The notes under the pieces are model-generated. The model ran no database searches and had not been told where the DNA came from. It saw only the letters and a program-made list of their open reading frames with translations. Position numbers and translations under genes: made by a program. A DNA stretch of 62,015 bases from Bacillota bacterium (GTDB lineage Bacteria > Bacillota > Sulfobacillia > DUSP01 > JBFMCS01): NCBI GenBank assembly GCA_040754315.1, contig JBFMCS010000044.1:1-62015 (forward strand), given 5' to 3'. Below, in pieces: positions 1-62,015 of this stretch; position 1 is the stretch's first letter, and the number at the start of each line of letters is the position of its first letter.

Positions 1-2
1 CT

Positions 3-113
3 GCTGAAGCGGAAAACCAGTTTGAGGATGCCACGAGTCTGCGCGGTGCGGCGGAAGTCCTGACCCGGTGGAGAGCCCAATTCTATTGGAAGAACCAGGC
101 CTCGCCGAGCTGA
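3..113 (+). CDS. C-terminal fragment of an unidentified protein, possibly a transposase tail
   Basis: An open frame enters from the left edge and stops at TGA 111-113, giving about 36 residues rich in charged and aromatic positions (ending WRAQFYWKNQASPS). The Trp/Arg-rich end and its position beside a broken transporter gene would fit the end of an insertion-sequence transposase, but no diagnostic motif is visible. The sequence from 114 to 251 between this frame and the broken symporter holds no gene that I can see. It does contain a small ACCTC/GAGGT hairpin near 140-156. Function not assigned. Confidence 0.25.
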   Translation, partial: AEAENQFEDATSLRGAAEVLTRWRAQFYWKNQASPS

Positions 114-251
114 ACAGATGCCGCCTTAACTAGCACTAACCTCGGACCGGGAGGTCTAATTCAGATGTCCCAGGAATCTTGCGAAAAAACTCGTCCCGCT
201 AAGGCAACGCAGGCCCTCTCGCTTTTACAGGAGATCTGGGACATTACCAAG

Positions 252-1109
252 TCAGAATGTTGAGAGCAACATTACCTGTATGAACTTCCCTGGGGTGGCA
301 CCTACTGTCGCGCTCAGAAAGTCGTAACCGAGGCATGAGATGTTTGTGCCAACGCGGCTATTATAGGGCCCAAACCCACCTAGCGCAGACACCGCGGCCA
401 GGGGAATTCCTATGATAACAAAGACCATGATGGTCCCTTGCAAGACATCCGTCAAGGATACGGCAAGGAACCCTCCGGCGAGGGTATACAGCACTATGAT
501 GCCAAAACCCACCAGGACTCCAGCTATGTAAGGCATTTCAAAGACCTGAGCCATGAATATGCCAGCCCCAGCCATTGGGGCGGCTATATAAGCGGTCACG
601 AAAAACAACATCGGGATCGCCGAAATGCCCTGGATCAGCGGTCTGGTGTCACGGAACCTGTCGGAGAAGAATTCGGGGTATGTCAGAGACTCCGTGTGCT
701 GGCTGTAGCGGTAGAGTCGCCTGTAGACTATGAGCCATTGGATTACGTAGAAGCCGACTCCGGTGACTATCATCCATGCCGATGCTAGTCCATATCGATA
801 GGCAATGCCCGGAGCCTCCAAGAACACCCAAGCGCTAACGGCACTAGCATTGGAACTAATGGACACCGTCCAGGCGCCCAGCTTCTTGCTGCCAATTACG
901 AAGTCCTTAAGGGACACAGTCTTTCGATACCCGTAGTACCCGAGCGCTGCAACGCCCACAAGATAGAGGAGAAAAATGGTGACCTCGACACGCACCGCCA
1001 TCCCTCCCTCCCAATCTTGTGTGAAATACCATACCAGTGCAGCCACAGAGAAGCAGATGGGAAGCCCAAAAAGCAGAAACAAGGCGAGCAGGGAAGGGGA
1101 TTCCATCAT
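252..1109 (-). pseudogene. Sodium:solute symporter (SSS/PutP family), truncated at the 3' end
   Basis: This encodes about 285 residues of a sodium-coupled solute transporter of the inner membrane. Hydrophobic helices begin at once (LLALFLLFGLPICFSVAALV) and the family's early conserved stretch follows (GSKKLGAW, then SSNASAVSAWVFLEAPG). SSS proteins are normally about 480-550 residues with 13 or so helices, so roughly the last 40 percent is missing. No continuation is visible in any frame of 1-251. The start is the ATG at 1109, which follows an AAGGAGGG site; residues encoded upstream of it do not fit the family. It diverges from the aconitase operon and may once have imported that operon's substrate, probably a carboxylate. 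It is likely non-functional unless the short form has a new role. Confidence 0.7.
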
Positions 1110-1241
1110 ACGCCAACCCTCCTTTCTATATGGATTTAGAAAGGGGATCTGCGTTTTACAGTTGATGACCTCAGCGAAAATCTTTTTGTCTAGCGCGCCA
1201 CGCAACAGGAGGATTTCTGAAGTGCATGAAGAAACTTGCAG

Positions 1242-1256
1242 TGTATACTGTATACA
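1242..1256. promoter_or_regulatory. Perfect 15-bp palindrome, probable GntR-family operator
   Basis: TGTATAC, one central T, then GTATACA form a perfect inverted repeat in the spacer between the divergent symporter remnant and the aconitase operon. TGTATACA-type half sites are typical of FadR/FCD-type GntR regulators of carboxylate and sugar-acid genes. That is family knowledge, not proof. A -10-like TACAAT overlaps its right arm. No GntR gene lies in the window, so the regulator would be encoded elsewhere. Confidence 0.5.
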
Positions 1257-1344
1257 ATAACCAGTGGTAACAGTTTATACCTAAAGAATTTTTCTTTTCG
1301 GAGACCATTGTCAGGAGGCGCACGCTTACAGGAGGGATGGTTTC

Positions 1345-2595
1345 GTGGCTGGTACATTGGCTGAAAGGATCATAGAACGAAAGGTTGGTCGCAAGGTTAC
1401 ACCCGGGGAAATAGTTGTAGTGGAAGTGGATCTCTGCTACCTACAAGACGGAACTGGGCCTCTCACGGTTAGGCAAATGGCCAAACTCGGGGAAGAGGCA
1501 ATTTGGGACTCATCCAAGGCAGCAGTGTTTATAGACCACGCGTCTCCTAGCTGTCACAAGGCCCTCTCCAACGACCACGCCCTCCTGAGAAAGTTCGCCA
1601 AGAGGACCGGAGTCCGGCTATATGACGTTGGCGATGGTATTTGCCACCAACTGGCATGCGAAGAACTGATCAAGCCAGCACAGATTGTGATAGGGGCAGA
1701 CTCGCACACCTGCATGGGTGGTGCGTTAGGTGCCCTTTCTACGGGCATGGGTTCCACGGATGTTGCCGTTATCCTGGCACATGGGAAGACTTGGCTCAGG
1801 GTGCCCGAGACCCTGCGGGTAAGAGTGACTGGTGCTTTTTCCGACGGAGTTTTTGCCAAGGACCTTATGCTTCATCTCATAGGTATGATCGGGGCAGACG
1901 GTGCCACGTACAAGTCTCTGGAATTCTGCGGGTCAGGGGTTAATCACCTGACCATGGAGGACCGGCTTACCATCGCTAACATGGCAGTGGAATGTGGAGC
2001 CAAGGCGGGTCTGTTTCCTTCAGACGAAATAACCGAGCGATACTTAGCGTCAATGGGGCGAAAAGAAGACTACGCTCCGCTCTCATCCGAAGAGTGTCCT
2101 GTCGATCAGGAGATAGAAGTCAACCTAGCTGAACTGGGGCCCACAATCGCGGTTCCTCATACCGTAGACAGTGCCAAACCCATAGATGAGGTTGCTGGAA
2201 TACCCATTGACCAAGTAGTGGTAGGTACCTGCACAAATGGAAGGGAAGGAGATCTTGCCACATTGGCTCGCTTTCTCAAGGGCAAGAGAGTCCATCCAAA
2301 CACAAGGTTGCTTGTCATCCCGGCCTCCAGACGCGTCTACCTCAATGCTGTAACCGATGGCATAGTTGAGGTCCTGCTACAGGCAGGTGCTGCAGTAATA
2401 TCTCCCACATGTGGACCCTGTCTAGGGCTTCACGCGGGCATTCTCGGAGATGGCGAAAAGTGCTTGAGTACCCAGAACAGAAACTTCAAGGGGCGAATGG
2501 GCAATCCAGAATCTGAGGTATACTTGGCGTCTCCAGCAGTGGCCGCGGTAACAGCCATTAATGGACGGATTTCAGACCCCAGGGAGGTGAAGTAG
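1345..2595 (+). CDS. Aconitase-superfamily hydro-lyase, large subunit (LeuC/HacA type)
   Basis: This is the large subunit of a two-subunit [4Fe-4S] dehydratase that moves a hydroxyl group between adjacent carbons of a di- or tricarboxylic acid. The three cluster cysteines are present: C296 in GTCTNGR, and C356 and C359 in PTCGPCLG. Conserved active-site stretches HASPSCHK-like (residues ~64-71) and IGADSHTCMGG (~116) are also seen. At 416 residues it has the normal length of the LeuC/homoaconitase-like branch. GTG 1345 is preceded by AGGAGGG. The small subunit gene follows with no gap. Neighbouring isocitrate dehydrogenase and PrpF genes point to aconitate/isocitrate chemistry rather than leucine synthesis; no leuA or leuB is present. 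Confidence 0.88.
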   Translation: MAGTLAERIIERKVGRKVTPGEIVVVEVDLCYLQDGTGPLTVRQMAKLGEEAIWDSSKAAVFIDHASPSCHKALSNDHALLRKFAKRTGVRLYDVGDGICHQLACEELIKPAQIVIGADSHTCMGGALGALSTGMGSTDVAVILAHGKTWLRVPETLRVRVTGAFSDGVFAKDLMLHLIGMIGADGATYKSLEFCGSGVNHLTMEDRLTIANMAVECGAKAGLFPSDEITERYLASMGRKEDYAPLSSEECPVDQEIEVNLAELGPTIAVPHTVDSAKPIDEVAGIPIDQVVVGTCTNGREGDLATLARFLKGKRVHPNTRLLVIPASRRVYLNAVTDGIVEVLLQAGAAVISPTCGPCLGLHAGILGDGEKCLSTQNRNFKGRMGNPESEVYLASPAVAAVTAINGRISDPREVK

Positions 2596-3099
2596 GTGAT
2601 TATCGCAGGAAGGGCCTGGAAGTTCGGCGACGACATCAGCACAGATCTTATTGCACCTGGTAGGTATTTCCACCTGAGATCCAATATGGAGGAGTTCGCC
2701 AAGCACGTTTTCGAGGACGCGAACCCCGATTTCGCCACGGAGGTGAAGGCGGGAGACTTCGTGGTAGCCGGCAAGAATTTTGGGCTTGGGTCAAGTCGAG
2801 AGCATGCACCGCTATTGATCAAAATGGCTGGAGTGAGTGCCATTATTGCCAAATCCGTGGCCAGGATATTCTTCAGAAACGCCATCAACCTCGGGCTTCC
2901 CGTGTTGATATGCGACACTGATTCCATAGAGGAAGGGGCTCAGTTAGAGGCGGACCTGGTAAAGGGGATCCTGAGAGTGATACCCGATGGGCAACCCATC
3001 ACTTTTACGGCTCTTCCAGACGTCATGCTAAAAATACTGAACGATGGCGGGCTCATTGATCACATGAAGAAACACAAGGGTTTCGCGCTGAGCGACTAA
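2596..3099 (+). CDS. Aconitase-superfamily hydro-lyase, small subunit (LeuD/HacB type)
   Basis: This swivel-domain partner of the preceding subunit has 167 residues. It begins with the typical [15 protein letters not shown] and carries [14 protein letters not shown], the active-site loop whose SSRE serine and arginine bind substrate. The specificity loop after IAPGRY reads YFHLRS. It keeps an arginine at about the place where homoaconitase-type enzymes have one for a gamma carboxylate, whereas isopropylmalate isomerases carry hydrophobic residues. This favours a tricarboxylate substrate (inference from family knowledge). The GTG start directly abuts the large-subunit stop, so the two are translationally coupled. 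Confidence 0.88.
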
Positions 3100-3121
3100 A
3101 CAATCTTGGGAGGGAGTTCCA

Positions 3122-4348
3122 GTGACTGCTTCTAATGGAGAGAAGATATCCGTAGAACAAGGGGCCCTTAAGGTGCCCGACAATGTCATCATCCCCTATA
3201 TAGAAGGTGATGGCGTAGGGCCCGGCATATGGGCTGCATCCAAGAAGGTTTTCGACGCTGCGGTTCTTAGGAGGTACGGGAACTCCCGAAGCGTGGTGTG
3301 GACGGAGGTGCTTGCGGGTGAGAAGGCCTACGAGGCCACCGGACAATGGCTCCCGCAGAGCACTCTAGATACCGTTGTGGAACACACGGTGACCATTAAG
3401 GGACCCCTTACTACCCCGGTTGGCGGTGGGTTTAGAAGCCTGAATGTGACTATTCGACAAGTGTTAGACCTTTATGCATGCATACGTCCGGTGCGGTGGA
3501 TTAAGGGCGTGCCAGCTCCAGTCAAGAATCCCGAGCACATGAATGTGGTCATCTTCAGAGAAAACACGGAGGATGTCTACGCAGGGTTGGAGTGGACCGC
3601 CGATAGCAAAGACGCCGCAGATATCCGGAAGTTCTTGAAGGAACGGTTCGGCGTGAAGCTTACCGATGACACGGCAATTGGCCTAAAGCCCATGAGCAAA
3701 TGGGCAAGTCAACGTCTGATTAGGAAAGCCGTGAACTACGCTATCAGCAACGATCGCCGTAGCGTCACACTGGTACACAAGGGTAACATTATGAAGTATA
3801 CCGAAGGTGCGTTTAGGGATTGGGGTTACCAGTTGGCCAAGCAAGAATTTGGTTTCCGAACCCTTACTGAGGAGGAACTCTTTGGCGAGTTTGAGGGAAA
3901 GGCTCCCGATGGAAAGGTAATCATCAAAGATAGGATTGCCGACAATATGCTGCAACAGCTCCTTACCCGAACGAGAGACTACGATATTCTGGCCATGCCC
4001 AACCTCAACGGGGACTACTTTTCCGACGCGGCCGCTGCTCAAGTAGGCGGGCTGGGCATGGCTCCTGGGGCCAACATTGGTGACAGGATCGCGGTCTTCG
4101 AAGCCACTCACGGGACGGCTCCCAAGTATGCGGGAATGGACATGGTCAACCCCTGTTCACTTATTCTTTCAGGGGTGATGATGTTTGAGTACTTGGGATG
4201 GGGGGAAGTTGGGGACACGATCACAGATGCGGTTGAGAAGACCATTTCCCAGGGTGTAGTCACGTACGACCTAGCCAGGATGCTAGAGGATGGCCATGAG
4301 GTCAGTACCTCAGCATTTGCCCAGGCCGTTGTGGACAACATGGACTAG
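3122..4348 (+). CDS. icd: Isocitrate dehydrogenase, NADP-type
   Basis: This enzyme oxidatively decarboxylates isocitrate to 2-oxoglutarate in the cytoplasm. The 408 residues match bacterial Icd throughout: [10 protein letters not shown] at the N terminus, the substrate/phosphorylation loop [11 protein letters not shown] (S106, N108), the following R-containing [11 protein letters not shown], metal-binding [11 protein letters not shown], and HGTAPKYAG. The Lys-Tyr pair in that last motif is the usual mark of NADP+ preference. GTG 3122 follows GGGAGGG. Its place directly after the two hydratase subunits suggests that they deliver isocitrate to it. A role as isopropylmalate dehydrogenase is unlikely given the S-x-N-x-x-x-R loop. 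Confidence 0.9.
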
Positions 4349-4366
4349 AACTGTGAGGTGAGACCC

Positions 4367-5515
4367 ATGTATCGGAAGGTGCCATGCTGCATCTACCGGG
4401 GGGGAACCAGCAAGGGCGTGTTGTTCCATGACAGGGACCTTCCTCAAGAAAGGGCCTTACGGGATCAGGTAATCCTGGCGGCCTTCGGAAGCCCAGATTC
4501 GAGGCAGATTGATGGGCTGGGAGGAGCCGATTCCCTTACAAGTAAGACGGCCATCGTTGGCCCCCCCACGACGAATGCCGATGTGGACTATACCTTTGGC
4601 CAAGTTAGCATAACGGCCCCGCTGGTCGACTATGGCAGCAACTGTGGAAATATCTCCTCCGCCGTGGGGCCGTTTGCCATAGATGAGGGGCTTGTCCCGG
4701 CCTCGGAGCCGGTCACGAAAGTGCGGATCCATAACACCAACAGCAGGAAGATCATTGTCGCGGAGGTTCCGACTCAGGACGGCATGCCAGTCTGTGTTGG
4801 AGACTACGCCATTTCCGGGGTTCCTGGCACTGGTGCCAAGATAACCCTGGACTTCTTGGATTCTGGTGGAGCCGTCACTGGAAGGTTGCTTCCTACCGGA
4901 CAACCCAGAGACGTGCTGGACCTGGGGCACCTGGGGAAGTTTGAGGTATCAGTGGTCGATGCGGCTACTGCAGTTGTGTTTGTCAAGGCGAAGGACCTTG
5001 GGCTGACTGGAACCGAAACCCCAAACAGGATAAACGCCGATCAGGCGCTCTTGGCTCTCCTTGAGGCCATAAGGGGTGCGGCAGCTGTATTGGTAGGCAA
5101 GGCCCGGGAACCGGAAGAGGCCGCCAAGAAGAGCCCCTCTGTGCCCAAGATAGCCTTTGTGGGACCGCCCGCCTCCTATGAGACAGCCTCAGGCGAAACG
5201 GTCCAAGAGAACAGCATTGACGTGGTAAGTAGGATCATGTCCATGCAGAAGGCCCACAAGGCCTATGCCGTCACAGGGGCAATATGCACTGCGGCCGCAG
5301 CCAGTCTTGAGGGAACAGTGGTGAGCGAGGTCCTGGAGTCCTTCAAGGGCGATGAGGTCAGGTTAGGACACGCTGGGGGAACCCTGTCAGTTGAGATTTC
5401 CATAGAGGACGTAAGCGGAGAAATGGTTCTAAGAAGAGCGGCCTTGGGCCGCACCGCCAGGAGAATAATGGAGGGGTACGTCTACGTGCCAAACAGACTC
5501 TTCTCTCAAGCGTAG
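4367..5515 (+). CDS. PrpF-family isomerase (aconitate / methylaconitate type)
   Basis: PrpF-family enzymes shift double bonds or interconvert cis/trans forms of aconitate-like acids by proton transfer, without cofactor. The family opening VPCCIYRGGTSKG is at residues ~5-17, K60 lies in DSLTSKTAIV, and C93 lies in SNCGNISSAVGPFA, the region holding the catalytic cysteine in PrpF. The 382-residue length is typical. I chose ATG 4367 because GAGGTGAG sits just upstream; an in-frame GTG at 4358 lies within that site. In this context trans- to cis-aconitate (or 2-methylaconitate) isomerisation feeding the hydratase is the natural guess. Members acting on 4-oxalomesaconate (GalD type) also exist. 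Confidence 0.85.
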   Translation: MYRKVPCCIYRGGTSKGVLFHDRDLPQERALRDQVILAAFGSPDSRQIDGLGGADSLTSKTAIVGPPTTNADVDYTFGQVSITAPLVDYGSNCGNISSAVGPFAIDEGLVPASEPVTKVRIHNTNSRKIIVAEVPTQDGMPVCVGDYAISGVPGTGAKITLDFLDSGGAVTGRLLPTGQPRDVLDLGHLGKFEVSVVDAATAVVFVKAKDLGLTGTETPNRINADQALLALLEAIRGAAAVLVGKAREPEEAAKKSPSVPKIAFVGPPASYETASGETVQENSIDVVSRIMSMQKAHKAYAVTGAICTAAAASLEGTVVSEVLESFKGDEVRLGHAGGTLSVEISIEDVSGEMVLRRAALGRTARRIMEGYVYVPNRLFSQA

Positions 5516-5542
5516 GCGTTAGACTCTGGAGGTGTACTCGCC

Positions 5543-7168
5543 TTGCCATATCCACCAATTCTACAGGAGACCATAGCCCGTCTTGAACAGACACGGCAGG
5601 CTCGGCTTGAACAGAAGATCCCCAGGCTCAGCGCTGAAGGAAAACAAGAGTTACTTAGTCATTTCCACCCAGATTTCGACCCAAGGGGCATGAGGACCCT
5701 CGCGGTGGGGAACAACGCTGGAAGCAAGGTACCGCTGGAGGTAGCTGACATACTCGAAGCCTACAGCTGGATTGATCCTCAAGGCTACGATGTAGATGCC
5801 TGCGACATTTCCACAGATATGCTGGTGATCGGGGGAGGAGGCGGAGGAGCGACCGCAGCCTTAGTAGCTCAGGCGAACGGAGCCAATGTGGTCTTGGCGA
5901 CCAAACTCAGGCTGGGAGACTCCAATACCGTGATGGCTGAGGGGGGAATAGCAGCAGCCACCAAGCCATCCGACACTCCGGTTATGCACTACGTGGACAC
6001 CATGGGGGGAGGCCGTTACGCCAACTCGCCAGAGCTCGTTAAGACTCTCGTTCATGATGCTCCCCTAATAGTGAAGTGGCTTAAGGGGCTCGGAGTCATG
6101 TTTGACCAGGAGAGTGACGGTACGATCGTGACCTCCTTCGCTGGAGGCCATTCCCGCCGGCGAGTTCATTCCTGCAAGGACTTCAGCGGTCTTGAGATGA
6201 TGAGGGTCCTTAGGGATGAGATCTGGAACAAGGGTATCACTGTGGTAGAGTTCTCCCCCGCAGTTGACCTGGTTCTGGACGAGAACGGACATTGCGCTGG
6301 CGCCATACTACAGAATCTAGAAACGGGCAACTTCATCACAGTGAGAGCAGGAGCCGTCATTCTGGCCACAGGCGGACTGGGTCGCCTCCACATCCGTTCC
6401 TTCCCTACAACGAACCACTACGGGGCGACCGCCGATGGACTTGCCATCGCGTACAGAGCTGGAGCTAGCGTGCTAGACATGGATTCTGTTCAATACCACC
6501 CCACGGGTGTTGCCTGGCCCGAACAGATGCTGGGCAATCTGGTCACCGAGGCTCTGAGGGGCAACGGCGCCCACCTGGTAAACGTGCAGGGAAATAGGTT
6601 CATCAATGAGCTGGAGACCCGTGACACAACCTCCTCTGCCATAATCAGGGAATGCGTCGATAGGAACCTTGGTGTTGTTGCTCCTAGTGGTCAGAAGGGA
6701 GTCTGGCTCGATGTTCCTGTAATAGACATGATTGGACCTGAAGGTACCATACAACGCCTGTTCGCCGGTATAGTCGGAAGGTTTCTCCGGTACGGAATAG
6801 ATGTGAAAAAGGAGCCCATTCTCGTATTTCCTACGCAGCATTACCAGAATGGCGGCCTGAAGATTAGCGGAGATGGCCTGACTGATGTTCCGGGTTTGTT
6901 TGCGGCGGGTGAGGTGTCTGGTGGCGTACACGGCAGGAATCGCTTGGGCGGGAACTCACTGGTTGACATCTTCGTGTTTGGAAGAAGGGCCGGGTTAAGC
7001 GCAGTTGACTGGACGGCGAAGAATGTCGTGGGCCTGCCTACCCTGGAGCACGTGAGGAGGCACCACAAGGAGCTCGAGACGCTTGGGGTGGGTCGGCAGA
7101 GGAGGTCCCCTAGGATTTTGCCGGACTACACTCGAGCTGGACTCAACAAGATAAATCAGGCAATTTGA
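5543..7168 (+). CDS. FAD-dependent fumarate reductase/succinate dehydrogenase-type flavoprotein
   Basis: This is a 541-residue flavoprotein of the FrdA/SdhA/NadB family. After a ~90-residue N-terminal extension of unknown role comes the dinucleotide-binding loop VIGGGGGGATAA, then SNTVMAEGGIAA, QYHPTG, R360 in the catalytic ETRDTTSSA stretch, and the C-terminal FAGEV-like AAGEVSGGVHGRNRLGG. It should oxidise or reduce a carbon-carbon bond next to carboxylates. No iron-sulfur or membrane-anchor subunit is encoded beside it, so a soluble enzyme is likely. In this operon, a tricarballylate dehydrogenase-like (TcuA-like) or aconitate reductase activity is an attractive inference. The start is TTG 5543 after GGAGGTG. 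Confidence 0.82.
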   Translation: MPYPPILQETIARLEQTRQARLEQKIPRLSAEGKQELLSHFHPDFDPRGMRTLAVGNNAGSKVPLEVADILEAYSWIDPQGYDVDACDISTDMLVIGGGGGGATAALVAQANGANVVLATKLRLGDSNTVMAEGGIAAATKPSDTPVMHYVDTMGGGRYANSPELVKTLVHDAPLIVKWLKGLGVMFDQESDGTIVTSFAGGHSRRRVHSCKDFSGLEMMRVLRDEIWNKGITVVEFSPAVDLVLDENGHCAGAILQNLETGNFITVRAGAVILATGGLGRLHIRSFPTTNHYGATADGLAIAYRAGASVLDMDSVQYHPTGVAWPEQMLGNLVTEALRGNGAHLVNVQGNRFINELETRDTTSSAIIRECVDRNLGVVAPSGQKGVWLDVPVIDMIGPEGTIQRLFAGIVGRFLRYGIDVKKEPILVFPTQHYQNGGLKISGDGLTDVPGLFAAGEVSGGVHGRNRLGGNSLVDIFVFGRRAGLSAVDWTAKNVVGLPTLEHVRRHHKELETLGVGRQRRSPRILPDYTRAGLNKINQAI

Positions 7169-7193
7169 ACCACATGTTTAGGGAGGGAAAGCC

Positions 7194-7547
7194 GTGAAGG
7201 CGAGAGTGTTTAAGATCGAGGAAGTCATGTGGGAAGAGCCACCCGAGCATTACAGTGCCTTCTCCAAATTGCTGGTCAACCCCAAGTCAGTCGGATCGAA
7301 GCACTTTGACTTCCGCATCTCCAGCTACCAACCCAAAGGCTATTGTTCTTGTCACGCCCACCAAGTGCAGGAACAAATCTATTACGTCCTACAAGGGAAA
7401 GGGATCATGGAGATGGACGACCTCAAAAAGGTTGTCGATCCTCACACGGTGATACACATACCCCCTGGGGTTAGACATGCTATCTATAACACCGGTCTGG
7501 AGGACCTAGTTTTTTTCGTCATAACTTCACCACCGGAAGATAAGTGA
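7194..7547 (+). CDS. Small single-domain cupin protein
   Basis: The 117 residues form one cupin barrel. Motif 1 reads CHAHQVQEQIYYVLQGKG, supplying two His and a Glu, and motif 2 is PPGVRHAIYN, with a fourth ligand His. It probably binds a divalent metal and may be an isomerase, decarboxylase or sensing domain; the sequence alone does not say which. GTG 7194 follows AGGGAGGG. It lies between the flavoprotein and an alcohol dehydrogenase. A similar but distinct cupin occurs at 19296 next to another zinc dehydrogenase, so the pairing recurs within this window. Confidence 0.75.
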   Translation: MKARVFKIEEVMWEEPPEHYSAFSKLLVNPKSVGSKHFDFRISSYQPKGYCSCHAHQVQEQIYYVLQGKGIMEMDDLKKVVDPHTVIHIPPGVRHAIYNTGLEDLVFFVITSPPEDK

Positions 7548-7560
7548 ACTGGAGGTCTTG

Positions 7561-8649
7561 ATGATGAAGGCACGGGCCGCGGTCTTGACTCAATTTGGTA
7601 AGCCCATGGAACACCGGGAATTCCAGTTGGTCGATCCGTGTCCCGGTGAGATAGTCGTGAAGATGGATATGGCGGGGGTGTGTGGCTCTGATCCCCATAT
7701 CTGGAGGGGACATCACCCCATGTCATGGGGCGCTCTCCCGTTGATCCTTGGCCACGAGAACGTCGGAAGGGTCTATGCCACAAGGCGGACTGGCAAAGGA
7801 GCACCCAAAGAAGGCGATAGGATAATGTGGCAAAGAAGCATCACCTGCGGTGGGTGCCACTACTGTCTTGTAGCCCGCAAGCCGTGGCTGTGCCAGGAGC
7901 GCACAGTATACGGGATCAACTACTCCAGTTCGGTTTCTCCGCATCTCAGAGGAGGCTATTCTGAGTTTGTCTACTTGAATCCCAAGACCCCTGTGATTGC
8001 ACTGCCAGACTCGGCAGATCCACAGCGGTTCGTGGCCGCAGGCTGTTCTGCTGATACAGCCCTTCATGCCGTTCAAGTGGCCGGACTGGGGCTTTCGGAG
8101 GACGTAGTAGTACTGGGCTGTGGCTCCGTTGGCTTGTGCACCATCGCCTACGTAAGCGCAACTGGTGCCAGATCCATAGTGGCCATTGACCTGAATGAGG
8201 GGAGACTGGACATGGCTCTAACCTTCGGAGCCACTGCCACCCTCAATGCCTCCCACACTACTCCAGAGGAACGCCAGGAGCACGTATACGCGAGGACGGA
8301 AGGGCTTGGTGCTTCAGTGGTGTTTGAGTGCAGCGGTTCCACCGGCGCCGCGGCCGAGGGGTTTAAGCTGGCCAGGAAGGGTGCCAGGTACGTTATGCCT
8401 GGTTTTGGGCATGACGGTGGAACGGACTTCACCGTGAGCGGCTGGTACGATATCACCTCCAAGGAGATTGAGCTTCGGGGTTGCTTCGCCGGGGACTTCA
8501 GGCATCTGGTGGAAGCCATCGATTTTATTGACCGATCTGACTGGCCATTCGAATGCCTGGTTACCCATCGATACACCCTGGACATGGCTAACGAGGCTCT
8601 TGCCTGCGTGGAACAGCGAAGGGCTATCAAGGCAGCCATTGTCTACTGA
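7561..8649 (+). CDS. Zinc-dependent medium-chain alcohol dehydrogenase
   Basis: This 362-residue NAD(P)-dependent dehydrogenase belongs to the MDR superfamily. Catalytic zinc ligands appear in GVCGSD and in GHENVGR. The structural-zinc loop is present (CGGCHYC followed by WLC). The nucleotide-binding glycine motif is VLGCGSVGLC (~residues 180-190) with an acidic residue after the second strand (AIDLNEG), which favours NAD+. It follows the cupin by 13 bases with GGAGG ahead of ATG 7561; ATG 7564 is equally possible. Likely job: interconvert an aldehyde or ketone with its alcohol in the pathway of this operon, perhaps on the product of the next gene's ThDP enzyme. Substrate unknown. Confidence 0.85.
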   Translation: MMKARAAVLTQFGKPMEHREFQLVDPCPGEIVVKMDMAGVCGSDPHIWRGHHPMSWGALPLILGHENVGRVYATRRTGKGAPKEGDRIMWQRSITCGGCHYCLVARKPWLCQERTVYGINYSSSVSPHLRGGYSEFVYLNPKTPVIALPDSADPQRFVAAGCSADTALHAVQVAGLGLSEDVVVLGCGSVGLCTIAYVSATGARSIVAIDLNEGRLDMALTFGATATLNASHTTPEERQEHVYARTEGLGASVVFECSGSTGAAAEGFKLARKGARYVMPGFGHDGGTDFTVSGWYDITSKEIELRGCFAGDFRHLVEAIDFIDRSDWPFECLVTHRYTLDMANEALACVEQRRAIKAAIVY

Positions 8650-8673
8650 AGGATTACTAAGGAGTGAGGACTT

Positions 8674-10449
8674 GTGACATCGAAGACTATGAAGGGTGCC
8701 GACATTATATCTGAATATCTCATAGCGGAGAGAGTGCCTTATGTACTTACCCTAAGCGGCCATGGAAACGTTGGGCTTCTGGACGCATTGGCGCAAAGGG
8801 CCGATAAGATAAGGGCTATCGGAGTTCATCACGAGCAGGCAGCTGGTCACATTGCGGATGCCTATTATCGCGTAGCCCACAAACCACTGGCTACGATCAC
8901 GTCCTGTGGCCCGGGATCCGCCAATCTGCCCATAGCCTTGGCCTGTGCTTTCTACGATTCCTCTGCCTTCCTTGCCATTACTGGCAATGTGCCCACCTGC
9001 CAGTTTAACCGGGGGCCTTTCCAGGAGACCGGCCGGCACCACCAGGGGGATTTTCCATCTGTGATCAAGCCTTACGTCAAGAAGGCTTTCCAGCCCACGC
9101 GTGTGGACATGGTACCCACCGCCATAAGACAAGCCTTCAAGACTATGCTTTCCGGCCGGCCGGGTCCCGTCAATCTTGATGTACCCTTCAATGTGTTCCA
9201 GGAGGAGGGGGAGGTGGAGTTCCCGGAGCCATCCCAATGGAGGTGGGGCATCAGCAGTAGGGCGGGAGGCGACGTTGACAGCCTGCAGGATGTCTTGAAC
9301 CTCCTCCTGAAGGCGGAGAAGCCTCTCATTCTAGCAGGGCACGGTGTCATATTGTCCGAAGCCTCCGACGAACTCAGGCAGCTGGCAGAGTACTTGGAGG
9401 TACCAGTAGTAACAACTCCAAACGGGTCTGGGTCTCTGGACAGCAGAGACGCTCTGTGCCTAGGCCCGACCGGCCGTAACGGGACGTACCAAGCTAACCA
9501 AGCCTGCAGAAACGCAGACGTGCTGCTGGCACTTGGGACCAGGTTCTGTGACAGAGTGTCCAGTGCCTGGATCCCAGGCTTCACATTCAATATTCCTCCC
9601 ACCAAACTCATTCAGGTAGACATAGACCCCGACGAAATCGGCAGGAACTTCGCCCCGGCTATCGGGATACTTGGTGATATCAGAAGTGTGTTGCGCCAGC
9701 TGCTTTCAATGATCAAGGAAGAAGGCATCTCACGGCAGAGCCGGCCCGGCTGGCAGAAGGAGATCAATGGATGGAGACAGGTTTGGGAGGATGCATGCTC
9801 GCCAAATAGGTCCTCCGACACCGTGCCGATACATCCTGAACGCCTGCTCGCGGATCTGAGGGATGTCTTCCCTGAAGACGGGATAATCCTGGCAGACGCA
9901 GGTGTTCATCATAACTGGATTGTCCAGCACTGGCCTGCCTACCGGCCGCAGACTGTCATCCAGTCCTGGGGTTTCTCTGCCATGGGCTTCGGTGTATGTG
10001 GTGTTATTGGAGCGAAGCTAGCCCGGCCCGAAAAGAAGTGCCTGTCGGTTGTTGGGGACTACGGATTCATGATGGCACCTCACATCGTGTGCACGGCTGT
10101 GGAGCTTAACCTACCTGTGATTTGGGTGGTATGGAACAACCTGGCCCAGGCTGCAATTAAGGACATCCAGACCTTCCAGTTCGAAGGCCGTGAAATTGTG
10201 ACAGAGTACTGTAACGCTGCTACTGGGGAGATCTGTAGTCCAGACTTTGTGGCTTTGGCAAGGGCTCTTGGGGCAGAAGGCTCCAGGGTTGAGCATCCTG
10301 GTGACTTGAAGGCTGCATTCGACACGGCTCTCAAGTCTGACAAACCGTACGTCTTGGAAGTCATGGTTGACAAGGGCGTACGCCCGGTTGCCACCGGCGG
10401 GTGGCAGTTGCCCCCGTTGCCTCCTATGCGCCCGGCGTTTGGGAGTTAA
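8674..10449 (+). CDS. Thiamine diphosphate-dependent enzyme (acetolactate synthase-like superfamily)
   Basis: The 591 residues show the three-domain layout of pyruvate-decarboxylase/acetolactate-synthase enzymes. The PYR domain has the activating glutamate E54 in HHEQAAGHIADAYY. A central domain with LGTRFCDR follows. The PP domain has the ThDP-Mg motif GDYGF (D462) closing with Asn-Asn at 488-489. It probably decarboxylates a 2-oxoacid or carries out carboligation. No regulatory small subunit (IlvN) and no other branched-chain genes are nearby, so acetolactate synthesis is not favoured. A 2-oxoacid from the upstream genes, such as 2-oxoglutarate, is a plausible substrate, with the adjacent alcohol dehydrogenase reducing the aldehyde. 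GTG 8674 follows AAGGAGTGAGG. Confidence 0.82.
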   Translation: MTSKTMKGADIISEYLIAERVPYVLTLSGHGNVGLLDALAQRADKIRAIGVHHEQAAGHIADAYYRVAHKPLATITSCGPGSANLPIALACAFYDSSAFLAITGNVPTCQFNRGPFQETGRHHQGDFPSVIKPYVKKAFQPTRVDMVPTAIRQAFKTMLSGRPGPVNLDVPFNVFQEEGEVEFPEPSQWRWGISSRAGGDVDSLQDVLNLLLKAEKPLILAGHGVILSEASDELRQLAEYLEVPVVTTPNGSGSLDSRDALCLGPTGRNGTYQANQACRNADVLLALGTRFCDRVSSAWIPGFTFNIPPTKLIQVDIDPDEIGRNFAPAIGILGDIRSVLRQLLSMIKEEGISRQSRPGWQKEINGWRQVWEDACSPNRSSDTVPIHPERLLADLRDVFPEDGIILADAGVHHNWIVQHWPAYRPQTVIQSWGFSAMGFGVCGVIGAKLARPEKKCLSVVGDYGFMMAPHIVCTAVELNLPVIWVVWNNLAQAAIKDIQTFQFEGREIVTEYCNAATGEICSPDFVALARALGAEGSRVEHPGDLKAAFDTALKSDKPYVLEVMVDKGVRPVATGGWQLPPLPPMRPAFGS

Positions 10450-10570
10450 ATCCTGAATGTTCTGGCACAGCGACCACCTAACATCGGAGGCAACGTGTAC
10501 GCGTGACTAGAGCATGGTGGTGTATTGTGCCCAGCGTCACGTTTTGGACCACGCATAGGGGGGAGAATAG

Positions 10571-12511
10571 ATGGCTTTTGACAAGCTCTTCGAGCCAGCC
10601 CACATCGGCAAAGTAGCGGTGAAAAATCGTCTCATTATGGCACCGTGTGAACGCAACTACGCGAACTTGGATGGTACCACCAACCAGCGCTATAACGATT
10701 ACCTTGTGGAGAGAGCCAAGGGCGGAGTGGGGCTCATCCTTGTGGAGTCCATGTACATCGATCCAGTTGGAAGAAACCACTTCCGCCAACTGGGCATCCA
10801 TGATGATGCAGTAATCCCTGGCCTCAAGAGGATGGCTGATGGTGTTCATGCCTACGGCTGCCGTTTGGGCGCTGAGCTGCAGCACGGCGGTAGGCAGAGC
10901 TCCAGTTTTGTAACTGGATGCCAACCGGTAGGGCCTTCTCCGGTTCCCTGCAAAGTGCTGGCTGCGGGAGACCTGCCCCGTGAGCTAACGGTGGATGAGA
11001 TAAGGGGCCTTGTGGAATCCTTCGGTCGCGCTGCCAGAAGAACTGTGGAGGCTGGTTTCGACCTGGTCGAAGTCCACGGGGCCCACGGGTACTTGGTGGG
11101 ACAGTTTCTTTCCCCTTTCAGCAACAAGAGACAGGATGAGTACGGAGGGACGGCGGAAAAACGGATGAGATTCCCGTTGGAAGTGGTAAGGAGGGTGCGC
11201 CAAGAGGTGGGGAGCCAAGTGGCCTTGGCGTACAGGATAAGTGCCAATGAGTACATTGAGGGAGGACTTACCCTGGAGGATACTATCCCCTTCATGGAGC
11301 GCCTTGAAGCGGAGGGGATCGATCTAATTGATGTATCTGCGGGGATATATGAGTCCATCATATGGCTGGCCCAGCCCGCAGGTTTTCCCAGGGGCTGCAT
11401 GGTGGACATGGTGGAGGAAATCCGTAAGCACGTAACAGTACCTGTCACCGTTGTGGGTCGCATTAATAACCCTGAGCTTGCCAACTCGATTTTGGAGGAA
11501 GGCAAGGCCGACTTCATCGCAATGGGGCGCGCGCTTCACGCTGATCCCGAGCTCCCCAACAAGGCCAAGGCTGGCAGACTCAAGGGCATCAGGACTTGTC
11601 CAGCGTGCATGAGGTGTAGCGACGAATTGGGAACGAACCTTCCAATCAGCTGTACGATCAACCCCTCGGCTGGAAAGGAAAGGGAATTTGCCTCGGTTAA
11701 GCGAGGGGTTTCCCGCCGGGTCGCGGTAGTGGGTGGAGGGCCTGCCGGGCTTGCCTGTGCCGCTACCGCTGCCGCCCAGGGGCACAGCGTCGTCTTGTAC
11801 GAGAAGGGAACGAACCTCGGAGGCCAACTGCGCCTCGCGTGTAAGCCATCCCACAAGCGAGAGCTGCGGGAGGTGATTGACCACCTGATATGGCAGGTGG
11901 AGCAATCCGACGTTGAGGTGATTCTGGGCAGTGAGGTAACCTACGATACCTTGAAGCAGGTTGGGCCCGATGTTGCTGTCATAGCTACGGGTGCTAGGCC
12001 CGTCAAGCCCTTCACGCCCGGTATTGATAATCCCTGGTGTCACGTGGCAATGGACGTTTTGGATGAGAAGGTTAGAATGGATGGGTCCATCCTCATACTC
12101 GGGGGTGGGCTGATAGGGGCTGAGACAGCTGTCTTCCTCAGGGAGAAAGGCACCGAGCAGATTACCATCATCGAGCCGACTGACAAGGTCGTCGGCGGTC
12201 TAGGGCTGCGAGAAGGTTGGCACCTCAGGCATCTGCTCGAGGAGGACGACAAGATAGTAATCAAGTGTAATACCACTGTCGAACGAGTGGATGAATCAGG
12301 GATTCTCCTGCAAAACCGGGGTTCCTACGAGAGAGTCAAGGCCGATTACCTGGTGATAGCCGTAGGGATGGCACCGGAAAACGGAATCTGGGAAGAAGTC
12401 TGGTGTCAAGGACAACCACCCTTTGAGGTACATGCGGTTGGCGATTGTGTGCTGCCGCGTCGGATGAAGGAAGCGATCCACGAAGGGGCCGCCGTAGCCT
12501 TAAGTCTGTGA
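10571..12511 (+). CDS. NADH:flavin oxidoreductase, old yellow enzyme fused to FAD/NAD domain
   Basis: This 646-residue iron-sulfur flavoenzyme resembles 2,4-dienoyl-CoA reductase, BaiCD and trimethylamine dehydrogenase. The N-terminal TIM barrel binds FMN (KNRLIMAP; EVHGAHGYL, ~residue 173; FIAMGRALHADPE). It is followed by a cysteine cluster CPACMRC plus a further Cys (SCTINP) for [4Fe-4S], then a Rossmann FAD domain (VAVVGGGPAGLACA) with an NAD-binding insertion (ILGGGLIGAE). Such enzymes reduce conjugated C=C bonds or demethylate amines. About 120 bases without a gene precede it, so it may have its own promoter or be the last gene of the upstream run. Confidence 0.88.
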   Translation: MAFDKLFEPAHIGKVAVKNRLIMAPCERNYANLDGTTNQRYNDYLVERAKGGVGLILVESMYIDPVGRNHFRQLGIHDDAVIPGLKRMADGVHAYGCRLGAELQHGGRQSSSFVTGCQPVGPSPVPCKVLAAGDLPRELTVDEIRGLVESFGRAARRTVEAGFDLVEVHGAHGYLVGQFLSPFSNKRQDEYGGTAEKRMRFPLEVVRRVRQEVGSQVALAYRISANEYIEGGLTLEDTIPFMERLEAEGIDLIDVSAGIYESIIWLAQPAGFPRGCMVDMVEEIRKHVTVPVTVVGRINNPELANSILEEGKADFIAMGRALHADPELPNKAKAGRLKGIRTCPACMRCSDELGTNLPISCTINPSAGKEREFASVKRGVSRRVAVVGGGPAGLACAATAAAQGHSVVLYEKGTNLGGQLRLACKPSHKRELREVIDHLIWQVEQSDVEVILGSEVTYDTLKQVGPDVAVIATGARPVKPFTPGIDNPWCHVAMDVLDEKVRMDGSILILGGGLIGAETAVFLREKGTEQITIIEPTDKVVGGLGLREGWHLRHLLEEDDKIVIKCNTTVERVDESGILLQNRGSYERVKADYLVIAVGMAPENGIWEEVWCQGQPPFEVHAVGDCVLPRRMKEAIHEGAAVALSL

Positions 12512-12558
12512 CCCCTTTCTTCGACGAGAAGCGGACTAGGTGTCAAGGAGGGGTGAAG

Positions 12559-14082
12559 GTGCCCGAGCGAAACAGTGAGGTCATCCTGGAGCTCAGGAAC
12601 ATCACGAAGGTGTTTCCGGGAGTCAAAGCCCTTGACAACGTGGATTTCGACTTGAGGAAGGGAGAGGTTCACGTACTTGTGGGTGAAAACGGGGCTGGCA
12701 AGTCTACCTTAATGAAGGTGTTGTCAGGCGTGCACCAACCGGACGGCGGTGAAATCCGACTTAGGGGCAAACAGGTAGAGATCTCCAGCCCCAGGGGCGC
12801 CCAAGACCTTGGGATATCCATGATATACCAGGAGTTCAATCTAGTGCCCTTCCTTTCTGTAGCCAGCAACATATACCTTGGGAGGGAACCCACTCGCCTC
12901 GGCCTTATCGACCACCGGACGATGCACAAGCGAACCACTGAGCTGCTGGAATCGGTGGGTATGGACATCAAAAGTCAAACGCTCATAAAGGACCTAGGGA
13001 TTGCAAAACAGCAGTTGGTGGAGGTAGCAAAGGCCCTCTCCTTGGACTGCGACATCCTCATAATGGATGAGCCCACCGCAGCCCTTGGGGCAAAAGCCAT
13101 TGAACAGCTCTTTGAGATAATTCGTCGCCTGAAGGATAAGGGAATAAGTGTCATCTACATATCCCACAGACTCGAGGAACTCGCGCAAATCGGTGACCGG
13201 GTCACGGTGATCAGGGATGGCAAACGTGTTGGTTGCTCACCTATGTCAGACGTTAAGACGGAAGACATCATCTGCATGATGGTCGGGGACAAGATATGCC
13301 AGATGTTCCCCAGGGACATAGTTCCTAAGGGAGAGCAAGCTCTCAATCTTGTCAACATCTCTCGCAAGGATGTTCTTCACGACGTCAGTCTTGAGATTCA
13401 CTGCGGCGAAATCGTAGGCCTCGGGGGCGTTATGGGGTCGGGCAGGACTGAACTGGCAGAAGTCGTTTTTGGTGAGGCGCCCTTTGACGGCGGAGAGATG
13501 TACCTTTTCGGGCAACGAGTGAGGCGCATGTCCCCGGTGCTGGCTGTAAGCAGGGGTCTAGGTTTCCTCCCAGAGGACAGAAAGCAGAAGGGGTTGGCAC
13601 TAGACCTCAGAGTCAGGGAGAACGTACTCATGTCCAGCCTGAATAAGGTATTCCCCAATAGGATCATCAATTCGAAGATTGAGAAAGATCTAGTTAAGCG
13701 ATTTGTAGACGACCTCAACATCGCCACACCATCCATAAACCGATTTGTGAAGTACCTTAGCGGCGGGAATCAGCAGAAAGTTGTTATAGCCAAGTGGCTC
13801 TGCACCAGGTCGAGGTTTTTTATCTTTGATGAACCTACCCGAGGCATAGATGTTGGAGCCAAGGTCGAGGTACACAAGCTTATGAACGAGTTGGTCAAGA
13901 ATGGCGCGGCGGTACTCATGATCTCCTCCGAGTTGCCGGAACTCGTCAACATGAGCGATCGTATTTACATCATGTACAGGGGGACTATCGTGAAGGAACT
14001 TGGGCGGGATGAGACCACCAAGGAGGAGGTACTTCGCTATGAGACTACCGGCGGCAAAGACCGGGCCATCGCCCAAGGGTGA
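12559..14082 (+). CDS. Ribose/monosaccharide-type ABC transporter ATPase (two nucleotide-binding domains)
   Basis: The 507 residues match RbsA/MglA-type proteins in length and order. NBD1 has Walker A GENGAGKST, the signature-position segment LGIAKQQLVEVAKAL (a departure from the common LSVGQQQ) and Walker B ILIMDEPTAAL. NBD2 has the usual degenerate Walker A GGVMGSGRTE, a good LSGGNQQK signature and FIFDEPTRGIDVG. It energises the two following permeases at the inner face of the membrane. I place the start at GTG 12559, seven bases after AAGGAGG; GTG 12553 is possible. It begins about 50 bases after the flavoenzyme and overlaps the first permease by 44 bases. Confidence 0.92.
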   Translation: MPERNSEVILELRNITKVFPGVKALDNVDFDLRKGEVHVLVGENGAGKSTLMKVLSGVHQPDGGEIRLRGKQVEISSPRGAQDLGISMIYQEFNLVPFLSVASNIYLGREPTRLGLIDHRTMHKRTTELLESVGMDIKSQTLIKDLGIAKQQLVEVAKALSLDCDILIMDEPTAALGAKAIEQLFEIIRRLKDKGISVIYISHRLEELAQIGDRVTVIRDGKRVGCSPMSDVKTEDIICMMVGDKICQMFPRDIVPKGEQALNLVNISRKDVLHDVSLEIHCGEIVGLGGVMGSGRTELAEVVFGEAPFDGGEMYLFGQRVRRMSPVLAVSRGLGFLPEDRKQKGLALDLRVRENVLMSSLNKVFPNRIINSKIEKDLVKRFVDDLNIATPSINRFVKYLSGGNQQKVVIAKWLCTRSRFFIFDEPTRGIDVGAKVEVHKLMNELVKNGAAVLMISSELPELVNMSDRIYIMYRGTIVKELGRDETTKEEVLRYETTGGKDRAIAQG

Positions 14083-15010
14083 GCGACTACAGCACTACCT
14101 CCGGGGCATTCCGCCAGCCTTCTATGGGCTGATATTCATCATCATTCTCTACTCCCTGGTCAGCCCCGGCTTTCTGACAACGAGAAACATCTTGACCCTT
14201 CTAATCCAAGGCTCCATGTTACTCGTCATCTCACTGGGTATGACCCTTGTAGTACTCAGCGGTGGAGTTGATCTCTCCTTGGGTGCCTTGCTGAGTCTCT
14301 GTGGTGTCGTCATGGCAATGATGCTTGTAAGCGGCCAGAGCCTGTTTATGGCCATAATAGTCACATTACTGGTGGGGGTCCTATGCGGCTTGACCACGGG
14401 TACTTTGGTTGCCCGTTTTGGGCTGCAACCCTTTGTGGCCAGTTTCGGTATGCTTGGCGTATGTGAGGGAATTGCCCTAGTCTTCACGGACGGTTCTTCC
14501 ATTATCGTACGAAACCCTTATCTCCGAAGCTTGGCTGCCAGTTATCTCATGGGCATTCCCATGGCTGGATGGTTCGCAGGTTTGTGCTTTGTTGCCTTCT
14601 ACGTAATCCTGTATAAGACGAGATTCGGTGCGTACGTCTACGGCATAGGAGGAAATGAGGAGGCTACAATTCTTTCAGGGATTCGGGTAATACGCTACAA
14701 GACAGGTATCTATGTGCTTGCGGGCCTATCTGCTGCAATGGCTTCCCTTATTATGACCGGCCGCCTAAATGCAGCTCATCCCTTCGTTGCCATCGGCTAT
14801 GAATTCGATGCGGTGGCTTCTGTAATTGTTGGAGGGACTGCCTTCGAAAGAGGCAGGGGAGGCATTTGGGGGACACTAGTAGGCGTTGCCTTTATCAGTG
14901 TATTGAGGAACGGCCTTAACATAATTGGGGTAAACCCCTTCGCACAGGTCCCTGTGATCGGAGCCGTTATTATACTGGCGATAATCCTGGGCAAGGCACA
15001 GAAGCGGTGA
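14039..15010 (+). CDS. Ribose-type ABC transporter permease 1
   Basis: This is a 323-residue integral membrane protein of the RbsC/BPD_transp_2 family, with about 8-10 hydrophobic segments. The family signature LVVLSGGVDLSLGALLSL lies at ~residues 63-80 and the C-terminal loop VASVIVGGTAFERGRGG near residue 265. ATG 14039 is chosen because AAGGAGGAGG lies nine bases upstream, inside the end of the ATPase gene; this gives a normal-length N terminus. Its stop overlaps the start region of the second permease. Together they should form a heterodimeric channel. Confidence 0.9.
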   Translation: MRLPAAKTGPSPKGERLQHYLRGIPPAFYGLIFIIILYSLVSPGFLTTRNILTLLIQGSMLLVISLGMTLVVLSGGVDLSLGALLSLCGVVMAMMLVSGQSLFMAIIVTLLVGVLCGLTTGTLVARFGLQPFVASFGMLGVCEGIALVFTDGSSIIVRNPYLRSLAASYLMGIPMAGWFAGLCFVAFYVILYKTRFGAYVYGIGGNEEATILSGIRVIRYKTGIYVLAGLSAAMASLIMTGRLNAAHPFVAIGYEFDAVASVIVGGTAFERGRGGIWGTLVGVAFISVLRNGLNIIGVNPFAQVPVIGAVIILAIILGKAQKR

Positions 15011-15021
15011 GGAGGGGGAGC

Positions 15022-16047
15022 ATGTCATCACGCAGGTCCAATGTCAAAGGTATTTTGCTGAGGTCTGCCAGGATACTTGTCCTCGTTCTCCTGGCACTGG
15101 TAATAACAACCCTGAACCGCGATTTCGCCACCATGTCCAACCTTCTCAACATCCTAAGGTGGGGCTCTGCCGCAACGATTCTGGCCGCTGGTCTAACGCT
15201 CGTGGCGATTACTGGTGGCATAGACCTCTCCGTAGGTTCAGTATTGTCTTTGTCTGCATGTGTAGCGGCGTACCTGATGACTCAGACGGCGATAGGATGG
15301 CCGCTTGCCGTGGCAGGTGCGCTTGCAGCCTCGGCTTGTGTAGGCGTGGTCAACGGGATACTCGTCACTTTCGCGGGGCTACCCCCCTTTGTAGCCACCT
15401 ACGGAATGCTATGGGTCGCGGCGGGGCTGGCTGGTCTCTTGATGCGGGGCTCGGTGTACTACGGGTTCCCCAAGGGTTTCCTTTTCCTCGGCGCCGGGCA
15501 TCTCTTGGGTGTTCCGTTACCCGTATTCCTTATGGGAATACTGGTCGTTGTTCTGACCTTCCTTCTTCAGAAGACCACCTACGGGAGAGAACTCTACGTA
15601 ATCGGCTCCAACATACGTGCTGCCCGTCTGGCGGGCATCAAGATAGACAAGGCGAGGATTATTGCCTACTGCATTAGCTCTATCTGTGCTGGAATGGCTG
15701 GTTTACTCTACATCGCCCGGCTCAACGCCGCAGACTCAGCCACTGGGGAACTCATGTTGCGGCCAGCCATCGCTGCTGTGACCGTAGGGGGCACCTCGCT
15801 TCTGGGTGGCTTGGGTTCGGTCACAGGTACAGTAACCGGAAGCTTCATAATGACCGTGGTATTGGCAGGCATGAACATACTCAACATATCCTCGTTCTTG
15901 CAGCCCACTGTTACCGGTGGCATTCTCATTGGCACAGTCATAGCGGATGTAGCCATGAGGCGCCGGGAGACCATGGAGGAAGACGTGTTCAGTCTGTTCC
16001 AGAACCTGGCTGGCAAGGGGTCTGTGGAGTCAAAGAAGGGGGGGTGA
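15022..16047 (+). CDS. Ribose-type ABC transporter permease 2
   Basis: This is a 341-residue RbsC-family permease, homologous to the preceding one. It has the conserved LVAITGGIDLSVGSVLSLSA stretch and IAAVTVGGTSLLGGLGSVTG toward the C terminus, which contacts the ATPase. ATG 15022 follows GAGGAGGGGG; an in-frame GTG at 15007 overlaps the preceding stop. Two different permeases in one ribose-type importer are a known variant. The substrate is not evident from sequence. Flanking sugar-type SDR, dehydrogenase and TIM-barrel genes suggest a sugar, polyol or sugar-acid. Confidence 0.9.
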   Translation: MSSRRSNVKGILLRSARILVLVLLALVITTLNRDFATMSNLLNILRWGSAATILAAGLTLVAITGGIDLSVGSVLSLSACVAAYLMTQTAIGWPLAVAGALAASACVGVVNGILVTFAGLPPFVATYGMLWVAAGLAGLLMRGSVYYGFPKGFLFLGAGHLLGVPLPVFLMGILVVVLTFLLQKTTYGRELYVIGSNIRAARLAGIKIDKARIIAYCISSICAGMAGLLYIARLNAADSATGELMLRPAIAAVTVGGTSLLGGLGSVTGTVTGSFIMTVVLAGMNILNISSFLQPTVTGGILIGTVIADVAMRRRETMEEDVFSLFQNLAGKGSVESKKGG

Positions 16048-16114
16048 CACATGAGACGGTGATTATTCGGTGGTTCTGCGGCCAAACAACACAGAATTCA
16101 AGGGGGGTTCAGTT

Positions 16115-17164
16115 GTGCAAAAGCAGCGCGCAAGCATTGTATTCAGGCTGACCATGCTGATTCTGGTTGTTGCACTGGTGGTCGCAGTGTCTGGCTGCGG
16201 AGGTGATTCGGCTCCGGAACCGGCACAAGAAGAAGAGCCAGCCGGTCCTACGCCCAAAGACAGCTACACCATAGCGTTCATGGTTAAGAACATGTTTAAC
16301 CCGTTCTGGAAGCTGTGTAAGATCGGCGCGGAGAAGGCCGCTGCAGAAACCGGCAAGGTTCGGATTGTCCACTACTCTCCGACAAAGCCTGACAACATCG
16401 AGGAACAAACCCGCATGGTTGAGGACATAACCCAGAAGTTCCTTGCTGGCGAAATCGACGGTATGGTTTTCGTTCCAGTGGACTACAAGGCTTTGGTTCC
16501 CGCCCTCAACGAAGCGCTCGATGCCGGGATGCCCATAGTAATCTACTGCAACAACATGGATGATTTCGCACAGAACGACAGGTACATAGCCTATGTGGGG
16601 CAGAACGACTACGAGTTGGGTAAAGCCATTGCCGAATATGCTTTTTCCAAGGTTGATTATAGTGGCAAGGTAGTGATAATCGAGGGAGTGCCAGCGGCGA
16701 TCACTAATATCGATCGAATGCGTGGTTTTCACGAAACCCTTCAGAAGTACCCAGACATGGAACTCATCGCATCACAGACAGGGCAGTACCGCAGAGTTCC
16801 GGGGATGCAGGTCATGGAGAATCTCTTGCAGACTCATCCCCAAATTGACGTGGTGCTGTCTGCCAACGATGACATGGCTCTTGGCTGTATTGAGGCCATT
16901 GAGGCCGCCGGAAGGCTGGGAGAGATGGTTGTGACCGGTATTGACGGCATACCTGATTCCCTAGCCTCCATTAGGGCTGGCCGACTTACGGCCACCATTG
17001 ATTATTCTGGGTTCAGGCAGGGATATAACAGCGTTCACATGATTGTGAAGGCCCTTGACGGAGAGCCAGTTGACCGATTGATCATGCTCGACTTCACCGT
17101 AATCACCCAGGACAACATCGAGGATTTTCTAAGGCAACTCGACGAGATTGGGCAGCCCTATTAG
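16115..17164 (+). CDS. Ribose-type ABC transporter substrate-binding lipoprotein
   Basis: This 349-residue extracytoplasmic binding protein (Peripla_BP_4 type) is anchored by a lipid. The N terminus has a basic start, a hydrophobic stretch (LTMLILVVALVVAV) and the lipobox VSGC, followed by a Pro/Glu-rich linker. The mature part starts with YTIAFMVKNMFNPFW and contains VDYKALVPALNEALDAGMP and SANDDMALGCIEAIEA, regions that line the sugar pocket in this family. GTG 16115 is seven bases after AGGGGGG. Placing the binding protein last, after both permeases, differs from many rbs operons. A hairpin follows the stop. Confidence 0.9.
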   Translation: MQKQRASIVFRLTMLILVVALVVAVSGCGGDSAPEPAQEEEPAGPTPKDSYTIAFMVKNMFNPFWKLCKIGAEKAAAETGKVRIVHYSPTKPDNIEEQTRMVEDITQKFLAGEIDGMVFVPVDYKALVPALNEALDAGMPIVIYCNNMDDFAQNDRYIAYVGQNDYELGKAIAEYAFSKVDYSGKVVIIEGVPAAITNIDRMRGFHETLQKYPDMELIASQTGQYRRVPGMQVMENLLQTHPQIDVVLSANDDMALGCIEAIEAAGRLGEMVVTGIDGIPDSLASIRAGRLTATIDYSGFRQGYNSVHMIVKALDGEPVDRLIMLDFTVITQDNIEDFLRQLDEIGQPY

Positions 17165-17171
17165 GAAAGAA

Positions 17172-17212
17172 GGGCCGGGGGGCGACAGGAAAACCGCGCT
17201 CCGGCCCAACCT
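17172..17212 (+). terminator. Probable terminator after the ABC importer operon
   Basis: GGGCCGG at 17172-17178 pairs with CCGGCCC at 17201-17207, extended internally by GGCG/CGC pairs, seven bases after the binding-protein stop codon. The tail (AACCTTTAACCTTT) is only moderately T-rich, so termination may be leaky or assisted. Confidence 0.5.
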
Positions 17213-17277
17213 TTAACCTTTCACATCCCCACTTCTTCCAGTGAATACGGTCCTATGTGTGATTGGAGGGTGTCAAC

Positions 17278-18225
17278 ATGGCTGTGTTGGTTACAGGGGG
17301 CTCGGGATTCATGGGTTCCCACCTCGTAAAGGCCCTTCTTGGCAAAGAAGACGTCGTTGTGGCCTACGACAACTTCTGGGCAGGCTCCCCGAAGAACCTG
17401 GAGGGCCTGGAACGAGTGGTTCTCTGTCCAGGCGACATCCTGGACATGGGGCACGTGATTCGAGTATGTCAGAAGCATGGAGTAACCCGAGTGATCCATG
17501 GAGGAGCCATTTCCTCGCCTGTTCCGGCCATAACCCAACCCGTGGTAGCCGCCCGGGTCAACATTGAGGGGACCATCAACGTTCTAGAGGCTGCTGCTAT
17601 CCTTGGAATGGAACGGGTTGTGAATATTAGTACGGAAGAGGTTTATGGTCCGTACGTGGCGGATCCGATGGATGAGGACCAGCCCAAGAACCCTGTCACA
17701 CCCTACGGTGTAACAAAACTCGCATCAGAAGGTTACTGTGCCCAATACCGCAAGATATACGGGCTGGATGTGGTAACTGTTAGGCCCTCATGGGTCTATG
17801 GACCTTCCTTGCCCCGAAAAAGGCCTCCCAAGCTATTCATCGAAAACGCCTTAGATGGGATTGAAACCATATTAACCTGCGGTCGCGACCAGTGTCTGGA
17901 CAATAGCTACATCGACGATGTGACTCGAGGGATCATGGACTTGCTGTACTCGAAAAGATTGAGACATACAGTGTACAACATCGCCAGCGGGGACGGCCGT
18001 ACCATCGGCCAGATGGCTGACATAGTCAAGAGTCTCATTCCAGGCTCTCGTTTTGTCATTGGAGGAGGTACCCTCTGTTATCAGCACGGCTTCCACATGC
18101 ATCAGAAGGGAGCGCTGGACATCACCCGGGCCCGCGAAGACCTTGACTACTCCCCCAAGTACTCCCTAGAAGATGGATTGAAGGCCTATGTCGACCACCT
18201 CAAGGCCGAAAAGCGGGGGGTGTAG
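17278..18225 (+). CDS. NAD-dependent epimerase/dehydratase (extended SDR)
   Basis: This is a 315-residue extended short-chain dehydrogenase. The NAD motif VTGGSGFMGSHL is at the N terminus. Ser/Thr in NISTEEVYGP and the Tyr-x-x-x-Lys pair in TPYGVTKLASE form the catalytic set, and RPSWVYGP follows. Family members act on nucleotide sugars or free sugar acids (epimerases, dehydratases, uronate dehydrogenases). Here it is the first gene of a long catabolic-looking run rather than a polysaccharide cluster, so a small-molecule substrate is more likely. ATG 17278 follows GGAGGGTG. The next gene begins four bases after its stop. Confidence 0.82.
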   Translation: MAVLVTGGSGFMGSHLVKALLGKEDVVVAYDNFWAGSPKNLEGLERVVLCPGDILDMGHVIRVCQKHGVTRVIHGGAISSPVPAITQPVVAARVNIEGTINVLEAAAILGMERVVNISTEEVYGPYVADPMDEDQPKNPVTPYGVTKLASEGYCAQYRKIYGLDVVTVRPSWVYGPSLPRKRPPKLFIENALDGIETILTCGRDQCLDNSYIDDVTRGIMDLLYSKRLRHTVYNIASGDGRTIGQMADIVKSLIPGSRFVIGGGTLCYQHGFHMHQKGALDITRAREDLDYSPKYSLEDGLKAYVDHLKAEKRGV

Positions 18226-18229
18226 ACCG

Positions 18230-19270
18230 ATGAAAGCTGTGGTGAAGTCAGCACCTACTCCAGGTCATCTGGCGTGTATCGAGATGCCAATGCCCATTGT
18301 CAAGGAGAAAGATGTCTTGATCCGTGTAAAGGCCGCGGGTATCTGTGGAACAGACCTATCCCTCTGGGATTGGAAGGAAGCGGTGGCAAGAACCTACAGC
18401 ATCTCTAGTTTCCCAAAGGTTCTTGGGCACGAGTTTTCCGGCATAGTGGAAGAATGCGGCCCCGGGGTCGATGGCTTACGCCCCGGTGACAGGGTGGTGG
18501 TAAACCCTGTAATGTACTGTGGCAAGTGTAGCTACTGTGCGGCCGGTGCCGTGGCGGTCTGCGAAAACAGGCCTATGCTGGGCGCGGAGCTTGATGGTGG
18601 GTTCGCAGAGTTTGTGTCAGTGAGGGCGTCAAGCGTTATCCCGATTCCTGAGTCGATTTCCTATGAATCTGCTGCAGTCATAGAACCTCTTTGTGTTGCG
18701 ATCCAGGCTGTGGAGAAGGTTCCGCCCGCTTTTGGGGATGTGGCCGTAGTGGTAGGCGCAGGTCCTATAGGGCTGCTGATCGCTCTGGTGCTTAGTACTA
18801 GCTACACCAGCAAGGTGCTGGTTACGGGGCTCAAATCAGATGCTGAAAGGCTGGGTGTGGCTAGACAGATGGGTGCCATCCCAGTCAACTTGGATGAGGA
18901 AGACCCCCTCGAGCTGGTGAGGAATATGACAGGGGGTGCCGGAGCTGATGTTGTGTATGAGGCGGCGGGACATCCCGTAGCGATACTTCAGGCCATCGAG
19001 ATGGTGAGGCCCCGAGGCTCAGTGTGCCTGGCTGGTCTTCCGGGTCTTCCCACGGAAATACCCACAGTCAAGGTTACCTTTCAGGAGAAGATGCTGGTTG
19101 GAACTAGGGCAACGGCAGTGGGCAATTGGGCCCAGGCAATCAGGATGATCTCAGCGGGGAGAATTGACCCCACTGTTGTGGTTAGCCACAGGTTTTCCCT
19201 AGCTGAGGCTGAGGGGGCTTTCCATATGGCTAAGAACCGCCAGGGCATTAAGGTACTACTCATTCCTTGA
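18230..19270 (+). CDS. Zinc-dependent dehydrogenase (threonine/sorbitol dehydrogenase-like MDR)
   Basis: This is a 346-residue medium-chain dehydrogenase. Zinc site residues appear in GICGTD, in GHEFSGIVEE and in the Glu of AAVIEPLCVA. Structural-zinc cysteines occur in CGKCSYC and VCENRP. The coenzyme motif is VVGAGPIGLL. The closest familiar relatives are L-threonine and polyol dehydrogenases, so oxidation of a secondary alcohol is likely. ATG 18230 lies four bases after the SDR stop, indicating coupled expression. It differs clearly from the dehydrogenase at 7561 and need not share its substrate. Confidence 0.85.
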   Translation: MKAVVKSAPTPGHLACIEMPMPIVKEKDVLIRVKAAGICGTDLSLWDWKEAVARTYSISSFPKVLGHEFSGIVEECGPGVDGLRPGDRVVVNPVMYCGKCSYCAAGAVAVCENRPMLGAELDGGFAEFVSVRASSVIPIPESISYESAAVIEPLCVAIQAVEKVPPAFGDVAVVVGAGPIGLLIALVLSTSYTSKVLVTGLKSDAERLGVARQMGAIPVNLDEEDPLELVRNMTGGAGADVVYEAAGHPVAILQAIEMVRPRGSVCLAGLPGLPTEIPTVKVTFQEKMLVGTRATAVGNWAQAIRMISAGRIDPTVVVSHRFSLAEAEGAFHMAKNRQGIKVLLIP

Positions 19271-19295
19271 AAAGCCCAATTAGGGGGTTGGGTTA

Positions 19296-19706
19296 ATGGC
19301 CGAGGTCTATCGCCTCAGGAATGAAGAAGTCTACGAGGCGCCGGAGTCGGAGTTGAGGAGGTTTGCCCGCTTTTTCGTGGATTCCTCCATTGCCCCGAAC
19401 GCGCGACTGGACGCCGGTGTATTTGACTATCCACCTGGCGCGGCCTGCCACGAGCATGTTCACGAACAGGCTGATGAAATATACTTCGTGCTTCAGGGCG
19501 AGCTGAGAAGTGTAGTTAACGGATTAGAGCACCGAATTGGACGAGGAGACTTGCTTTACATCCATGCGGGGGAAGTGCACGTTACCGACAACCCTACTGG
19601 GGAGTATACGTCCTTCTTTGCTGTCCATGTGCCATGTGTGGAGGATTACGATGAGTTCAGGAGGTCTTGGCCTAAGCGGCTGAACGTTCCGGAGGAGGCC
19701 TGGTAG
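19296..19706 (+). CDS. Single-domain cupin protein
   Basis: This is a 136-residue cupin with motif 1 CHEHVHEQADEIYFVLQGE and a second half containing IHAGEVHVTDNP. The predicted His/His/Glu/His metal site is complete. It may be a sugar-acid isomerase or a small binding protein; nothing in the sequence decides. It follows the zinc dehydrogenase and ends two bases before the TIM-barrel gene. The C-terminal tail (FRRSWPKRLNVP) is not part of the barrel. Confidence 0.75.
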   Translation: MAEVYRLRNEEVYEAPESELRRFARFFVDSSIAPNARLDAGVFDYPPGAACHEHVHEQADEIYFVLQGELRSVVNGLEHRIGRGDLLYIHAGEVHVTDNPTGEYTSFFAVHVPCVEDYDEFRRSWPKRLNVPEEAW

Positions 19707-19708
19707 CC

Positions 19709-20524
19709 ATGGATCTGAAACTAGGAGGATGCACCTATCCCTATCTATACAGGTTGTCCGTGGAGGAGGCCTGCCAGTCCCTGGCAAGACTAGGATTTCG
19801 CTACGTTGAGCTGATGTCCACTCCCCCACACATATGGGTAAGGGGGATGGACGGGGCCGCTAGGAACCGCCTGAAGAAGGTGATTGAAGACAACGGTATG
19901 GAAGTCGTAGCTATCAACCCCACCTTTCTCGACATCAACATGACGAGCCTGAACCCCGCCATGCGGGAGGAGGCCATCGTGCAGATGACGGAGACCCTGG
20001 ATCTTGTGGCGGACATCGGAGCAAAGATCGCCGTGATCATGATCGGCCGTCGCCATCCTCTCATCCCGGCTCCGATGGAATTGACATGGAGGAGCGCGAA
20101 GGAGGCCGTGCTCCGGTGCCTGGATGTGGCGGAGCGAAGGGGTGTTGTCTTCGGTCTGGAGATCACACCGGCACTCTTCATGAACACCTCCGAAGATATC
20201 GTCAAGATGACGGAGGAGATCAACAGCCCCAGCCTAAAGGTGGTATACGATGTGGCCAACGGGCTGATGTCTGAAGACCCGGCAGAGGGCCTCAGGAGGA
20301 TTGCTCCCTACCTCATTCATGTCCACCTATCGGATTCGACTCCGGACCGCTGGGGCCACTGGCCAGTAGGAGAGGGGAGTGTGGATTTCGCCGGTACCGC
20401 CAAGGTGCTCAGGGAGATCGGGTACGAGGGTGTGAGCATCCTGGAACTCACGGAGTGTGACGACCCTGATGTCAAGTACAGAGAGAGCGTGGAGAGGCTC
20501 CGAGAATACGGATGGTGCTTGTGA
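19709..20524 (+). CDS. TIM-barrel sugar phosphate isomerase/epimerase family protein
   Basis: The 271 residues belong to the xylose-isomerase-like AP-endonuclease-2 fold group (IolE, hydroxypyruvate isomerase, tagatose epimerase). Typical features: LGGCTYPY at strand 1, GFRYVELM, LEITPALFMNTSEDI, VVYDVANGLM, HVHLSDSTPDRWGHWPVGEG and SILELTECDDP. The His and acidic residues in these strands form the metal site. It probably isomerises or epimerises a keto-sugar or a small oxo-acid. The start abuts the cupin and the end overlaps the LarA-like gene, so this is one transcription unit. Confidence 0.82.
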   Translation: MDLKLGGCTYPYLYRLSVEEACQSLARLGFRYVELMSTPPHIWVRGMDGAARNRLKKVIEDNGMEVVAINPTFLDINMTSLNPAMREEAIVQMTETLDLVADIGAKIAVIMIGRRHPLIPAPMELTWRSAKEAVLRCLDVAERRGVVFGLEITPALFMNTSEDIVKMTEEINSPSLKVVYDVANGLMSEDPAEGLRRIAPYLIHVHLSDSTPDRWGHWPVGEGSVDFAGTAKVLREIGYEGVSILELTECDDPDVKYRESVERLREYGWCL

Positions 20525-21840
20525 TCACGCTCAGATTGCCCTACGGCAAGACGGAGGTATCCGCCAAGGTTTCCAGGCAGCACTCCGTTCACCTTTTGGA
20601 GGCCAAGGAGAGGAGGCCTTCCGACGGGGCGGCCGAAATCAGGAGAGCGTTGGAGAATCCTGTGGGGAGCCCTAGGCTAAGGGACCTCGCGAAGGGTGTA
20701 TCACGGGTAAGCATCGTGGTTAACGATATAACCCGGCCCACATCGACCAAGGCCATTCTAAAGGGGATCTGCCGCGAGCTATGGGGTGCCGGGGTGCCCC
20801 TGGATGGGGTCACCGCAATTGTGGCCACGGGCACTCATAGACCCGCAACCCCTGGCGAAATCGAAGACTCACTTGGCCCCGATCTCTCCCGGAGGCTGAA
20901 GGTTCTGAACCACCGGTGTTCCCACGACGACGAAGGCGAATACCTCGGCCATACCGCCCGTGGGGTTCCGGTAATCGTAAACAGGGCTCTCGTTAGATCG
21001 GAGCTCCGCATACTAACGGGCGTCATCCTTCCCCACCACTCCGCCGGGTACAGCGGCGGGAGAAAGAGCGTGCTCCCGGGGGTGAGTGGACTCGAGTCTA
21101 TAAGGGTTCACCACTCCCTAGGCATCAGACCGTTCTGGCCTAGCCCAGGGTACCTTCACGGGAATCCCTTTCACGAGGAAGCCGTGGAGGCCGCGAGGAT
21201 GTGTAGGAGTGACTTCATAGTTAACGTAGTACCTGCCACATATGGCGGCGTACACAAAGCCTTCAGCGGCCACCTGGAGGAGGCGCACATGGCTGGAGTC
21301 GCCGTGTGCGAGCCCCTGTGCCGTGTCACGTGCCCTGAGATGTCTGAGATAGTGGTGGTGAGCCCGGGAGGTTACCCGCGGGACCTCGACCTCTACCAGG
21401 GCGTAAAGGCACTCTGTACTGCAGAGATGGTGGTGAAGCCCGGAGGAACGGTCATTCTGGTCGCTGAGTGTGGTGAAGGTGGCGGCGATAGAACCTTCGC
21501 TTCCTGGATGAAGGAGTGTTCGAACCCTGCTGGCGTAATCGGGAGGTACCGGGAGGAAGGGTTCCGGCCCGGGGCTAACAAAGCATTCATGCTGGCCAGG
21601 GCCCTTACAAGATGCAGGGTCCTGGTGGTTACCCAGGCAGTTACAAGGGGTGAGCTGGAGACCTTGGGCCTAGGGCATGCGGACACCCTCCAGGAGGCCT
21701 TGAACATGGCCTTGGCGGATCACCCGGAGTGCCGTAGCCTCACGGTGATCCCCCGCACCAGCCACATCATTCCACAGTTTTCTAACGACGGTGAAGGAGC
21801 AGATCCAGAAAAGAAAGGAGGTGAGCCCCTGCTGGCCTAG
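20512..21840 (+). CDS. LarA-family nickel-pincer racemase/epimerase homologue
   Basis: LarA-type enzymes invert the configuration of 2-hydroxyacids by hydride transfer using a nickel-pincer nucleotide covalently held by a lysine. All key positions known from lactate racemase are present almost in register: D72 and R75 in NDITRPT, H109 in ATGTHRP, H175 and K185 in ILPHHSAGYSGGRKS, and H201 in RVHHSLG. The length (442) is normal. The substrate need not be lactate, since homologues act on malate, phenyllactate, gluconate and others. No larB, larC or larE cofactor genes are in the window. An alternative start is GTG 20521, overlapping the previous stop by four bases. Confidence 0.85.
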   Translation: MVLVITLRLPYGKTEVSAKVSRQHSVHLLEAKERRPSDGAAEIRRALENPVGSPRLRDLAKGVSRVSIVVNDITRPTSTKAILKGICRELWGAGVPLDGVTAIVATGTHRPATPGEIEDSLGPDLSRRLKVLNHRCSHDDEGEYLGHTARGVPVIVNRALVRSELRILTGVILPHHSAGYSGGRKSVLPGVSGLESIRVHHSLGIRPFWPSPGYLHGNPFHEEAVEAARMCRSDFIVNVVPATYGGVHKAFSGHLEEAHMAGVAVCEPLCRVTCPEMSEIVVVSPGGYPRDLDLYQGVKALCTAEMVVKPGGTVILVAECGEGGGDRTFASWMKECSNPAGVIGRYREEGFRPGANKAFMLARALTRCRVLVVTQAVTRGELETLGLGHADTLQEALNMALADHPECRSLTVIPRTSHIIPQFSNDGEGADPEKKGGEPLLA

Positions 21841-21857
21841 CTGGCAGTGGCGTATGG

Positions 21858-23711
21858 GTGCCAGGAGGATACGTTGGAAAGTTCGCCAGGATCGATCTGA
21901 CAAGAAGGAGAGTGGAGACCTTTTGCCCCGATGAGGAAATACTCCGGGGCTTCATAGGCGGGGGAGGACTGGGGGCCAGGATGCTCCAAGATGAGACCGG
22001 CCCAAAGACCAACCCCTTGGGACCAGATAATCCGTTGATGCTTTTCACGGGACCCCTGACAGGGACCAGGGCCATTACATCCAGCCGTTACGCTGTGGTG
22101 GCGAAGTCACCTCTCACGGGCATCGCTGGCGAGGCCGACTCAGGAGGGTACTGGGGAGCACTCCTGAAATTCGCGGGTTACGACGGGCTGATGATTACCG
22201 GCCAGGCCGAAAGCCCCGTCTATCTTTGGGTCCATGACGGTGAGGTCGAGATACGGGACGCGGGCCACCTCTGGGGGAAGGACACCTTTGAGGTGGACGA
22301 GATCATCCGGGGTGAGACACACAAGAAGGCCAGCGTTGCATCGATTGGGCAGGCAGGGGAGAATCTTGTTGCCTTTGCGTGTGTGATGAATGAGGGCAAG
22401 CACTCTCGCGCCGCTGGACGGACCGGCCTTGGGGCGGTGATGGGCTCCAAGAAACTAAAGGCCGTAGCCGTCCACGGCAAGGACTCACCGAAGGTAGCGG
22501 ATCCAAAGGCACTCGGAGATTCGGTGAAAGGGCTGGCTCCGGTCATCGTAGAGAAGATGAAACGCTACACGCTCCTGGGGACTCCAGGGGGTGTGGTCAG
22601 CAACGCCCTTATCTCGGACCTCCCTGTGAAGAACTGGACGATCGGGGATTGGGTGAAAGACGCTGAAGTCATTGGTGGCGAGAGGATGGCCAAGACGGTG
22701 CTGGTGGGGCGCTATTACTGCCGGGGCTGTGTCATAGGGTGTGGACGTACCGTTCGGGTAGACAGTGGCCCCTATAAGGGCGTGGACGGTGGAGGTCCTG
22801 AATACGAAACCCTAGCAGGGCTCGGTTCCTTGTGTCTTGTGAATGATCTCGAAGCGATATGCATGGCCAACGAGCTATGCAACCGCTACGGGATAGACAC
22901 CATCTCGGCAGGAGGGGTAATTGCCTTTGCCCTTGAAGCCTACGAGAAGGGCTTCCTGACAAAGGGTGATACGGGCGGCCAAGAGCTCCGATGGGGGGAT
23001 CCCTCTGTGGTCCTGGACCTTGTCCGGAAGATTGCCTTCCGGGAAGGGATCGGTGACCTTCTGGCCTGTGGCGTGAGAAAGGCTTCAGAGGAGCTGGGGA
23101 AGGGTACGGAAGGGTTCGCCATCCACGTGAAGGGACTCGAGCCAGCCTTCCACGACCCCAGGGCCATGTCGAGTCTAGCCGTGGGCTACGCCACACACAA
23201 CCGCGGGGCCTGCCACAGGGGCAACAGTCATGCCCTTGAACGCTATACTATCCCGGATATCGGCCATACCAGGGTGCTCGGTAGGATGGAATCCGGTGAA
23301 AAGGGCACCAAGACCGCTCTTCTACAGAACTACTCGGAACTCTTCAACTCCCTCAAGCTCTGCCAGTTCCTCTTTTCCTGTGTACCTGCTAGTTCCATAC
23401 TGGGGTGGGTGCGCGCCGTCACCGGATGGGACATGGAGATGGAAGAGTTCTTGCAGGCAGGAGAAAGGATCTTCAACCTGAAGCGCCTATACAACATGAG
23501 GCACGGGGTATCTAGGAAGGACGATACGATACCTCACAGGATCGCTACCCTCAGGTTTGCTGACGGTGGCTCCAAAGATTTCGTCCCGGATCTCGAGCCC
23601 ATGCTGGAAGAGTACTACAAGGCCAGGGGATGGGATGCTGATGGTGGCCCCACCAGGAGAAAACTTGCGGAATTGGGCCTTGAACATGATGCCCCTCCAA
23701 GAGGTGCTTGA
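21858..23711 (+). CDS. Aldehyde ferredoxin oxidoreductase (tungstopterin enzyme)
   Basis: This 617-residue AOR-family enzyme oxidises aldehydes to acids (or the reverse) with ferredoxin, using a W/Mo bis-pterin and a [4Fe-4S] cluster. Three cluster cysteines, C288, C291 and C295 (CRGCVIGC), fall at the same numbers as in Pyrococcus AOR; the fourth is probably C502 in LKLCQF. The N terminus MPGGYVGKFARIDLT is typical, as are the pterin-binding stretches GKHSRAAGRTGLGAVMGSKK and HNRGACHRGNS. GTG 21858 lacks a strong ribosome site, and an out-of-frame ATG lies just ahead. No moaD/thiS partner follows. Within the run it may oxidise an aldehyde made by its neighbours. Confidence 0.92.
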   Translation: MPGGYVGKFARIDLTRRRVETFCPDEEILRGFIGGGGLGARMLQDETGPKTNPLGPDNPLMLFTGPLTGTRAITSSRYAVVAKSPLTGIAGEADSGGYWGALLKFAGYDGLMITGQAESPVYLWVHDGEVEIRDAGHLWGKDTFEVDEIIRGETHKKASVASIGQAGENLVAFACVMNEGKHSRAAGRTGLGAVMGSKKLKAVAVHGKDSPKVADPKALGDSVKGLAPVIVEKMKRYTLLGTPGGVVSNALISDLPVKNWTIGDWVKDAEVIGGERMAKTVLVGRYYCRGCVIGCGRTVRVDSGPYKGVDGGGPEYETLAGLGSLCLVNDLEAICMANELCNRYGIDTISAGGVIAFALEAYEKGFLTKGDTGGQELRWGDPSVVLDLVRKIAFREGIGDLLACGVRKASEELGKGTEGFAIHVKGLEPAFHDPRAMSSLAVGYATHNRGACHRGNSHALERYTIPDIGHTRVLGRMESGEKGTKTALLQNYSELFNSLKLCQFLFSCVPASSILGWVRAVTGWDMEMEEFLQAGERIFNLKRLYNMRHGVSRKDDTIPHRIATLRFADGGSKDFVPDLEPMLEEYYKARGWDADGGPTRRKLAELGLEHDAPPRGA

Positions 23712-24024
23712 GAGAGGGTGCCTAGGCGATGGGACTAGGGGAAGAGATCGAGATCTCGGTGTGAGGTACTGGCCTGGGGCTCTTCTCACACCGGTTCAGC
23801 GAGCTCAGGGAGCAAGACCCAACAACGTCATGGTTACTCCTGAGTTCGGGCCTAGGACGATCTGGTCCCTGTCACTGCGGGGTGCCTTCCCCGAGGTCCC
23901 TTGGTCTTAGGGGAGGAGTGTGGGGCTTTGTTTTGGACCTACGGCCCGGCGCCATGCAGGGCATCAGCATTCAGAAGGGTGACAGGGCGAGGATGGATCC
24001 CGTCCTTGACAAGACGAGTGATAC
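23712..24024. other. Spacer without a recognisable gene, possibly decayed
   Basis: These 313 bases separate AOR from the MFS gene in an otherwise tightly packed run. No frame gives a protein I recognise. In one plus frame a stretch ending ISIQKGDRARMDPVLD faintly recalls the tail of the MoaD/ThiS proteins that often follow AOR genes, but this is too weak to call. No clear terminator or promoter was seen. Confidence 0.3.
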
Positions 24025-25263
24025 ATGGGGAGAAGGGAATGGAGCATTTCTGGTCGGAGCAATGCATCTGGGTGTACGCCGGGGGCCAAGGAGGGCGTTC
24101 CAACGGCAGCTGAGGGTGCCCAGCGGCACTATCTGATCCTCTGCACACTTCTGTTCTGGGTGTCGCTGTACTTGTACGTTCCGGTCCTGCCCTCTTTCAC
24201 CGAGAGGCTCGGGGGCACCCTGAGGACCGTAGGGGTGGTCATAAGCCTCTATGGTCTGACTCAGCTCATCCTCAGGATACCTCTAGGAATACTCTCGGAC
24301 CGGCTGGGGCGCAGGAAACCCTTCGTGGTGATGGGGTTCTGGATCTCAGCGCTGAGCGCCCTGGGAATGGGGCTCTCCCGCGGTACCGCCTCATTGGGTT
24401 TCTTCCGGGGTCTCTCGGGTGTGGCGGCTACCATGTGGGTGGCCTTCACCATACTCTACGCCTCTTTCTTTGGAGCGGATGGCTCAGCCAAGGCCATGGG
24501 CCAGCTGAGTTCTGGCATGTCAGTGGGTCAAATGCTAGCAACCTCTGCTGGGGGGTACCTTGCGCAGGAGTATGGGGTACGTTTTCCATTTCTGACTGCT
24601 GGATTTGTGGCATTAGCGGGAGGAGTGGCCATCCTCCTGGTAAGGGAGACACCTCTTCCTGTTGGGAGACCGCCCTTCTTAGTCCAGATAGGGAGGCTTA
24701 AGACCCCCACGCTGCTGGTGCCCTCGATTCTAGCGGCGCTTTGCCAATATGGCACATGGGTAACCGCCTTCGGGTTCACACCCATATGGGCAGACCGCCT
24801 GGGAGCTTCGGACGCCCAGCTGGGTCTTCTTTCCCTCCTGGCCCTTCTGCCACAGGCAGTGGCCGCACTTATCATCGGAAGTGGCAACCTGGGACGCTTG
24901 AAGCCATGGAGGGTGGTAACGGCAGGATTTGGTCTTAGCACCCTGGCCATAGGGATCTTACCTGTTACCGGAGACATGTTGAGCCTCTACCTAGTCCAAG
25001 CACTCGGTGGCTTCGGCAGGGGCATGGTTATGCCCTCCCTAATGGCCCTGGCTATACGGTCAGCTCGAGAAGAGGAACGGGCCAGCTGGATGGGCGTTTT
25101 CCAGGCGGTTTACGGTCTAGGCATGTTTCTTGGCCCCGCGCTCTCCGGCTTCTTGGGGGAATGGCTCCAGCTGAACGGTGTCTTCCTGATCACAGGGGTA
25201 CTCACCGCGTTGTCGGCTTGGGTCGCACATCGATACGGGAGAGGGTTGAATTATGAATCTTGA
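24025..25263 (+). CDS. Major facilitator superfamily transporter
   Basis: This is a secondary transporter of about 12 helices. The MFS signature between helices 2 and 3 is clear (GILSDRLGRRKPFVVMG), and a weaker copy occurs mid-protein. Hydrophobic segments begin near residue 36 (YLILCTLLFWVSLYLYV). The first 35 residues are polar and unlike the family, so the true start may lie later. An AAGGAGGG site at 24088 has no usable in-frame start codon behind it, so I keep ATG 24025. Direction and cargo are unknown. The gene overlaps the first DUF401 gene by 11 bases. Confidence 0.8.
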   Translation: MGRREWSISGRSNASGCTPGAKEGVPTAAEGAQRHYLILCTLLFWVSLYLYVPVLPSFTERLGGTLRTVGVVISLYGLTQLILRIPLGILSDRLGRRKPFVVMGFWISALSALGMGLSRGTASLGFFRGLSGVAATMWVAFTILYASFFGADGSAKAMGQLSSGMSVGQMLATSAGGYLAQEYGVRFPFLTAGFVALAGGVAILLVRETPLPVGRPPFLVQIGRLKTPTLLVPSILAALCQYGTWVTAFGFTPIWADRLGASDAQLGLLSLLALLPQAVAALIIGSGNLGRLKPWRVVTAGFGLSTLAIGILPVTGDMLSLYLVQALGGFGRGMVMPSLMALAIRSAREEERASWMGVFQAVYGLGMFLGPALSGFLGEWLQLNGVFLITGVLTALSAWVAHRYGRGLNYES

Positions 25264-26458
25264 ACTCCTTGGGCTCCTAGCTTCTTTTGTCTTGATAATA
25301 GGGCTCGGCGCCCGCCGGGTCCCCCTCCTCTTCGCCGTGCTGGCTGGATCCAGCCTCCTCGCGGCAACCTCTGGAAGGCCTTTTCTTGCCAATCTGGAAG
25401 TGGCGGCAGTCGCTCTCACTGACCCCACTACACTGGAACTGGCCCTAATAGTGGCTCTGGTGACACTCCTGGCCAGAATGATCAAGGACTTTGGGATCCT
25501 CGAGCCCTTCGTGGCATCCTTGGCCACGGTCCTGGGAAGCACAAGGCTAGCACTAACCGTGGTGCCAGCGATAATCGGGGCCATGCCTGTCCAGGGGGGA
25601 GCCATCATTTCTGCGCCCTTTGTGGGGTCCCTGGGGAGTAGTCTCTCCCCCGAGAGGCGCTCCGCCGTGAACTTGGTGTTCAGGCATGCCTGGTACCTGG
25701 TTTTCCCCTACATACCACCGCTGCTTCTGGCGTCCCGTCTAGCCGGGGTTCCCATACAGCACCTAATCATCTACACTCTCCCGGTCACCGCCGCAATCCT
25801 GGGCGTTGCTTACCTCACGCTCCTGGGGCGGGATGGGTTGCCTGTGCCGGAGTTCTGCCATGATAGGGTGAAAGAGATCAAGCGGCTCCTCAGACTCTCC
25901 TCTCCCATCCTCGTGAGCATCCTGCTCTTCTTGGTCCTGGGAATACCTCTTCCGCTTACGCTTCTTCTCGGCCTCGCAATTGCTTGGCACATTGGCCAGA
26001 AGCCTCCGGGTACTGGGATCGAGTGGTTGATGAGGGCACCAGACTATCGTATGGCCCTCACTATGATGGCCATAATGATTTACCGCCACCTGCTTGCGGC
26101 CACAGCGACACTCAGCGTGGCTTTCAGCGCACTGATGGAGGCAGGGGTGCCGTACATGGCTCTCTCAGTGGTAGTGCCCCTGGTAGTAGGCTTCTCCACT
26201 GGGGACATGACCGCGGCGGTGGGCATTAGTGTCGCGATTCTTGTTCCGCTTATGCCCGCCACCAGTGGAGCCCTGCCCTACGTGGCGCTTCTTTACGTTT
26301 TGAGTTTCAGCTTCTACTTCGTAAGCCCCGTGCACATGTGCCAGGTTTTCTCCAATAAATTCTTCGGGGCGAACCACTGGGCGGTCTTCTCCCAGTACTG
26401 GCCTGCTCTGGCTTCAGGACTTGGGATAGCCTTTATCATCTTCTTCCTTGTCGGGTAG
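25253..26458 (+). CDS. DUF401 family integral membrane protein, first copy
   Basis: The 401 residues are mostly hydrophobic (about 10-12 helices) and match the DUF401 family: VVPAIIGAMPVQGGAIISAP, RRSAVNLVFRHAWYLVFPY, and FSTGDMTAAVG-containing loops. DUF401 proteins resemble ion-transporter-superfamily carriers and are suspected to move small carboxylates, but no function is established. Two copies lie head to tail with almost no gap. They share the same landmarks (NLVFRH, CQVFSN), so a heterodimeric transporter is possible. ATG 25253 overlaps the MFS stop. Confidence 0.8.
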   Translation: MNLELLGLLASFVLIIGLGARRVPLLFAVLAGSSLLAATSGRPFLANLEVAAVALTDPTTLELALIVALVTLLARMIKDFGILEPFVASLATVLGSTRLALTVVPAIIGAMPVQGGAIISAPFVGSLGSSLSPERRSAVNLVFRHAWYLVFPYIPPLLLASRLAGVPIQHLIIYTLPVTAAILGVAYLTLLGRDGLPVPEFCHDRVKEIKRLLRLSSPILVSILLFLVLGIPLPLTLLLGLAIAWHIGQKPPGTGIEWLMRAPDYRMALTMMAIMIYRHLLAATATLSVAFSALMEAGVPYMALSVVVPLVVGFSTGDMTAAVGISVAILVPLMPATSGALPYVALLYVLSFSFYFVSPVHMCQVFSNKFFGANHWAVFSQYWPALASGLGIAFIIFFLVG

Positions 26459-27682
26459 GTGATTAGCGTGGAAGCGCTAGGCCTTGTCATGGTGGGCATA
26501 TCCTTCGCGACCATAATAGGGATGGTGCTCAAGGGAGTGCGTCTCAGCTCGTCGTTACTTGCAGGCGTCGCGGTTCTTCTGACTGGCACCTCAAACAGTC
26601 TCGGTGATGCCCTGAGCACAGCGACAACGGCCCTCGCCGATGCCACAACTTGGGATCTTGTCTTCACCGGTCTGGCAGTGACCATACTCGGGCGGGTCGT
26701 TAAGGAGTTCGGTCTCATAGACGAGATGGTAGTTGGTCTTGAAAGCGTCCTCAAAGGCAACAGGGCGGGCATTATGGGCATTACTATGCTCGTAGGCGCA
26801 ATGCCCGGTCACGCCGGAACCATGCTCACGGCCCCGCTGGCGGACTGCTACGGGGATCGCCTGGGCATGACACCCGTGGAGAAATCTGCGGCTAACCTAG
26901 TGTTTAGGCACATGGTGAGGATGCTCCTTCCGTATATTCCTCCCCTAGTACTTGCCTCAAGGCTCACAGGCCTCAGCATTAGTTCCCTTATCGCGCACAA
27001 CACGTTCCCAGTCATGGTTTCCCTAGCGGTGGGATGCCTTACCCTTCTGCCGCGAGGCGCGGGTGCACTTGGAGAGAGCGTTGCCCCTGGATCCTTTGGG
27101 CGCTTTCTCAAAGCGGCATCTCCCCTTTGGGTGGGCATAGGGCTCTTCATGGTGTTCAGGCTGAGCCTGCCTCTTTCACTCCTTGCGGGCGCCGGCGTTG
27201 CCCTCCTGGTGGGGCAAAGGCCACAGGACTTCCGCCTAGAAGCGGTTTGGCGGATGGTAGATTATCATATAGCCCTCACCATGATTTCCATCATGTTGTT
27301 CAAGTATGCCCTGTCTGGAACTCATCTTCTGGAGACGGCCCTGGAATGTCTTCTTGCAGCTGGCCTGCCCCAGGGGTTTCTCCTGGTTGCCGCTCCTGCG
27401 GTCTTGGGGTTCGTCACTGGTGATATGACCGCCACTGTAGGGATAGGGTTTCCCGTTCTCATGCCCCTGGTGCCGGCAGATTCCAAGGCTCTAGCCCACT
27501 GGGGTCTTGCCTACGTAACGGGTTCTGTTTTCTATTTCATGAGTCCTATTCACTTGTGCCAGGTGTTTTCCAACACCTATTTCAAGACGGACTTCCTTCC
27601 GGTGTTCGGAAAGTACGTCTGGAGCATCGTGGCTGCGCTAGCTGGGACGGTTCTCGTCTTCCTAGTTCTTACAAAAGGGTGA
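26459..27682 (+). CDS. DUF401 family integral membrane protein, second copy
   Basis: This is a 407-residue homologue of the preceding protein with the same landmarks: GAMPGHAGTMLTAPLADCYG, KSAANLVFRHMVRMLLPYIP, GFVTGDMTATVGIGFPVLMP and SPIHLCQVFSNTYF. The GTG start at 26459 directly follows the first copy's stop; GTG 26468 is an alternative. The divergence between the copies looks old, which argues for paired function rather than recent duplication. The cyclase-family gene begins three bases after its stop. Confidence 0.8.
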   Translation: MISVEALGLVMVGISFATIIGMVLKGVRLSSSLLAGVAVLLTGTSNSLGDALSTATTALADATTWDLVFTGLAVTILGRVVKEFGLIDEMVVGLESVLKGNRAGIMGITMLVGAMPGHAGTMLTAPLADCYGDRLGMTPVEKSAANLVFRHMVRMLLPYIPPLVLASRLTGLSISSLIAHNTFPVMVSLAVGCLTLLPRGAGALGESVAPGSFGRFLKAASPLWVGIGLFMVFRLSLPLSLLAGAGVALLVGQRPQDFRLEAVWRMVDYHIALTMISIMLFKYALSGTHLLETALECLLAAGLPQGFLLVAAPAVLGFVTGDMTATVGIGFPVLMPLVPADSKALAHWGLAYVTGSVFYFMSPIHLCQVFSNTYFKTDFLPVFGKYVWSIVAALAGTVLVFLVLTKG

Positions 27683-27684
27683 GA

Positions 27685-28389
27685 ATGTTGGACATAATAG
27701 ACCTTACCCTGAAAATGCATGACGGGTTCTGCACCCTGGGGCATCTCCCCCGTACGATTGTGCTGGAACATTCGGACTACTCGGCATCCCGCTACCGGTT
27801 CTCCCTGCCCTGTGAAGGTAACATGACGAAGACACTAATCCTGTCAGACCACGCCGGGACACACGTGGATGCCCCTGTCGATTTCTGCAAGGGGGCTGCG
27901 GATGTTGCCGAAATACCGCTGGAGAGACTGATGGGCGATGGTATCCTGTGCGACGCCTCCCTACGACCTCCAGGCACGCCCGTTCTGACCAGGGATCTGG
28001 AAGACGCCCTTGGGAAGGTGGCTTTGGAGCCTAAAGACAAGGTAATACTGGTGCGATGCAGCCGCGAGGCATGGGGTGAGGGAGGGTTTTTCCAAACGAA
28101 GGGCCTTTCGGGTGACGCGGCGCGATTCCTGCTCTCATTGAAACCCAGGTGCGTAGGGGTGGATCTACCCGTGGTAGATGACATTGAAGACCGGGCGTTT
28201 CCTGCTCACATGACGCTCCTTGGGGCGGGTATCCCTGTGGTGGAAAGCCTGGTCAATCTTGGTATTCTGGGACAGGAGCCCTTCATCTTCATCGGGCTGC
28301 CTTTGAGGATCCAGGGCCTCACTGGATCCCCCCTGAGGGCAGTCGCCGTTAGGGAATTGACTGAGAAAAAGGGGAGTGTGATAGGGTGA
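27685..28389 (+). CDS. Cyclase-family (KynB-like) metal-dependent hydrolase
   Basis: This 234-residue protein belongs to the cyclase/arylformamidase family. The metal motif HAGTHVDAPVDF is present, but its last ligand position, usually His, is Asp here. Family members hydrolyse N-formylkynurenine, lactone-like or amide bonds. ATG 27685 lies close behind the DUF401 stop (GGGTGAG ahead of it). The gene overlaps the DUF1847 gene by four bases. A hydrolytic ring-opening step on the imported compound is a reasonable guess, but the substrate is not indicated. Confidence 0.78.
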   Translation: MLDIIDLTLKMHDGFCTLGHLPRTIVLEHSDYSASRYRFSLPCEGNMTKTLILSDHAGTHVDAPVDFCKGAADVAEIPLERLMGDGILCDASLRPPGTPVLTRDLEDALGKVALEPKDKVILVRCSREAWGEGGFFQTKGLSGDAARFLLSLKPRCVGVDLPVVDDIEDRAFPAHMTLLGAGIPVVESLVNLGILGQEPFIFIGLPLRIQGLTGSPLRAVAVRELTEKKGSVIG

Positions 28390-29039
28390 ATTGTGGCAAG
28401 TGCAAGGTATTCGTATGCAGGGAGGGGCAGCCGGAAAAGGCTCCAGAAGATTGCCCCATGCGCCGGGAAGAAGAACTCTACAATGCTGCCTTTGACAAGT
28501 ATTCTAATCCCACTGTGAGGAGAATTGCACTCAGCGCTGCCAGAACTGAGGCGGCAGGGTACTGCGAATGGACCCGTGTTGAGGAGGTCATGGAGTTCTC
28601 CAGGGGAGCAGGGTTTCAAAGGTTGGGGATAGCGTTTTGCGTAGGGCTCCGCAGGGAGGCTGCTATGTGTCAGGCACTATTTGAGGCCAACGGCTTCGAG
28701 GTGCGTTCAGTGGCCTGTAAGACTGGGCGGCGAGACAAGTCCGAGTGGGGGCTCAAGGACGACGAGAAGATACATAAGGGCGGATTTGAGGCCGCCTGCA
28801 ACCCGGTGGCCCAGGCGCTCCTTCTGAACAAGGCAGGTACGGATCTCAATGTCCTGATAGGACTTTGTGTCGGACACGATACCCTGGTAATGAGGTTCTC
28901 GGAAGCGCCTGTTACCGTTCTCATCGCAAAGGACAGGGTCCTCGCCCATAACCCAGCCGGTGCCCTCTACTGTCACCACAGTTACTTTGGTAAGAAGCTC
29001 CTCTCCCATGGTGCTGGGGGAGGTGATGGACATGAGTGA
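28386..29039 (+). CDS. DUF1847 family cysteine-rich protein
   Basis: The 217 residues match the DUF1847 family of anaerobes. An N-terminal cysteine set (NCGKCKVFVCREG, then DCPMRREE) could bind metal or a cluster, and further conserved pieces are CVGLRREA, CNPVAQA and IGLCVGHDTL. No activity is established for the family. The start GTG overlaps the cyclase stop and the end overlaps the start of the decayed dehydratase, so it is part of the same unit. It may handle a metal centre or redox step. Confidence 0.75.
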   Translation: MNCGKCKVFVCREGQPEKAPEDCPMRREEELYNAAFDKYSNPTVRRIALSAARTEAAGYCEWTRVEEVMEFSRGAGFQRLGIAFCVGLRREAAMCQALFEANGFEVRSVACKTGRRDKSEWGLKDDEKIHKGGFEAACNPVAQALLLNKAGTDLNVLIGLCVGHDTLVMRFSEAPVTVLIAKDRVLAHNPAGALYCHHSYFGKKLLSHGAGGGDGHE

Positions 29040-30505
29040 GAGACGAAGGAGCCTCGAGCTGTGGGAGGGCTCCGAAAGGGTGACTCACAGGGCGCTTCTC
29101 TATTCCATAGGGCTAAGTGCCAGGACAGATACAAATCCCTTATTGGCATCTTATTGGCATCGCAAACTCCTGGAACGACCTTCTTCCGAGGTCCAGGCAC
29201 CTACGGTCACTGGCAGATGCCGTTAGAGAGGAGTATCTGAGGCAGGTTGGGTCCCCCTGGAGTTCAACACCATCGCCGCTTGTGACGCCTTGCCCAAGGG
29301 CACCTGGGTATGCGCTATATACTTCCCAGCAGGGAGATTATATGTGCCTCTGTCGAGATAATGCTGGAGGCGCACAGGCTCGACGGGGTAGTAGTGATGT
29401 CTAGTTGTGACAAGATAACCCCTGCCATGATCATGGCTGCGGCTCGCGTGGACATACCTGCGGTTTTTCTCCCTGCGGGAGTAATGATGGCGGGCTCGTA
29501 CGATGGTAGAAAACTGACCCTCTCCAGCACCCGTGAGTATTCCGCACGCTGTGCTGCCGGCGAGATGACCCTTGAGGAGATGACACGCATCGAAGAGGCA
29601 TCCTGCCCCACCCTGGGGACCTGCTCAATGATGGGGACAGCCAACACCATGGCATGCCTCACCGAGGCGTTAGGGCTCGCGCTTCCCCAGTCCACTACGA
29701 CCCTCGCGGTATCCTCCGCCAAAATGCGGCAGGCGCTGGAGACGGGTCGACTTGCGGTCCGCCTGGTCAATGAGGGTTTAAGGCCCAGCCTGATCTTGAC
29801 AAGGGCAGCCCTAGAGAACGCCGCCCGGGTAGGGCTCGCCATCGGCGGCTCCACCAACCTGGTGCTCCACCTCTTGGCACTCTCCAACGAACTAGACCTG
29901 GGCCTCGATCTAGTGTCCATTGATAGACTGAGCGATGAGACACCATGTCTTGTGCGGGTGAGCCCGTCTGGCCGGCTACCATCGACGATTCTCACAATGC
30001 TGGAGGTGTGCCAGCGGTCTTGAAAGCCCTTGGCGACATGATATCAGATGCCTCGACGGTAAGGGGACCCATTCTTAGAGTGGCCGCCAGTGCTGATTGG
30101 CTTGATCGTGATACCATAAGGGCTCGGGATAACCCCTTTCGAACGGATGGTGGCATTACCGTGCTCAGGGGGAACCTGGCCCCGGAGGGCTCTGTCGTGA
30201 AACGGTCAGCTGTAAATCCCGACATGATGGTGCACGAGGGGCCAGCGGTAGTCTTCGAGGGCCTTGAGGAGGCCATGTCCGGGCTTAAAGGCGGAAAGAT
30301 TGCACCTGAGCGCGTTGTAAGGGAACAGGCCAGGATGAAGGGGATCACAGAGGAAGAGGTCATGCGGCTCTTCTATGATTACCCCCTGAAGCGTTTGGTT
30401 AGGCCAGACCATGTAGCTGATATGGTGATCTACCTGACGGGGGCTGCGGGTTCCAGCATCAGCGGTGAAGACATCAATATCACTGCTGGAGGCGTCATGG
30501 GATAG
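29032..30505 (+). pseudogene. Decayed dihydroxy-acid dehydratase (IlvD/Edd family) fused to an SDR tail
   Basis: IlvD-type pieces appear in order but in changing frames: RRSLELWEGSERVTHRALL (29032 on), IGIANSWND, VPLEFNTIAACD, MRYILPSREII through to SCDKITPAMIMAAARVDIP, and SHNAGGVPAV. The frame changes near 29140-29161, 29244, 29305 and 29970. The first coincides with a perfect 11-bp tandem duplication (29140-29150 and 29151-29161). After KGGKI near 30300 the same open frame continues as the C terminus of a short-chain dehydrogenase (PLKRLVRPDHVADMVIYL, then INITAGGVMG), so a deletion joined two genes. ATG 29032 follows GGGGGAGGTG. The functional ancestor probably dehydrated a sugar acid. 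Several separate lesions make a sequencing error unlikely. Confidence 0.82.
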
Positions 30506-30894
30506 ACACGCAAACGAGCGATACTGACAACCGAGAAGCGAAAGCCAAAGGCGGTGACCGCAGGGGATGCCCCAATAGGTTCTTCAGCCAGGTGATGTCT
30601 GCGGCCACTTTGGGTGCCGGGCCTTGACTTGTGCTTGCTCGTAAGGTGCCCGCCCAAGTAGGGTTGCGCAGAGTCTCCTCTATGCTTTAGGGTATGCCAC
30701 ATGTCATCAAGTTCGATAGCGGAGCCTCAGGATTGGGTCACATTTCGGCGAGTGTCCTCCAGGGAAGGAACGCTTGCTCAAAGCCATAGCATACAGCATA
30801 CCATTCCTGAATAGTCCTAATCGCGCTGCTGCACTCGTATCCAACAGTGAAGGGCGGACGAGGTAGTCACTATCTAGAAACGGGGGAGATGCCA
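30506..30894. other. Gene-free spacer before the glycyl radical enzyme
   Basis: These 389 bases hold no recognisable gene. Given the chimeric pseudogene just before it, this is probably further scar tissue. The promoter of the glycyl radical enzyme must lie here or upstream, but I could not pick a convincing -35/-10 pair or a terminator hairpin. Confidence 0.4.
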
Positions 30895-33282
30895 ATGAGT
30901 CGTGCCTGCACTGAACGCATTGCCAGACTCCGAGAGGATCACCTGTCTCTCAAGCCAGGTCTATGCGCGGAGAGGGCCCTTGTGTTTACCAGAGTGTTCA
31001 GAGAGACAGAAGGCGAGCCCATGATCATCAGAAAGGCCAAAGCCTTCAAGAGGCTCTGCGAAACAAAGACCATTGCCATTCGGCCCGATGAGCTAGTGGT
31101 GGGGAGCCCTGGTTCCAGGCCACGGATGGCCATCTTCTGCCCGGATATCTGCTGGGGCTGGGTGGAAGAAGAACTTGACACAATGAGCTCAAGGCCTCAG
31201 GACCCGTACGACGTTGCCCAGGAGACCAAGAGGCTTATCAGGGAAGAGATCCTTCCCTACTGGAAAGGAAGGTCTCTGTACGAGTGGTTCCTTGACAAGG
31301 TGCCGGAGGATACGCGCAGGCTTGCAGTGGGAACTGATATCTGTGACGTTCTAATTAAGTCCTTTAACGGTCCGGGGGAGATGTCACCCGGATATGGGAA
31401 CGTGGTATTCCCCAAGGGCTTCAACGCGATAAGGGATGAAACGCTTGAGGTCATGAAGGCCTATGATCCTGAGAACCCTGCCCATAAACATAGGCTGGAC
31501 TTCCTTGAAGCCGTGGTTCTCGTTTCGGAGGGCATCGTGCACCTGGCGAAGCGCTACGCCGAAGAAGCCCAGCGGCAGGCCGCATCAGAGACAGAACCCC
31601 GGCGACAGGCGGAATTGGAGGGGATCGCATCCGTATGCCTTCATGTCCCCGGCAACCCGCCTAGAACATTTCATGAGGCCATGCAGATGGTGCAGTTCGT
31701 TCAGATGGGACTAGCCATGGAGGTGAATGCGCCAGCCTACTCGCCCGGGCGCTTTGACCAGTACATGTACCCGTACTTTAGGAAAGATATGGAAGATGGG
31801 CGCATAACCCAGGAAGAGGCCCAGGAATTAATCGAGTGCCTGTGGATAAAGCTATCTGAGGCAGTCTGGCTCCACAGCAAGGATGACGCTCGGTTCTTCG
31901 CAGGATATAATCCCTTCCTGAACCTCGGAGTGGGTGGCGTGACGCACGATGGGTCTGACGCCACCAACGAACTCTCCTACATGTGTGTCCAGGCCTCCAT
32001 GAACGTGAGGCTGTTCCAGCCCTCACTCTCCGTTAGGGTTCACGACGATACGCCCCGCGACTTGCTTGTTAAAGTATTCGATCTGGTGAAGCTGGGGGAC
32101 GGCTTTCCCGCCATCCACAACGATAAAGCCACAATCCAGATGATGCTACTTAAGGGCGTGTCGCTGGAAGATGCCAGAGACTGTGCTATCGTGGGCTGTG
32201 TGGAACCAAACGCCGCTGGGAAGATGGCCCAGTGGAGTGACGGGGGACACTACAACTTCGGTTCCGCGGTGGAATTCGCCCTGTTTGACGGGTATCACAG
32301 GCTCAGCGGGGAGTACGTAGGGGCAAGGACAGGAGATCCCAGGGACTTCAACTCGTTTAACCAGTTCAAACGGGCTGTCTTTGATCAAATCAGCTTCTTC
32401 ATCAAGCATCTTGCAACAGCGGCGGTCATTTGCGAGGAGGCCCACGAGCTATTCTGCCCCATGCCCTTTGGCTCCACCACAATAGAGGACTGCGTGAAGA
32501 GAGGCCTTGACATAACCATGGGTGGCGCCAGATATAACGCGGGGCCCGCTTTCCTGGGAACAGGAGTCGCGGATGTATCCAATTCCCTCGCAGCTGTTAA
32601 GAAGTTTGTTTTTGACGAGAAAAGGGTAAGCATGGAGGACCTCTTGGATGCTCTGTCCGCCAACTTTGAAGGGTACGAGACCCTAAGGCTGTCCCTGATG
32701 AACGAGGCACCAAAGTACGGCAATGATGACAATGATGTGGATCAGTTCGCCTTGGAGGTTACCGAACACAGCTTTCGAGAGTGCCAGAAATACCGTAGCC
32801 GGAGGGGCTGCAGGTTCATTTCTGCTCTCTACCCTGTAGCGTCCCATGTACCTCACGGTGCGGTGGTGGGGGCACTTCCCTACGGGCGAAAGATGTGTGA
32901 ACCCCTGGCGGACGGTGTATCCCCATGGCGTGGGACTGACCTCCACGGCCCGACGGCCGCGCTCAAGTCAGTGGCCAAGATACGCCACGCAAACCACACT
33001 GCAGGAACTTTGTATAACATGAAGTTTAACCCATCAGTTGTGGACGGGGAGCGGGGCACCGATAACCTGATCGCCTTGGTGAAATCCTTCTTTGAACTTG
33101 GGGGCTTTCACCTACAATTCAACATAATCTCAGCCGACACCCTGAGAAGGGCACAGGAGCATCCCGAACGATACGGGGCCCTGATGGTTCGGGTAGCCGG
33201 CTATAGCGCTTACTTCGTACACCTTTCTAGGGAGATGCAGGACGACATCATTGCGCGCACGGAATACCTGGAGATGAACTAG
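30895..33282 (+). CDS. Glycyl radical enzyme (dehydratase/lyase-type, GCVEP class)
   Basis: This 795-residue radical enzyme is activated by the AdoMet enzyme downstream. The thiyl-radical cysteine C435 and the catalytic-base glutamate E437 sit in VGCVEPNAAGK. The radical glycine G769 is in VRVAGYSAYFV near the C terminus. Cys-x-Glu is the arrangement of diol, choline, hydroxyproline and sulfonate-cleaving enzymes, not of pyruvate formate-lyase with its Cys-Cys pair. The segment QWSDGGHYNFGSAVEFALF after the active site should help define the substrate, which I cannot name. No microcompartment shell genes are near. ATG 30895 is eight bases after GGGGGAG; ATG 30889 is too close. Confidence 0.9.
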   Translation: MSRACTERIARLREDHLSLKPGLCAERALVFTRVFRETEGEPMIIRKAKAFKRLCETKTIAIRPDELVVGSPGSRPRMAIFCPDICWGWVEEELDTMSSRPQDPYDVAQETKRLIREEILPYWKGRSLYEWFLDKVPEDTRRLAVGTDICDVLIKSFNGPGEMSPGYGNVVFPKGFNAIRDETLEVMKAYDPENPAHKHRLDFLEAVVLVSEGIVHLAKRYAEEAQRQAASETEPRRQAELEGIASVCLHVPGNPPRTFHEAMQMVQFVQMGLAMEVNAPAYSPGRFDQYMYPYFRKDMEDGRITQEEAQELIECLWIKLSEAVWLHSKDDARFFAGYNPFLNLGVGGVTHDGSDATNELSYMCVQASMNVRLFQPSLSVRVHDDTPRDLLVKVFDLVKLGDGFPAIHNDKATIQMMLLKGVSLEDARDCAIVGCVEPNAAGKMAQWSDGGHYNFGSAVEFALFDGYHRLSGEYVGARTGDPRDFNSFNQFKRAVFDQISFFIKHLATAAVICEEAHELFCPMPFGSTTIEDCVKRGLDITMGGARYNAGPAFLGTGVADVSNSLAAVKKFVFDEKRVSMEDLLDALSANFEGYETLRLSLMNEAPKYGNDDNDVDQFALEVTEHSFRECQKYRSRRGCRFISALYPVASHVPHGAVVGALPYGRKMCEPLADGVSPWRGTDLHGPTAALKSVAKIRHANHTAGTLYNMKFNPSVVDGERGTDNLIALVKSFFELGGFHLQFNIISADTLRRAQEHPERYGALMVRVAGYSAYFVHLSREMQDDIIARTEYLEMN

Positions 33283-33336
33283 AGGCCTCCGGGGCAGCCG
33301 TGCGGTCAAAAGCAGTGCGGGGTGAGGAGGGATCCC

Positions 33337-34257
33337 ATGGAAGTAGGCTCCTGCGCCGCAGGTGCTGTAGTATTTGATATTGAGCGGTTCGCCATCCACG
33401 ATGGGCCGGGAATAAGAACTCTGGTGTTCCTTAAGGGATGCCCTCTCAGGTGTCTTTGGTGTGCCAATCCAGAGTCCCTGACCAGCCAAGTAGAGATGAT
33501 CTTTCTTGAGAATGACTGCTGTGATTGTGGCGGTTGCACAGCGGTTTGTCAATACGGGGCAATCTTCAAGGATCCCGCGGGCCAGCTGACAACTGACAGG
33601 ACCAAGTGCCAGACTTGCGGGGCGTGTACCACTGCATGCCCCGCGAATGCGCGCAAGACGGTTGGACAGTGGATGACTGTATCTGAGGTTATGGATGTTG
33701 TCCTAAGAGACGAGGTGTTTTACCGGCACTCGGGTGGTGGCCTCACAATTGGTGGCGGGGAGCCCACTGTGTGGCCGGAGTTCCTCACGGATCTCCTGAA
33801 GGCAGCTACGGAGAAGGGCCTTCATACTACCATCGAAACCTGCGGCTACGCAGAGTGGAAGGTTCTAGAGACCGTTCTGCTCTATACGGGCTTATTCCTT
33901 TACGATCTGAAACACATGGACGATTCTGCTCACAAGCGGCTTACCGGACGCTCCAACCAAACCATACTGGCTAACCTGGCGCGCTTGGTTGAGAACGGAG
34001 CGAAGGTTCTAGTAAGGATGCCCGTCATACCGGGGTTCAATGATGGGGTGGAGAACCTGATGAACACCGCGGGGTATGTAAAAAGCCTCGGGCTCAAGAC
34101 TATGAATCTTCTGCCCTACCACAATTATGGCTCGGTGAAGTACCCAAGACTTGGCAAGAAATACGCATTACCAGATGTCAAGTGCATGGCGATAGAGGAT
34201 CTCTGGGAGCACAAGAAACTGATTGAGGTAGCTGGACTCGAATGCATTCTTGGCTGA
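33337..34257 (+). CDS. Glycyl radical enzyme activating protein (radical SAM)
   Basis: This 306-residue AdoMet radical activase generates the glycyl radical on its partner. The CxxxCxxC motif lies in LKGCPLRCLWCANPES, followed by a ferredoxin-like insert with two Cys clusters (CCDCGGCTAVC and CQTCGACTTACP). That insert is typical of activases of dehydratase-type glycyl radical enzymes rather than PFL-AE. GGGEPTVWPEF corresponds to the AdoMet-binding GGE region. ATG 33337 follows GAGGAGGG. The gene starts about 54 bases after its substrate enzyme. After it, about 215 bases without a gene precede the DUF1445 gene. Confidence 0.92.
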   Translation: MEVGSCAAGAVVFDIERFAIHDGPGIRTLVFLKGCPLRCLWCANPESLTSQVEMIFLENDCCDCGGCTAVCQYGAIFKDPAGQLTTDRTKCQTCGACTTACPANARKTVGQWMTVSEVMDVVLRDEVFYRHSGGGLTIGGGEPTVWPEFLTDLLKAATEKGLHTTIETCGYAEWKVLETVLLYTGLFLYDLKHMDDSAHKRLTGRSNQTILANLARLVENGAKVLVRMPVIPGFNDGVENLMNTAGYVKSLGLKTMNLLPYHNYGSVKYPRLGKKYALPDVKCMAIEDLWEHKKLIEVAGLECILG

Positions 34258-34472
34258 TAGGATTTTCGTAATCTCTTGGTCACCCGAACCGCTTCAGTAT
34301 CAGGTTGATGAGTGCCCGGCAAGACTAGGAGCCTTTGGGATATCACACAAGGGGAGCAAGATGCGGTTGGCAAACCGGAATAGCAGGGGACTTCAGTATA
34401 GGGAGGGGCAAAGCCCTCGCCCACTGATTTGGCGAATAATGGGGCAGAGTTGCTTCTAAGGGGGAAGACAAA

Positions 34473-35258
34473 GTGAGTGAGACTCCGAGAGAAATTCGAC
34501 AGAGGATCCGTGAGGGAACATGGTTTGGTACAACCGTTGGTTGCGCAAAAGGGTACATGCAGACGGGACTAGCCATCTTGCCAAAGGTCTTGGCTTTTGA
34601 CTTTCTGCTATTCTGCCAGCGCAATCCCGCACCTTGCCCCGTTGTCGATGTCACTGAGCCAGGGAATCCAGAGGCGGGGTATATAGCCCCGGGAAGTGAC
34701 ATAAGGCATGACTTACCAAGGTACAGGGTCTACGCTAAGGGTGACCTAATCGATGAACCTAGCAACATCACTAAGTACTGGAGAGACGATCTTGTAGGCT
34801 TCATGCTGGGTTGTAGCTTCACTTTTGAGGGCGAACTGGCGGATCACGGCATACCTTTGAGGCACGTTGAAGAAAGGAAAAGAGTGCCGATATTCATCAC
34901 CAACAGAGAGTGCATGCCGGCCGGCATATTCCGGGGCAATATGGCGGTTACTATGAGGCCGATACCCTCCCAAATGGTTTCCCAGGCCATTCAGATCACA
35001 GGGGCGATGCCGAAGGCTCACGGAGCGCCAGTTCATGTCGGTTTCCCCGAAGCCTTGGGAATAGCGGATATCCACAAGCCCGATTTTGGCGATCCAGTGA
35101 CTATAAAGCCGGGAGAAATCCCCGTATTCTGGGCCTGCGGGGTTACCGTTCAGGTGCTGGGCCGAACAATAAAACCTGAGCTGCTTATCACGGAAGCCCC
35201 CGCGCACATGTTCATAACCGACTACTCATATAGAGGTTTAGTTGCTAAGACTGTATAG
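34473..35258 (+). CDS. DUF1445 / D-glutamate cyclase-like hydro-lyase
   Basis: The 261 residues match the DUF1445 family, annotated as putative hydro-lyases; one eukaryotic homologue is D-glutamate cyclase. Seen here are REGTWFGTTVGCAKGYMQ near the N terminus, ILPKVLAFDFLLFCQRNP, LVGFMLGCSFTFEGEL, MRPIPSQMVSQAIQIT and FWACGVTVQ. These fit the family from end to end at normal length. It may catalyse lactam formation or hydration of a small acid. The link to the glycyl radical enzyme upstream is by position only. GTG 34473 follows AAGGGGGAAG. Confidence 0.78.
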   Translation: MSETPREIRQRIREGTWFGTTVGCAKGYMQTGLAILPKVLAFDFLLFCQRNPAPCPVVDVTEPGNPEAGYIAPGSDIRHDLPRYRVYAKGDLIDEPSNITKYWRDDLVGFMLGCSFTFEGELADHGIPLRHVEERKRVPIFITNRECMPAGIFRGNMAVTMRPIPSQMVSQAIQITGAMPKAHGAPVHVGFPEALGIADIHKPDFGDPVTIKPGEIPVFWACGVTVQVLGRTIKPELLITEAPAHMFITDYSYRGLVAKTV

Positions 35259-36338
35259 ATAGCAGTCCTGACGAAGGAAGCGCAGCACTGTCGAAGTGAT
35301 CGAATCATGGCACTTCAACTCCTCAACGGGGTATACTTATTGCTGCGACTATGTTGCCGCTAATCGTGATAGTCCGGCCATGGTGGCGAACGGACCCTCG
35401 AACAAGTTGAATTGGATCTTGAAGAGGCATAAGAAGCACAGGAAACACCCAAGCCTAGGCTTGCGCCGACAAGGCTAAGACTTAAGCACAGGCTGTTTAG
35501 ATCCACCAGGGGGCCCACCATTCTGCTGCTTCCCAGACGTAAACTGGGGCCAACGCAGCTAGCCCCAAATCCGGAGGTAAGCAACCATGTTGCCGACAAT
35601 TGGGGCTAGAGACACACGGTAAATTATCGAAGCCAGCCCTACTTTCACAGCTGTTGAGTCCCTGTTGTCTCATGAGCGCCCCCATCGTACGTTGATTGTA
35701 GTCCTGTCCACACGAACAGGGACACCAAGGTGCTTCAACTTTCCAAACGATTATCGGATGGTGGACACTGATTGCTCTCTCGTGGCTTCCATGTCCAAGC
35801 GCTACCTGAGCCGCTAGGTTGAACAGTGCTGCACCAAGTGCTGCCTCAGGCTTCACCTTGGCAAGTGCCTCTAGCCTGAGGAAGTTGTACTGGCAAGAGG
35901 GCGCAGCCTGTACCCTGAGAATGTACATTGCTGTAAGCGGCGTCGGTACCAAGCTTACCGTAACGTGACTCCCTAGGAAAGGTTCTTACGTCCATGGATC
36001 TATAGCCGCGCGCCCCTTATGCCCGGCCTGCTCTTTCACCTGGGTTCCGCATGACCTTGGGGGAGACCTCAAAAGTGCTGCACCTCCGGTGCCGCACGCC
36101 GGAACCTCGCAAACCTTCCTCAACTTCGCTTTCTCCCGATGTCCACCTTTTGAGGGTCTCTTCGGCCATGGCATCCCTTCGCAATCTTACGAATACAAAC
36201 GCTATAGAGGGCAACCTAGCCATTGGAAGTATTGCGACTCGATAGCCCGGCCTGCGCTTCACCTCAAGATGGAATATACTTATAGGCCTTGGGCAATCTT
36301 ATAGGAGCAATGCCAATTCGAGGACAGGAGGTGAAGTG
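35259..36338. other. About 1.1 kb without an intact gene, probably decayed sequence
   Basis: Both strands lack a convincing gene. A minus-strand frame around 35500-35950 contains LRLEALAKVKPEAALGAALF, and another around 36020-36260 contains FVFVRLRRDAMAEETLKRW. Both read like fragments of real proteins, perhaps transposases, but neither can be identified. No terminal inverted repeats were found. This stretch is the boundary between the catabolic genes and the spoIIP-lepA core region. Confidence 0.4.
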
Positions 36339-36668
36339 ATGGTGTTCAGGCTTGTCGTGCGCTTCATCGTATCGGCTTTGGTCCTTCTGGTCATGAGTAC
36401 TTTTCTCCCGGGTTTCCAGATCGCTGGCTTCGTCAACGCCCTTATCGCGGCCGTGGCCATCGCGGTCCTTGGTTACCTGGCAGAACTACTCCTGGGAGAA
36501 AAGGCATCTCCCCAGAGCCGCGGCATCACCGGCTTCATTGCCGCCGCTGTAGTCATCTTCCTGGCCCAGTTCCTTGTTCCCACCATGAGCGTGACGGTGT
36601 TGGGAGCATTGCTGGCCGCGGTGGTAATCGGTCTCGTGGATGCCTTTGTGCCCACAGCCTTGAGGTAG
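36339..36668 (+). CDS. Holin-4-like (PF04020-type) small membrane protein
   Basis: This is a 109-residue protein with four predicted helices: VVRFIVSALVLLVMS, ALIAAVAIAVLGYLAE, ITGFIAAAVVIFLAQF and VLGALLAAVVIGLVD. The pattern matches the phage-holin-4 superfamily of bacterial membrane proteins (YvlD-like). Despite the name, most members are chromosomal and not phage-borne, and no phage genes are near. ATG 36339 follows AGGAGGTG by five bases; GTG 36336 is too close. A strong hairpin ends the unit, so it is probably monocistronic. Confidence 0.75.
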   Translation: MVFRLVVRFIVSALVLLVMSTFLPGFQIAGFVNALIAAVAIAVLGYLAELLLGEKASPQSRGITGFIAAAVVIFLAQFLVPTMSVTVLGALLAAVVIGLVDAFVPTALR

Positions 36669-36683
36669 GGAAGGCATCCACTC

Positions 36684-36710
36684 GGCCCCGGCTCCGGCCG
36701 GGGCCATTTC
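36684..36710 (+). terminator. Rho-independent-like terminator after the holin-like gene
   Basis: GGCCCCGGC (36684-36692), loop TCCG, then GCCGGGGCC (36697-36705) form a perfect 9-bp stem 16 bases after the stop, followed by ATTTCATCTTTGT. The stem is very stable; the U tract is short and interrupted. Confidence 0.65.
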
Positions 36711-36759
36711 ATCTTTGTGCCACCCGGAGCATATAGATGTCCTGTGAATCGGTCTCCAG

Positions 36760-37887
36760 GTGGTGACTGGAGTGGTCTTTCGCAGATTGAGCCTGCGGCG
36801 GTTCAAATGGAGGCCTAAGGCCAAGATGGTCTTGGCCTACATTATTGTCGTTGTGCTTGCCATGGGCTTCGCCTTAGACCCTCGTGTGCTGCTGCCCCAG
36901 GAGCCTGCGCTCCCAGTCTTCAGCCCGGTGGAAGATGCCAGAGCCCCTTCAAAGTACAGGGAGTTCCTGGCAGCCTTGGACTACCCCCGGGTCTCACTCT
37001 TGTCGACCCTCCCAGGCCTGACGCAATGGTTCGAAGGGAGTGATGAGGCAGTCCTTCCCCGGGCTGGAGAGATGGCGCTGCAGGCCTTGGCAGGTGTGGA
37101 CCCGAGAGACCCAGGAAGCATCCTGCGGGCTGCCCTTCCCGCCCTCTTCTCCTCGCCCGCCTCGGGGTGGGCATCACCGGTACCCGATACGCCGGTCACC
37201 GCGCCCCCTCCTATTTCCGAGGAGGTGAAGAAACCGGAGAGAACCCGCAGTGTCCTGGGCGAACCCCTGGTGGGCATCTACCACACCCACGCCAGGGAGT
37301 CGTTCCTTCCAGACATGCACCCGCTCTCCACCAACTACGACGATGCTCACTCCTGGGACATGTCCATAACAGTGGTAGAGATAGGGAGACACCTGGCCCA
37401 GTGCCTGGACCAGCACGACATCGCGGTTGTTCACAGCACGGTGATTCATGATGACCCTGGCAAGCTTGGAGCCTACCTGCGGTCCCTCACCACTGCCGAG
37501 CAGATGATGGCGGACAATCCATCCCTCAGAGTGCTCCTGGACATACACCGGGATGCCAGGCCCAGGAAGGACACCACTATCTCCTTCTTGGGCAGGCAGG
37601 CCGCCAGGGTCATGGTGGTGCTCGGAACGGACCAGCGACTGCCGCATCCTGAATGGAAGAGGAACTACGAATTCGCGCTGGATCTCGTCAGGCACATGGA
37701 GCACAGCTACCCTGGCCTGAGCCTCGGGATATACCCCAAGAGCGACCGGTACAACCAGCACCTGTCGCCGGGCGCTCTCCTGCTAGAGGTGGGCGGCGTG
37801 GAGAATACCTTGGATGAGTGTCTCTACACCGCGGAGATCCTGGCGGAAACCCTGGCGAGGATGGTGGAGTACGGGGATTTGCCCTGA
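36760..37887 (+). CDS. spoIIP: Stage II sporulation protein P
   Basis: SpoIIP is the amidase/endopeptidase of the DMP complex that thins septal peptidoglycan so that the mother-cell membrane can engulf the forespore. The 375 residues show a basic N terminus and one membrane anchor (MVLAYIIVVVLAMGFAL, ~residues 23-39), a variable Pro-rich linker, then the catalytic domain with VGIYHTHARESF (zinc His and Glu), LLDIHRDA, and LLLEVGGVENTLDE at the end. It is followed by a small membrane protein gene, lepA and hemW, a conserved order in spore-formers. GTG 36760 has only a weak ribosome site. Confidence 0.93.
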   Translation: MVTGVVFRRLSLRRFKWRPKAKMVLAYIIVVVLAMGFALDPRVLLPQEPALPVFSPVEDARAPSKYREFLAALDYPRVSLLSTLPGLTQWFEGSDEAVLPRAGEMALQALAGVDPRDPGSILRAALPALFSSPASGWASPVPDTPVTAPPPISEEVKKPERTRSVLGEPLVGIYHTHARESFLPDMHPLSTNYDDAHSWDMSITVVEIGRHLAQCLDQHDIAVVHSTVIHDDPGKLGAYLRSLTTAEQMMADNPSLRVLLDIHRDARPRKDTTISFLGRQAARVMVVLGTDQRLPHPEWKRNYEFALDLVRHMEHSYPGLSLGIYPKSDRYNQHLSPGALLLEVGGVENTLDECLYTAEILAETLARMVEYGDLP

Positions 37888-37945
37888 GGGAATACCCGGC
37901 GGGGTTTGTGGGCACCATTACCAGGTGGAAAGGGGGCATCCAGCG

Positions 37946-38197
37946 ATGAAGGGAGCTCACAGCCAAAAGGGAGGTCCCAGCAGACTTCCCTACCTTCTCA
38001 TCCTCTCCACAGCGATTGCCGGCGTCTTTGCGGCATTGACCCTAGCCGAGGCCAGGGTAGCACAAATGGTGGGTCCCGCCTATACCCGGCAGCTGGAGGT
38101 CCCCCTTGATGGCGCGTACTTGGAGCGCTTCTGGACTCTAGCGCGCGAGGCTGTGGAAAGGCTGGTGAACACACTCTCCAAGTTCCAGTTCCGCTAG
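37946..38197 (+). CDS. Small single-pass membrane protein between spoIIP and lepA
   Basis: The 83 residues comprise a basic start, one hydrophobic helix (LPYLLILSTAIAGVFAALTLAEA) and an amphipathic C-terminal part (FWTLAREAVERLVNTLSKF). I do not recognise a family. ATG 37946 follows GGAAAGGGGG by about ten bases. Codon use and position in the gap of a conserved sporulation/translation locus suggest a real gene, perhaps co-expressed with spoIIP. Function unknown. Confidence 0.55.
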   Translation: MKGAHSQKGGPSRLPYLLILSTAIAGVFAALTLAEARVAQMVGPAYTRQLEVPLDGAYLERFWTLAREAVERLVNTLSKFQFR

Positions 38198-38282
38198 CAC
38201 GGGACTCTCACCTTTTCTACCCTTGCCGCGTCACAGGGCGGGTGTGTTGTGCCTGGCCCCCACGGGTAGTTTCCCCTTCTTA

Positions 38283-38311
38283 TTGAAGCCCCCATGGCCC
38301 AATGCTATAAT
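38283..38311 (+). promoter_or_regulatory. Sigma-A-type promoter for lepA
   Basis: TTGAAG (38283-38288) and TATAAT (38306-38311) are separated by 17 bases and lie 42 bases before the lepA start. The consensus -10 and ideal spacing make this the clearest housekeeping promoter in the window. Confidence 0.65.
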
Positions 38312-38352
38312 TGTAGAGAAATCCAGGCCCGAGCAGGGGGAAACCCACAGAC

Positions 38353-40167
38353 ATGGCCAGTGACGCCACGGGGGCGCAGTCCCTCACCAGGAACTTTTGC
38401 ATAATCGCCCACATTGACCACGGCAAGTCAACCCTGGCCGACAGGGTGCTTGAATGCACCCACGCTGTCCCTGGGAGGAAAATGGAGGAGCAGTTCCTGG
38501 ACCAGATGGATCTGGAGCGGGAGCGAGGAATCACCATCAAGGCCCAGGCGGTGAGGCTCTCCTACACGGCACTGGACGGTTTTACGTATAACCTCAACCT
38601 CATTGACACACCTGGCCACGTTGACTTCACCTATGAGGTGTCCAGGAGCCTGGCTGCCTGCGAGGGTGCGCTCCTCTTGGTGGATGCCTGCCAGGGCATC
38701 GAGGCGCAAACCCTAGCCAACCTCTACATGGCCATGGAGCACGACCTGGAGATCATACCCGTCGTCAACAAGATAGACCTGCCCAACGCTGATACCGCCC
38801 GGGTGATCCGGGAGATCCAGGAGGTCATCGGATTTGATCCCGGTTCCGTGCTCTCCGTGAGCGCCAAGGAGGGTACCGGTGTTCGCGAGGTGCTCGAGGC
38901 TGTGATCCACAGGATACCCCCACCCAAAGGATCCCCCGCTGATCCCCTCAGGGCCCTCATCTTTGACTCTCACTACGACTCATACCGGGGTGTCATCGCC
39001 TACATCAGGGTAATGGATGGCGAGATAAGGCCCCGCCAGCACATAAGGTTGATGTCCACGGGGCGTGTGCACGAGGTCTCCGATGTCGGGGTCTTCCGGC
39101 CGCACCCCGATCCTGTTGGGGTGCTCTCCGTGGGCGACGTGGGGTTTATCGCCGCGAGTATCAGAAAAGTGCGCGATTGCAGGGTTGGAGACACCATCAC
39201 CCTGGCCACTGGAGGCGCCCAGGTCCCCCTGCCTGGCTACCGGCCGGCGAAGCCCATGGTCTACTGCGGGATCTACCCTGTGGACAGCAGTGACTTCGCG
39301 CTCCTCAGGGATGCCCTGGAGAAGCTCCAGCTCAATGACGCGGCCCTGAGCTTTGAGGGTGAGACCTCAGACGCCCTGGGGTTCGGTTTCCGCTGCGGGT
39401 TCCTTGGCTTGCTCCACATGGACATTGTCAGGGAGCGCCTGGAGAGGGAATACGGGCTCAGGCTTCTTACAACGGCACCCAACGTGGTCTACCGGATCCT
39501 TACCGAGAGGGGCGAAACCCTCGAGATAGACAACCCCTCCAGCGTTCCCCCGGCTGGGGACATCCGGGTCTTCGAAGAGCCCATTGTGAAGGCCACCATT
39601 ATCGCACCCTCGGACTTCGTGGGCCCTGTCATGGAGCTGTGCCAGGCACGGAGGGGGGGATACCTGAACATGGAGTACCTGTCCCCTGAGAGGGTGGTTC
39701 TCACCTACGAGGTCCCCCTGGGAGAGATCATGTATGACTTCTTCGACCAGCTCAAGTCAAAGACCAGGGGGTATGCCTCCCTGGACTATGAGTTTGCCGG
39801 CTACCGGGAGGCCTCCCTGGTGAAACTCGACATCCTGGTGAACGCCGAGCCCGTGGATGCCCTCAGTGTTGTGGTACACAGGGATGACGCCCAGGCAAAG
39901 GGGAGAGACCTGGTTGACCGGCTGAGGAGGCTCATTCCCAGGCACCTGTTCGACGTGCCCATCCAGGCGGCGGTGGGGTCCCGCGTGATTGCCAGGGAGA
40001 CGCTGAAGGCTGCCAGGAAGGATGTCTTGGCCAAGTGCTACGGCGGAGACGTGACCCGGAAGAGAAAACTCTTGGAGAAGCAGAAAGAGGGCAAGAAGCG
40101 CATGAAGATGGTGGGGAACGTGGAGATCCCCCAGGAGGCCTTCATGGCGGTTCTCGAGAGGAAGTAG
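38353..40167 (+). CDS. lepA: Elongation factor 4 (LepA), back-translocating GTPase
   Basis: This is a 604-residue ribosome-associated GTPase. GTPase motifs: AHIDHGKST (G1), RGITIKAQ (G2), DTPGHVDF (G3), NKIDLP (G4) and SAKEG (G5). The domains continue as in LepA, with the family-specific C terminus: [20 protein letters not shown] and the closing [16 protein letters not shown] 38353 follows GCAGGGGG. It has its own promoter and is followed closely by hemW. Confidence 0.97.
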
Positions 40168-41288
40168 GCTCGGGCCCGGGGGTCTATGTTCACGTTCCCT
40201 TCTGCCTTAGGAAGTGCCCCTACTGCGACTTCAATTCCTATCCCCTATGCCCTGACCTGGTAGAACCGTACCTTGATGCTCTCATCCAGGAAGCCAGGCA
40301 CCGCCAGGGAGAAGGCCCTGTCCTTACCGCCTACTTCGGGGGTGGGACCCCCACATGTTTCCCCGCCCTCTACCTCCGCAGGCTGCTGGAGGAGGTCCTT
40401 CAGGTCTTCGTGCTGCCGGTGGGCGCCGAGGTCACGGTGGAAGCCAACCCGGGCACCCTGGACAGCAGCAAGGCTCGTATCCTCCGGCAGGCAGGAGCAA
40501 CCCGCATCAGCCTGGGTGTCCAGTCCCTGGATGACCAGGTGCTGCGCCTGGCGGGTCGGATACACACGGCCCAGGATGCCCTCAATTGTTTTCAAGTGCT
40601 AAGGAATGAGGGCTTTGACAACATCAGCGTGGACCTGATGATGGGGCTCCCGGGTCAGACCCTGGATTCCTTCAGGCACACCCTTGAACGGATACTTATT
40701 CTCGGTGTAGAGCACATCTCTGTCTACCCGCTCAAGGTCGAGGAGGGAACACCCTTCCATGAAGACATCGGTCTCGGCCGCCTTGTCCTGCCAGGGGAGG
40801 ATGTGCAGGAGCAGATGGAGTGGCTTCTGGGAAGGTATCTTGAAAACAGCGGATACCATCGCTACGAGATCTCCAACTACTGCGTTCCCGGCCGGGCTTG
40901 CCGGCACAACATGGCGTACTGGCTGAACCGGGACTACGTGGGACTGGGGGCTGGCGCTCACTCCCACAGGGGCCCGAGACGGTGGTGGAATCTCGCGCTG
41001 CCGGCCTCATATGTGGAGGGGGTCCGGCTGGGCGAGTGGGTGGCAGGCGAAGAGGTTTTGAGCCCTAGGCAGCAGCTGGGGGAAACGGTGATCCTCGCCC
41101 TCCGGACCACCAGGGGGCTTGACCTGGATGCCTTCAGGGAAAGACACGGTGTGTCACTGGACCAGGCCTATCCGGGTGTCACGGGTGACCTGGTGTCACA
41201 GGGGCTGGCGGAAATGACCCCTGGAGCCTTGAGGCTTACCCGGCGGGGCTTTGCCTTGGCCAACCGAGTGTTCATGTATTTTGTCTAG
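40035..41288 (+). CDS. hemW: HemW-type radical SAM protein (coproporphyrinogen III oxidase-like)
   Basis: HemW is an AdoMet radical protein now linked to heme trafficking. The CxxxCxxC motif and following Phe are in [17 protein letters not shown], then [40 protein letters not shown] and YEISNY, all typical. The conserved part begins at about 40182, yet the only in-frame ATG/GTG/TTG is GTG 40035, deep inside lepA. Either there is a 45-residue overlap-encoded extension or a non-standard start just after GAGAGGAAG (40155-40163). I give the GTG for want of a better start. hrcA, the usual next gene in many relatives, is absent here. Confidence 0.88.
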
Positions 41289-41752
41289 TCCCACCCGCAT
41301 TCCATCGCGGGCAGAAGACTCGCCGGCCAGCAGGTTTAGGCACGGAACACCCGGGGGAGGGAAGGGGTTCAGGCTTTGATCAATCGCGGCACCGCTGGCA
41401 GCACCTTTCGCGCTCACCCATGCCTATCACGTGCTGCCGGGGGCTTCATTTGGGGAGTTCCCCGGGAACCTGTTCCTGGGGGCCCCCTTACCCCGGCAAT
41501 CTGGATTGTCATGACGGTGATGTTCACGGCAGGCGGGCCGCAACGCTTCTTCGCAGGTGTCAAGACGGGACAGCCTCATCTGGTCGCGGCGTTGTAAGAA
41601 CCCTACCTGGGCCTGGTTCCTCGAAGGAGCTTCTCCTACCCTACGCGAAGCGCCGGTACGTGTTTCACCCAGGAGGAATCCTGTTCGGTCACGGCGAATA
41701 TCCCTCAGACCTACTGGTGATGGGTCCTGACACTAATCCTTGGAGGCTCGAA
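41289..41752. other. Spacer between hemW and the hydantoinase island
   Basis: These 464 bases mark the junction of core genes with the accessory island. No hrcA fragment or recognisable gene could be found. Short inverted repeats (GTTCCCCGGGAAC near 41457-41469) are present without a T tract. A GGAGG site at 41742 serves the next gene. Confidence 0.35.
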
Positions 41753-42307
41753 ATGCGGGAGATCGGGAAGAGAATCCGGGACCTGAGGCAACAAAGGCGT
41801 CTCACTCTGGAGGACCTCAGCTCCCAAACAGGCCTTTCCAAGAGTTTCATCTCCGAGGCCGAGCGGGGGATCGCCTCGCTGACCATCACTTCGCTGCAAA
41901 AGGTTGCCACGGCGCTGGATGTCGAGCTGTCTTACTTCTTCCCGGCTCCAAGCCTGGCGACCAACGGCGTGCGGGTCACCCGGCCAGGGGAACGGACCGA
42001 ATTCCGGATGGAGGTGACTCAGGACTGGATATACAGCAGCCTTGCGGCGGGTTTTGCCGGCAGGGTGCTGGAGCCCCTGATGATCACCCTCTTGCCGGGG
42101 TACTCTCATGTCGAGCCCTACAGCCATCCAGGGGAGGAGTTCGTGCTCGTCTTGGAAGGCACCCTCACTGTCCTAGTGGAGGACAAGGAGTTCCAGCTGG
42201 TAGATGGGGATACCATCCATCTTGCTTCCCAGATCCCGCACAACTGGGAAAACCGTACGGACAGCCCTGTCAAGGTTGTGGCCGTGAGCACGCCCAAGTT
42301 GTTTTAG
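41753..42307 (+). CDS. XRE-family transcriptional regulator with C-terminal cupin domain
   Basis: The 184 residues have an N-terminal helix-turn-helix of the XRE class (IGKRIRDLRQQRRLTLEDLS, then SFISEAERG, residues ~3-60) and a C-terminal cupin sensing domain (SHVEPYSHPGEEFVLVLEG; DTIHLASQIPHNWEN). Such regulators bind a small ligand in the cupin and control adjacent catabolic genes. ATG 41753 follows GGAGG by six bases. It lies 53 bases ahead of hyuA-1 on the same strand and probably regulates that pair. Its closest relative in the window is the minus-strand gene at 46497. Confidence 0.88.
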   Translation: MREIGKRIRDLRQQRRLTLEDLSSQTGLSKSFISEAERGIASLTITSLQKVATALDVELSYFFPAPSLATNGVRVTRPGERTEFRMEVTQDWIYSSLAAGFAGRVLEPLMITLLPGYSHVEPYSHPGEEFVLVLEGTLTVLVEDKEFQLVDGDTIHLASQIPHNWENRTDSPVKVVAVSTPKLF

Positions 42308-42360
42308 GCCGGCCGCTGGCAGGATCCCGGATGAGATGGCGCAGGTACCTTTCAGGGGGG

Positions 42361-44406
42361 ATGGATCTGGTGAAGAGGTTCCGCGCAGCGATGGATATCG
42401 GTGGCACTTTTACTGATTTCGTCCTCTACAATGAAAAGACCCAGGAATACCATACCGGCAAGGTCTCCACCACACCCTCGGACCTCTCCGCAGGGGTGCT
42501 CGAGGGGCTAGCCCAGCTCGTGCAGGGTTTTTCCGCCATCGGTTTCTGCGTTCATGGCACCACAGCGGGTTTGAACGCCTTCTTGGAGCGCAAAGGGGCG
42601 GCTGTGGCCCTCATTACCACCAGCGGCTTCCGGGATATCTACGAGATCGCCCGGGGGAACCGGCCTGACATGTACAACGTTCACTACCATAAGCCCAAGG
42701 CACTGGTCAGGCGCAGGGATGTGTTTGAGGTAAGGGAACGGGTGCTCTCCGATGGCACTGTGAGCGTCTCCCTAGACGTGGCTGACGCGCGGGAGCTCGC
42801 CGCCAGGCTCAGGGCCGGCGGCTACGATTCTGTTGCCATCAGTCTCCTTCACGCGTACAAGAACCCCGTTCATGAGGAGCTCCTGGGAAGCGTGCTCCAA
42901 GAGGAGTTGCCGGGAGTCTCGCTATCCCTGTCGCATCAGGTTGCCAGGGAGTGGCGGGAATACGAGAGGACGAGCACTACCGTCCTGAACGCCTACATCG
43001 CCCCGATCGTTGAGAGATACCTTTCCCGGCTTGAGAGCAAGGTGAGGGAGGGGGGCATGGAGGAGCCGCTATACATAATGCGCTCCAACGGGGGTGTGAT
43101 GACAGCGGAGGTCGCCCGGGCCCACCCCATTCAAACCCTGCTGTCCGGCCCTGTGGGCGGAGCCGTTGGCGGCGCCTCGCTGGCAAGGGCTATGGGGACG
43201 GGAAACCTCATTGGTATGGATATGGGCGGCACCAGCTTCGACGTCACCATGGTCATAGAGTGTCACGCCGACGTCACCACTGAGACAAACCTGCAGGGTT
43301 TCCCCGTCCTTACGCCCATGGTGAACATTCACACCATCGGCGCTGGAGGCGGCTCTATCGCATGGATCGAAGGGGGTGGCCTCCGGGTCGGGCCCCAGAG
43401 TGCCGGTGCTCAGCCAGGCCCGGCCTGTTACGGCAGGGGTGGCACCCTTCCCACGGTCACTGATGCCAATGTGGTACTCGGGCGCATCGATCCAGATCAC
43501 TTCCTTGGAGGCAACATGCGGCTCTCGAAGCACAGGGCGGTGGAGGCCGTCGCGTCGATAGCCGGGCAGCTCGGCCTCAGCATCGAACAGGCGGCCGAGG
43601 GGATATGCGAAGTGGTCAACGCGAAGATGGCTGATGCCATCCGTACCATCACCATTCGCAAGGGCATCGATCCTCGAGAGTTCACCCTGGTGGCATTCGG
43701 TGGCGCTGGGCCCATGCACGCCGTGTTCATCGCCCAGCTTCTAGGGATCAGTCATGTCCTGGTACCTAGATTCCCCGGAGCCTTCTCGGCCTGGGGTATG
43801 CTCCAAAGCGACATCAGGCATGATGAGGTGCTGACGCTGGTGCAACCTGTGGAAGAAGCCGACACCCATCTGATGGAGTCCCTCTACTTCAGGATGGAAC
43901 AAAGGGTCGGGGACGTTCTCACGTGCCAGCGAATCACCGGTGACCAGACGGCCTTCTCAAGGACCGCCGACATGCGGTACGTTGGCCAGGAGTACACGGT
44001 GAACGTGCCGGTGCCGGAGGGCCGGCTGGGGGCCGGTTCGGTGGCCTCCATGACAGATTACTTCCACCAAAGGCACAAGCAGATTTATGGCCATAGCAGC
44101 CCAAAGGGTGCCGCTGAGATCGTCAACCTCCGGGTAGTTGGCATTGGGAGCATTTCCACGGGCGTGCAGCCTGTCGCCCCGGCTTCTGAGGCTAAACCCC
44201 GTCCCAGGGCTGTCATGCCCATTGTCTTCGGAGGCCTTTCCCTGCCAGCCGGGGTGTTTGCGAGGGACCATCTTGGGCCGGGGCATGCTTTCCTGGGGCC
44301 CGCAATCATTGAGGAGTTCACGGCGACCACTGTGGTCCCTCCGGGCTACCATGTCAAGATCGACCGTTTTGGCAGCCTGCTGGTCAGCGCTGTGGAGGTG
44401 GAGTGA
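42361..44406 (+). CDS. hyuA: Hydantoinase/oxoprolinase family protein subunit A, first copy
   Basis: This is the ATP-binding subunit of the HyuA/5-oxoprolinase/acetone-carboxylase-beta family, which with subunit B opens cyclic amides (hydantoins, 5-oxoproline) at the cost of ATP. Features: AMDIGGTFTDFVLYN at the N terminus (phosphate loop), VHGTTAGLNAFLERKG, YERTSTTVLNAYI, SNGGVMTAEVA, LSGPVGGAVGG, MDMGGTSFDV, AFGGAGPMHA, and a C-terminal GPAIIEEFTATTVVPPG. The 681-residue length is normal. It is very similar to hyuA-2. ATG 42361 adjoins an AGGGGGG site, so GTG 42370 may be the real start. hyuB follows at once. True substrate unknown. Confidence 0.9.
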   Translation: MDLVKRFRAAMDIGGTFTDFVLYNEKTQEYHTGKVSTTPSDLSAGVLEGLAQLVQGFSAIGFCVHGTTAGLNAFLERKGAAVALITTSGFRDIYEIARGNRPDMYNVHYHKPKALVRRRDVFEVRERVLSDGTVSVSLDVADARELAARLRAGGYDSVAISLLHAYKNPVHEELLGSVLQEELPGVSLSLSHQVAREWREYERTSTTVLNAYIAPIVERYLSRLESKVREGGMEEPLYIMRSNGGVMTAEVARAHPIQTLLSGPVGGAVGGASLARAMGTGNLIGMDMGGTSFDVTMVIECHADVTTETNLQGFPVLTPMVNIHTIGAGGGSIAWIEGGGLRVGPQSAGAQPGPACYGRGGTLPTVTDANVVLGRIDPDHFLGGNMRLSKHRAVEAVASIAGQLGLSIEQAAEGICEVVNAKMADAIRTITIRKGIDPREFTLVAFGGAGPMHAVFIAQLLGISHVLVPRFPGAFSAWGMLQSDIRHDEVLTLVQPVEEADTHLMESLYFRMEQRVGDVLTCQRITGDQTAFSRTADMRYVGQEYTVNVPVPEGRLGAGSVASMTDYFHQRHKQIYGHSSPKGAAEIVNLRVVGIGSISTGVQPVAPASEAKPRPRAVMPIVFGGLSLPAGVFARDHLGPGHAFLGPAIIEEFTATTVVPPGYHVKIDRFGSLLVSAVEVE

Positions 44407-44408
44407 AG

Positions 44409-46142
44409 ATGAGCCAAGACGTTCGCGTGAACCCAGTTACGGTGGAGATCATCCGTAACGCCCTTCAGTCCGCCGCGGAGGACATGAACGCGAGCCTCTT
44501 TAGGAGCGCCTTCAGCCCTGTGATCTATGAGATGAAAGACTGCAGCGTGGGATTGTTCAACGAAAAGGCCGAGATGCTTGGCCAGTCAGCGGGACTCCCC
44601 ATATTCCTGGGCAACCTGGATGAGTGCATCAAGAAGACCATCGAGATGTACGGGATCGACTTCTTCCAGGAGGGGGACGTCCTGATCATAAATGACGCCT
44701 ACATGACGGGAACCCACCTGAACGACGTCACAGTATACGCCCCCATATTCCTGGACGGGCAGATCATCGGCTTCTCCGCCAACCGGGCTCACTGGCTCGA
44801 TGTGGGGTCAAAGGACCCAGGGGAGTCCACCGACAGCACCGAGATCTACCAGGAAGGCATTCGCCTGGGTCCCACCAAGATCATCGACAAGGGGCGCGCT
44901 CGAATCGACATCATTGACCTCATAGTCAGAAACAGTCGTTTTCACGAGGCAGCGATGGGTGACATGAATGCCCAGATATCTGCATGTCTAACAGGGGAAA
45001 AGCGTTTCAAGGAGATCGTGGGCAGGTTCGGGCTGAACACTGTCAGGGCCGCGGTCACAGACATCTTCGCTCAGTCGGAAGCCATCGACCGGGGGGTGGT
45101 CGCAGGAATTGCTGACGGTACCTACGAAGCCGAGGGGTTTCTGGATAACGACGGCCAGGGTGATGAACCGGTTAGGGTCCGCGTCAAGGTGATTATAGCG
45201 GGGTCTGACATGATCATCGATCTCGAGGGGTCCAGCCCACAGACCAAGGGAGCCACCAACTGCGGGCTCCCTCAAACCGTCTCCGCATGCCGGGTGGCCT
45301 ACAAGGCACTGGTTAGCCCTCAGTCACCGGTAAACGGCGGGAACTTCCGGGGGTTGACCGTGAAAGCCCTCAGACGGTCGATCTTCGCGGCCGAGGAACC
45401 TGCCGCGGTACAGTGGTACTTTTCCCACCTGGGCTTGTTGATAGACCTCATTACAAAGGCCCTGGCTCCCGCCATTCCCCGCCGGGCTGCGGCGGCTCAC
45501 TACGGGGATTCGATGTGTATAAACTTCGCGGGCACCGATCCCCACACCGGGGCACCCTTCCTTACCGTTGAGGCCACAGTTGGCGGCTGGGGGGCTTTTG
45601 ACGGTGGTGACGGGCAGAACGCCCTTATAAACAACGTCAGCGGGGACTTCAAGAACCTGCCCGTCGAGGTGCTGGAGTCGAAGTACCCTGTGACCGTTAA
45701 CCGTTATGAACTCCGGCCCAACAGCGGCGGTCCGGGGAGATTCAGGGGCGGCAATGGAGTGGTTAGGGAGTACCAGGTACACTGTGAGGACGGCAGCCTG
45801 TACCTGTGGTGGGAGCGCTCCAAGAACCCCGCCTGGGGGATCCTTGGCGGCCATCCGGGCAAACCCCCGGCAGTGGTCGTCAACCCGTCAACCCCTGGGG
45901 AGAAGAGAATACTCAAAGTCAATGGGATGAAGGTCAGGTCTGGGGACGTGATAAGGGTGGAATCTGGGGGCGGTGGCGGCTACGGCGACCCGCTAGAACG
46001 GGAGACCGAGCAAGTTAGGGAGGATCTCTTGGACGGGTATATCGACAGGGCTCACGCGGATTCCGTCTATGGTGCTCGCGTTCTTCCTGGTACGGAAGAA
46101 CTCAATTCTGAGGTCTTCAAGGTGGGGGCGACGGAGGGCTAG
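44409..46142 (+). CDS. hyuB: Hydantoinase/oxoprolinase family protein subunit B, first copy
   Basis: This 577-residue partner of HyuA-1 has family landmarks: PVTVEIIRNALQSAAEDMN, SPVIYEMKDCSVGLFN, INDAYMTGTHLNDVT, RAHWLDVGSKDPG, GLPQTVSACRVAYKAL and a C-terminal GGGGGYGDPLERE. The start lies just after the hyuA stop, with GGAGGTGGAG inside the end of hyuA, so the two are translationally coupled and presumably made in equal amounts for a complex. An in-frame GTG at 44403 overlaps the hyuA stop. It ends about 350 bases before a convergent regulator. Confidence 0.9.
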   Translation: MSQDVRVNPVTVEIIRNALQSAAEDMNASLFRSAFSPVIYEMKDCSVGLFNEKAEMLGQSAGLPIFLGNLDECIKKTIEMYGIDFFQEGDVLIINDAYMTGTHLNDVTVYAPIFLDGQIIGFSANRAHWLDVGSKDPGESTDSTEIYQEGIRLGPTKIIDKGRARIDIIDLIVRNSRFHEAAMGDMNAQISACLTGEKRFKEIVGRFGLNTVRAAVTDIFAQSEAIDRGVVAGIADGTYEAEGFLDNDGQGDEPVRVRVKVIIAGSDMIIDLEGSSPQTKGATNCGLPQTVSACRVAYKALVSPQSPVNGGNFRGLTVKALRRSIFAAEEPAAVQWYFSHLGLLIDLITKALAPAIPRRAAAAHYGDSMCINFAGTDPHTGAPFLTVEATVGGWGAFDGGDGQNALINNVSGDFKNLPVEVLESKYPVTVNRYELRPNSGGPGRFRGGNGVVREYQVHCEDGSLYLWWERSKNPAWGILGGHPGKPPAVVVNPSTPGEKRILKVNGMKVRSGDVIRVESGGGGGYGDPLERETEQVREDLLDGYIDRAHADSVYGARVLPGTEELNSEVFKVGATEG

Positions 46143-46496
46143 GTTGACGGCTGTGCTGGGGATGCAGGCACCCAAGGTGCCCCCAAGGACCCAGCGCGCT
46201 GGTCCACCAGGTCCACCACATCGATTCTGACCATTAACCGGTCAGGAGAATGACCTAGAACAAGAGGCCAGAGGCTCAGGCTGAGGTGGAAATGGCACCT
46301 AAGCCGGCATTCTTGCCTGGTGTGGGCAAAGACCCCATGACCACGCTATGATCGCGAGGCCAGACGGCGAGCCCCAGGGGCTGGCACCAGCTCTTATTCG
46401 TTGTCACTTGAATAGCACGCCCGGAAACCGGCTTTGAAGAGCCGAGAATGGATGCATCCGTCATCGTACTGTCCAGCCCGTGCTGCTAGGTGTTCT
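46143..46496. other. Convergent spacer between hyuB-1 and the minus-strand regulator
   Basis: The 354 bases hold no gene that I can see. A hairpin GGACC...GGTCC with internal AGCG/CGCT pairs at 46187-46205 lies 45 bases after the hyuB stop and might terminate it, although no T tract follows. The 9-base GGTCCACCA is repeated directly just after it. Confidence 0.35.
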
Positions 46497-47066
46497 TCAG
46501 GAGATCGTTGGAGTAAACACCCACAATGCGCTGACCACCTTGTCTGTCTTGTTCAGCCAGTTGTGGGGTATCGTTGACTTGATGTGAATGCTGTCTCCAG
46601 GATACAGGTCGGTCTCCTGCCCCTGGAATACCATGCTGAGGACCCCATCGAGCACGAAACCGAATTCCTCTCCCACATGGGTGTACGGGAGCGTCTTGGT
46701 CCACCTAGCGGAGGGTAACAGGTGTACCACGAACACCTCTAGGTTCTTCTTCTCCAGGGAATCATCGGACAGCCTGTAGTAGATAATATCCCTGTTGTCT
46801 ATCTGGAAGCCCTGCCGTTCGTTTGCCCGTACGATGCTCTTGCCTTCCTTTGGTACCTTGAAAAGGCTTTCCATGGAAATACCCAAGGCGTTGGCGATCT
46901 TTTCCAGCGAGGTAATTGTTACAGACGTACTACCCTTCTCTATCTGCGAAATGAAGCTCACGGACAGGCCGCACCTGTCGCTGAGCTCTCGCAGGGTCAA
47001 CCCCCTCTCCTTCCTCGCCGAGCGCAGTCTCTGGCCTAGTTCCTGCAAGTTGTTTTGCCTCGTCAC
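46497..47066 (-). CDS. XRE-family transcriptional regulator with C-terminal cupin domain
   Basis: The 189 residues have an XRE helix-turn-helix (LGQRLRSARKERGLTLREL; SVSFISQIEKG) and a cupin effector domain (THVGEEFGFVLDG; GDSIHIKSTIPHNWLN). I chose GTG 47066 because GAGGGGTGAT lies just upstream and the helix-turn-helix begins a few residues later, as in relatives; the reading frame extends 35 codons further but without a domain. It diverges from the DUF3830-hyuA-2-hyuB-2 unit and is the obvious candidate regulator of it. It resembles the regulator at 41753. Confidence 0.88.
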   Translation of the reverse strand: MTRQNNLQELGQRLRSARKERGLTLRELSDRCGLSVSFISQIEKGSTSVTITSLEKIANALGISMESLFKVPKEGKSIVRANERQGFQIDNRDIIYYRLSDDSLEKKNLEVFVVHLLPSARWTKTLPYTHVGEEFGFVLDGVLSMVFQGQETDLYPGDSIHIKSTIPHNWLNKTDKVVSALWVFTPTIS

Positions 47067-47396
47067 TACATCACCCCTCAAATTCAACGCAGTCGATTCA
47101 AACGCTCTTGGATGACCGGCAACCCCATCGAATATTATACAATGCCAACCCCCTTTTCGTCCTCCATGCAACTAGGCCAATCAAGTTCCGCTACAATACG
47201 AAAACGGTGGGCGTCCGGCCAAGGCCAAGCATCTCACTGGCATTAGGTACCCGCCGTGCGCATGAGGTATTCGTGAGAATGTCCTCCAGTACTTAAAACT
47301 TTTCCATCACATCATAATAACCCTCTTTTTGGAGAGGATATTGCCCCGCCCACAGCGAACATGGACACCAACACCCCGTACAGTAGGAGTGATATG
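47067..47396. promoter_or_regulatory. Divergent control region between XRE-cupin regulator and DUF3830-hyuAB unit
   Basis: These 330 bases separate divergent genes and should hold both promoters and the regulator's operator. On the minus strand a perfect TATAAT lies at 47134-47139 (reading leftward) without a good -35. On the plus strand, AT-rich sequence around 47291-47320 (with CATAAT) could be a promoter. No convincing operator repeat was found. Confidence 0.4.
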
Positions 47397-47879
47397 ATGA
47401 GGGTCATCAGACTCACTTTTGAGCGCGGCGGAACCCTTGAGGTTGAGCTGGATCATGAGTCCGCCCCGGAAACGTGCCGTATCGTGTTGGGTGCCGCTCC
47501 ATGGGAGGCAGAGGTGCTTCACTCCCGCTGGTCAGGAAGGGAGGTGAACTTCTCCATTCCTTGCCACAAAGATGTGCCACCTCCGGAGAATCAAACCTGC
47601 TACACCAGTGAAGGTGCTGTGGTGTACTGGAGAGAGTGGGATCTGCCGGCCGGGGAGAGCCCTGAGGTCATCGCCGTGTATTACGGCCCTGAGCTGGCCA
47701 GGGACCATTACCGGAGCCTGAAGGTCAATGTGTTTGGCCGGGTTTTCCCTGGCCACCAGGAAAAGGTTAAGGAGATCGGAGAGCGGGTTTGGTGCTTTGG
47801 AAAGGAGAACGTGAAGGTCGAGGTCTTAAGTGAGATACAGCCAACCCTAATCTTGTCAGGGGAGGAGGAGCCCTCTTGA
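47397..47879 (+). CDS. DUF3830 family cyclophilin-like protein
   Basis: About 160 residues match the DUF3830 family, a cyclophilin-like beta barrel: RVIRLTFERGGTLEVELDHE, ESAPETCRIVLGAAPWE, HSRWSGREVNFSIP, PPENQTCYTSEGAVVYW and VIAVYYGP. The function of the family is unknown; a role in binding or modifying the substrate of neighbouring enzymes is possible. I place the start at ATG 47397 after TAGGAGTGAT (ATG 47394 also fits). Its end overlaps the TTG start of hyuA-2 by four bases, so its product is made together with the hydantoinase subunits. The family call comes from pattern recall and deserves a profile check. Confidence 0.65.
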   Translation: MRVIRLTFERGGTLEVELDHESAPETCRIVLGAAPWEAEVLHSRWSGREVNFSIPCHKDVPPPENQTCYTSEGAVVYWREWDLPAGESPEVIAVYYGPELARDHYRSLKVNVFGRVFPGHQEKVKEIGERVWCFGKENVKVEVLSEIQPTLILSGEEEPS

Positions 47880-49912
47880 AGCCACTGCGAGTTGCCATGG
47901 ACATAGGCGGCACCTTCACAGACTTCGTTCTGTTTGACTCTACGACCGGGACGTATCTTACGGAAAAGGTCTCGACCACGCCTAAGAACCTGGCCGAAGG
48001 CATACTGCGGGGGTTAGAGAACCTTGGGCGTAGCCTCGGTGATATAGAATTCTGCGTCCATGGAACCACGGCTGGTCTGAATGCCTTCCTGGAGAGGAAA
48101 GGCGCGAGGGTCGCTCTCATAACAACCCAGGGGTTCCGTGATGTCTACGAGATCGCCAGGGGCAACCGCCCTGAGATGTACAACATAAGGTACCGCAAGC
48201 CAAAGCCGCTGATTCGCCGCAGGGATGTCTTTGAAGTAGAAGAGCGCACGAGATATGACGGCTCCATCATGAAGCCCCTTGATACCGGCTCCCTCGAAGA
48301 GGTCGCCAATCGCATCCGGGAGGACGGCTACGAGTCGATTACCGTAGCGCTTCTTCACTCTTATATGAACCCCAGCCACGAAATGGCTGTGAGGGACTAC
48401 TTGAGGCAACACCTACCGGGAGTGTCCGTGACCCTCTCTCATGAAGTTAGCAGGGAGTGGAGGGAGTACGAACGCACGAGCACCAGTGTGCTGAATGCCT
48501 ACGTTGCACCCATAGTGGAACGGTATCTCAGCAAGCTGGAAGAAGAGGTCCAGGACAGGGGCTTGACGGAGTCTCTCTACATAATGAGGTCAAACGGTGG
48601 GGTCATGACTGCGGAGGTGGCCAAGGCGAACCCTATCCAGACACTGCTTTCGGGTCCCGTAGGGGGAGCGGTGGGAGGCGTTACCCTGGCTGAGACCGGG
48701 GGCTACGAAAATCTTGTGCTCATTGACATGGGAGGAACGAGCTTCGATGTCAGCATGGTAATAAAGGGACGCCCAGATGTGACTACCGAGACAGACCTGG
48801 AGGGCTTCCCTGTCCTTACACCCATGGTGAACATCCATACCATCGGTGCGGGTGGAGGTAGCATTGCGTGGCTTGAAGAGGGCGGCCTCAGGGTAGGCCC
48901 GGCGAGCGCCGGGGCGGACCCTGGCCCGGCCTGTTACGGGCGGGGAGGCACTGAATCCACCGTAACCGATGCCAATGTGACGCTCGGCCGCATTGATCCC
49001 GATCACTTCCTCGGCGGAAACATGAGACTCCACCCGGAGAGGTCCATCGACTCGGTAGGAAGGATAGCTGATAGACTTGGATTGCCCGTTGTGGAGACCG
49101 CCGAGGGGATCTGCGATGTAGCCAACGCGAAGATGGCGGATGCCATCCGGCAAATCACCGTGAGGAAGGGCATAGATCCCCGGGATTTCAGCTTGGTGGC
49201 CTTCGGTGGAGCCGGCCCGATGCATGCGGTCTTTATAGCGGAGGAATTGGGTATCAGGACGGTGATGGTGCCTTCAATGCCAGGTGCCTTTTCGGCCTGG
49301 GGCATGCTGACCACCGACATTCGCCACGATGAGGTTGGGACCTTCTTCCGCCCGGCAACCGGAGCTGATGCCCAGGAGATCGACGGGATATTCCAGGCCA
49401 TCGAACACAAGGCTGCGGGTGTTCTTGCCAGGCAGAAGGTATCCAGGGACAAGATGACCTTTGGCCGCAGCGCTGACATGAGGTATATGGGCCAGGAATA
49501 CACCGTGAACGTGCTATTGCCTCAGACCCATGGCTCTGACGTCACCTCGCTGGTGCAGGGTTTTCACGACAAGCACCTGGATATCTACGGCCATAACAGC
49601 CCAAATGAACCAGTTGAGTTCGTTAACCTCCGTGTGGCCGGGATGGGGCAGCTTGACATCTGCCCGGCGCAAGCCCTGGAAGATGCTGTGGATTCCTCTC
49701 CTAGGCCACGCACGCGGAAGATGGTTACCTTCAGGGGTGAGCTCCATGAAACGACTGTGTACAACCGGTCCACCCTGCGCCACGGGCACAGCCTCACTGG
49801 ACCGGCGATAATTGAGGAACTTACAGCAACGACAGTAGTGCCTCCGGGATACGGGGCCCGCGTAGACCGAATGGGAACGATAAACATCACCCCATTGGAG
49901 GTGAGACAGTGA
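47876..49912 (+). CDS. hyuA: Hydantoinase/oxoprolinase family protein subunit A, second copy
   Basis: This 678-residue HyuA is clearly close to hyuA-1: AMDIGGTFTDFVLFD, VHGTTAGLNAFLERKG, ITTQGFRDVYEIARGNRPE, YERTSTSVLNAYVAP, SNGGVMTAEVAKANPIQTL, AFGGAGPMHAVF. The two share most residues over their whole length, so the substrates are probably similar. TTG 47876 is supported by GGGGAGGAGGAG six bases upstream and by overlap with the DUF3830 stop. hyuB-2 overlaps the end. Expected role: ATP-dependent opening of a cyclic amide or a related activation step in the cytoplasm. Confidence 0.9.
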   Translation: MKPLRVAMDIGGTFTDFVLFDSTTGTYLTEKVSTTPKNLAEGILRGLENLGRSLGDIEFCVHGTTAGLNAFLERKGARVALITTQGFRDVYEIARGNRPEMYNIRYRKPKPLIRRRDVFEVEERTRYDGSIMKPLDTGSLEEVANRIREDGYESITVALLHSYMNPSHEMAVRDYLRQHLPGVSVTLSHEVSREWREYERTSTSVLNAYVAPIVERYLSKLEEEVQDRGLTESLYIMRSNGGVMTAEVAKANPIQTLLSGPVGGAVGGVTLAETGGYENLVLIDMGGTSFDVSMVIKGRPDVTTETDLEGFPVLTPMVNIHTIGAGGGSIAWLEEGGLRVGPASAGADPGPACYGRGGTESTVTDANVTLGRIDPDHFLGGNMRLHPERSIDSVGRIADRLGLPVVETAEGICDVANAKMADAIRQITVRKGIDPRDFSLVAFGGAGPMHAVFIAEELGIRTVMVPSMPGAFSAWGMLTTDIRHDEVGTFFRPATGADAQEIDGIFQAIEHKAAGVLARQKVSRDKMTFGRSADMRYMGQEYTVNVLLPQTHGSDVTSLVQGFHDKHLDIYGHNSPNEPVEFVNLRVAGMGQLDICPAQALEDAVDSSPRPRTRKMVTFRGELHETTVYNRSTLRHGHSLTGPAIIEELTATTVVPPGYGARVDRMGTINITPLEVRQ

Positions 49913-51573
49913 TGAACCTGGAGAACTCCAACGTCACGTATCTTGAGAACCCGATCACTACTGAGATTATACGGAATGCCCTGAACTCCGCAGCCCAAGA
50001 GATGAACCAGAGCCTCTTTCGCAGTGCATACAGCCCAGTCATATACGAAATGAAGGATTGCAGCGTAGGGCTTTTCGACGCAGAGACAAACGCCCTGGGA
50101 CAGTCAGCGGGACTCCCCATCTTCCTTGGCAACCTCGAGGTCTGCATTGAGGGAACGCTGGAAGCCTTTGGCAGGGAGAACCTGCGCGAGGGCGACGTGT
50201 TCGCCATGAACGATTCATATCTAACCGGTACACACCTCAATGATATTACTGTTGTTTCCCCGATCTTCTTTGACGGCAAGATAGCCGGCTTCACCGCGAA
50301 TCGCGCCCATTGGCTGGATGTAGGAAGCAAGGACCCAGGAATGCCCATGGATTCTACTGAGATATACCAGGAGGGCTTCCGGCTGGGGCCTACAAAGATA
50401 ATCGATGCTGGAGTCCCGCGACACGATGTGATTGACTTCATTGGCAGGAACAGCCGGTTCCACCGTGCCGCACTGGGTGACCTCAACGCTCAGATATCCG
50501 CGTGCCGGACCGGGGAGAAGAGGTTACAGGCGATCCTTAAGAGATTCGGGCCTGAAACAGTCACCAGGGCGTGCCAGGACGTGTTCGCTCAATCAGAACG
50601 CATTGCCCGGCGGAGCATAAAAGACATCGCCGATGGCGTGTACGAGGCTGAAGGCACCCTGGACAGCGATGGATACAGCGATGAACCCGTACTCGTGAAG
50701 GTCAAGGTGGTCATTGCCGGTGATGAGATGAGCATAGACCTGGACGGTTCCAGCGCGATGCGGAAAGGCGGTACGAATTGCGGTTGGGCCCAGACCGTCT
50801 CGGCATGCCGCGTGGCCTACAAGGCGCTAATCTGCCCCGACTCCCCAGTAACTGGAGGTACGTTCAAGCCGCTCACGGTAAAGGCTCCTCCCAAGTCCAT
50901 ATTCACAGCGGAAGAACCTGCGGGGGTCGCGTGGTATTTCAGCCACCTGGGGCTACTGATAGACCTGGTCGTAAAGGCACTGGCGCCGGCCATACCTGAG
51001 CGCGCAGCAGCGGCTCACTACGGGGATTCCATGGTAATAACATTCACCGGGACCGATCCTCGTACTACTGCCCCCTTTCTCTCGGTGGAAGCCACGGTCG
51101 GAGGCTGGGGTTCGTCCCAGGGGAGCGACGGCCAGGATGCCCTGATAAACAACGTAAATGGTGACTTCAAGAACTTGCCGGTGGAGGTCTTTGAGAACAA
51201 GTATCCCCTCACATTGCTGCGCTATGGGCTTCGTCCTGACACCGGTGGCCGCGGAGCCTTCCGGGGCGGCCTGGGAGCCTTTAGAGAATACCTGGTTGAC
51301 ACCGGTGAATGCTACCTGTACTTGTGGTGGGAACGCTCAAGGACACCAGCGTGGGGCTTGCTAGGGGGCGAGGCTGCTGTTGGCCCCCAGGTTGTGATCA
51401 ACCCCGGCGGTGACAACGAACGCTGCATGCTCAAGGTCAACGGGCTGAAGCTCACCCGGGGCGACGTGGTCAGCTGCAGGACGGGTGGGGGAGGGGGGTT
51501 TGGCGAGCCATTCATGAGGGACCCTGAGAAGGCCAGGGAGGATATCATCAACGGTTATGTGACTCGGGCATAA
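49912..51573 (+). CDS. hyuB: Hydantoinase/oxoprolinase family protein subunit B, second copy
   Basis: This 553-residue partner of HyuA-2 is close to hyuB-1 in sequence: PITTEIIRNALNSAAQEMN, SPVIYEMKDCSVGLFD, MNDSYLTGTHLNDIT, RAHWLDVGSKDPGM, AQTVSACRVAYKAL and GGGGGFGEPFMRD. It is about 24 residues shorter at the C terminus than hyuB-1. ATG 49912 shares a base with the hyuA stop and is preceded by GGAGGTGAG; GTG 49909 is an alternative. It ends facing the minus-strand M24 peptidase gene, with 149 bases between them. Confidence 0.9.
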   Translation: MNLENSNVTYLENPITTEIIRNALNSAAQEMNQSLFRSAYSPVIYEMKDCSVGLFDAETNALGQSAGLPIFLGNLEVCIEGTLEAFGRENLREGDVFAMNDSYLTGTHLNDITVVSPIFFDGKIAGFTANRAHWLDVGSKDPGMPMDSTEIYQEGFRLGPTKIIDAGVPRHDVIDFIGRNSRFHRAALGDLNAQISACRTGEKRLQAILKRFGPETVTRACQDVFAQSERIARRSIKDIADGVYEAEGTLDSDGYSDEPVLVKVKVVIAGDEMSIDLDGSSAMRKGGTNCGWAQTVSACRVAYKALICPDSPVTGGTFKPLTVKAPPKSIFTAEEPAGVAWYFSHLGLLIDLVVKALAPAIPERAAAAHYGDSMVITFTGTDPRTTAPFLSVEATVGGWGSSQGSDGQDALINNVNGDFKNLPVEVFENKYPLTLLRYGLRPDTGGRGAFRGGLGAFREYLVDTGECYLYLWWERSRTPAWGLLGGEAAVGPQVVINPGGDNERCMLKVNGLKLTRGDVVSCRTGGGGGFGEPFMRDPEKAREDIINGYVTRA

Positions 51574-51722
51574 GGCTCCCAGGCGTCCGGGACAAGGTTT
51601 TCTATCTGGTCGTCTACTTAGACCGTTCCGAGAGCCTCAGTATAAGGGCGAGGGCCTCCTCCCAGGGGGCACCCGCCCTGTTACCCGGATCTCACAGCAG
51701 GCCGGAGCATGCTGAAGTGTTA

Positions 51723-52841
51723 CTAGCAGGGATCGACAGGGGCCAGGGCTAGGACCTTCAGGTCCCTGGCCGCGGAATTCAACCTCCTGGCTCCATCGCA
51801 GGTTATCTCAACAAGGTCTTCTATCCTCACGCCGAACTGCCCAGGCAGGTAGATTCCGGGCTCAACGCTGAACACCATTCCCTCGGCCAGAAGGTCCATG
51901 TTTCCCTCTTCAATCGAGGGGAGTTCATGTACCTCGAGCCCAATTCCATGACCTGTCCTGTGGATGAAGAACTCACCGTAGCCTTGACTCTCGATAACCC
52001 GCCTCGCGGCTCTGTCTACTTCCTGGGCAGGTATGCCAGGATCTGCCCTCTGGAATGCGGCCTCCTGGGCCTCCAGCACGACCTCGTAGACCTCCCTCAT
52101 GATCGGGGTCGGCTCGCCAATGAACACAGTCCTGGTGATATCTGACGGGTAGCCCTGGAAGCTTCCTCCGAAATCCATGATAAGAGCATCCCCGGCTTGA
52201 AGCCTTCTTTCCCCCGAAGTGTGGTGAGGAAAGGCGGAGTTGGGTCCTGAACCTATGATCGGATCGAAGGAGAGCCTTCCCGCTCCCTTCATGGCGAAGG
52301 CGCGCTGGATCAATCCAACCACATCGAGTTCGCTCATCCCCTCCCTCAACAACCCGAAGACCTCGTTCATCACCGCATCTGCCAGCGATGAGGCACGCCT
52401 GAGGCAGTCAAGCTCGTGCTTAGCCTTGACGGTACGTGCCTCCCCCAGTACCGCGTCCCCTGTCACGTACCTGCACGAGGGCATTCGCTCGATCATGTTT
52501 AGAAGCATCACGGAGCGAAGCCATGGATCCACTGCTATCGTTGCTGAGTCCAGGCCACGCTCTCTCATGGAGGCAGCCAGCACGCAATAGGGGTCTTCCC
52601 CGTCAGCCCATTCCCGTATCTGGATTCCAGGAATGTGGGTCTCAAGATCGGTGACTTGGAGCCTGGGCGCAATCAGAAAAGGCTCATCGTCTCTGGGAAG
52701 CAGCATGCAAAGCAGTCTCTCGTCAGAGAATGGCGTGTACTCCAGGAGGTAATGGAAATTCACGGACGGCACCACGAGCAGGCAGTCAACCCTCTTTTGC
52801 GTCATGATCTCCCTGATACGGCTCAAACGCTCCCTCTTCAC
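51723..52841 (-). CDS. M24B family metallopeptidase (Xaa-Pro aminopeptidase/creatinase-like)
   Basis: The pita-bread C-terminal domain carries all five metal ligands: Asp in ALIMDFGGSFQG and PSDITRTVF, His in HRTGHGIGLEVHE, Glu in SVEPGIYLP and IEDLVEIT. The N-terminal creatinase-like domain is also present. Members cleave Xaa-Pro dipeptides or hydrolyse creatine-like compounds. Beside hydantoinase genes, release of amino acids or processing of N-carbamoyl or guanidino compounds is conceivable. I chose GTG 52841 (372 residues, normal family length); the 37 codons upstream look unrelated. It is the last gene of the minus-strand ABC region. Confidence 0.85.
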   Translation of the reverse strand: MKRERLSRIREIMTQKRVDCLLVVPSVNFHYLLEYTPFSDERLLCMLLPRDDEPFLIAPRLQVTDLETHIPGIQIREWADGEDPYCVLAASMRERGLDSATIAVDPWLRSVMLLNMIERMPSCRYVTGDAVLGEARTVKAKHELDCLRRASSLADAVMNEVFGLLREGMSELDVVGLIQRAFAMKGAGRLSFDPIIGSGPNSAFPHHTSGERRLQAGDALIMDFGGSFQGYPSDITRTVFIGEPTPIMREVYEVVLEAQEAAFQRADPGIPAQEVDRAARRVIESQGYGEFFIHRTGHGIGLEVHELPSIEEGNMDLLAEGMVFSVEPGIYLPGQFGVRIEDLVEITCDGARRLNSAARDLKVLALAPVDPC

Positions 52842-52976
52842 CTGACCATCACTCTCATCTGTGGCGGACCCTCCGTTTCGTTGCTGCTCGGAAGCTGCGG
52901 CGATTGGATGGGTGGATACGCACGGGAATAAACCCCAGTCAAAGAGAGCCAATCCCTGCGACCGGAAGAAAACCGG

Positions 52977-53118
52977 TCAGCGCCGTCTTGGTCTCGATAG
53001 AGTCTCAATGGCGACGGCCAGGAAGATGAACCCCGGGAACACAAGGAGGTTAAGGCCATTGCCTACCAGCCCAAGAAGCAGCCCGCCAGGGATGGTGCCG
53101 CCTATCGTCCCCTGCCCT
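52977..53118 (-). pseudogene. C-terminal remnant of a second ribose-type permease
   Basis: This minus-strand stretch encodes TIGGTIPGGLLLGLVGNG, then NLLVFPGFIFLAVAIE and a stop after Arg-rich residues. That is the C terminus of the intact permease at 53440-54429 (AIGGTILGVLLLRLVGNG; AIIFFAVAIETLSRRR) with about ten residues missing in the middle. It is a diverged duplicate, not a copy of the same bases. It joins directly to a hyuA fragment. Confidence 0.7.
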
Positions 53119-53358
53119 CCTAGCCGGGCGGTCCCTGAGGGCGATGCTGTATGTGCCCCTCAACCCCTTCGTGGTTACCAGGATGTCAACAACGGCCGGG
53201 TTCGGTACGAGGTCCTTCGTGCCCGTGAGAACCGCACCCGCGGGATCTCTTGGGGTTGACAGCACCTTGCCGGTGAAGGCTGACCCCGAAGCCTCATCTT
53301 CCACAACGAAGTCCGTAAACGTTCCCCCGACATCCACTGACACGCGAAATCCGTCCAT
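53119..53358 (-). pseudogene. N-terminal remnant of a fourth hyuA with an internal deletion
   Basis: It begins MDGFRVSVDVGGTFTDFVV, the HyuA start with its phosphate loop, continues to GKVLSTPRDPAGAVL, then jumps from PAVVDIL to VTTKGLRGTYSIALRDRPA. The HGTTxxxNAxxERKG block that should lie between is deleted. After RPAR the sequence becomes permease remnant. Length is about 80 codons against 680 in an intact gene. It shows that a further hyuA once lay beside a permease gene on this strand. Confidence 0.75.
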
Positions 53359-53439
53359 GAAAATATGCTCGGTCCCCCGTTCCCCGTGAAGTAGGCACCA
53401 TTGTTCCGGGGCCATGGCCTTACCCAGGTCTCTTGGCAG

Positions 53440-54429
53440 CTAGCGCCGCCTCCGTCGCGACAGCGTCTCAATGGCCACGGCGAAGAAGATGATGGCTCCT
53501 TCGAACATGCGCTGGTAGAAGGGAGGGACGTTCAGGAGATTGAAGCCGTTCCCCACCAATCGCAGCAGCAAGACACCAAGGATGGTGCCGCCAATCGCAC
53601 CTTGGCCTCCCAGGATACTGGTGCCGCCGATTACGACACGGGCGATGGCCTGCAGGGCAACAAGTTCACCGATGTCGCCCTGCCCCTGCCCCATGCGCGA
53701 TACCGTGATAACCCCGGCCAAGGCGGCGGCAAAGCCGGTGATGCCGAAAACCAGGATCTGTATGAGCTGCACGTTTATCCCGGACAACCGGGCAGCCTCG
53801 GCATTTCCTCCAACGGCGTACACATGGCGGCCGAATCTGGTACGTGAAAGAAGGACCCATGTAAACAGGGCAAAAGCGGCGAAGATAAATATGGGAGTCC
53901 TAACTGAGAAGATAGTGGACTGCCCCAGCACGCTGAAGGCCGGATCCCTGACGATGATGAGGCGCCCGTCCGTCAAGACAAGCGCCGTTCCGCCGATGAT
54001 AAGGCTGGAGGCGAGCGTGGCGATGAATGAGTGCAGCCGGAGGACGGAAATAACCAGGCCGTTCAACAATCCGATGAGCAGTCCCACGAGAGCCCCCACT
54101 ACAAGCCCCAGTTTGGTGTAACCGGAGACAGCTATCAAGGCGGCCACCGACCCGCCCATGGCGAAGACCGCACCGCTGGAAAGGTCGAAGTTGCCGCTGA
54201 TGATGGCGATGGTGTGCGCACAGGCTACTATGCCAATGTGAGCTGACTGGTCCAGGATGTTGTGGATGTTTCGCACCGACAAGAAGGCCGGGCTGGCAAA
54301 ACTAAGGAAGAAAAAGGTCAGAAGAGCAGCGATCCCGATGGCGTACTTCCTTGTGAGGGCTCCGAAGGTTAAGCCACCTATCACCTTCTGTCTAACCGGT
54401 TGGTCCTGGCTATCCCTTCCCTTGGCCAC
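53440..54429 (-). CDS. Ribose-type ABC transporter permease (second system)
   Basis: This is a 329-residue RbsC-family membrane protein. The conserved loop IAIISGNFDLSSGAVFAMGG is at ~residues 77-96, the VIGGTSILGGQGAIGGTILG loop near residue 275 contacts the ATPase, and the C terminus is basic. GTG 54429 follows AAGGAGA. It is the only intact permease of this system, so a homodimer is expected, unlike the first system with two permeases. It is transcribed after the binding protein and ATPase. The remnant permease tail downstream suggests that a second one was lost. Confidence 0.9.
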   Translation of the reverse strand: MAKGRDSQDQPVRQKVIGGLTFGALTRKYAIGIAALLTFFFLSFASPAFLSVRNIHNILDQSAHIGIVACAHTIAIISGNFDLSSGAVFAMGGSVAALIAVSGYTKLGLVVGALVGLLIGLLNGLVISVLRLHSFIATLASSLIIGGTALVLTDGRLIIVRDPAFSVLGQSTIFSVRTPIFIFAAFALFTWVLLSRTRFGRHVYAVGGNAEAARLSGINVQLIQILVFGITGFAAALAGVITVSRMGQGQGDIGELVALQAIARVVIGGTSILGGQGAIGGTILGVLLLRLVGNGFNLLNVPPFYQRMFEGAIIFFAVAIETLSRRRRR

Positions 54430-54430
54430 C

Positions 54431-55960
54431 TCAATGTCTCCTTTTCTGTTCAGTCGCGAAGATCGCGTGCATGACGTCTTCTTCCCTGACGCAGGAGGCG
54501 TCGAACTCCGCTACTATCCGTCCCAAGCGCATGCAGAGTACCCGGTGTGACAGTTTCAGAACCTCGTCCAGCTCTGAGGAAATCAGGAGAACAGCCATTC
54601 CGCGCTCAGCGAGGGAGATCAGCAACCGGTAGATCGCCCGCTTGGCTCCAACATCGACACCTGTCGTCGGCTCGTCCGCTATGAAGAGCCGTGGGGGCTG
54701 AAAGAGCCACTTGGCAAACAGAACCTTCTGCTGGTTTCCGCCTGACAGGCTCGTTACCAGGGCATCTGGATTCGGTGGCCTCACATCGAGATCTCTTAGA
54801 AGGTTGCGTACCAGGGAATCCTCCTCCTCGGACTTCACAAAGGGCCCGAGCGACACGGCATCAAGGTGCGGGAGAGACACATTGTATCGCACGTCCTTGC
54901 GCATTACGAGGCCTTCCAGCTTTCTGCTCTCGGGCAAAAAAGCTATGCCCGCCCTCATGGCATCCCTGGGCGACCTTATGTCCATCGGTTCTCCGCATAT
55001 CCTGATCTGGCCTTTGTCCTTAGGGTAGGCCCCGAAGATTGTCTTGGCCAGCTCCGAGCGGCCGCTCCCAACAAGCCCCGCCAGGCCCACGATCTCTCCC
55101 GCGCGGATCCGGAATGAGACATCGTGAAGACGCCTCTCTTGACTCAGGCCCTCGACTGAAAGGACCTCTGCCGACTCTCCGGGAGACTTGGCCCTGGGCG
55201 GGAAGAGCTCTGTCACCGAGATCCCGATCATGCCTTCAACTAACGAGTTGACCGTCTCCTCTTTGGCGAGCGCCGTGCGGATCAGGCGGCCGTTTCTGAG
55301 GATCGTCACACTATCCGCCAGATTCAATACCTCTTGCAGGAAATGCGAGATGTATATGATGGTGGTCCCTGTATCCTTCAGGTAACGAACGATCTGGAGA
55401 AGCCTTCCCGTCTTTTCCGCTGAAAGGGAGGTTGTGGGCTCGTCCATCACCAGAATCTGGGTGTTCCTGGCGATGGCCCGCATTATCTCAACTACCTTCT
55501 GCTCCGCGAAGCCCAGGGACGAAACCTCCACACCGGGCTCAAGATCGAATCCCAATCTCTCCACGAGGGCATCAAAGTCCAAGCGCATCTTGTCTTCATC
55601 TATCAACCCGTACCGCCGGTTCTCAATGCCAAGGAAGACATTGTCAATGACGCTTCTCTTGGGAACGAGCGACACCTCTTGGGAGATCACTGCTATACTG
55701 TCCCTAAGCGCATCCGCAGGCGAATGGTAGATGACTTGCCGGCCGTTCACGAGGAGATCACCCTCGTCCTGGGGAATCACACCGCTGATGATCTTGCCCA
55801 GAGTGGATTTCCCGGCCCCGTTTTCCCCGACGAGCCCGTGGATACAGCCTTTCTGAATCGTCAAATTGAGGTCAGCAAGCGCCTCAATCGCGTCATAGCG
55901 CTTGCTGATTCCCCTCAATTCAACGACCGGTGCGCTACTAACCTTGGAAGCCACTGGCAT
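54431..55960 (-). CDS. Ribose-type ABC transporter ATPase (second system)
   Basis: This is a 509-residue double-NBD ATPase. NBD1: GENGAGKST, signature-position LGFAEQKVVEI and VMDEPTTSL. NBD2: the degenerate GLVGSGRSE loop, signature LSGGNQQK and IADEPTTGVDVG. It drives sugar-type import with the permease one base downstream. ATG 55960 is taken; TTG 55963 is also open. Only seven bases separate it from the binding-protein gene, so the three form one operon. Confidence 0.92.
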   Translation of the reverse strand: MPVASKVSSAPVVELRGISKRYDAIEALADLNLTIQKGCIHGLVGENGAGKSTLGKIISGVIPQDEGDLLVNGRQVIYHSPADALRDSIAVISQEVSLVPKRSVIDNVFLGIENRRYGLIDEDKMRLDFDALVERLGFDLEPGVEVSSLGFAEQKVVEIMRAIARNTQILVMDEPTTSLSAEKTGRLLQIVRYLKDTGTTIIYISHFLQEVLNLADSVTILRNGRLIRTALAKEETVNSLVEGMIGISVTELFPPRAKSPGESAEVLSVEGLSQERRLHDVSFRIRAGEIVGLAGLVGSGRSELAKTIFGAYPKDKGQIRICGEPMDIRSPRDAMRAGIAFLPESRKLEGLVMRKDVRYNVSLPHLDAVSLGPFVKSEEEDSLVRNLLRDLDVRPPNPDALVTSLSGGNQQKVLFAKWLFQPPRLFIADEPTTGVDVGAKRAIYRLLISLAERGMAVLLISSELDEVLKLSHRVLCMRLGRIVAEFDASCVREEDVMHAIFATEQKRRH

Positions 55961-55967
55961 CAAGATG

Positions 55968-57008
55968 TCACCACTGGGGTTTGAAGAGATGCACGTTGCC
56001 CTGGGTGATCATCGGGCCCTCGGGTGGAAGCGGCGGGCGACGGTCCTCGAGGTTCACGGAGCGAGGGACCTGCTCCCCGCGGGCTGCCTTGTAGGCCAGC
56101 TCTATCACGATCTCTCCCTCTGTATAGGGTATGTCGGCGTACGATCCGAACCAGCGCTTCTCATTGATTGCCTCCCAGCCTTGGATGCTGCAGCCGTTGC
56201 CGATGAAGAAGATCCCCTCAAGGCCGGCTTCCATCGCTGCGTCTTCAGCGCCAAGGGTCATCTGGTCGCCGGAAGATACAACTATGTTGATATCGGGCTG
56301 AGCCTGGAACACGTCCTGCATGATCTCGAAGGAGGTGTCCCGCCTGTACAAACCCTCCTGGAAAGCTGCAATCTCGATATGCGGGTAGTCCTTTATGACC
56401 TCTTCCAACGCGGCAAAGCGCTCCTGGTCGATCGTGAGCCCCTGGCTCCCGATCAAGTAGGCCACCTTGGCCTTCTCCAGGCCCTCGGCAGCCTCCACAA
56501 CAGCCTTGCCTAGCCAGGTGCCTGTTGACCAGCCGGTGCGCCCTACCATGGCTGTTACTCCTTCGGGATGCGGATCAAGGGACCGGAGGTTCGGACCGAT
56601 CGGTGCATCGACTCCGATGACGATCAAGCCTGCGTCAAGGGCTTCTTGGACTACGGGGACGATCCCGGTACTGTCCTGCGGGTGAATAGCCAAGACATCG
56701 TAGGTGCCCGCGGTGATCGCGTCTCTTATCTGGTTTATCTGCTCGATGGGGTCAAACTCACACGAGAAAATGCTCAGCTCCACGTCGAGACCGTCATTCT
56801 CGATCTTGTCCATCATTCCGTCTATTTTTGCCTGCTCCCATGCGTTCGCCCGGACAAGAATGAAGGCTGCAACCCTTACTGTTTCAAGGGCCGGTTCTTC
56901 GTCCTCTTCCTCTTCCTCTGGCGGCGGAGCCGCCTGCCCGCAGCCCATTATGGCCATGACAATGAGCAACAAAACCGCTACCAGAAAGTGAAACCTGGCC
57001 TTCCGCAC
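55968..57008 (-). CDS. Ribose-type ABC transporter substrate-binding lipoprotein (second system)
   Basis: This is a 346-residue binding protein. The N-terminal signal is RKARFHFLVAVLLLIVMAI with lipobox IMGC, followed by a run of prolines and acidic residues. The mature domain begins VRVAAFILVRANAWEQAK and includes VLAIHPQDSTGIVPVVQEA, VIGVDAP and VVSSGDQMTLGAEDAA, matching Peripla_BP_4 proteins. GTG 57008 follows GGGAGGGAT; 142 codons of open frame upstream show no domain. It diverges from hyuA-3. The compound imported may be the hydantoinase substrate (inference from position). Confidence 0.9.
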   Translation of the reverse strand: MRKARFHFLVAVLLLIVMAIMGCGQAAPPPEEEEEDEEPALETVRVAAFILVRANAWEQAKIDGMMDKIENDGLDVELSIFSCEFDPIEQINQIRDAITAGTYDVLAIHPQDSTGIVPVVQEALDAGLIVIGVDAPIGPNLRSLDPHPEGVTAMVGRTGWSTGTWLGKAVVEAAEGLEKAKVAYLIGSQGLTIDQERFAALEEVIKDYPHIEIAAFQEGLYRRDTSFEIMQDVFQAQPDINIVVSSGDQMTLGAEDAAMEAGLEGIFFIGNGCSIQGWEAINEKRWFGSYADIPYTEGEIVIELAYKAARGEQVPRSVNLEDRRPPLPPEGPMITQGNVHLFKPQW

Positions 57009-57856
57009 GGTAATCCCTCCCAGGTAAAAGATGGACTTCACCGAGAAACCGCACTGGTCCGGTGACACTCCCCCTCTCCAGGTCTCGTTTACCCAGTCTC
57101 CCGCCTCTAGGGCCTGACGCTCTCCGTGCTCTCTTGGAACGGCACAAGGGGCTCCCTTCGCTGGATGGGTATTAGTCTCAATAGGGAGATCCTTCGCTCT
57201 ATTCACGGTTGCTTTACGTAATTCCTCACACATCCGGAAATTCCTCCTCTCGATTCTCACAGGATTGAAATTGCCAGGACGCTGCGCGGAATAACCGGAC
57301 CTGGCTTCTGAACGCCCTCCGCGCCTTCGTGGCTGGCGTATTATATGGCAAACTAGCAGGGAACAAAGGATGGGCGAGCTGGCGGCATTGCCAGGGGATT
57401 CTGGCCGCTGGCCATCGTTGTTTTGTCCATGCAAAACGAGAGAAAACGGGTTATGCCCGGTCAGCGAGCGTTCTCCCTGCTACGCGTGCGATGGGAAACG
57501 AGGGAACGCAGAGGCGCTATCCCAGGGCAATTCTAGTGATAGTGTAAATTGCTCTCCCTCAAGAGGAGGTTGCTCCCGGTGCAGCGAAGATTCAAAGGTG
57601 ACTTCTGGAAAGACAGGGAAGCAGGTGCCTGGGCAGGGCGACACCTTCTGCCATGCGGCACCGCCACCACCGGGCCGGGCCTCTTCATCATCCCCTCCAG
57701 CGAGACGGGCTCCAAACAAGAGCGCTCCAGGCACCTTGCATTCTCAAAGGGGGTGTGAGTGAGGCATCGGGTTCCGACCACAATTCTTCTTGACCTTCTA
57801 GCGAGGACTGGGGATCGGACCACAAGACAAATCCAATAGTGAATGGGGGGACCATC
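57009..57856. promoter_or_regulatory. Long divergent region between the ABC operon and hyuA-3
   Basis: These 848 bases must contain promoters for both directions. I see no recognised gene. A 59-codon plus-strand frame (57579-57758, GTG start behind AAGAGGAGG) might encode a small protein but resembles nothing known. No riboswitch or T-box layout was recognised. No regulator gene is present here, unlike at the other two hyuAB pairs. Confidence 0.4.
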
Positions 57857-59932
57857 GTGTCTTTGCGCATTGGCGTCGATATCGGGGGAACATTCACCGA
57901 CGCGGTCTATCTTGACGAAGAGACGGGACTTCACTCTCCCTCCAAGGTTTCGTCAACTCCCGAAGACTACGCCGTGGGGGTGCTGAATTCCATACGTATG
58001 CTTCTGGAAGACATGCGCAATGTCACCTTCGTGACCCATGGAACCACAGTAGGAGTGAATTCCCTCCTTCAAGGCCGCCTCATCCCCATGGGCCTCATAA
58101 CCTCAAGAGGCTTCAGGGATGTCCTGGAACTGGGCCGCAGCAACAGGGTCAACAGCTATGACCCATTCTATGCTATGCCCCGCCCTCTTGTACCCCGGTA
58201 CCTGCGGATGGAGGTGGATGAACGCATAGATTGTGACGGCAACGTAGTGACCCCTCTTGACGAGGTGCAGGCCAGGGGCATCGTCCGGGCACTTGCAGGC
58301 CACAACGTTAAAGGCATAGCCGTCTGCCTTCTGAACTCCTACGCCAATCCAGTCCACGAGAACATGCTCCGGGCGATCATATCTGAGGAGTTCCCCCAGA
58401 TGCTCCTATCCATCTCCTCCGGTATTACCCGGGAGTACCGGGAGTACGAGCGCACCTCCACTACCGTAATAAACCTGGGGATCATGAAGGACATGAGCCA
58501 TTACCTCACGAGCCTCGAGACCAGCCTTCGAGATCTCGGTTACGGGCACAAGCTCTTCATCATGCAGTCCAATGGAGGCATGATGGGCAGCGGGCTCGCC
58601 AAGTGCGCGCCCGTTTATACTATACAATCCACCTTGGCAGGGGGGATCATAGGCATCGAGACCCTCTCGCGCGTGCTTGGTGAACCTAACATGATCGGTG
58701 CTGACATGGGCGGCACCAGTTTCGATGTGGAACTGGTCATCAACGGGGAGGCCAAGACAATCCCTTCCTTCAAGATACAAACTCCCACTTCAGGCGGTGA
58801 CGGGTATCCCGTAATGACCCCCACCCTCGATGTTCACTCCATAGGAGCTGGCGGGGGAAGCGTGGCCTGGGTTGACGAAGGAGGAGGGCTACACGTGGGC
58901 CCCCAGAGCATGGGGCCCTCTCCCGGGCCAGCCTGTTACGGCCTGGGCGGCGACCAGCCTACAGTAACCGATGCTAACGTCGTCCTGGGACGCCTGAATC
59001 CCCACCACCTCCTGGGAGGAGGGATGCGCCTTGTACCCGAGGCATCCCATGCGGTGATCGGGCAGCTGGCGCGGCGCTTCTTTATGGGAGAGCCGGAACT
59101 GGCCTCGGGGGTACTCAAGATCGTATGCAACAACATGGCAGGCGCGATCCGCACCATGACCCTCAGGAGGGGACTTGACCCGCGTGAATTCACACTGGTG
59201 GCTTTTGGCGGAGCCGGGCCCCTTCACGCTGCCCAGCTTGCCGATAACCTGGGCATAGAGCGGGTTCTCGTCGTGAACGCCCCTGGGAACTTCTCAGCCT
59301 GGGGCATGCTCATGGCTCCCGTGAAGCACGACTTCGTCCAGACCTGCGTGACTCCCCTGGATGAGGCCGACCTTGCGAGCCTCAACTCCCATTTCGTCCA
59401 CCTGGAGGAATCGGGAAGGAGACAGCTCTTGGATGAGGGTGTCAAAGAGGACCAGATATCCTGCATAAGGGTGCTTGACGTGCGCTATTCCGGCCAGGAG
59501 CACACCATTCCCATCATCATCGGAGGCGAAGCGGTGACTCGGGCAGCCTGCAGCGAGATCGCATCAAGGTTCGACGAGGAACACCAGCGGATCTACCTGC
59601 ACTCAGCTCCGGGAGAGGCAAAGCAGGTAGTCACCCTGCGCGTGACTATGATAGGCAAGATGCACAAACCCAGCCTCTTGGAGATAGAACAGGGAGGACC
59701 GAATCTACCCCAAAACGCGGCCCTGCCCGGCAGGAAGACATACTTCGAGACAACGGGCTTTGTGGACAGCCCCGTTTACGACCGCGCTCGGCTAAAGGCT
59801 GGCAGCGTCATCGATGGCCCTGCCGTCATCGAGGAGGTTACCTCCACAACACTTGTGCCACCCAACTGGAGGGTACGGGTAGATCGTTTCGGCCACCTCA
59901 TAATGACAATCTCGGGGAGGGACGAGCCGTGA
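57857..59932 (+). CDS. hyuA: Hydantoinase/oxoprolinase family protein subunit A, third copy
   Basis: This 691-residue HyuA has the usual layout: GVDIGGTFTDAVYLDEETG, VTHGTTVGVNSLLQGRLI, YERTSTTVINLGIM, SNGGMMGSGLA, ADMGGTSFDVELV, AFGGAGPLHAAQL, GPAVIEEVTSTTLVPPN. It differs from copies 1 and 2 throughout (for example GVNSLLQGR in place of GLNAFLERK, and ELGRSNRVNSYDP), so it probably has a different substrate and is an older relative. GTG 57857 follows GGGGGG by six bases. hyuB-3 overlaps its stop by four bases. Confidence 0.9.
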   Translation: MSLRIGVDIGGTFTDAVYLDEETGLHSPSKVSSTPEDYAVGVLNSIRMLLEDMRNVTFVTHGTTVGVNSLLQGRLIPMGLITSRGFRDVLELGRSNRVNSYDPFYAMPRPLVPRYLRMEVDERIDCDGNVVTPLDEVQARGIVRALAGHNVKGIAVCLLNSYANPVHENMLRAIISEEFPQMLLSISSGITREYREYERTSTTVINLGIMKDMSHYLTSLETSLRDLGYGHKLFIMQSNGGMMGSGLAKCAPVYTIQSTLAGGIIGIETLSRVLGEPNMIGADMGGTSFDVELVINGEAKTIPSFKIQTPTSGGDGYPVMTPTLDVHSIGAGGGSVAWVDEGGGLHVGPQSMGPSPGPACYGLGGDQPTVTDANVVLGRLNPHHLLGGGMRLVPEASHAVIGQLARRFFMGEPELASGVLKIVCNNMAGAIRTMTLRRGLDPREFTLVAFGGAGPLHAAQLADNLGIERVLVVNAPGNFSAWGMLMAPVKHDFVQTCVTPLDEADLASLNSHFVHLEESGRRQLLDEGVKEDQISCIRVLDVRYSGQEHTIPIIIGGEAVTRAACSEIASRFDEEHQRIYLHSAPGEAKQVVTLRVTMIGKMHKPSLLEIEQGGPNLPQNAALPGRKTYFETTGFVDSPVYDRARLKAGSVIDGPAVIEEVTSTTLVPPNWRVRVDRFGHLIMTISGRDEP

Positions 59933-61677
59933 AGATTGACCCGGTAATGGTGGAACTTGTCACAAACTCGCTGGTAAGGTGCTGTGAGGAGATGAGGGTC
60001 ACCGTCGAGCGGACAGCTTACAGCACCATCATCTCCGAGACGGTCGACTTCAGCTGCGCGCTTCTGGACACTGACAAGAACCTCGTGGCTGAGGCCTCAG
60101 GCATCCCCGTGTTCTTGGCAAACCTGTCAGAAGCGGTAAGTGAAGTTGATCGGATAATAGGGTTTGAAAACCTTGAAGAGGGGGATGTCGTTTTCTGCAA
60201 TGACCCCTACAGCGGTGGCTTCTCTCACAATCCCGACGTCACAGTCATCGCGCCAGTCTTCTATGAAGGACACCTGGTGCTCTTTTCTGCCTTCAAAGGG
60301 CACATCCTGGACTTGGGCGGGATCTACGCTGGGGGCTGGTACAACAACACTGTGGAAACGTACCAGGAGGGAGTCATGTTTCCCCCCGTGAAACTCTACA
60401 TAAGGGGCGCACCCAACGAGGACATCATCCGGGTCATCCGGCGGAACTCGCGGCTGCCCGAGGCGCTGCTGGGGGATATCAGGGCGATGGTCTCGGCCGT
60501 CCGGGTGGGCGGAGAACGCGCCAAGACACTCATCAAGAAGTACGGGAAAGAGGTGTTCTTCGGATGTGTGGGCCAGACCCTCGAGATATCCGAAGCAATT
60601 GCCCGCAAGGCGGTGGAGGCCATCCCCGACGGGGTCTATTCGGGACACTACTACTCGGACGGCGGAGGCGACGACACGAAGCCCCTCAGCGACAGGCTCA
60701 TGGTGAAGATGACCATCACCGTGGATGGCGATCGCCTGGTAGTGGATCTCACGGGCAGCAGCCCTCAGTGCGCCGGTCCCACCAACTGTCCCAGGCCGAC
60801 GACGGTCTCCCAGATAAGATACGGCTTCAAGGCCTTGACAACGCCCTTCATGCCGAGTAACGAGGGATGCTTCCGGCCGCTGGAGATCATAATCCCGGAG
60901 GCCTCCATATTCGACCCACTGATGCCAACGGCAACAAGCCTCCTCTGGGCACCCTCAGTAAGCCTTCCCGATCTCATGCTGAAACTGGTCACGAGCCAGG
61001 CACCTGATAAGGCCAGGGCCGGGCATTTCGGAGATGTGTGCGCCGATTTCCTGTACGGCACCGATCCCAGGACGGGCAGATTCTATATCTACGCGGAGCC
61101 CACCGCGGGGGGCTGGGGAGCCAAGCCCTACGAAGATGGCGAGACCATGTTCTGCTATGCGGACGGGAACACGTACAGCATGCCAGTGGAGGTCCTGGAG
61201 GTCAAGTATCCCGTACGCGTCTTGCGCTACGGCCTGTCGCCCGACACCGGGGGACCTGGGAGGTACCGCGGTGGCCTTGGAATATTCCGGGACTACAGCC
61301 CCGTCGGGCACACCATGCGGACCACGGTAACCTTCGACCGGCGAAAGTACTCGCCGGCCTGGGGGGTATTCGGTGGCAAAGAGGGCTACCCCAACAAGGT
61401 CGTGGTGCTCCGGAATGGCTCATCGGAAGAATACGGGAAGATCACTGACCTTGAGGTTCATTCGGGGGAAGTGATAAGTCTTCGTGGCGGCGGAGGCGGT
61501 GGCTATGGTGATCCCATGGAACGGGATCCCAGGGCCGTGGCATGGGATGTCCTGAACGGATACATATCGCTCGAGGCGGCCCGGAGGGAGTATGGCGTGG
61601 TCCTTGACCCCTCTTCACTGGAGGTCGACGAGGGTGAAACCGCCGTCCTGAGAGGGCCTGGGAAAGGGGCCAAATAG
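59929..61677 (+). CDS. hyuB: Hydantoinase/oxoprolinase family protein subunit B, third copy
   Basis: This 582-residue partner of HyuA-3 has landmarks MVELVTNSLVRCCEEMRVT, FCNDPYSGGFSHNPDVTVI, GHILDLGGIYAGGWYNN, NCPRPTTVSQIRYGFKAL, and a C-terminal GGGGGYGDPMERDPRAV. The metal/substrate-region sequence NDPYSGGFSHNPD differs from the NDAYMTGTHLND of copy 1, again marking a separate subgroup. The GTG start is fused to the hyuA stop (GTGA) with GGGGAGGG upstream. About 175 bases without a gene follow, including two copies of ATCCGGGCAT near 61740 and 61760. Confidence 0.9.
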   Translation: MKIDPVMVELVTNSLVRCCEEMRVTVERTAYSTIISETVDFSCALLDTDKNLVAEASGIPVFLANLSEAVSEVDRIIGFENLEEGDVVFCNDPYSGGFSHNPDVTVIAPVFYEGHLVLFSAFKGHILDLGGIYAGGWYNNTVETYQEGVMFPPVKLYIRGAPNEDIIRVIRRNSRLPEALLGDIRAMVSAVRVGGERAKTLIKKYGKEVFFGCVGQTLEISEAIARKAVEAIPDGVYSGHYYSDGGGDDTKPLSDRLMVKMTITVDGDRLVVDLTGSSPQCAGPTNCPRPTTVSQIRYGFKALTTPFMPSNEGCFRPLEIIIPEASIFDPLMPTATSLLWAPSVSLPDLMLKLVTSQAPDKARAGHFGDVCADFLYGTDPRTGRFYIYAEPTAGGWGAKPYEDGETMFCYADGNTYSMPVEVLEVKYPVRVLRYGLSPDTGGPGRYRGGLGIFRDYSPVGHTMRTTVTFDRRKYSPAWGVFGGKEGYPNKVVVLRNGSSEEYGKITDLEVHSGEVISLRGGGGGGYGDPMERDPRAVAWDVLNGYISLEAARREYGVVLDPSSLEVDEGETAVLRGPGKGAK

Positions 61678-61851
61678 CGGTAGGCCCCAGCCGGAGAAAG
61701 AGTGTCCCGGCCGAGCCAAAGGCAGGCTTGGCAAGCGGATCCGGGCATGAATGACAGGCATCCGGGCATCCATGGAGGAGGATGAAACAGTTACCGGATA
61801 ACTGACTTTTCCTCTAGAAACCTGCCCGAAGCATTTGACAAGGAGGCAAAA

Positions 61852-62015
61852 ATGATGTATACTATAGAGAAGATTGGTGAGGATTTCGTGGTGGTCAACG
61901 GTGAACGGATTGAAGTTGACCCGCCATTTGAGACCATGCCAGACAAGCAAGAATATGAGATTTGGTTGAACGAGGTAATGCTGGATGCTGTTGAGACAAT
62001 TGGAAGTAGAGAGAA
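61852..62015 (+). CDS. N-terminal part of an unidentified protein, cut by the window edge
   Basis: AAGGAGG at 61840-61846 precedes ATG 61852 and ATG 61855. The 54 visible residues start MMYTIEKIGEDFVVVNGERI and are acidic, without membrane segments or a motif that I recognise. The strong ribosome site and uninterrupted frame support a real gene. Nothing can be said of its function. Confidence 0.55.
   Translation, partial: MMYTIEKIGEDFVVVNGERIEVDPPFETMPDKQEYEIWLNEVMLDAVETIGSRE

Follow-up and report, generated by a model that had tools for sequence, protein, structure and literature searches.

The window, a stretch of 62,015 nucleotides from a Bacillota bacterium, carries genes encoding a cupin, a zinc dehydrogenase, a ThDP enzyme and an old-yellow-enzyme-type (OYE) reductase downstream of tricarboxylate genes. 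The question raised by this locus is whether these four genes prolong the tricarboxylate route towards 4-hydroxybutyrate, as proposed in the initial annotation, or belong to another pathway.

Organization and extent of the gene run

All four genes are present on the forward strand (Table 1), each is preceded by a Shine-Dalgarno-like sequence, and their domain matches agree with the enzyme classes previously assigned to them. They are part of a co-directional run of 19 genes, from the LeuC gene (1345) to an aldehyde:ferredoxin oxidoreductase (AOR) family gene (23711), with gaps of -44 to 121 bp when the likelier starts of the ABC transporter genes are used. The four genes do share the orientation of the tricarboxylate genes, as annotated, but ending the run at 12511 is arbitrary because it extends to 23711. 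The half containing the tricarboxylate and flavoprotein genes and the half containing the ThDP gene are 25 bp apart (7168/7194). A scan of positions 1-19900 detected no promoter- or terminator-like match between genes, the single terminator-like match (7494-7506) being located inside the end of the cupA gene, and the totals of promoter- and terminator-like matches were close to those of shuffled sequences (10 versus 11.2 and 16 versus 15.7). The tricarboxylate genes and the ThDP module may be carried by one transcript.

Table 1. Genes and gene groups of the co-directional run, with the matches on which their names are based.
Feature	Position	Strand	Matches and remarks
Tricarboxylate module: LeuC, LeuD, NADP-IDH, PrpF-type isomerase	1345..5515	+	outside the ThDP module count
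FrdA/TfrA-like flavoprotein between both modules	5543..7168	+	TfrA below cut-off
cupA, small cupin of the ThDP module	7194..7547	+	Cupin_2
Zinc alcohol dehydrogenase 1 (ADH1)	7558..8649	+	ADH_N + ADH_zinc_N
AHAS-like ThDP enzyme, uncharacterised clade	8674..10449	+	three ThDP-enzyme domains
OYE-type enoate/enone reductase	10571..12511	+	Oxidored_FMN, 4Fe-4S motif, pyridine-nucleotide domain
Sugar-type ABC transporter: ATPase, two permeases, binding protein	12559..17164	+	model matches below cut-off
ABC likely gene starts	12559, 14039, 15022, 16115	+	
Extended SDR (NAD-epimerase type)	17278..18225	+	
Zinc dehydrogenase 2 (Tdh/IolM-like)	18230..19270	+	NCBIfam matches below cut-off
Cupin B (cupB)	19296..19706	+	Cupin_2
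TIM barrel, sugar epimerase/isomerase-like	19709..20524	+	model matches below cut-off
AOR family gene, run end	21858..23711	+	NF007354, partial match

The ThDP enzyme and its clade

The ThDP enzyme has the three domains of the AHAS catalytic subunit (IlvB), and scores below the cut-offs of the models for acetolactate synthase (TIGR00118, 387.2 bits, cut-off 538.35), sulfoacetaldehyde acetyltransferase (TIGR03457, 258 bits, cut-off 676.4) and glyoxylate carboligase (NF008431, 266.5 bits, cut-off 791). Of 52 families, the 25 best-scoring include no NCBIfam model above its cut-off, and the IolD model (TIGR04377) is not one of them. In the tree, the enzyme belongs to a clade of 20 sequences, itself included (support 100/99), apart from the AHAS, Xsc, Gcl and IolD sequences; the five AHAS references, all above the TIGR00118 cut-off, fall outside this clade and the three IolD references form a clade of their own. 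Membership of the AHAS, Xsc, Gcl or IolD groups was rejected on these scores and tree placements, which disposes of AHAS and sulfoacetaldehyde acetyltransferase, the two identities that the annotation had named as fatal to its proposal. The enzyme is also without a small subunit, as had been noted: no ACT/IlvN gene follows its gene, the next one being that of the OYE after 121 bp.

As judged from sequence, the enzyme is a member of a distinct and well-supported clade with its own active-site signature: H30, E54, F116, K136, R268, R294, H412, H413, W415, D497 and W577 are present in all 20 sequences, with V at the position of E54 in the Gcl sequence. The clade is represented in Pseudomonadota, one actinomycete and scattered genomes of the phylum of the window. 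A faster tree of 22 sequences (FastTree support 1.0) places two further enzymes, from genomes G238 and G492, within the clade; that of G492, added after the 20-sequence count, has T at position 413 instead of H. Widening the search around G492 and G238 at 1e-150 gave matches in 1/22 and 1/4 genomes, each time only the centre itself.

Could this enzyme be a carboligase, coupling an acyl unit with an aldehyde or a 2-oxo acid as AHAS and BbmA do? E54, F116, Q117, K136, R294 and H412 occur in 5/5 AHAS sequences, and F116, K136 and R294 occupy functional positions of AHAS. BbmA (8x3x, 8xod; labelled ThDP-dependent HKA synthase in the PDB) is the nearest solved protein by sequence (265 bits), and a predicted structure (mean pLDDT 77, pTM 0.84) places the fold nearest to BbmA (query TM 0.78 at 30% identity) and AHAS. 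This model was used for the fold alone because segments 108-122, 293-304, 433-436, 464-466 and 572-591, several of them at the active site, are under pLDDT 50. In contrast, the M and Q of AHAS and its W (4/5 sequences) are replaced by R268, H413 and I498, respectively, the AHAS tryptophan position being I or L in 18/20 clade sequences, and R268 and D497 are new. R294 is not kept in BbmA, which has tryptophan there in the alignment, and the partners of the clade are transporters, dehydrogenases and regulators, unlike the neighbours of AHAS. We regard carboligation as rather improbable.

Gene neighbourhoods of the clade

We compared 20 other loci of the clade with 67 control loci of other ThDP groups; the clade loci are interdependent, L116 and L118 having most of a cluster in common. 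Homologues of cupA (44-58% identity) were found in nine of the 20 clade loci and in none of the controls, and the same counts were obtained for the TIM barrel (9/20 versus 0/67); each of the two was not seen in the flanks examined of 11/20 loci. The extended SDR (7/20 versus 2/67), SDR (9/20 versus 4/67) and ALDH (8/20 versus 7/67) were also recovered. Counts were low for either zinc ADH (2/20 versus 4/67) and the sugar ABC set (2/20 versus 1/67), and the OYE, cupB, AOR and LarA were each present in 0/20, so that few cases link the OYE, ADH1 and the transporter with the ThDP gene; ADH1 has no conserved link to the clade. Homologues of LeuC, LeuD, IDH and PrpF were each absent from the flanks examined of all 22 other clade loci, i.e., the 20 loci plus L210 (G238) and L211 (G492).

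In L211, genes for a TIM barrel (44% identity to the window protein), extended SDR (40%), zinc ADH (41%), amidohydrolase, second TIM barrel (47%), OYE (48%) and ThDP enzyme (57%) follow each other in this order on one strand. L210 combines the ThDP gene with two TIM barrels, an SDR, a homologue of zinc dehydrogenase 2 (41%, as in L211), an Fe-ADH encoded by the next gene, TRAP genes and succinyl-CoA-ligase-like genes. In L022 (G095), the ThDP gene is near a TIM barrel, cupA, two matches to ALDH and a sugar ABC set that is homologous to the transporter of the window. The TIM barrel is thus found in 4/4 of the window, L022, L210 and L211 (the window copy being 9.3 kb downstream), and LeuC, LeuD, IDH and PrpF in 1/4, the window alone.

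If the whole run (1345-23711) were one pathway, with the ThDP module and the tricarboxylate genes serving one substrate, its continuity, with gaps of at most 121 bp and, within 1-19900, no intergenic terminator-like match, would be explained, and OYE homologues (35%) do adjoin PrpF relatives (53-54%) in G105 and G079. However, the two modules never occur together in the other loci examined, and PrpF with LeuCD (L155, L158) and IDH with LeuCD (L150) have no ThDP match in the flanks examined; we assign a single pathway a small probability. The PrpF-OYE pairs in two relatives disfavour a clean split of the two modules. G036 has a PrpF relative with a remote ThDP gene (23%) 1.8 kb before it.

Other proteins of the run

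The OYE combines the Oxidored_FMN domain, cluster cysteines (CxxCxxC(x12)C from residue 343) and the pyridine-nucleotide domain of the 4Fe-4S class, and scores below the cut-offs of the mycofactocin OYE_2 and BaiCD NCBIfam models. Its best solved matches are NCR (6qkg, 332 bits), which we take to be 2-naphthoyl-CoA reductase, and 2,4-dienoyl-CoA reductase (1ps9, 307 bits); unlike these, it is encoded beside a ThDP gene. Its nearest relative in a sample of 398 genomes (about 48-49%) is that of G492, a genome from the phylum of the window, where it lies directly beside the ThDP gene. A ThDP gene flanks the OYE in just two of the 20 OYE loci returned, those of the window and G492.

The TIM barrel matches IolO (66 bits, cut-off 300), fructoselysine-epimerase and UlaE-type models, all below cut-off, and its PDB matches are weak (MJ1311 first, then ketose 3-epimerases). 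The ABC ATPase matches xylose-, arabinose- and ribose-type models below cut-off. Both zinc ADHs match zinc-ADH-type NCBIfam models; the best solved match of ADH1 is 1vj0 (238 bits), and zinc dehydrogenase 2 matches Tdh (237 bits, cut-off 458) and IolM (216 bits, cut-off 450). The presence of an epimerase TIM barrel together with a zinc dehydrogenase and ThDP enzyme in the run recalls IolD with the Thermotoga-type IolM/IolO, but the window matches to IolM and IolO are far below cut-offs and its ThDP enzyme lies outside the IolD clade. The AOR-family protein matches NF007354 over residues 2-219 only (230 bits, cut-off 868) and is possibly an aldehyde oxidase.

In the upstream half, the NADP-IDH exceeds the cut-off of TIGR00183 (613.7 bits, cut-off 567.3) and has SLNVTIR at residue 106, presumably the substrate loop, and LeuD shares the loop LRSN with an IDH-adjacent LeuD in G028. 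The PrpF-type protein is closest among solved structures to 3-methylitaconate isomerase (3g7k, 390 bits), and is below the cut-offs for OMA tautomerase (345.5 of 440) and PrpF (327.4 of 440.55). The flavoprotein reaches 360 bits with TfrA (cut-off 718) and contains the motifs HPTG, ETRD, HYQNGG and NRLGGNSL. Elsewhere in the genome, a true AHAS gene on contig C29 (780 bits to TIGR00118) adjoins leuC, leuD and an ilvD-like gene, and there are two aconitase-family genes (the second in two pieces) and two Iso_dh genes. Citrate synthase (PF00285) gave 0 matches in this genome and matches in 13/14 controls; among the HMGL-like genes, the one on C51 has no assigned function (LEU1_arch, 321 bits, cut-off 485), which makes a Re-citrate synthase possible. 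The tricarboxylate genes (1345-5515) look like a module separate from that of the ThDP enzyme.

Does the ThDP enzyme act on 2-oxoglutarate?

In the scheme of the initial annotation, a fermentative route, aconitase and IDH would yield 2-oxoglutarate, the ThDP enzyme succinate semialdehyde and the zinc ADH 4-hydroxybutyrate, with the OYE as electron sink. The genes are adjacent and co-directional, Fe-ADH and succinyl-CoA-ligase-like genes adjoin the ThDP gene in L210, and the clade keeps R268 and R294, two arginines that could bind a second carboxylate. Moreover, cyanobacterial AHAS-like ThDP enzymes decarboxylate 2-oxoglutarate (PMC10418658); one of them, MaKGD, is likewise an orphan, and its Glu50, His385, Met410 and Asp435 correspond to E54, H412, M437 and D462. 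Against this, the clade relatives of the window enzyme have no tricarboxylate genes in the flanks examined. KGD K386 and K471, the lysines that contact docked 2-oxoglutarate, would correspond to H413 and I498, a weak argument that uses a residue offset (anchors H385/H412, M410/M437 and D435/D462) in place of the KGD sequence, and contacts from docking.

The family lists of the two zinc ADHs (20 and 23 entries) contain no 4-hydroxybutyrate dehydrogenase model, which speaks against the role given to the dehydrogenase; 4-hydroxybutyrate dehydrogenases belong to the Fe-ADH or beta-hydroxyacid dehydrogenase family and not to the zinc ADHs found here. The Fe-ADH of L210 does match a 4-hydroxybutyrate dehydrogenase model (201 bits, cut-off 500), its best match being ErcA (289 of 550). 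A branch from 2-oxoglutarate to 4-hydroxybutyrate is unlikely, and we give the whole scheme a slim chance. What survives of it is an aldehyde-forming ThDP step followed by a dehydrogenase, which is likely given the ALDH genes of the clade loci and the Fe-ADH gene next to the ThDP gene in L210.

A putative catabolic module

Block 7194-12511 is best read together with the downstream genes and not with the tricarboxylate genes. We consider it moderately probable that it forms the front of a catabolic module reaching to about 20524, for a polyol or sugar acid, possibly carbocyclic, in which the ThDP enzyme releases an aldehyde. This module is favoured over the 2-oxoglutarate branch because the neighbours in other genomes weigh most. 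The observations behind it are the gene content, the clade, its recurring partners, one OYE-ThDP pair elsewhere and the lack of tricarboxylate genes in other clade loci; the step order, kind of substrate and aldehyde product we infer. The sugar-type ABC transporter would import a polyol, sugar acid or related compound (possibly carbocyclic, a cyclitol). The extended SDR, zinc ADHs and TIM-barrel epimerase would turn this compound into a vicinal diketone or 2-oxo acid, and the OYE would reduce an intermediate that is an enone or enoate. The ThDP enzyme would cut the C-C bond beside the carbonyl. The aldehyde set free would undergo either reduction by a zinc ADH or oxidation; the oxidising enzyme would be ALDH in other clade loci and perhaps the AOR-family protein in the window.

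Several observations count against the catabolic module: the clade loci with no cupA or TIM barrel in the flanks examined, the few cases behind the OYE, ADH1 and the transporter, the interdependence of the loci, the OYE-PrpF pairs in G105 and G079, the ThDP gene near PrpF in G036, the succinyl-CoA-ligase-like genes and the Fe-ADH match in L210, R268/R294 as possible ligands of a second carboxylate, and the 25-bp spacing of the halves.

Alternatively, all genes of the run could serve a single anaerobic pathway whose substrate is a polyol acid, carbocyclic or branched, similar to quinate or to cyclitols. A diketone would arise through dehydrogenation, epimerisation and enone reduction by the OYE, the ThDP enzyme would open the ring to an aldehyde acid, and the AOR-type enzyme would oxidise this to a tricarboxylic acid, converted via PrpF, LeuCD and IDH to 2-oxoglutarate. 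In such a route the ThDP step precedes the steps of the tricarboxylate genes, an order opposite to that of the earlier reading. We consider it very improbable; a literature search gave no backing for quinate fermentation.

The analysis indicates that the second part of the run is a separate, scattered gene set for a sugar-like compound, arranged around an uncharacterised vitamin-B1 enzyme, and cautions that a pathway should not be read from adjacency alone. With its distinctive active site and recurring cupin, epimerase and dehydrogenases, the ThDP clade is a target for a new carbon-carbon cleaving step.

Gene organization of the run

The genome comprises 2.92 Mb in 65 contigs, of which the window is one entire contig. 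The initial annotation had placed a cupin, a zinc dehydrogenase, a ThDP enzyme and an OYE-type reductase at 7194-12511, and all four are found there, within a series of 19 genes running in one direction from 1345 to 23711. The widest gaps are 121 bp (ThDP enzyme/OYE) and 113 bp (binding protein/SDR); the ABC gene starts are uncertain and, with the likelier ones, gaps range between -44 and 121 bp. Scans of positions 1-19900 for promoters and terminators gave no more matches than shuffled sequences, and none between genes of the run.

Features of the window
Feature	Position	Remark
LeuC, LeuD, NADP-IDH, PrpF-type isomerase, FrdA-like flavoprotein	1345-7168	single run; genome without other IDH
Cupin (cupA)	7194-7547	
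Zinc alcohol dehydrogenase	7558-8649	
ThDP enzyme	8674-10449	
OYE-type reductase	10571-12511	
Sugar-type ABC transporter		likelier starts 12559, 14039, 15022, 16115
Extended SDR	17278-18225	
Second zinc dehydrogenase (ADH2)	18230-19270	
Second cupin (cupB)	19296-19706	
Sugar-epimerase-type TIM barrel	19709-20524	
LarA-type racemase		
AOR-family protein	end 23711	
Dihydroxy-acid dehydratase-like gene	29310-30505	two overlapping frames, 29310-30023 and 29945-30505
Glycyl radical enzyme, then putative activating enzyme	30847-34257	by reading
Three putative hydantoinase/oxoprolinase A + B pairs, two putative XRE-cupin-like regulators, putative second sugar-type ABC transporter	41740-61677	named from translations

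We attribute the split of the dehydratase-like gene to a frameshift or sequencing error. The glycyl radical enzyme scores 777 bits with the CutC model (cut-off 1050) and lies above the cut-off of the family model PFL2-3.

A distinct clade of ThDP enzymes

Acetolactate synthase and sulfoacetaldehyde acetyltransferase, the identities that the initial annotation had set against its own reading, did not hold for the ThDP enzyme, which scored below the cut-offs for AHAS (387 bits, cut-off 538) and Xsc (258, 676), as well as Gcl (266.5, 791), and belongs to a separate clade. In a 64-row tree, this clade contains 20 rows including that of the window (support 100/99) and excludes the reference rows of AHAS (n=5), Xsc (n=2), Gcl (n=1) and IolD (n=3), every one above its own NCBIfam cut-off; the clade is well supported, the deep branching order being unsure (long branches). 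Residues H30, E54, F116, K136, R268, R294, H412, H413, W415, D497 and W577 are invariant in its 20 rows. F116, K136 and R294 are also present in all five AHAS rows, whereas AHAS has M, Q and Q in place of R268, H413 and D497, and position 498 is occupied by W in four of five AHAS rows and by I or L in 18 of the 20 clade rows. Homologues from two genomes added later, G238 and G492, nest within the clade, which then has 22 rows (FastTree support 1.0); its signature is conserved in both, save for T at 413 in G492. The closest folds to the modelled enzyme are BbmA and AHAS.

The genome also encodes a paralogue (45%; L021:4434-6212, contig C5) adjoining a sigma-54 activator, whose close relatives in genomes G016 and G058 are near CoA-transferase-type genes. 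It belongs to a sister clade, perhaps with another role.

Partners of the clade

Neighbours at 20 clade loci, the window excluded (one locus in G095, 13 on named contigs and six on plasmids), were compared with those at 67 control loci from other ThDP groups. The loci cannot be taken as independent samples, most of one cluster being common to L116 and L118, and contig ends truncate many of them.

Loci with each gene family (panel search, E 1e-8)
Family	Clade (of 20)	Control (of 67)
cupA	9	0
TIM barrel	9	0
Extended SDR	7	2
FAD oxidoreductase	6	1
SDR	9	4
ALDH	8	7
Liv-type ABC	8	6
Gfo/Idh	4	3
Zinc ADH	2	4
Sugar ABC	2	1
LeuC	0	7
LeuD	0	6
IDH	0	6
PrpF	0	0
OYE	0	0
cupB, AOR, LarA (each)	0	0

A type II dehydroquinase-like gene, transcribed in the opposite direction, lies inside the ThDP cluster (L116:14803-15270, L118:3195-3662). 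The L116 copy is under the family cut-offs; at L055, a 28% match follows a ThDP gene.

Among 398 genomes of the phylum, 12 have matches to the ThDP enzyme at 1e-100; besides the window, only those of G238 (56%) and G492 (57%) are clade members, the best identities in the remaining nine genomes being 35-47%. In G492, a single strand encodes a TIM barrel (44% identity to the window gene), an extended SDR (40%), a zinc ADH (41% to ADH2), an amidohydrolase, a TIM barrel (47%), an OYE (48%), the ThDP enzyme (57%), TRAP genes and a second ThDP gene (42%). OYE matches at 1e-150 occur in 31 of the 398 genomes, the best after that of the window being in G492; among the 20 OYE loci listed, a ThDP gene within the flank (up to 1.5 kb) is seen at these two alone. 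The G238 locus combines the ThDP gene with an Fe-ADH, a succinyl-CoA-ligase-like pair, an HpcH/HpaI lyase, two TIM barrels, an SDR, TRAP genes and a zinc-ADH2 homologue, and that of G095 with a TIM barrel, cupA, ALDH matches and a sugar ABC set. Across the window, G095, G238 and G492, the TIM barrel is present in 4/4, zinc ADH2 in 3/4, and cupA, the extended SDR and OYE each in 2/4; the tricarboxylate genes occur in the window alone (1/4).

Relation to the tricarboxylate genes

The IDH exceeds the NADP-IDH cut-off (613.7 versus 567.3 bits) and has the SLNVTIR loop, while LeuC and LeuD fall in the aconitase/IPMI subfamily. The LeuD loop, LRSN, is also that of the LeuD adjoining an IDH gene in G028 (L150) and differs from that of the genome's own biosynthetic LeuD. 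The PrpF-type protein is under both NCBIfam cut-offs (OMA tautomerase 345.5/440, PrpF 327.4/440.55); its best solved match is 3-methylitaconate isomerase 3g7k (390 bits), ahead of PrpF (281) and oxalomesaconate isomerase (207). The genome has two aconitase-family and two Iso_dh-family genes. From these results, the name tricarboxylate genes is fair for 1345-5515. The other aconitase-family gene sits within a leu/ilv run. The flavoprotein keeps the fumarate reductase motifs HPTG, TRD, HY and NRLGGNSL, and no citrate synthase (PF00285) was found in the genome. The run up to the flavoprotein could serve aconitate dismutation (2-oxoglutarate by oxidation, the flavoprotein reducing) or a housekeeping route with Re-citrate synthase.

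In G105 (L157:5330-8483) and G079 (L160:5873-9005), a 35% OYE homologue directly adjoins a 53-54% PrpF relative; in G036, a PrpF relative is preceded at 1.8 kb by a distant ThDP gene (23%); OYE is tied to the clade in just one genome besides that of the window; and the G238 locus has C4-type matches, its Fe-ADH matching 14 models, all under cut-off (best ErcA 289/550; 4-hydroxybutyrate dehydrogenase 201/500), and its CoA ligase being succinyl-CoA-ligase-like (248/370). Because of these observations, there may be a link between OYE and PrpF as well as a C4 theme, and a single pathway uniting the tricarboxylate genes and the ThDP module, although unlikely, deserves some weight. FrdA-like flavoprotein matches are close to both OYE-PrpF pairs.

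Proposed role

The initial annotation had proposed that, if 2-oxoglutarate is the intermediate, the ThDP enzyme could convert it to succinate semialdehyde, the zinc dehydrogenase then giving 4-hydroxybutyrate. The absence of LeuC, LeuD, IDH and PrpF from all 20 other clade loci does not favour this intermediate. The zinc ADHs are outside the families known to act on 4-hydroxybutyrate. The route has a precedent in cyanobacterial KGD, an AHAS-like 2-oxoglutarate decarboxylase whose Glu50, His385, Met410 and Asp435 correspond, by residue offsets, to E54, H412, M437 and D462 (PMC10418658). However, K386 and K471 of KGD, contacts of 2-oxoglutarate by docking, fall on H413 and I498 by the residue offsets. 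With the neighbour evidence, the 2-oxoglutarate route is improbable.

The partners of the clade, i.e., a ketose-epimerase-like TIM barrel, a polyol-type zinc dehydrogenase, an extended SDR and transporters of the sugar, TRAP, Liv or TTT type, speak for a polyol, a sugar acid or a cyclitol-like compound as the substrate. R268 and R294 suggest that it is charged or highly hydroxylated. The ThDP enzyme would cleave a 2-oxo acid or diketone, giving an aldehyde, with direction, order and substrate all putative; this is proposed since ALDH (8/20 loci), the Fe-ADH of G238 and the AOR-family protein of the window fit the needs of such a step.

No paper on the gene set or its idea was found in a literature search reaching few subscription journals. 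The enzyme families have been described before; the ThDP clade and its gene combination are, as far as searched, undescribed. Clade members occur in one of 22 genomes of the order of G492 and one of four of the class of G238, and this scattered occurrence, together with the plasmid copies, suggests that the ThDP clade has spread horizontally.
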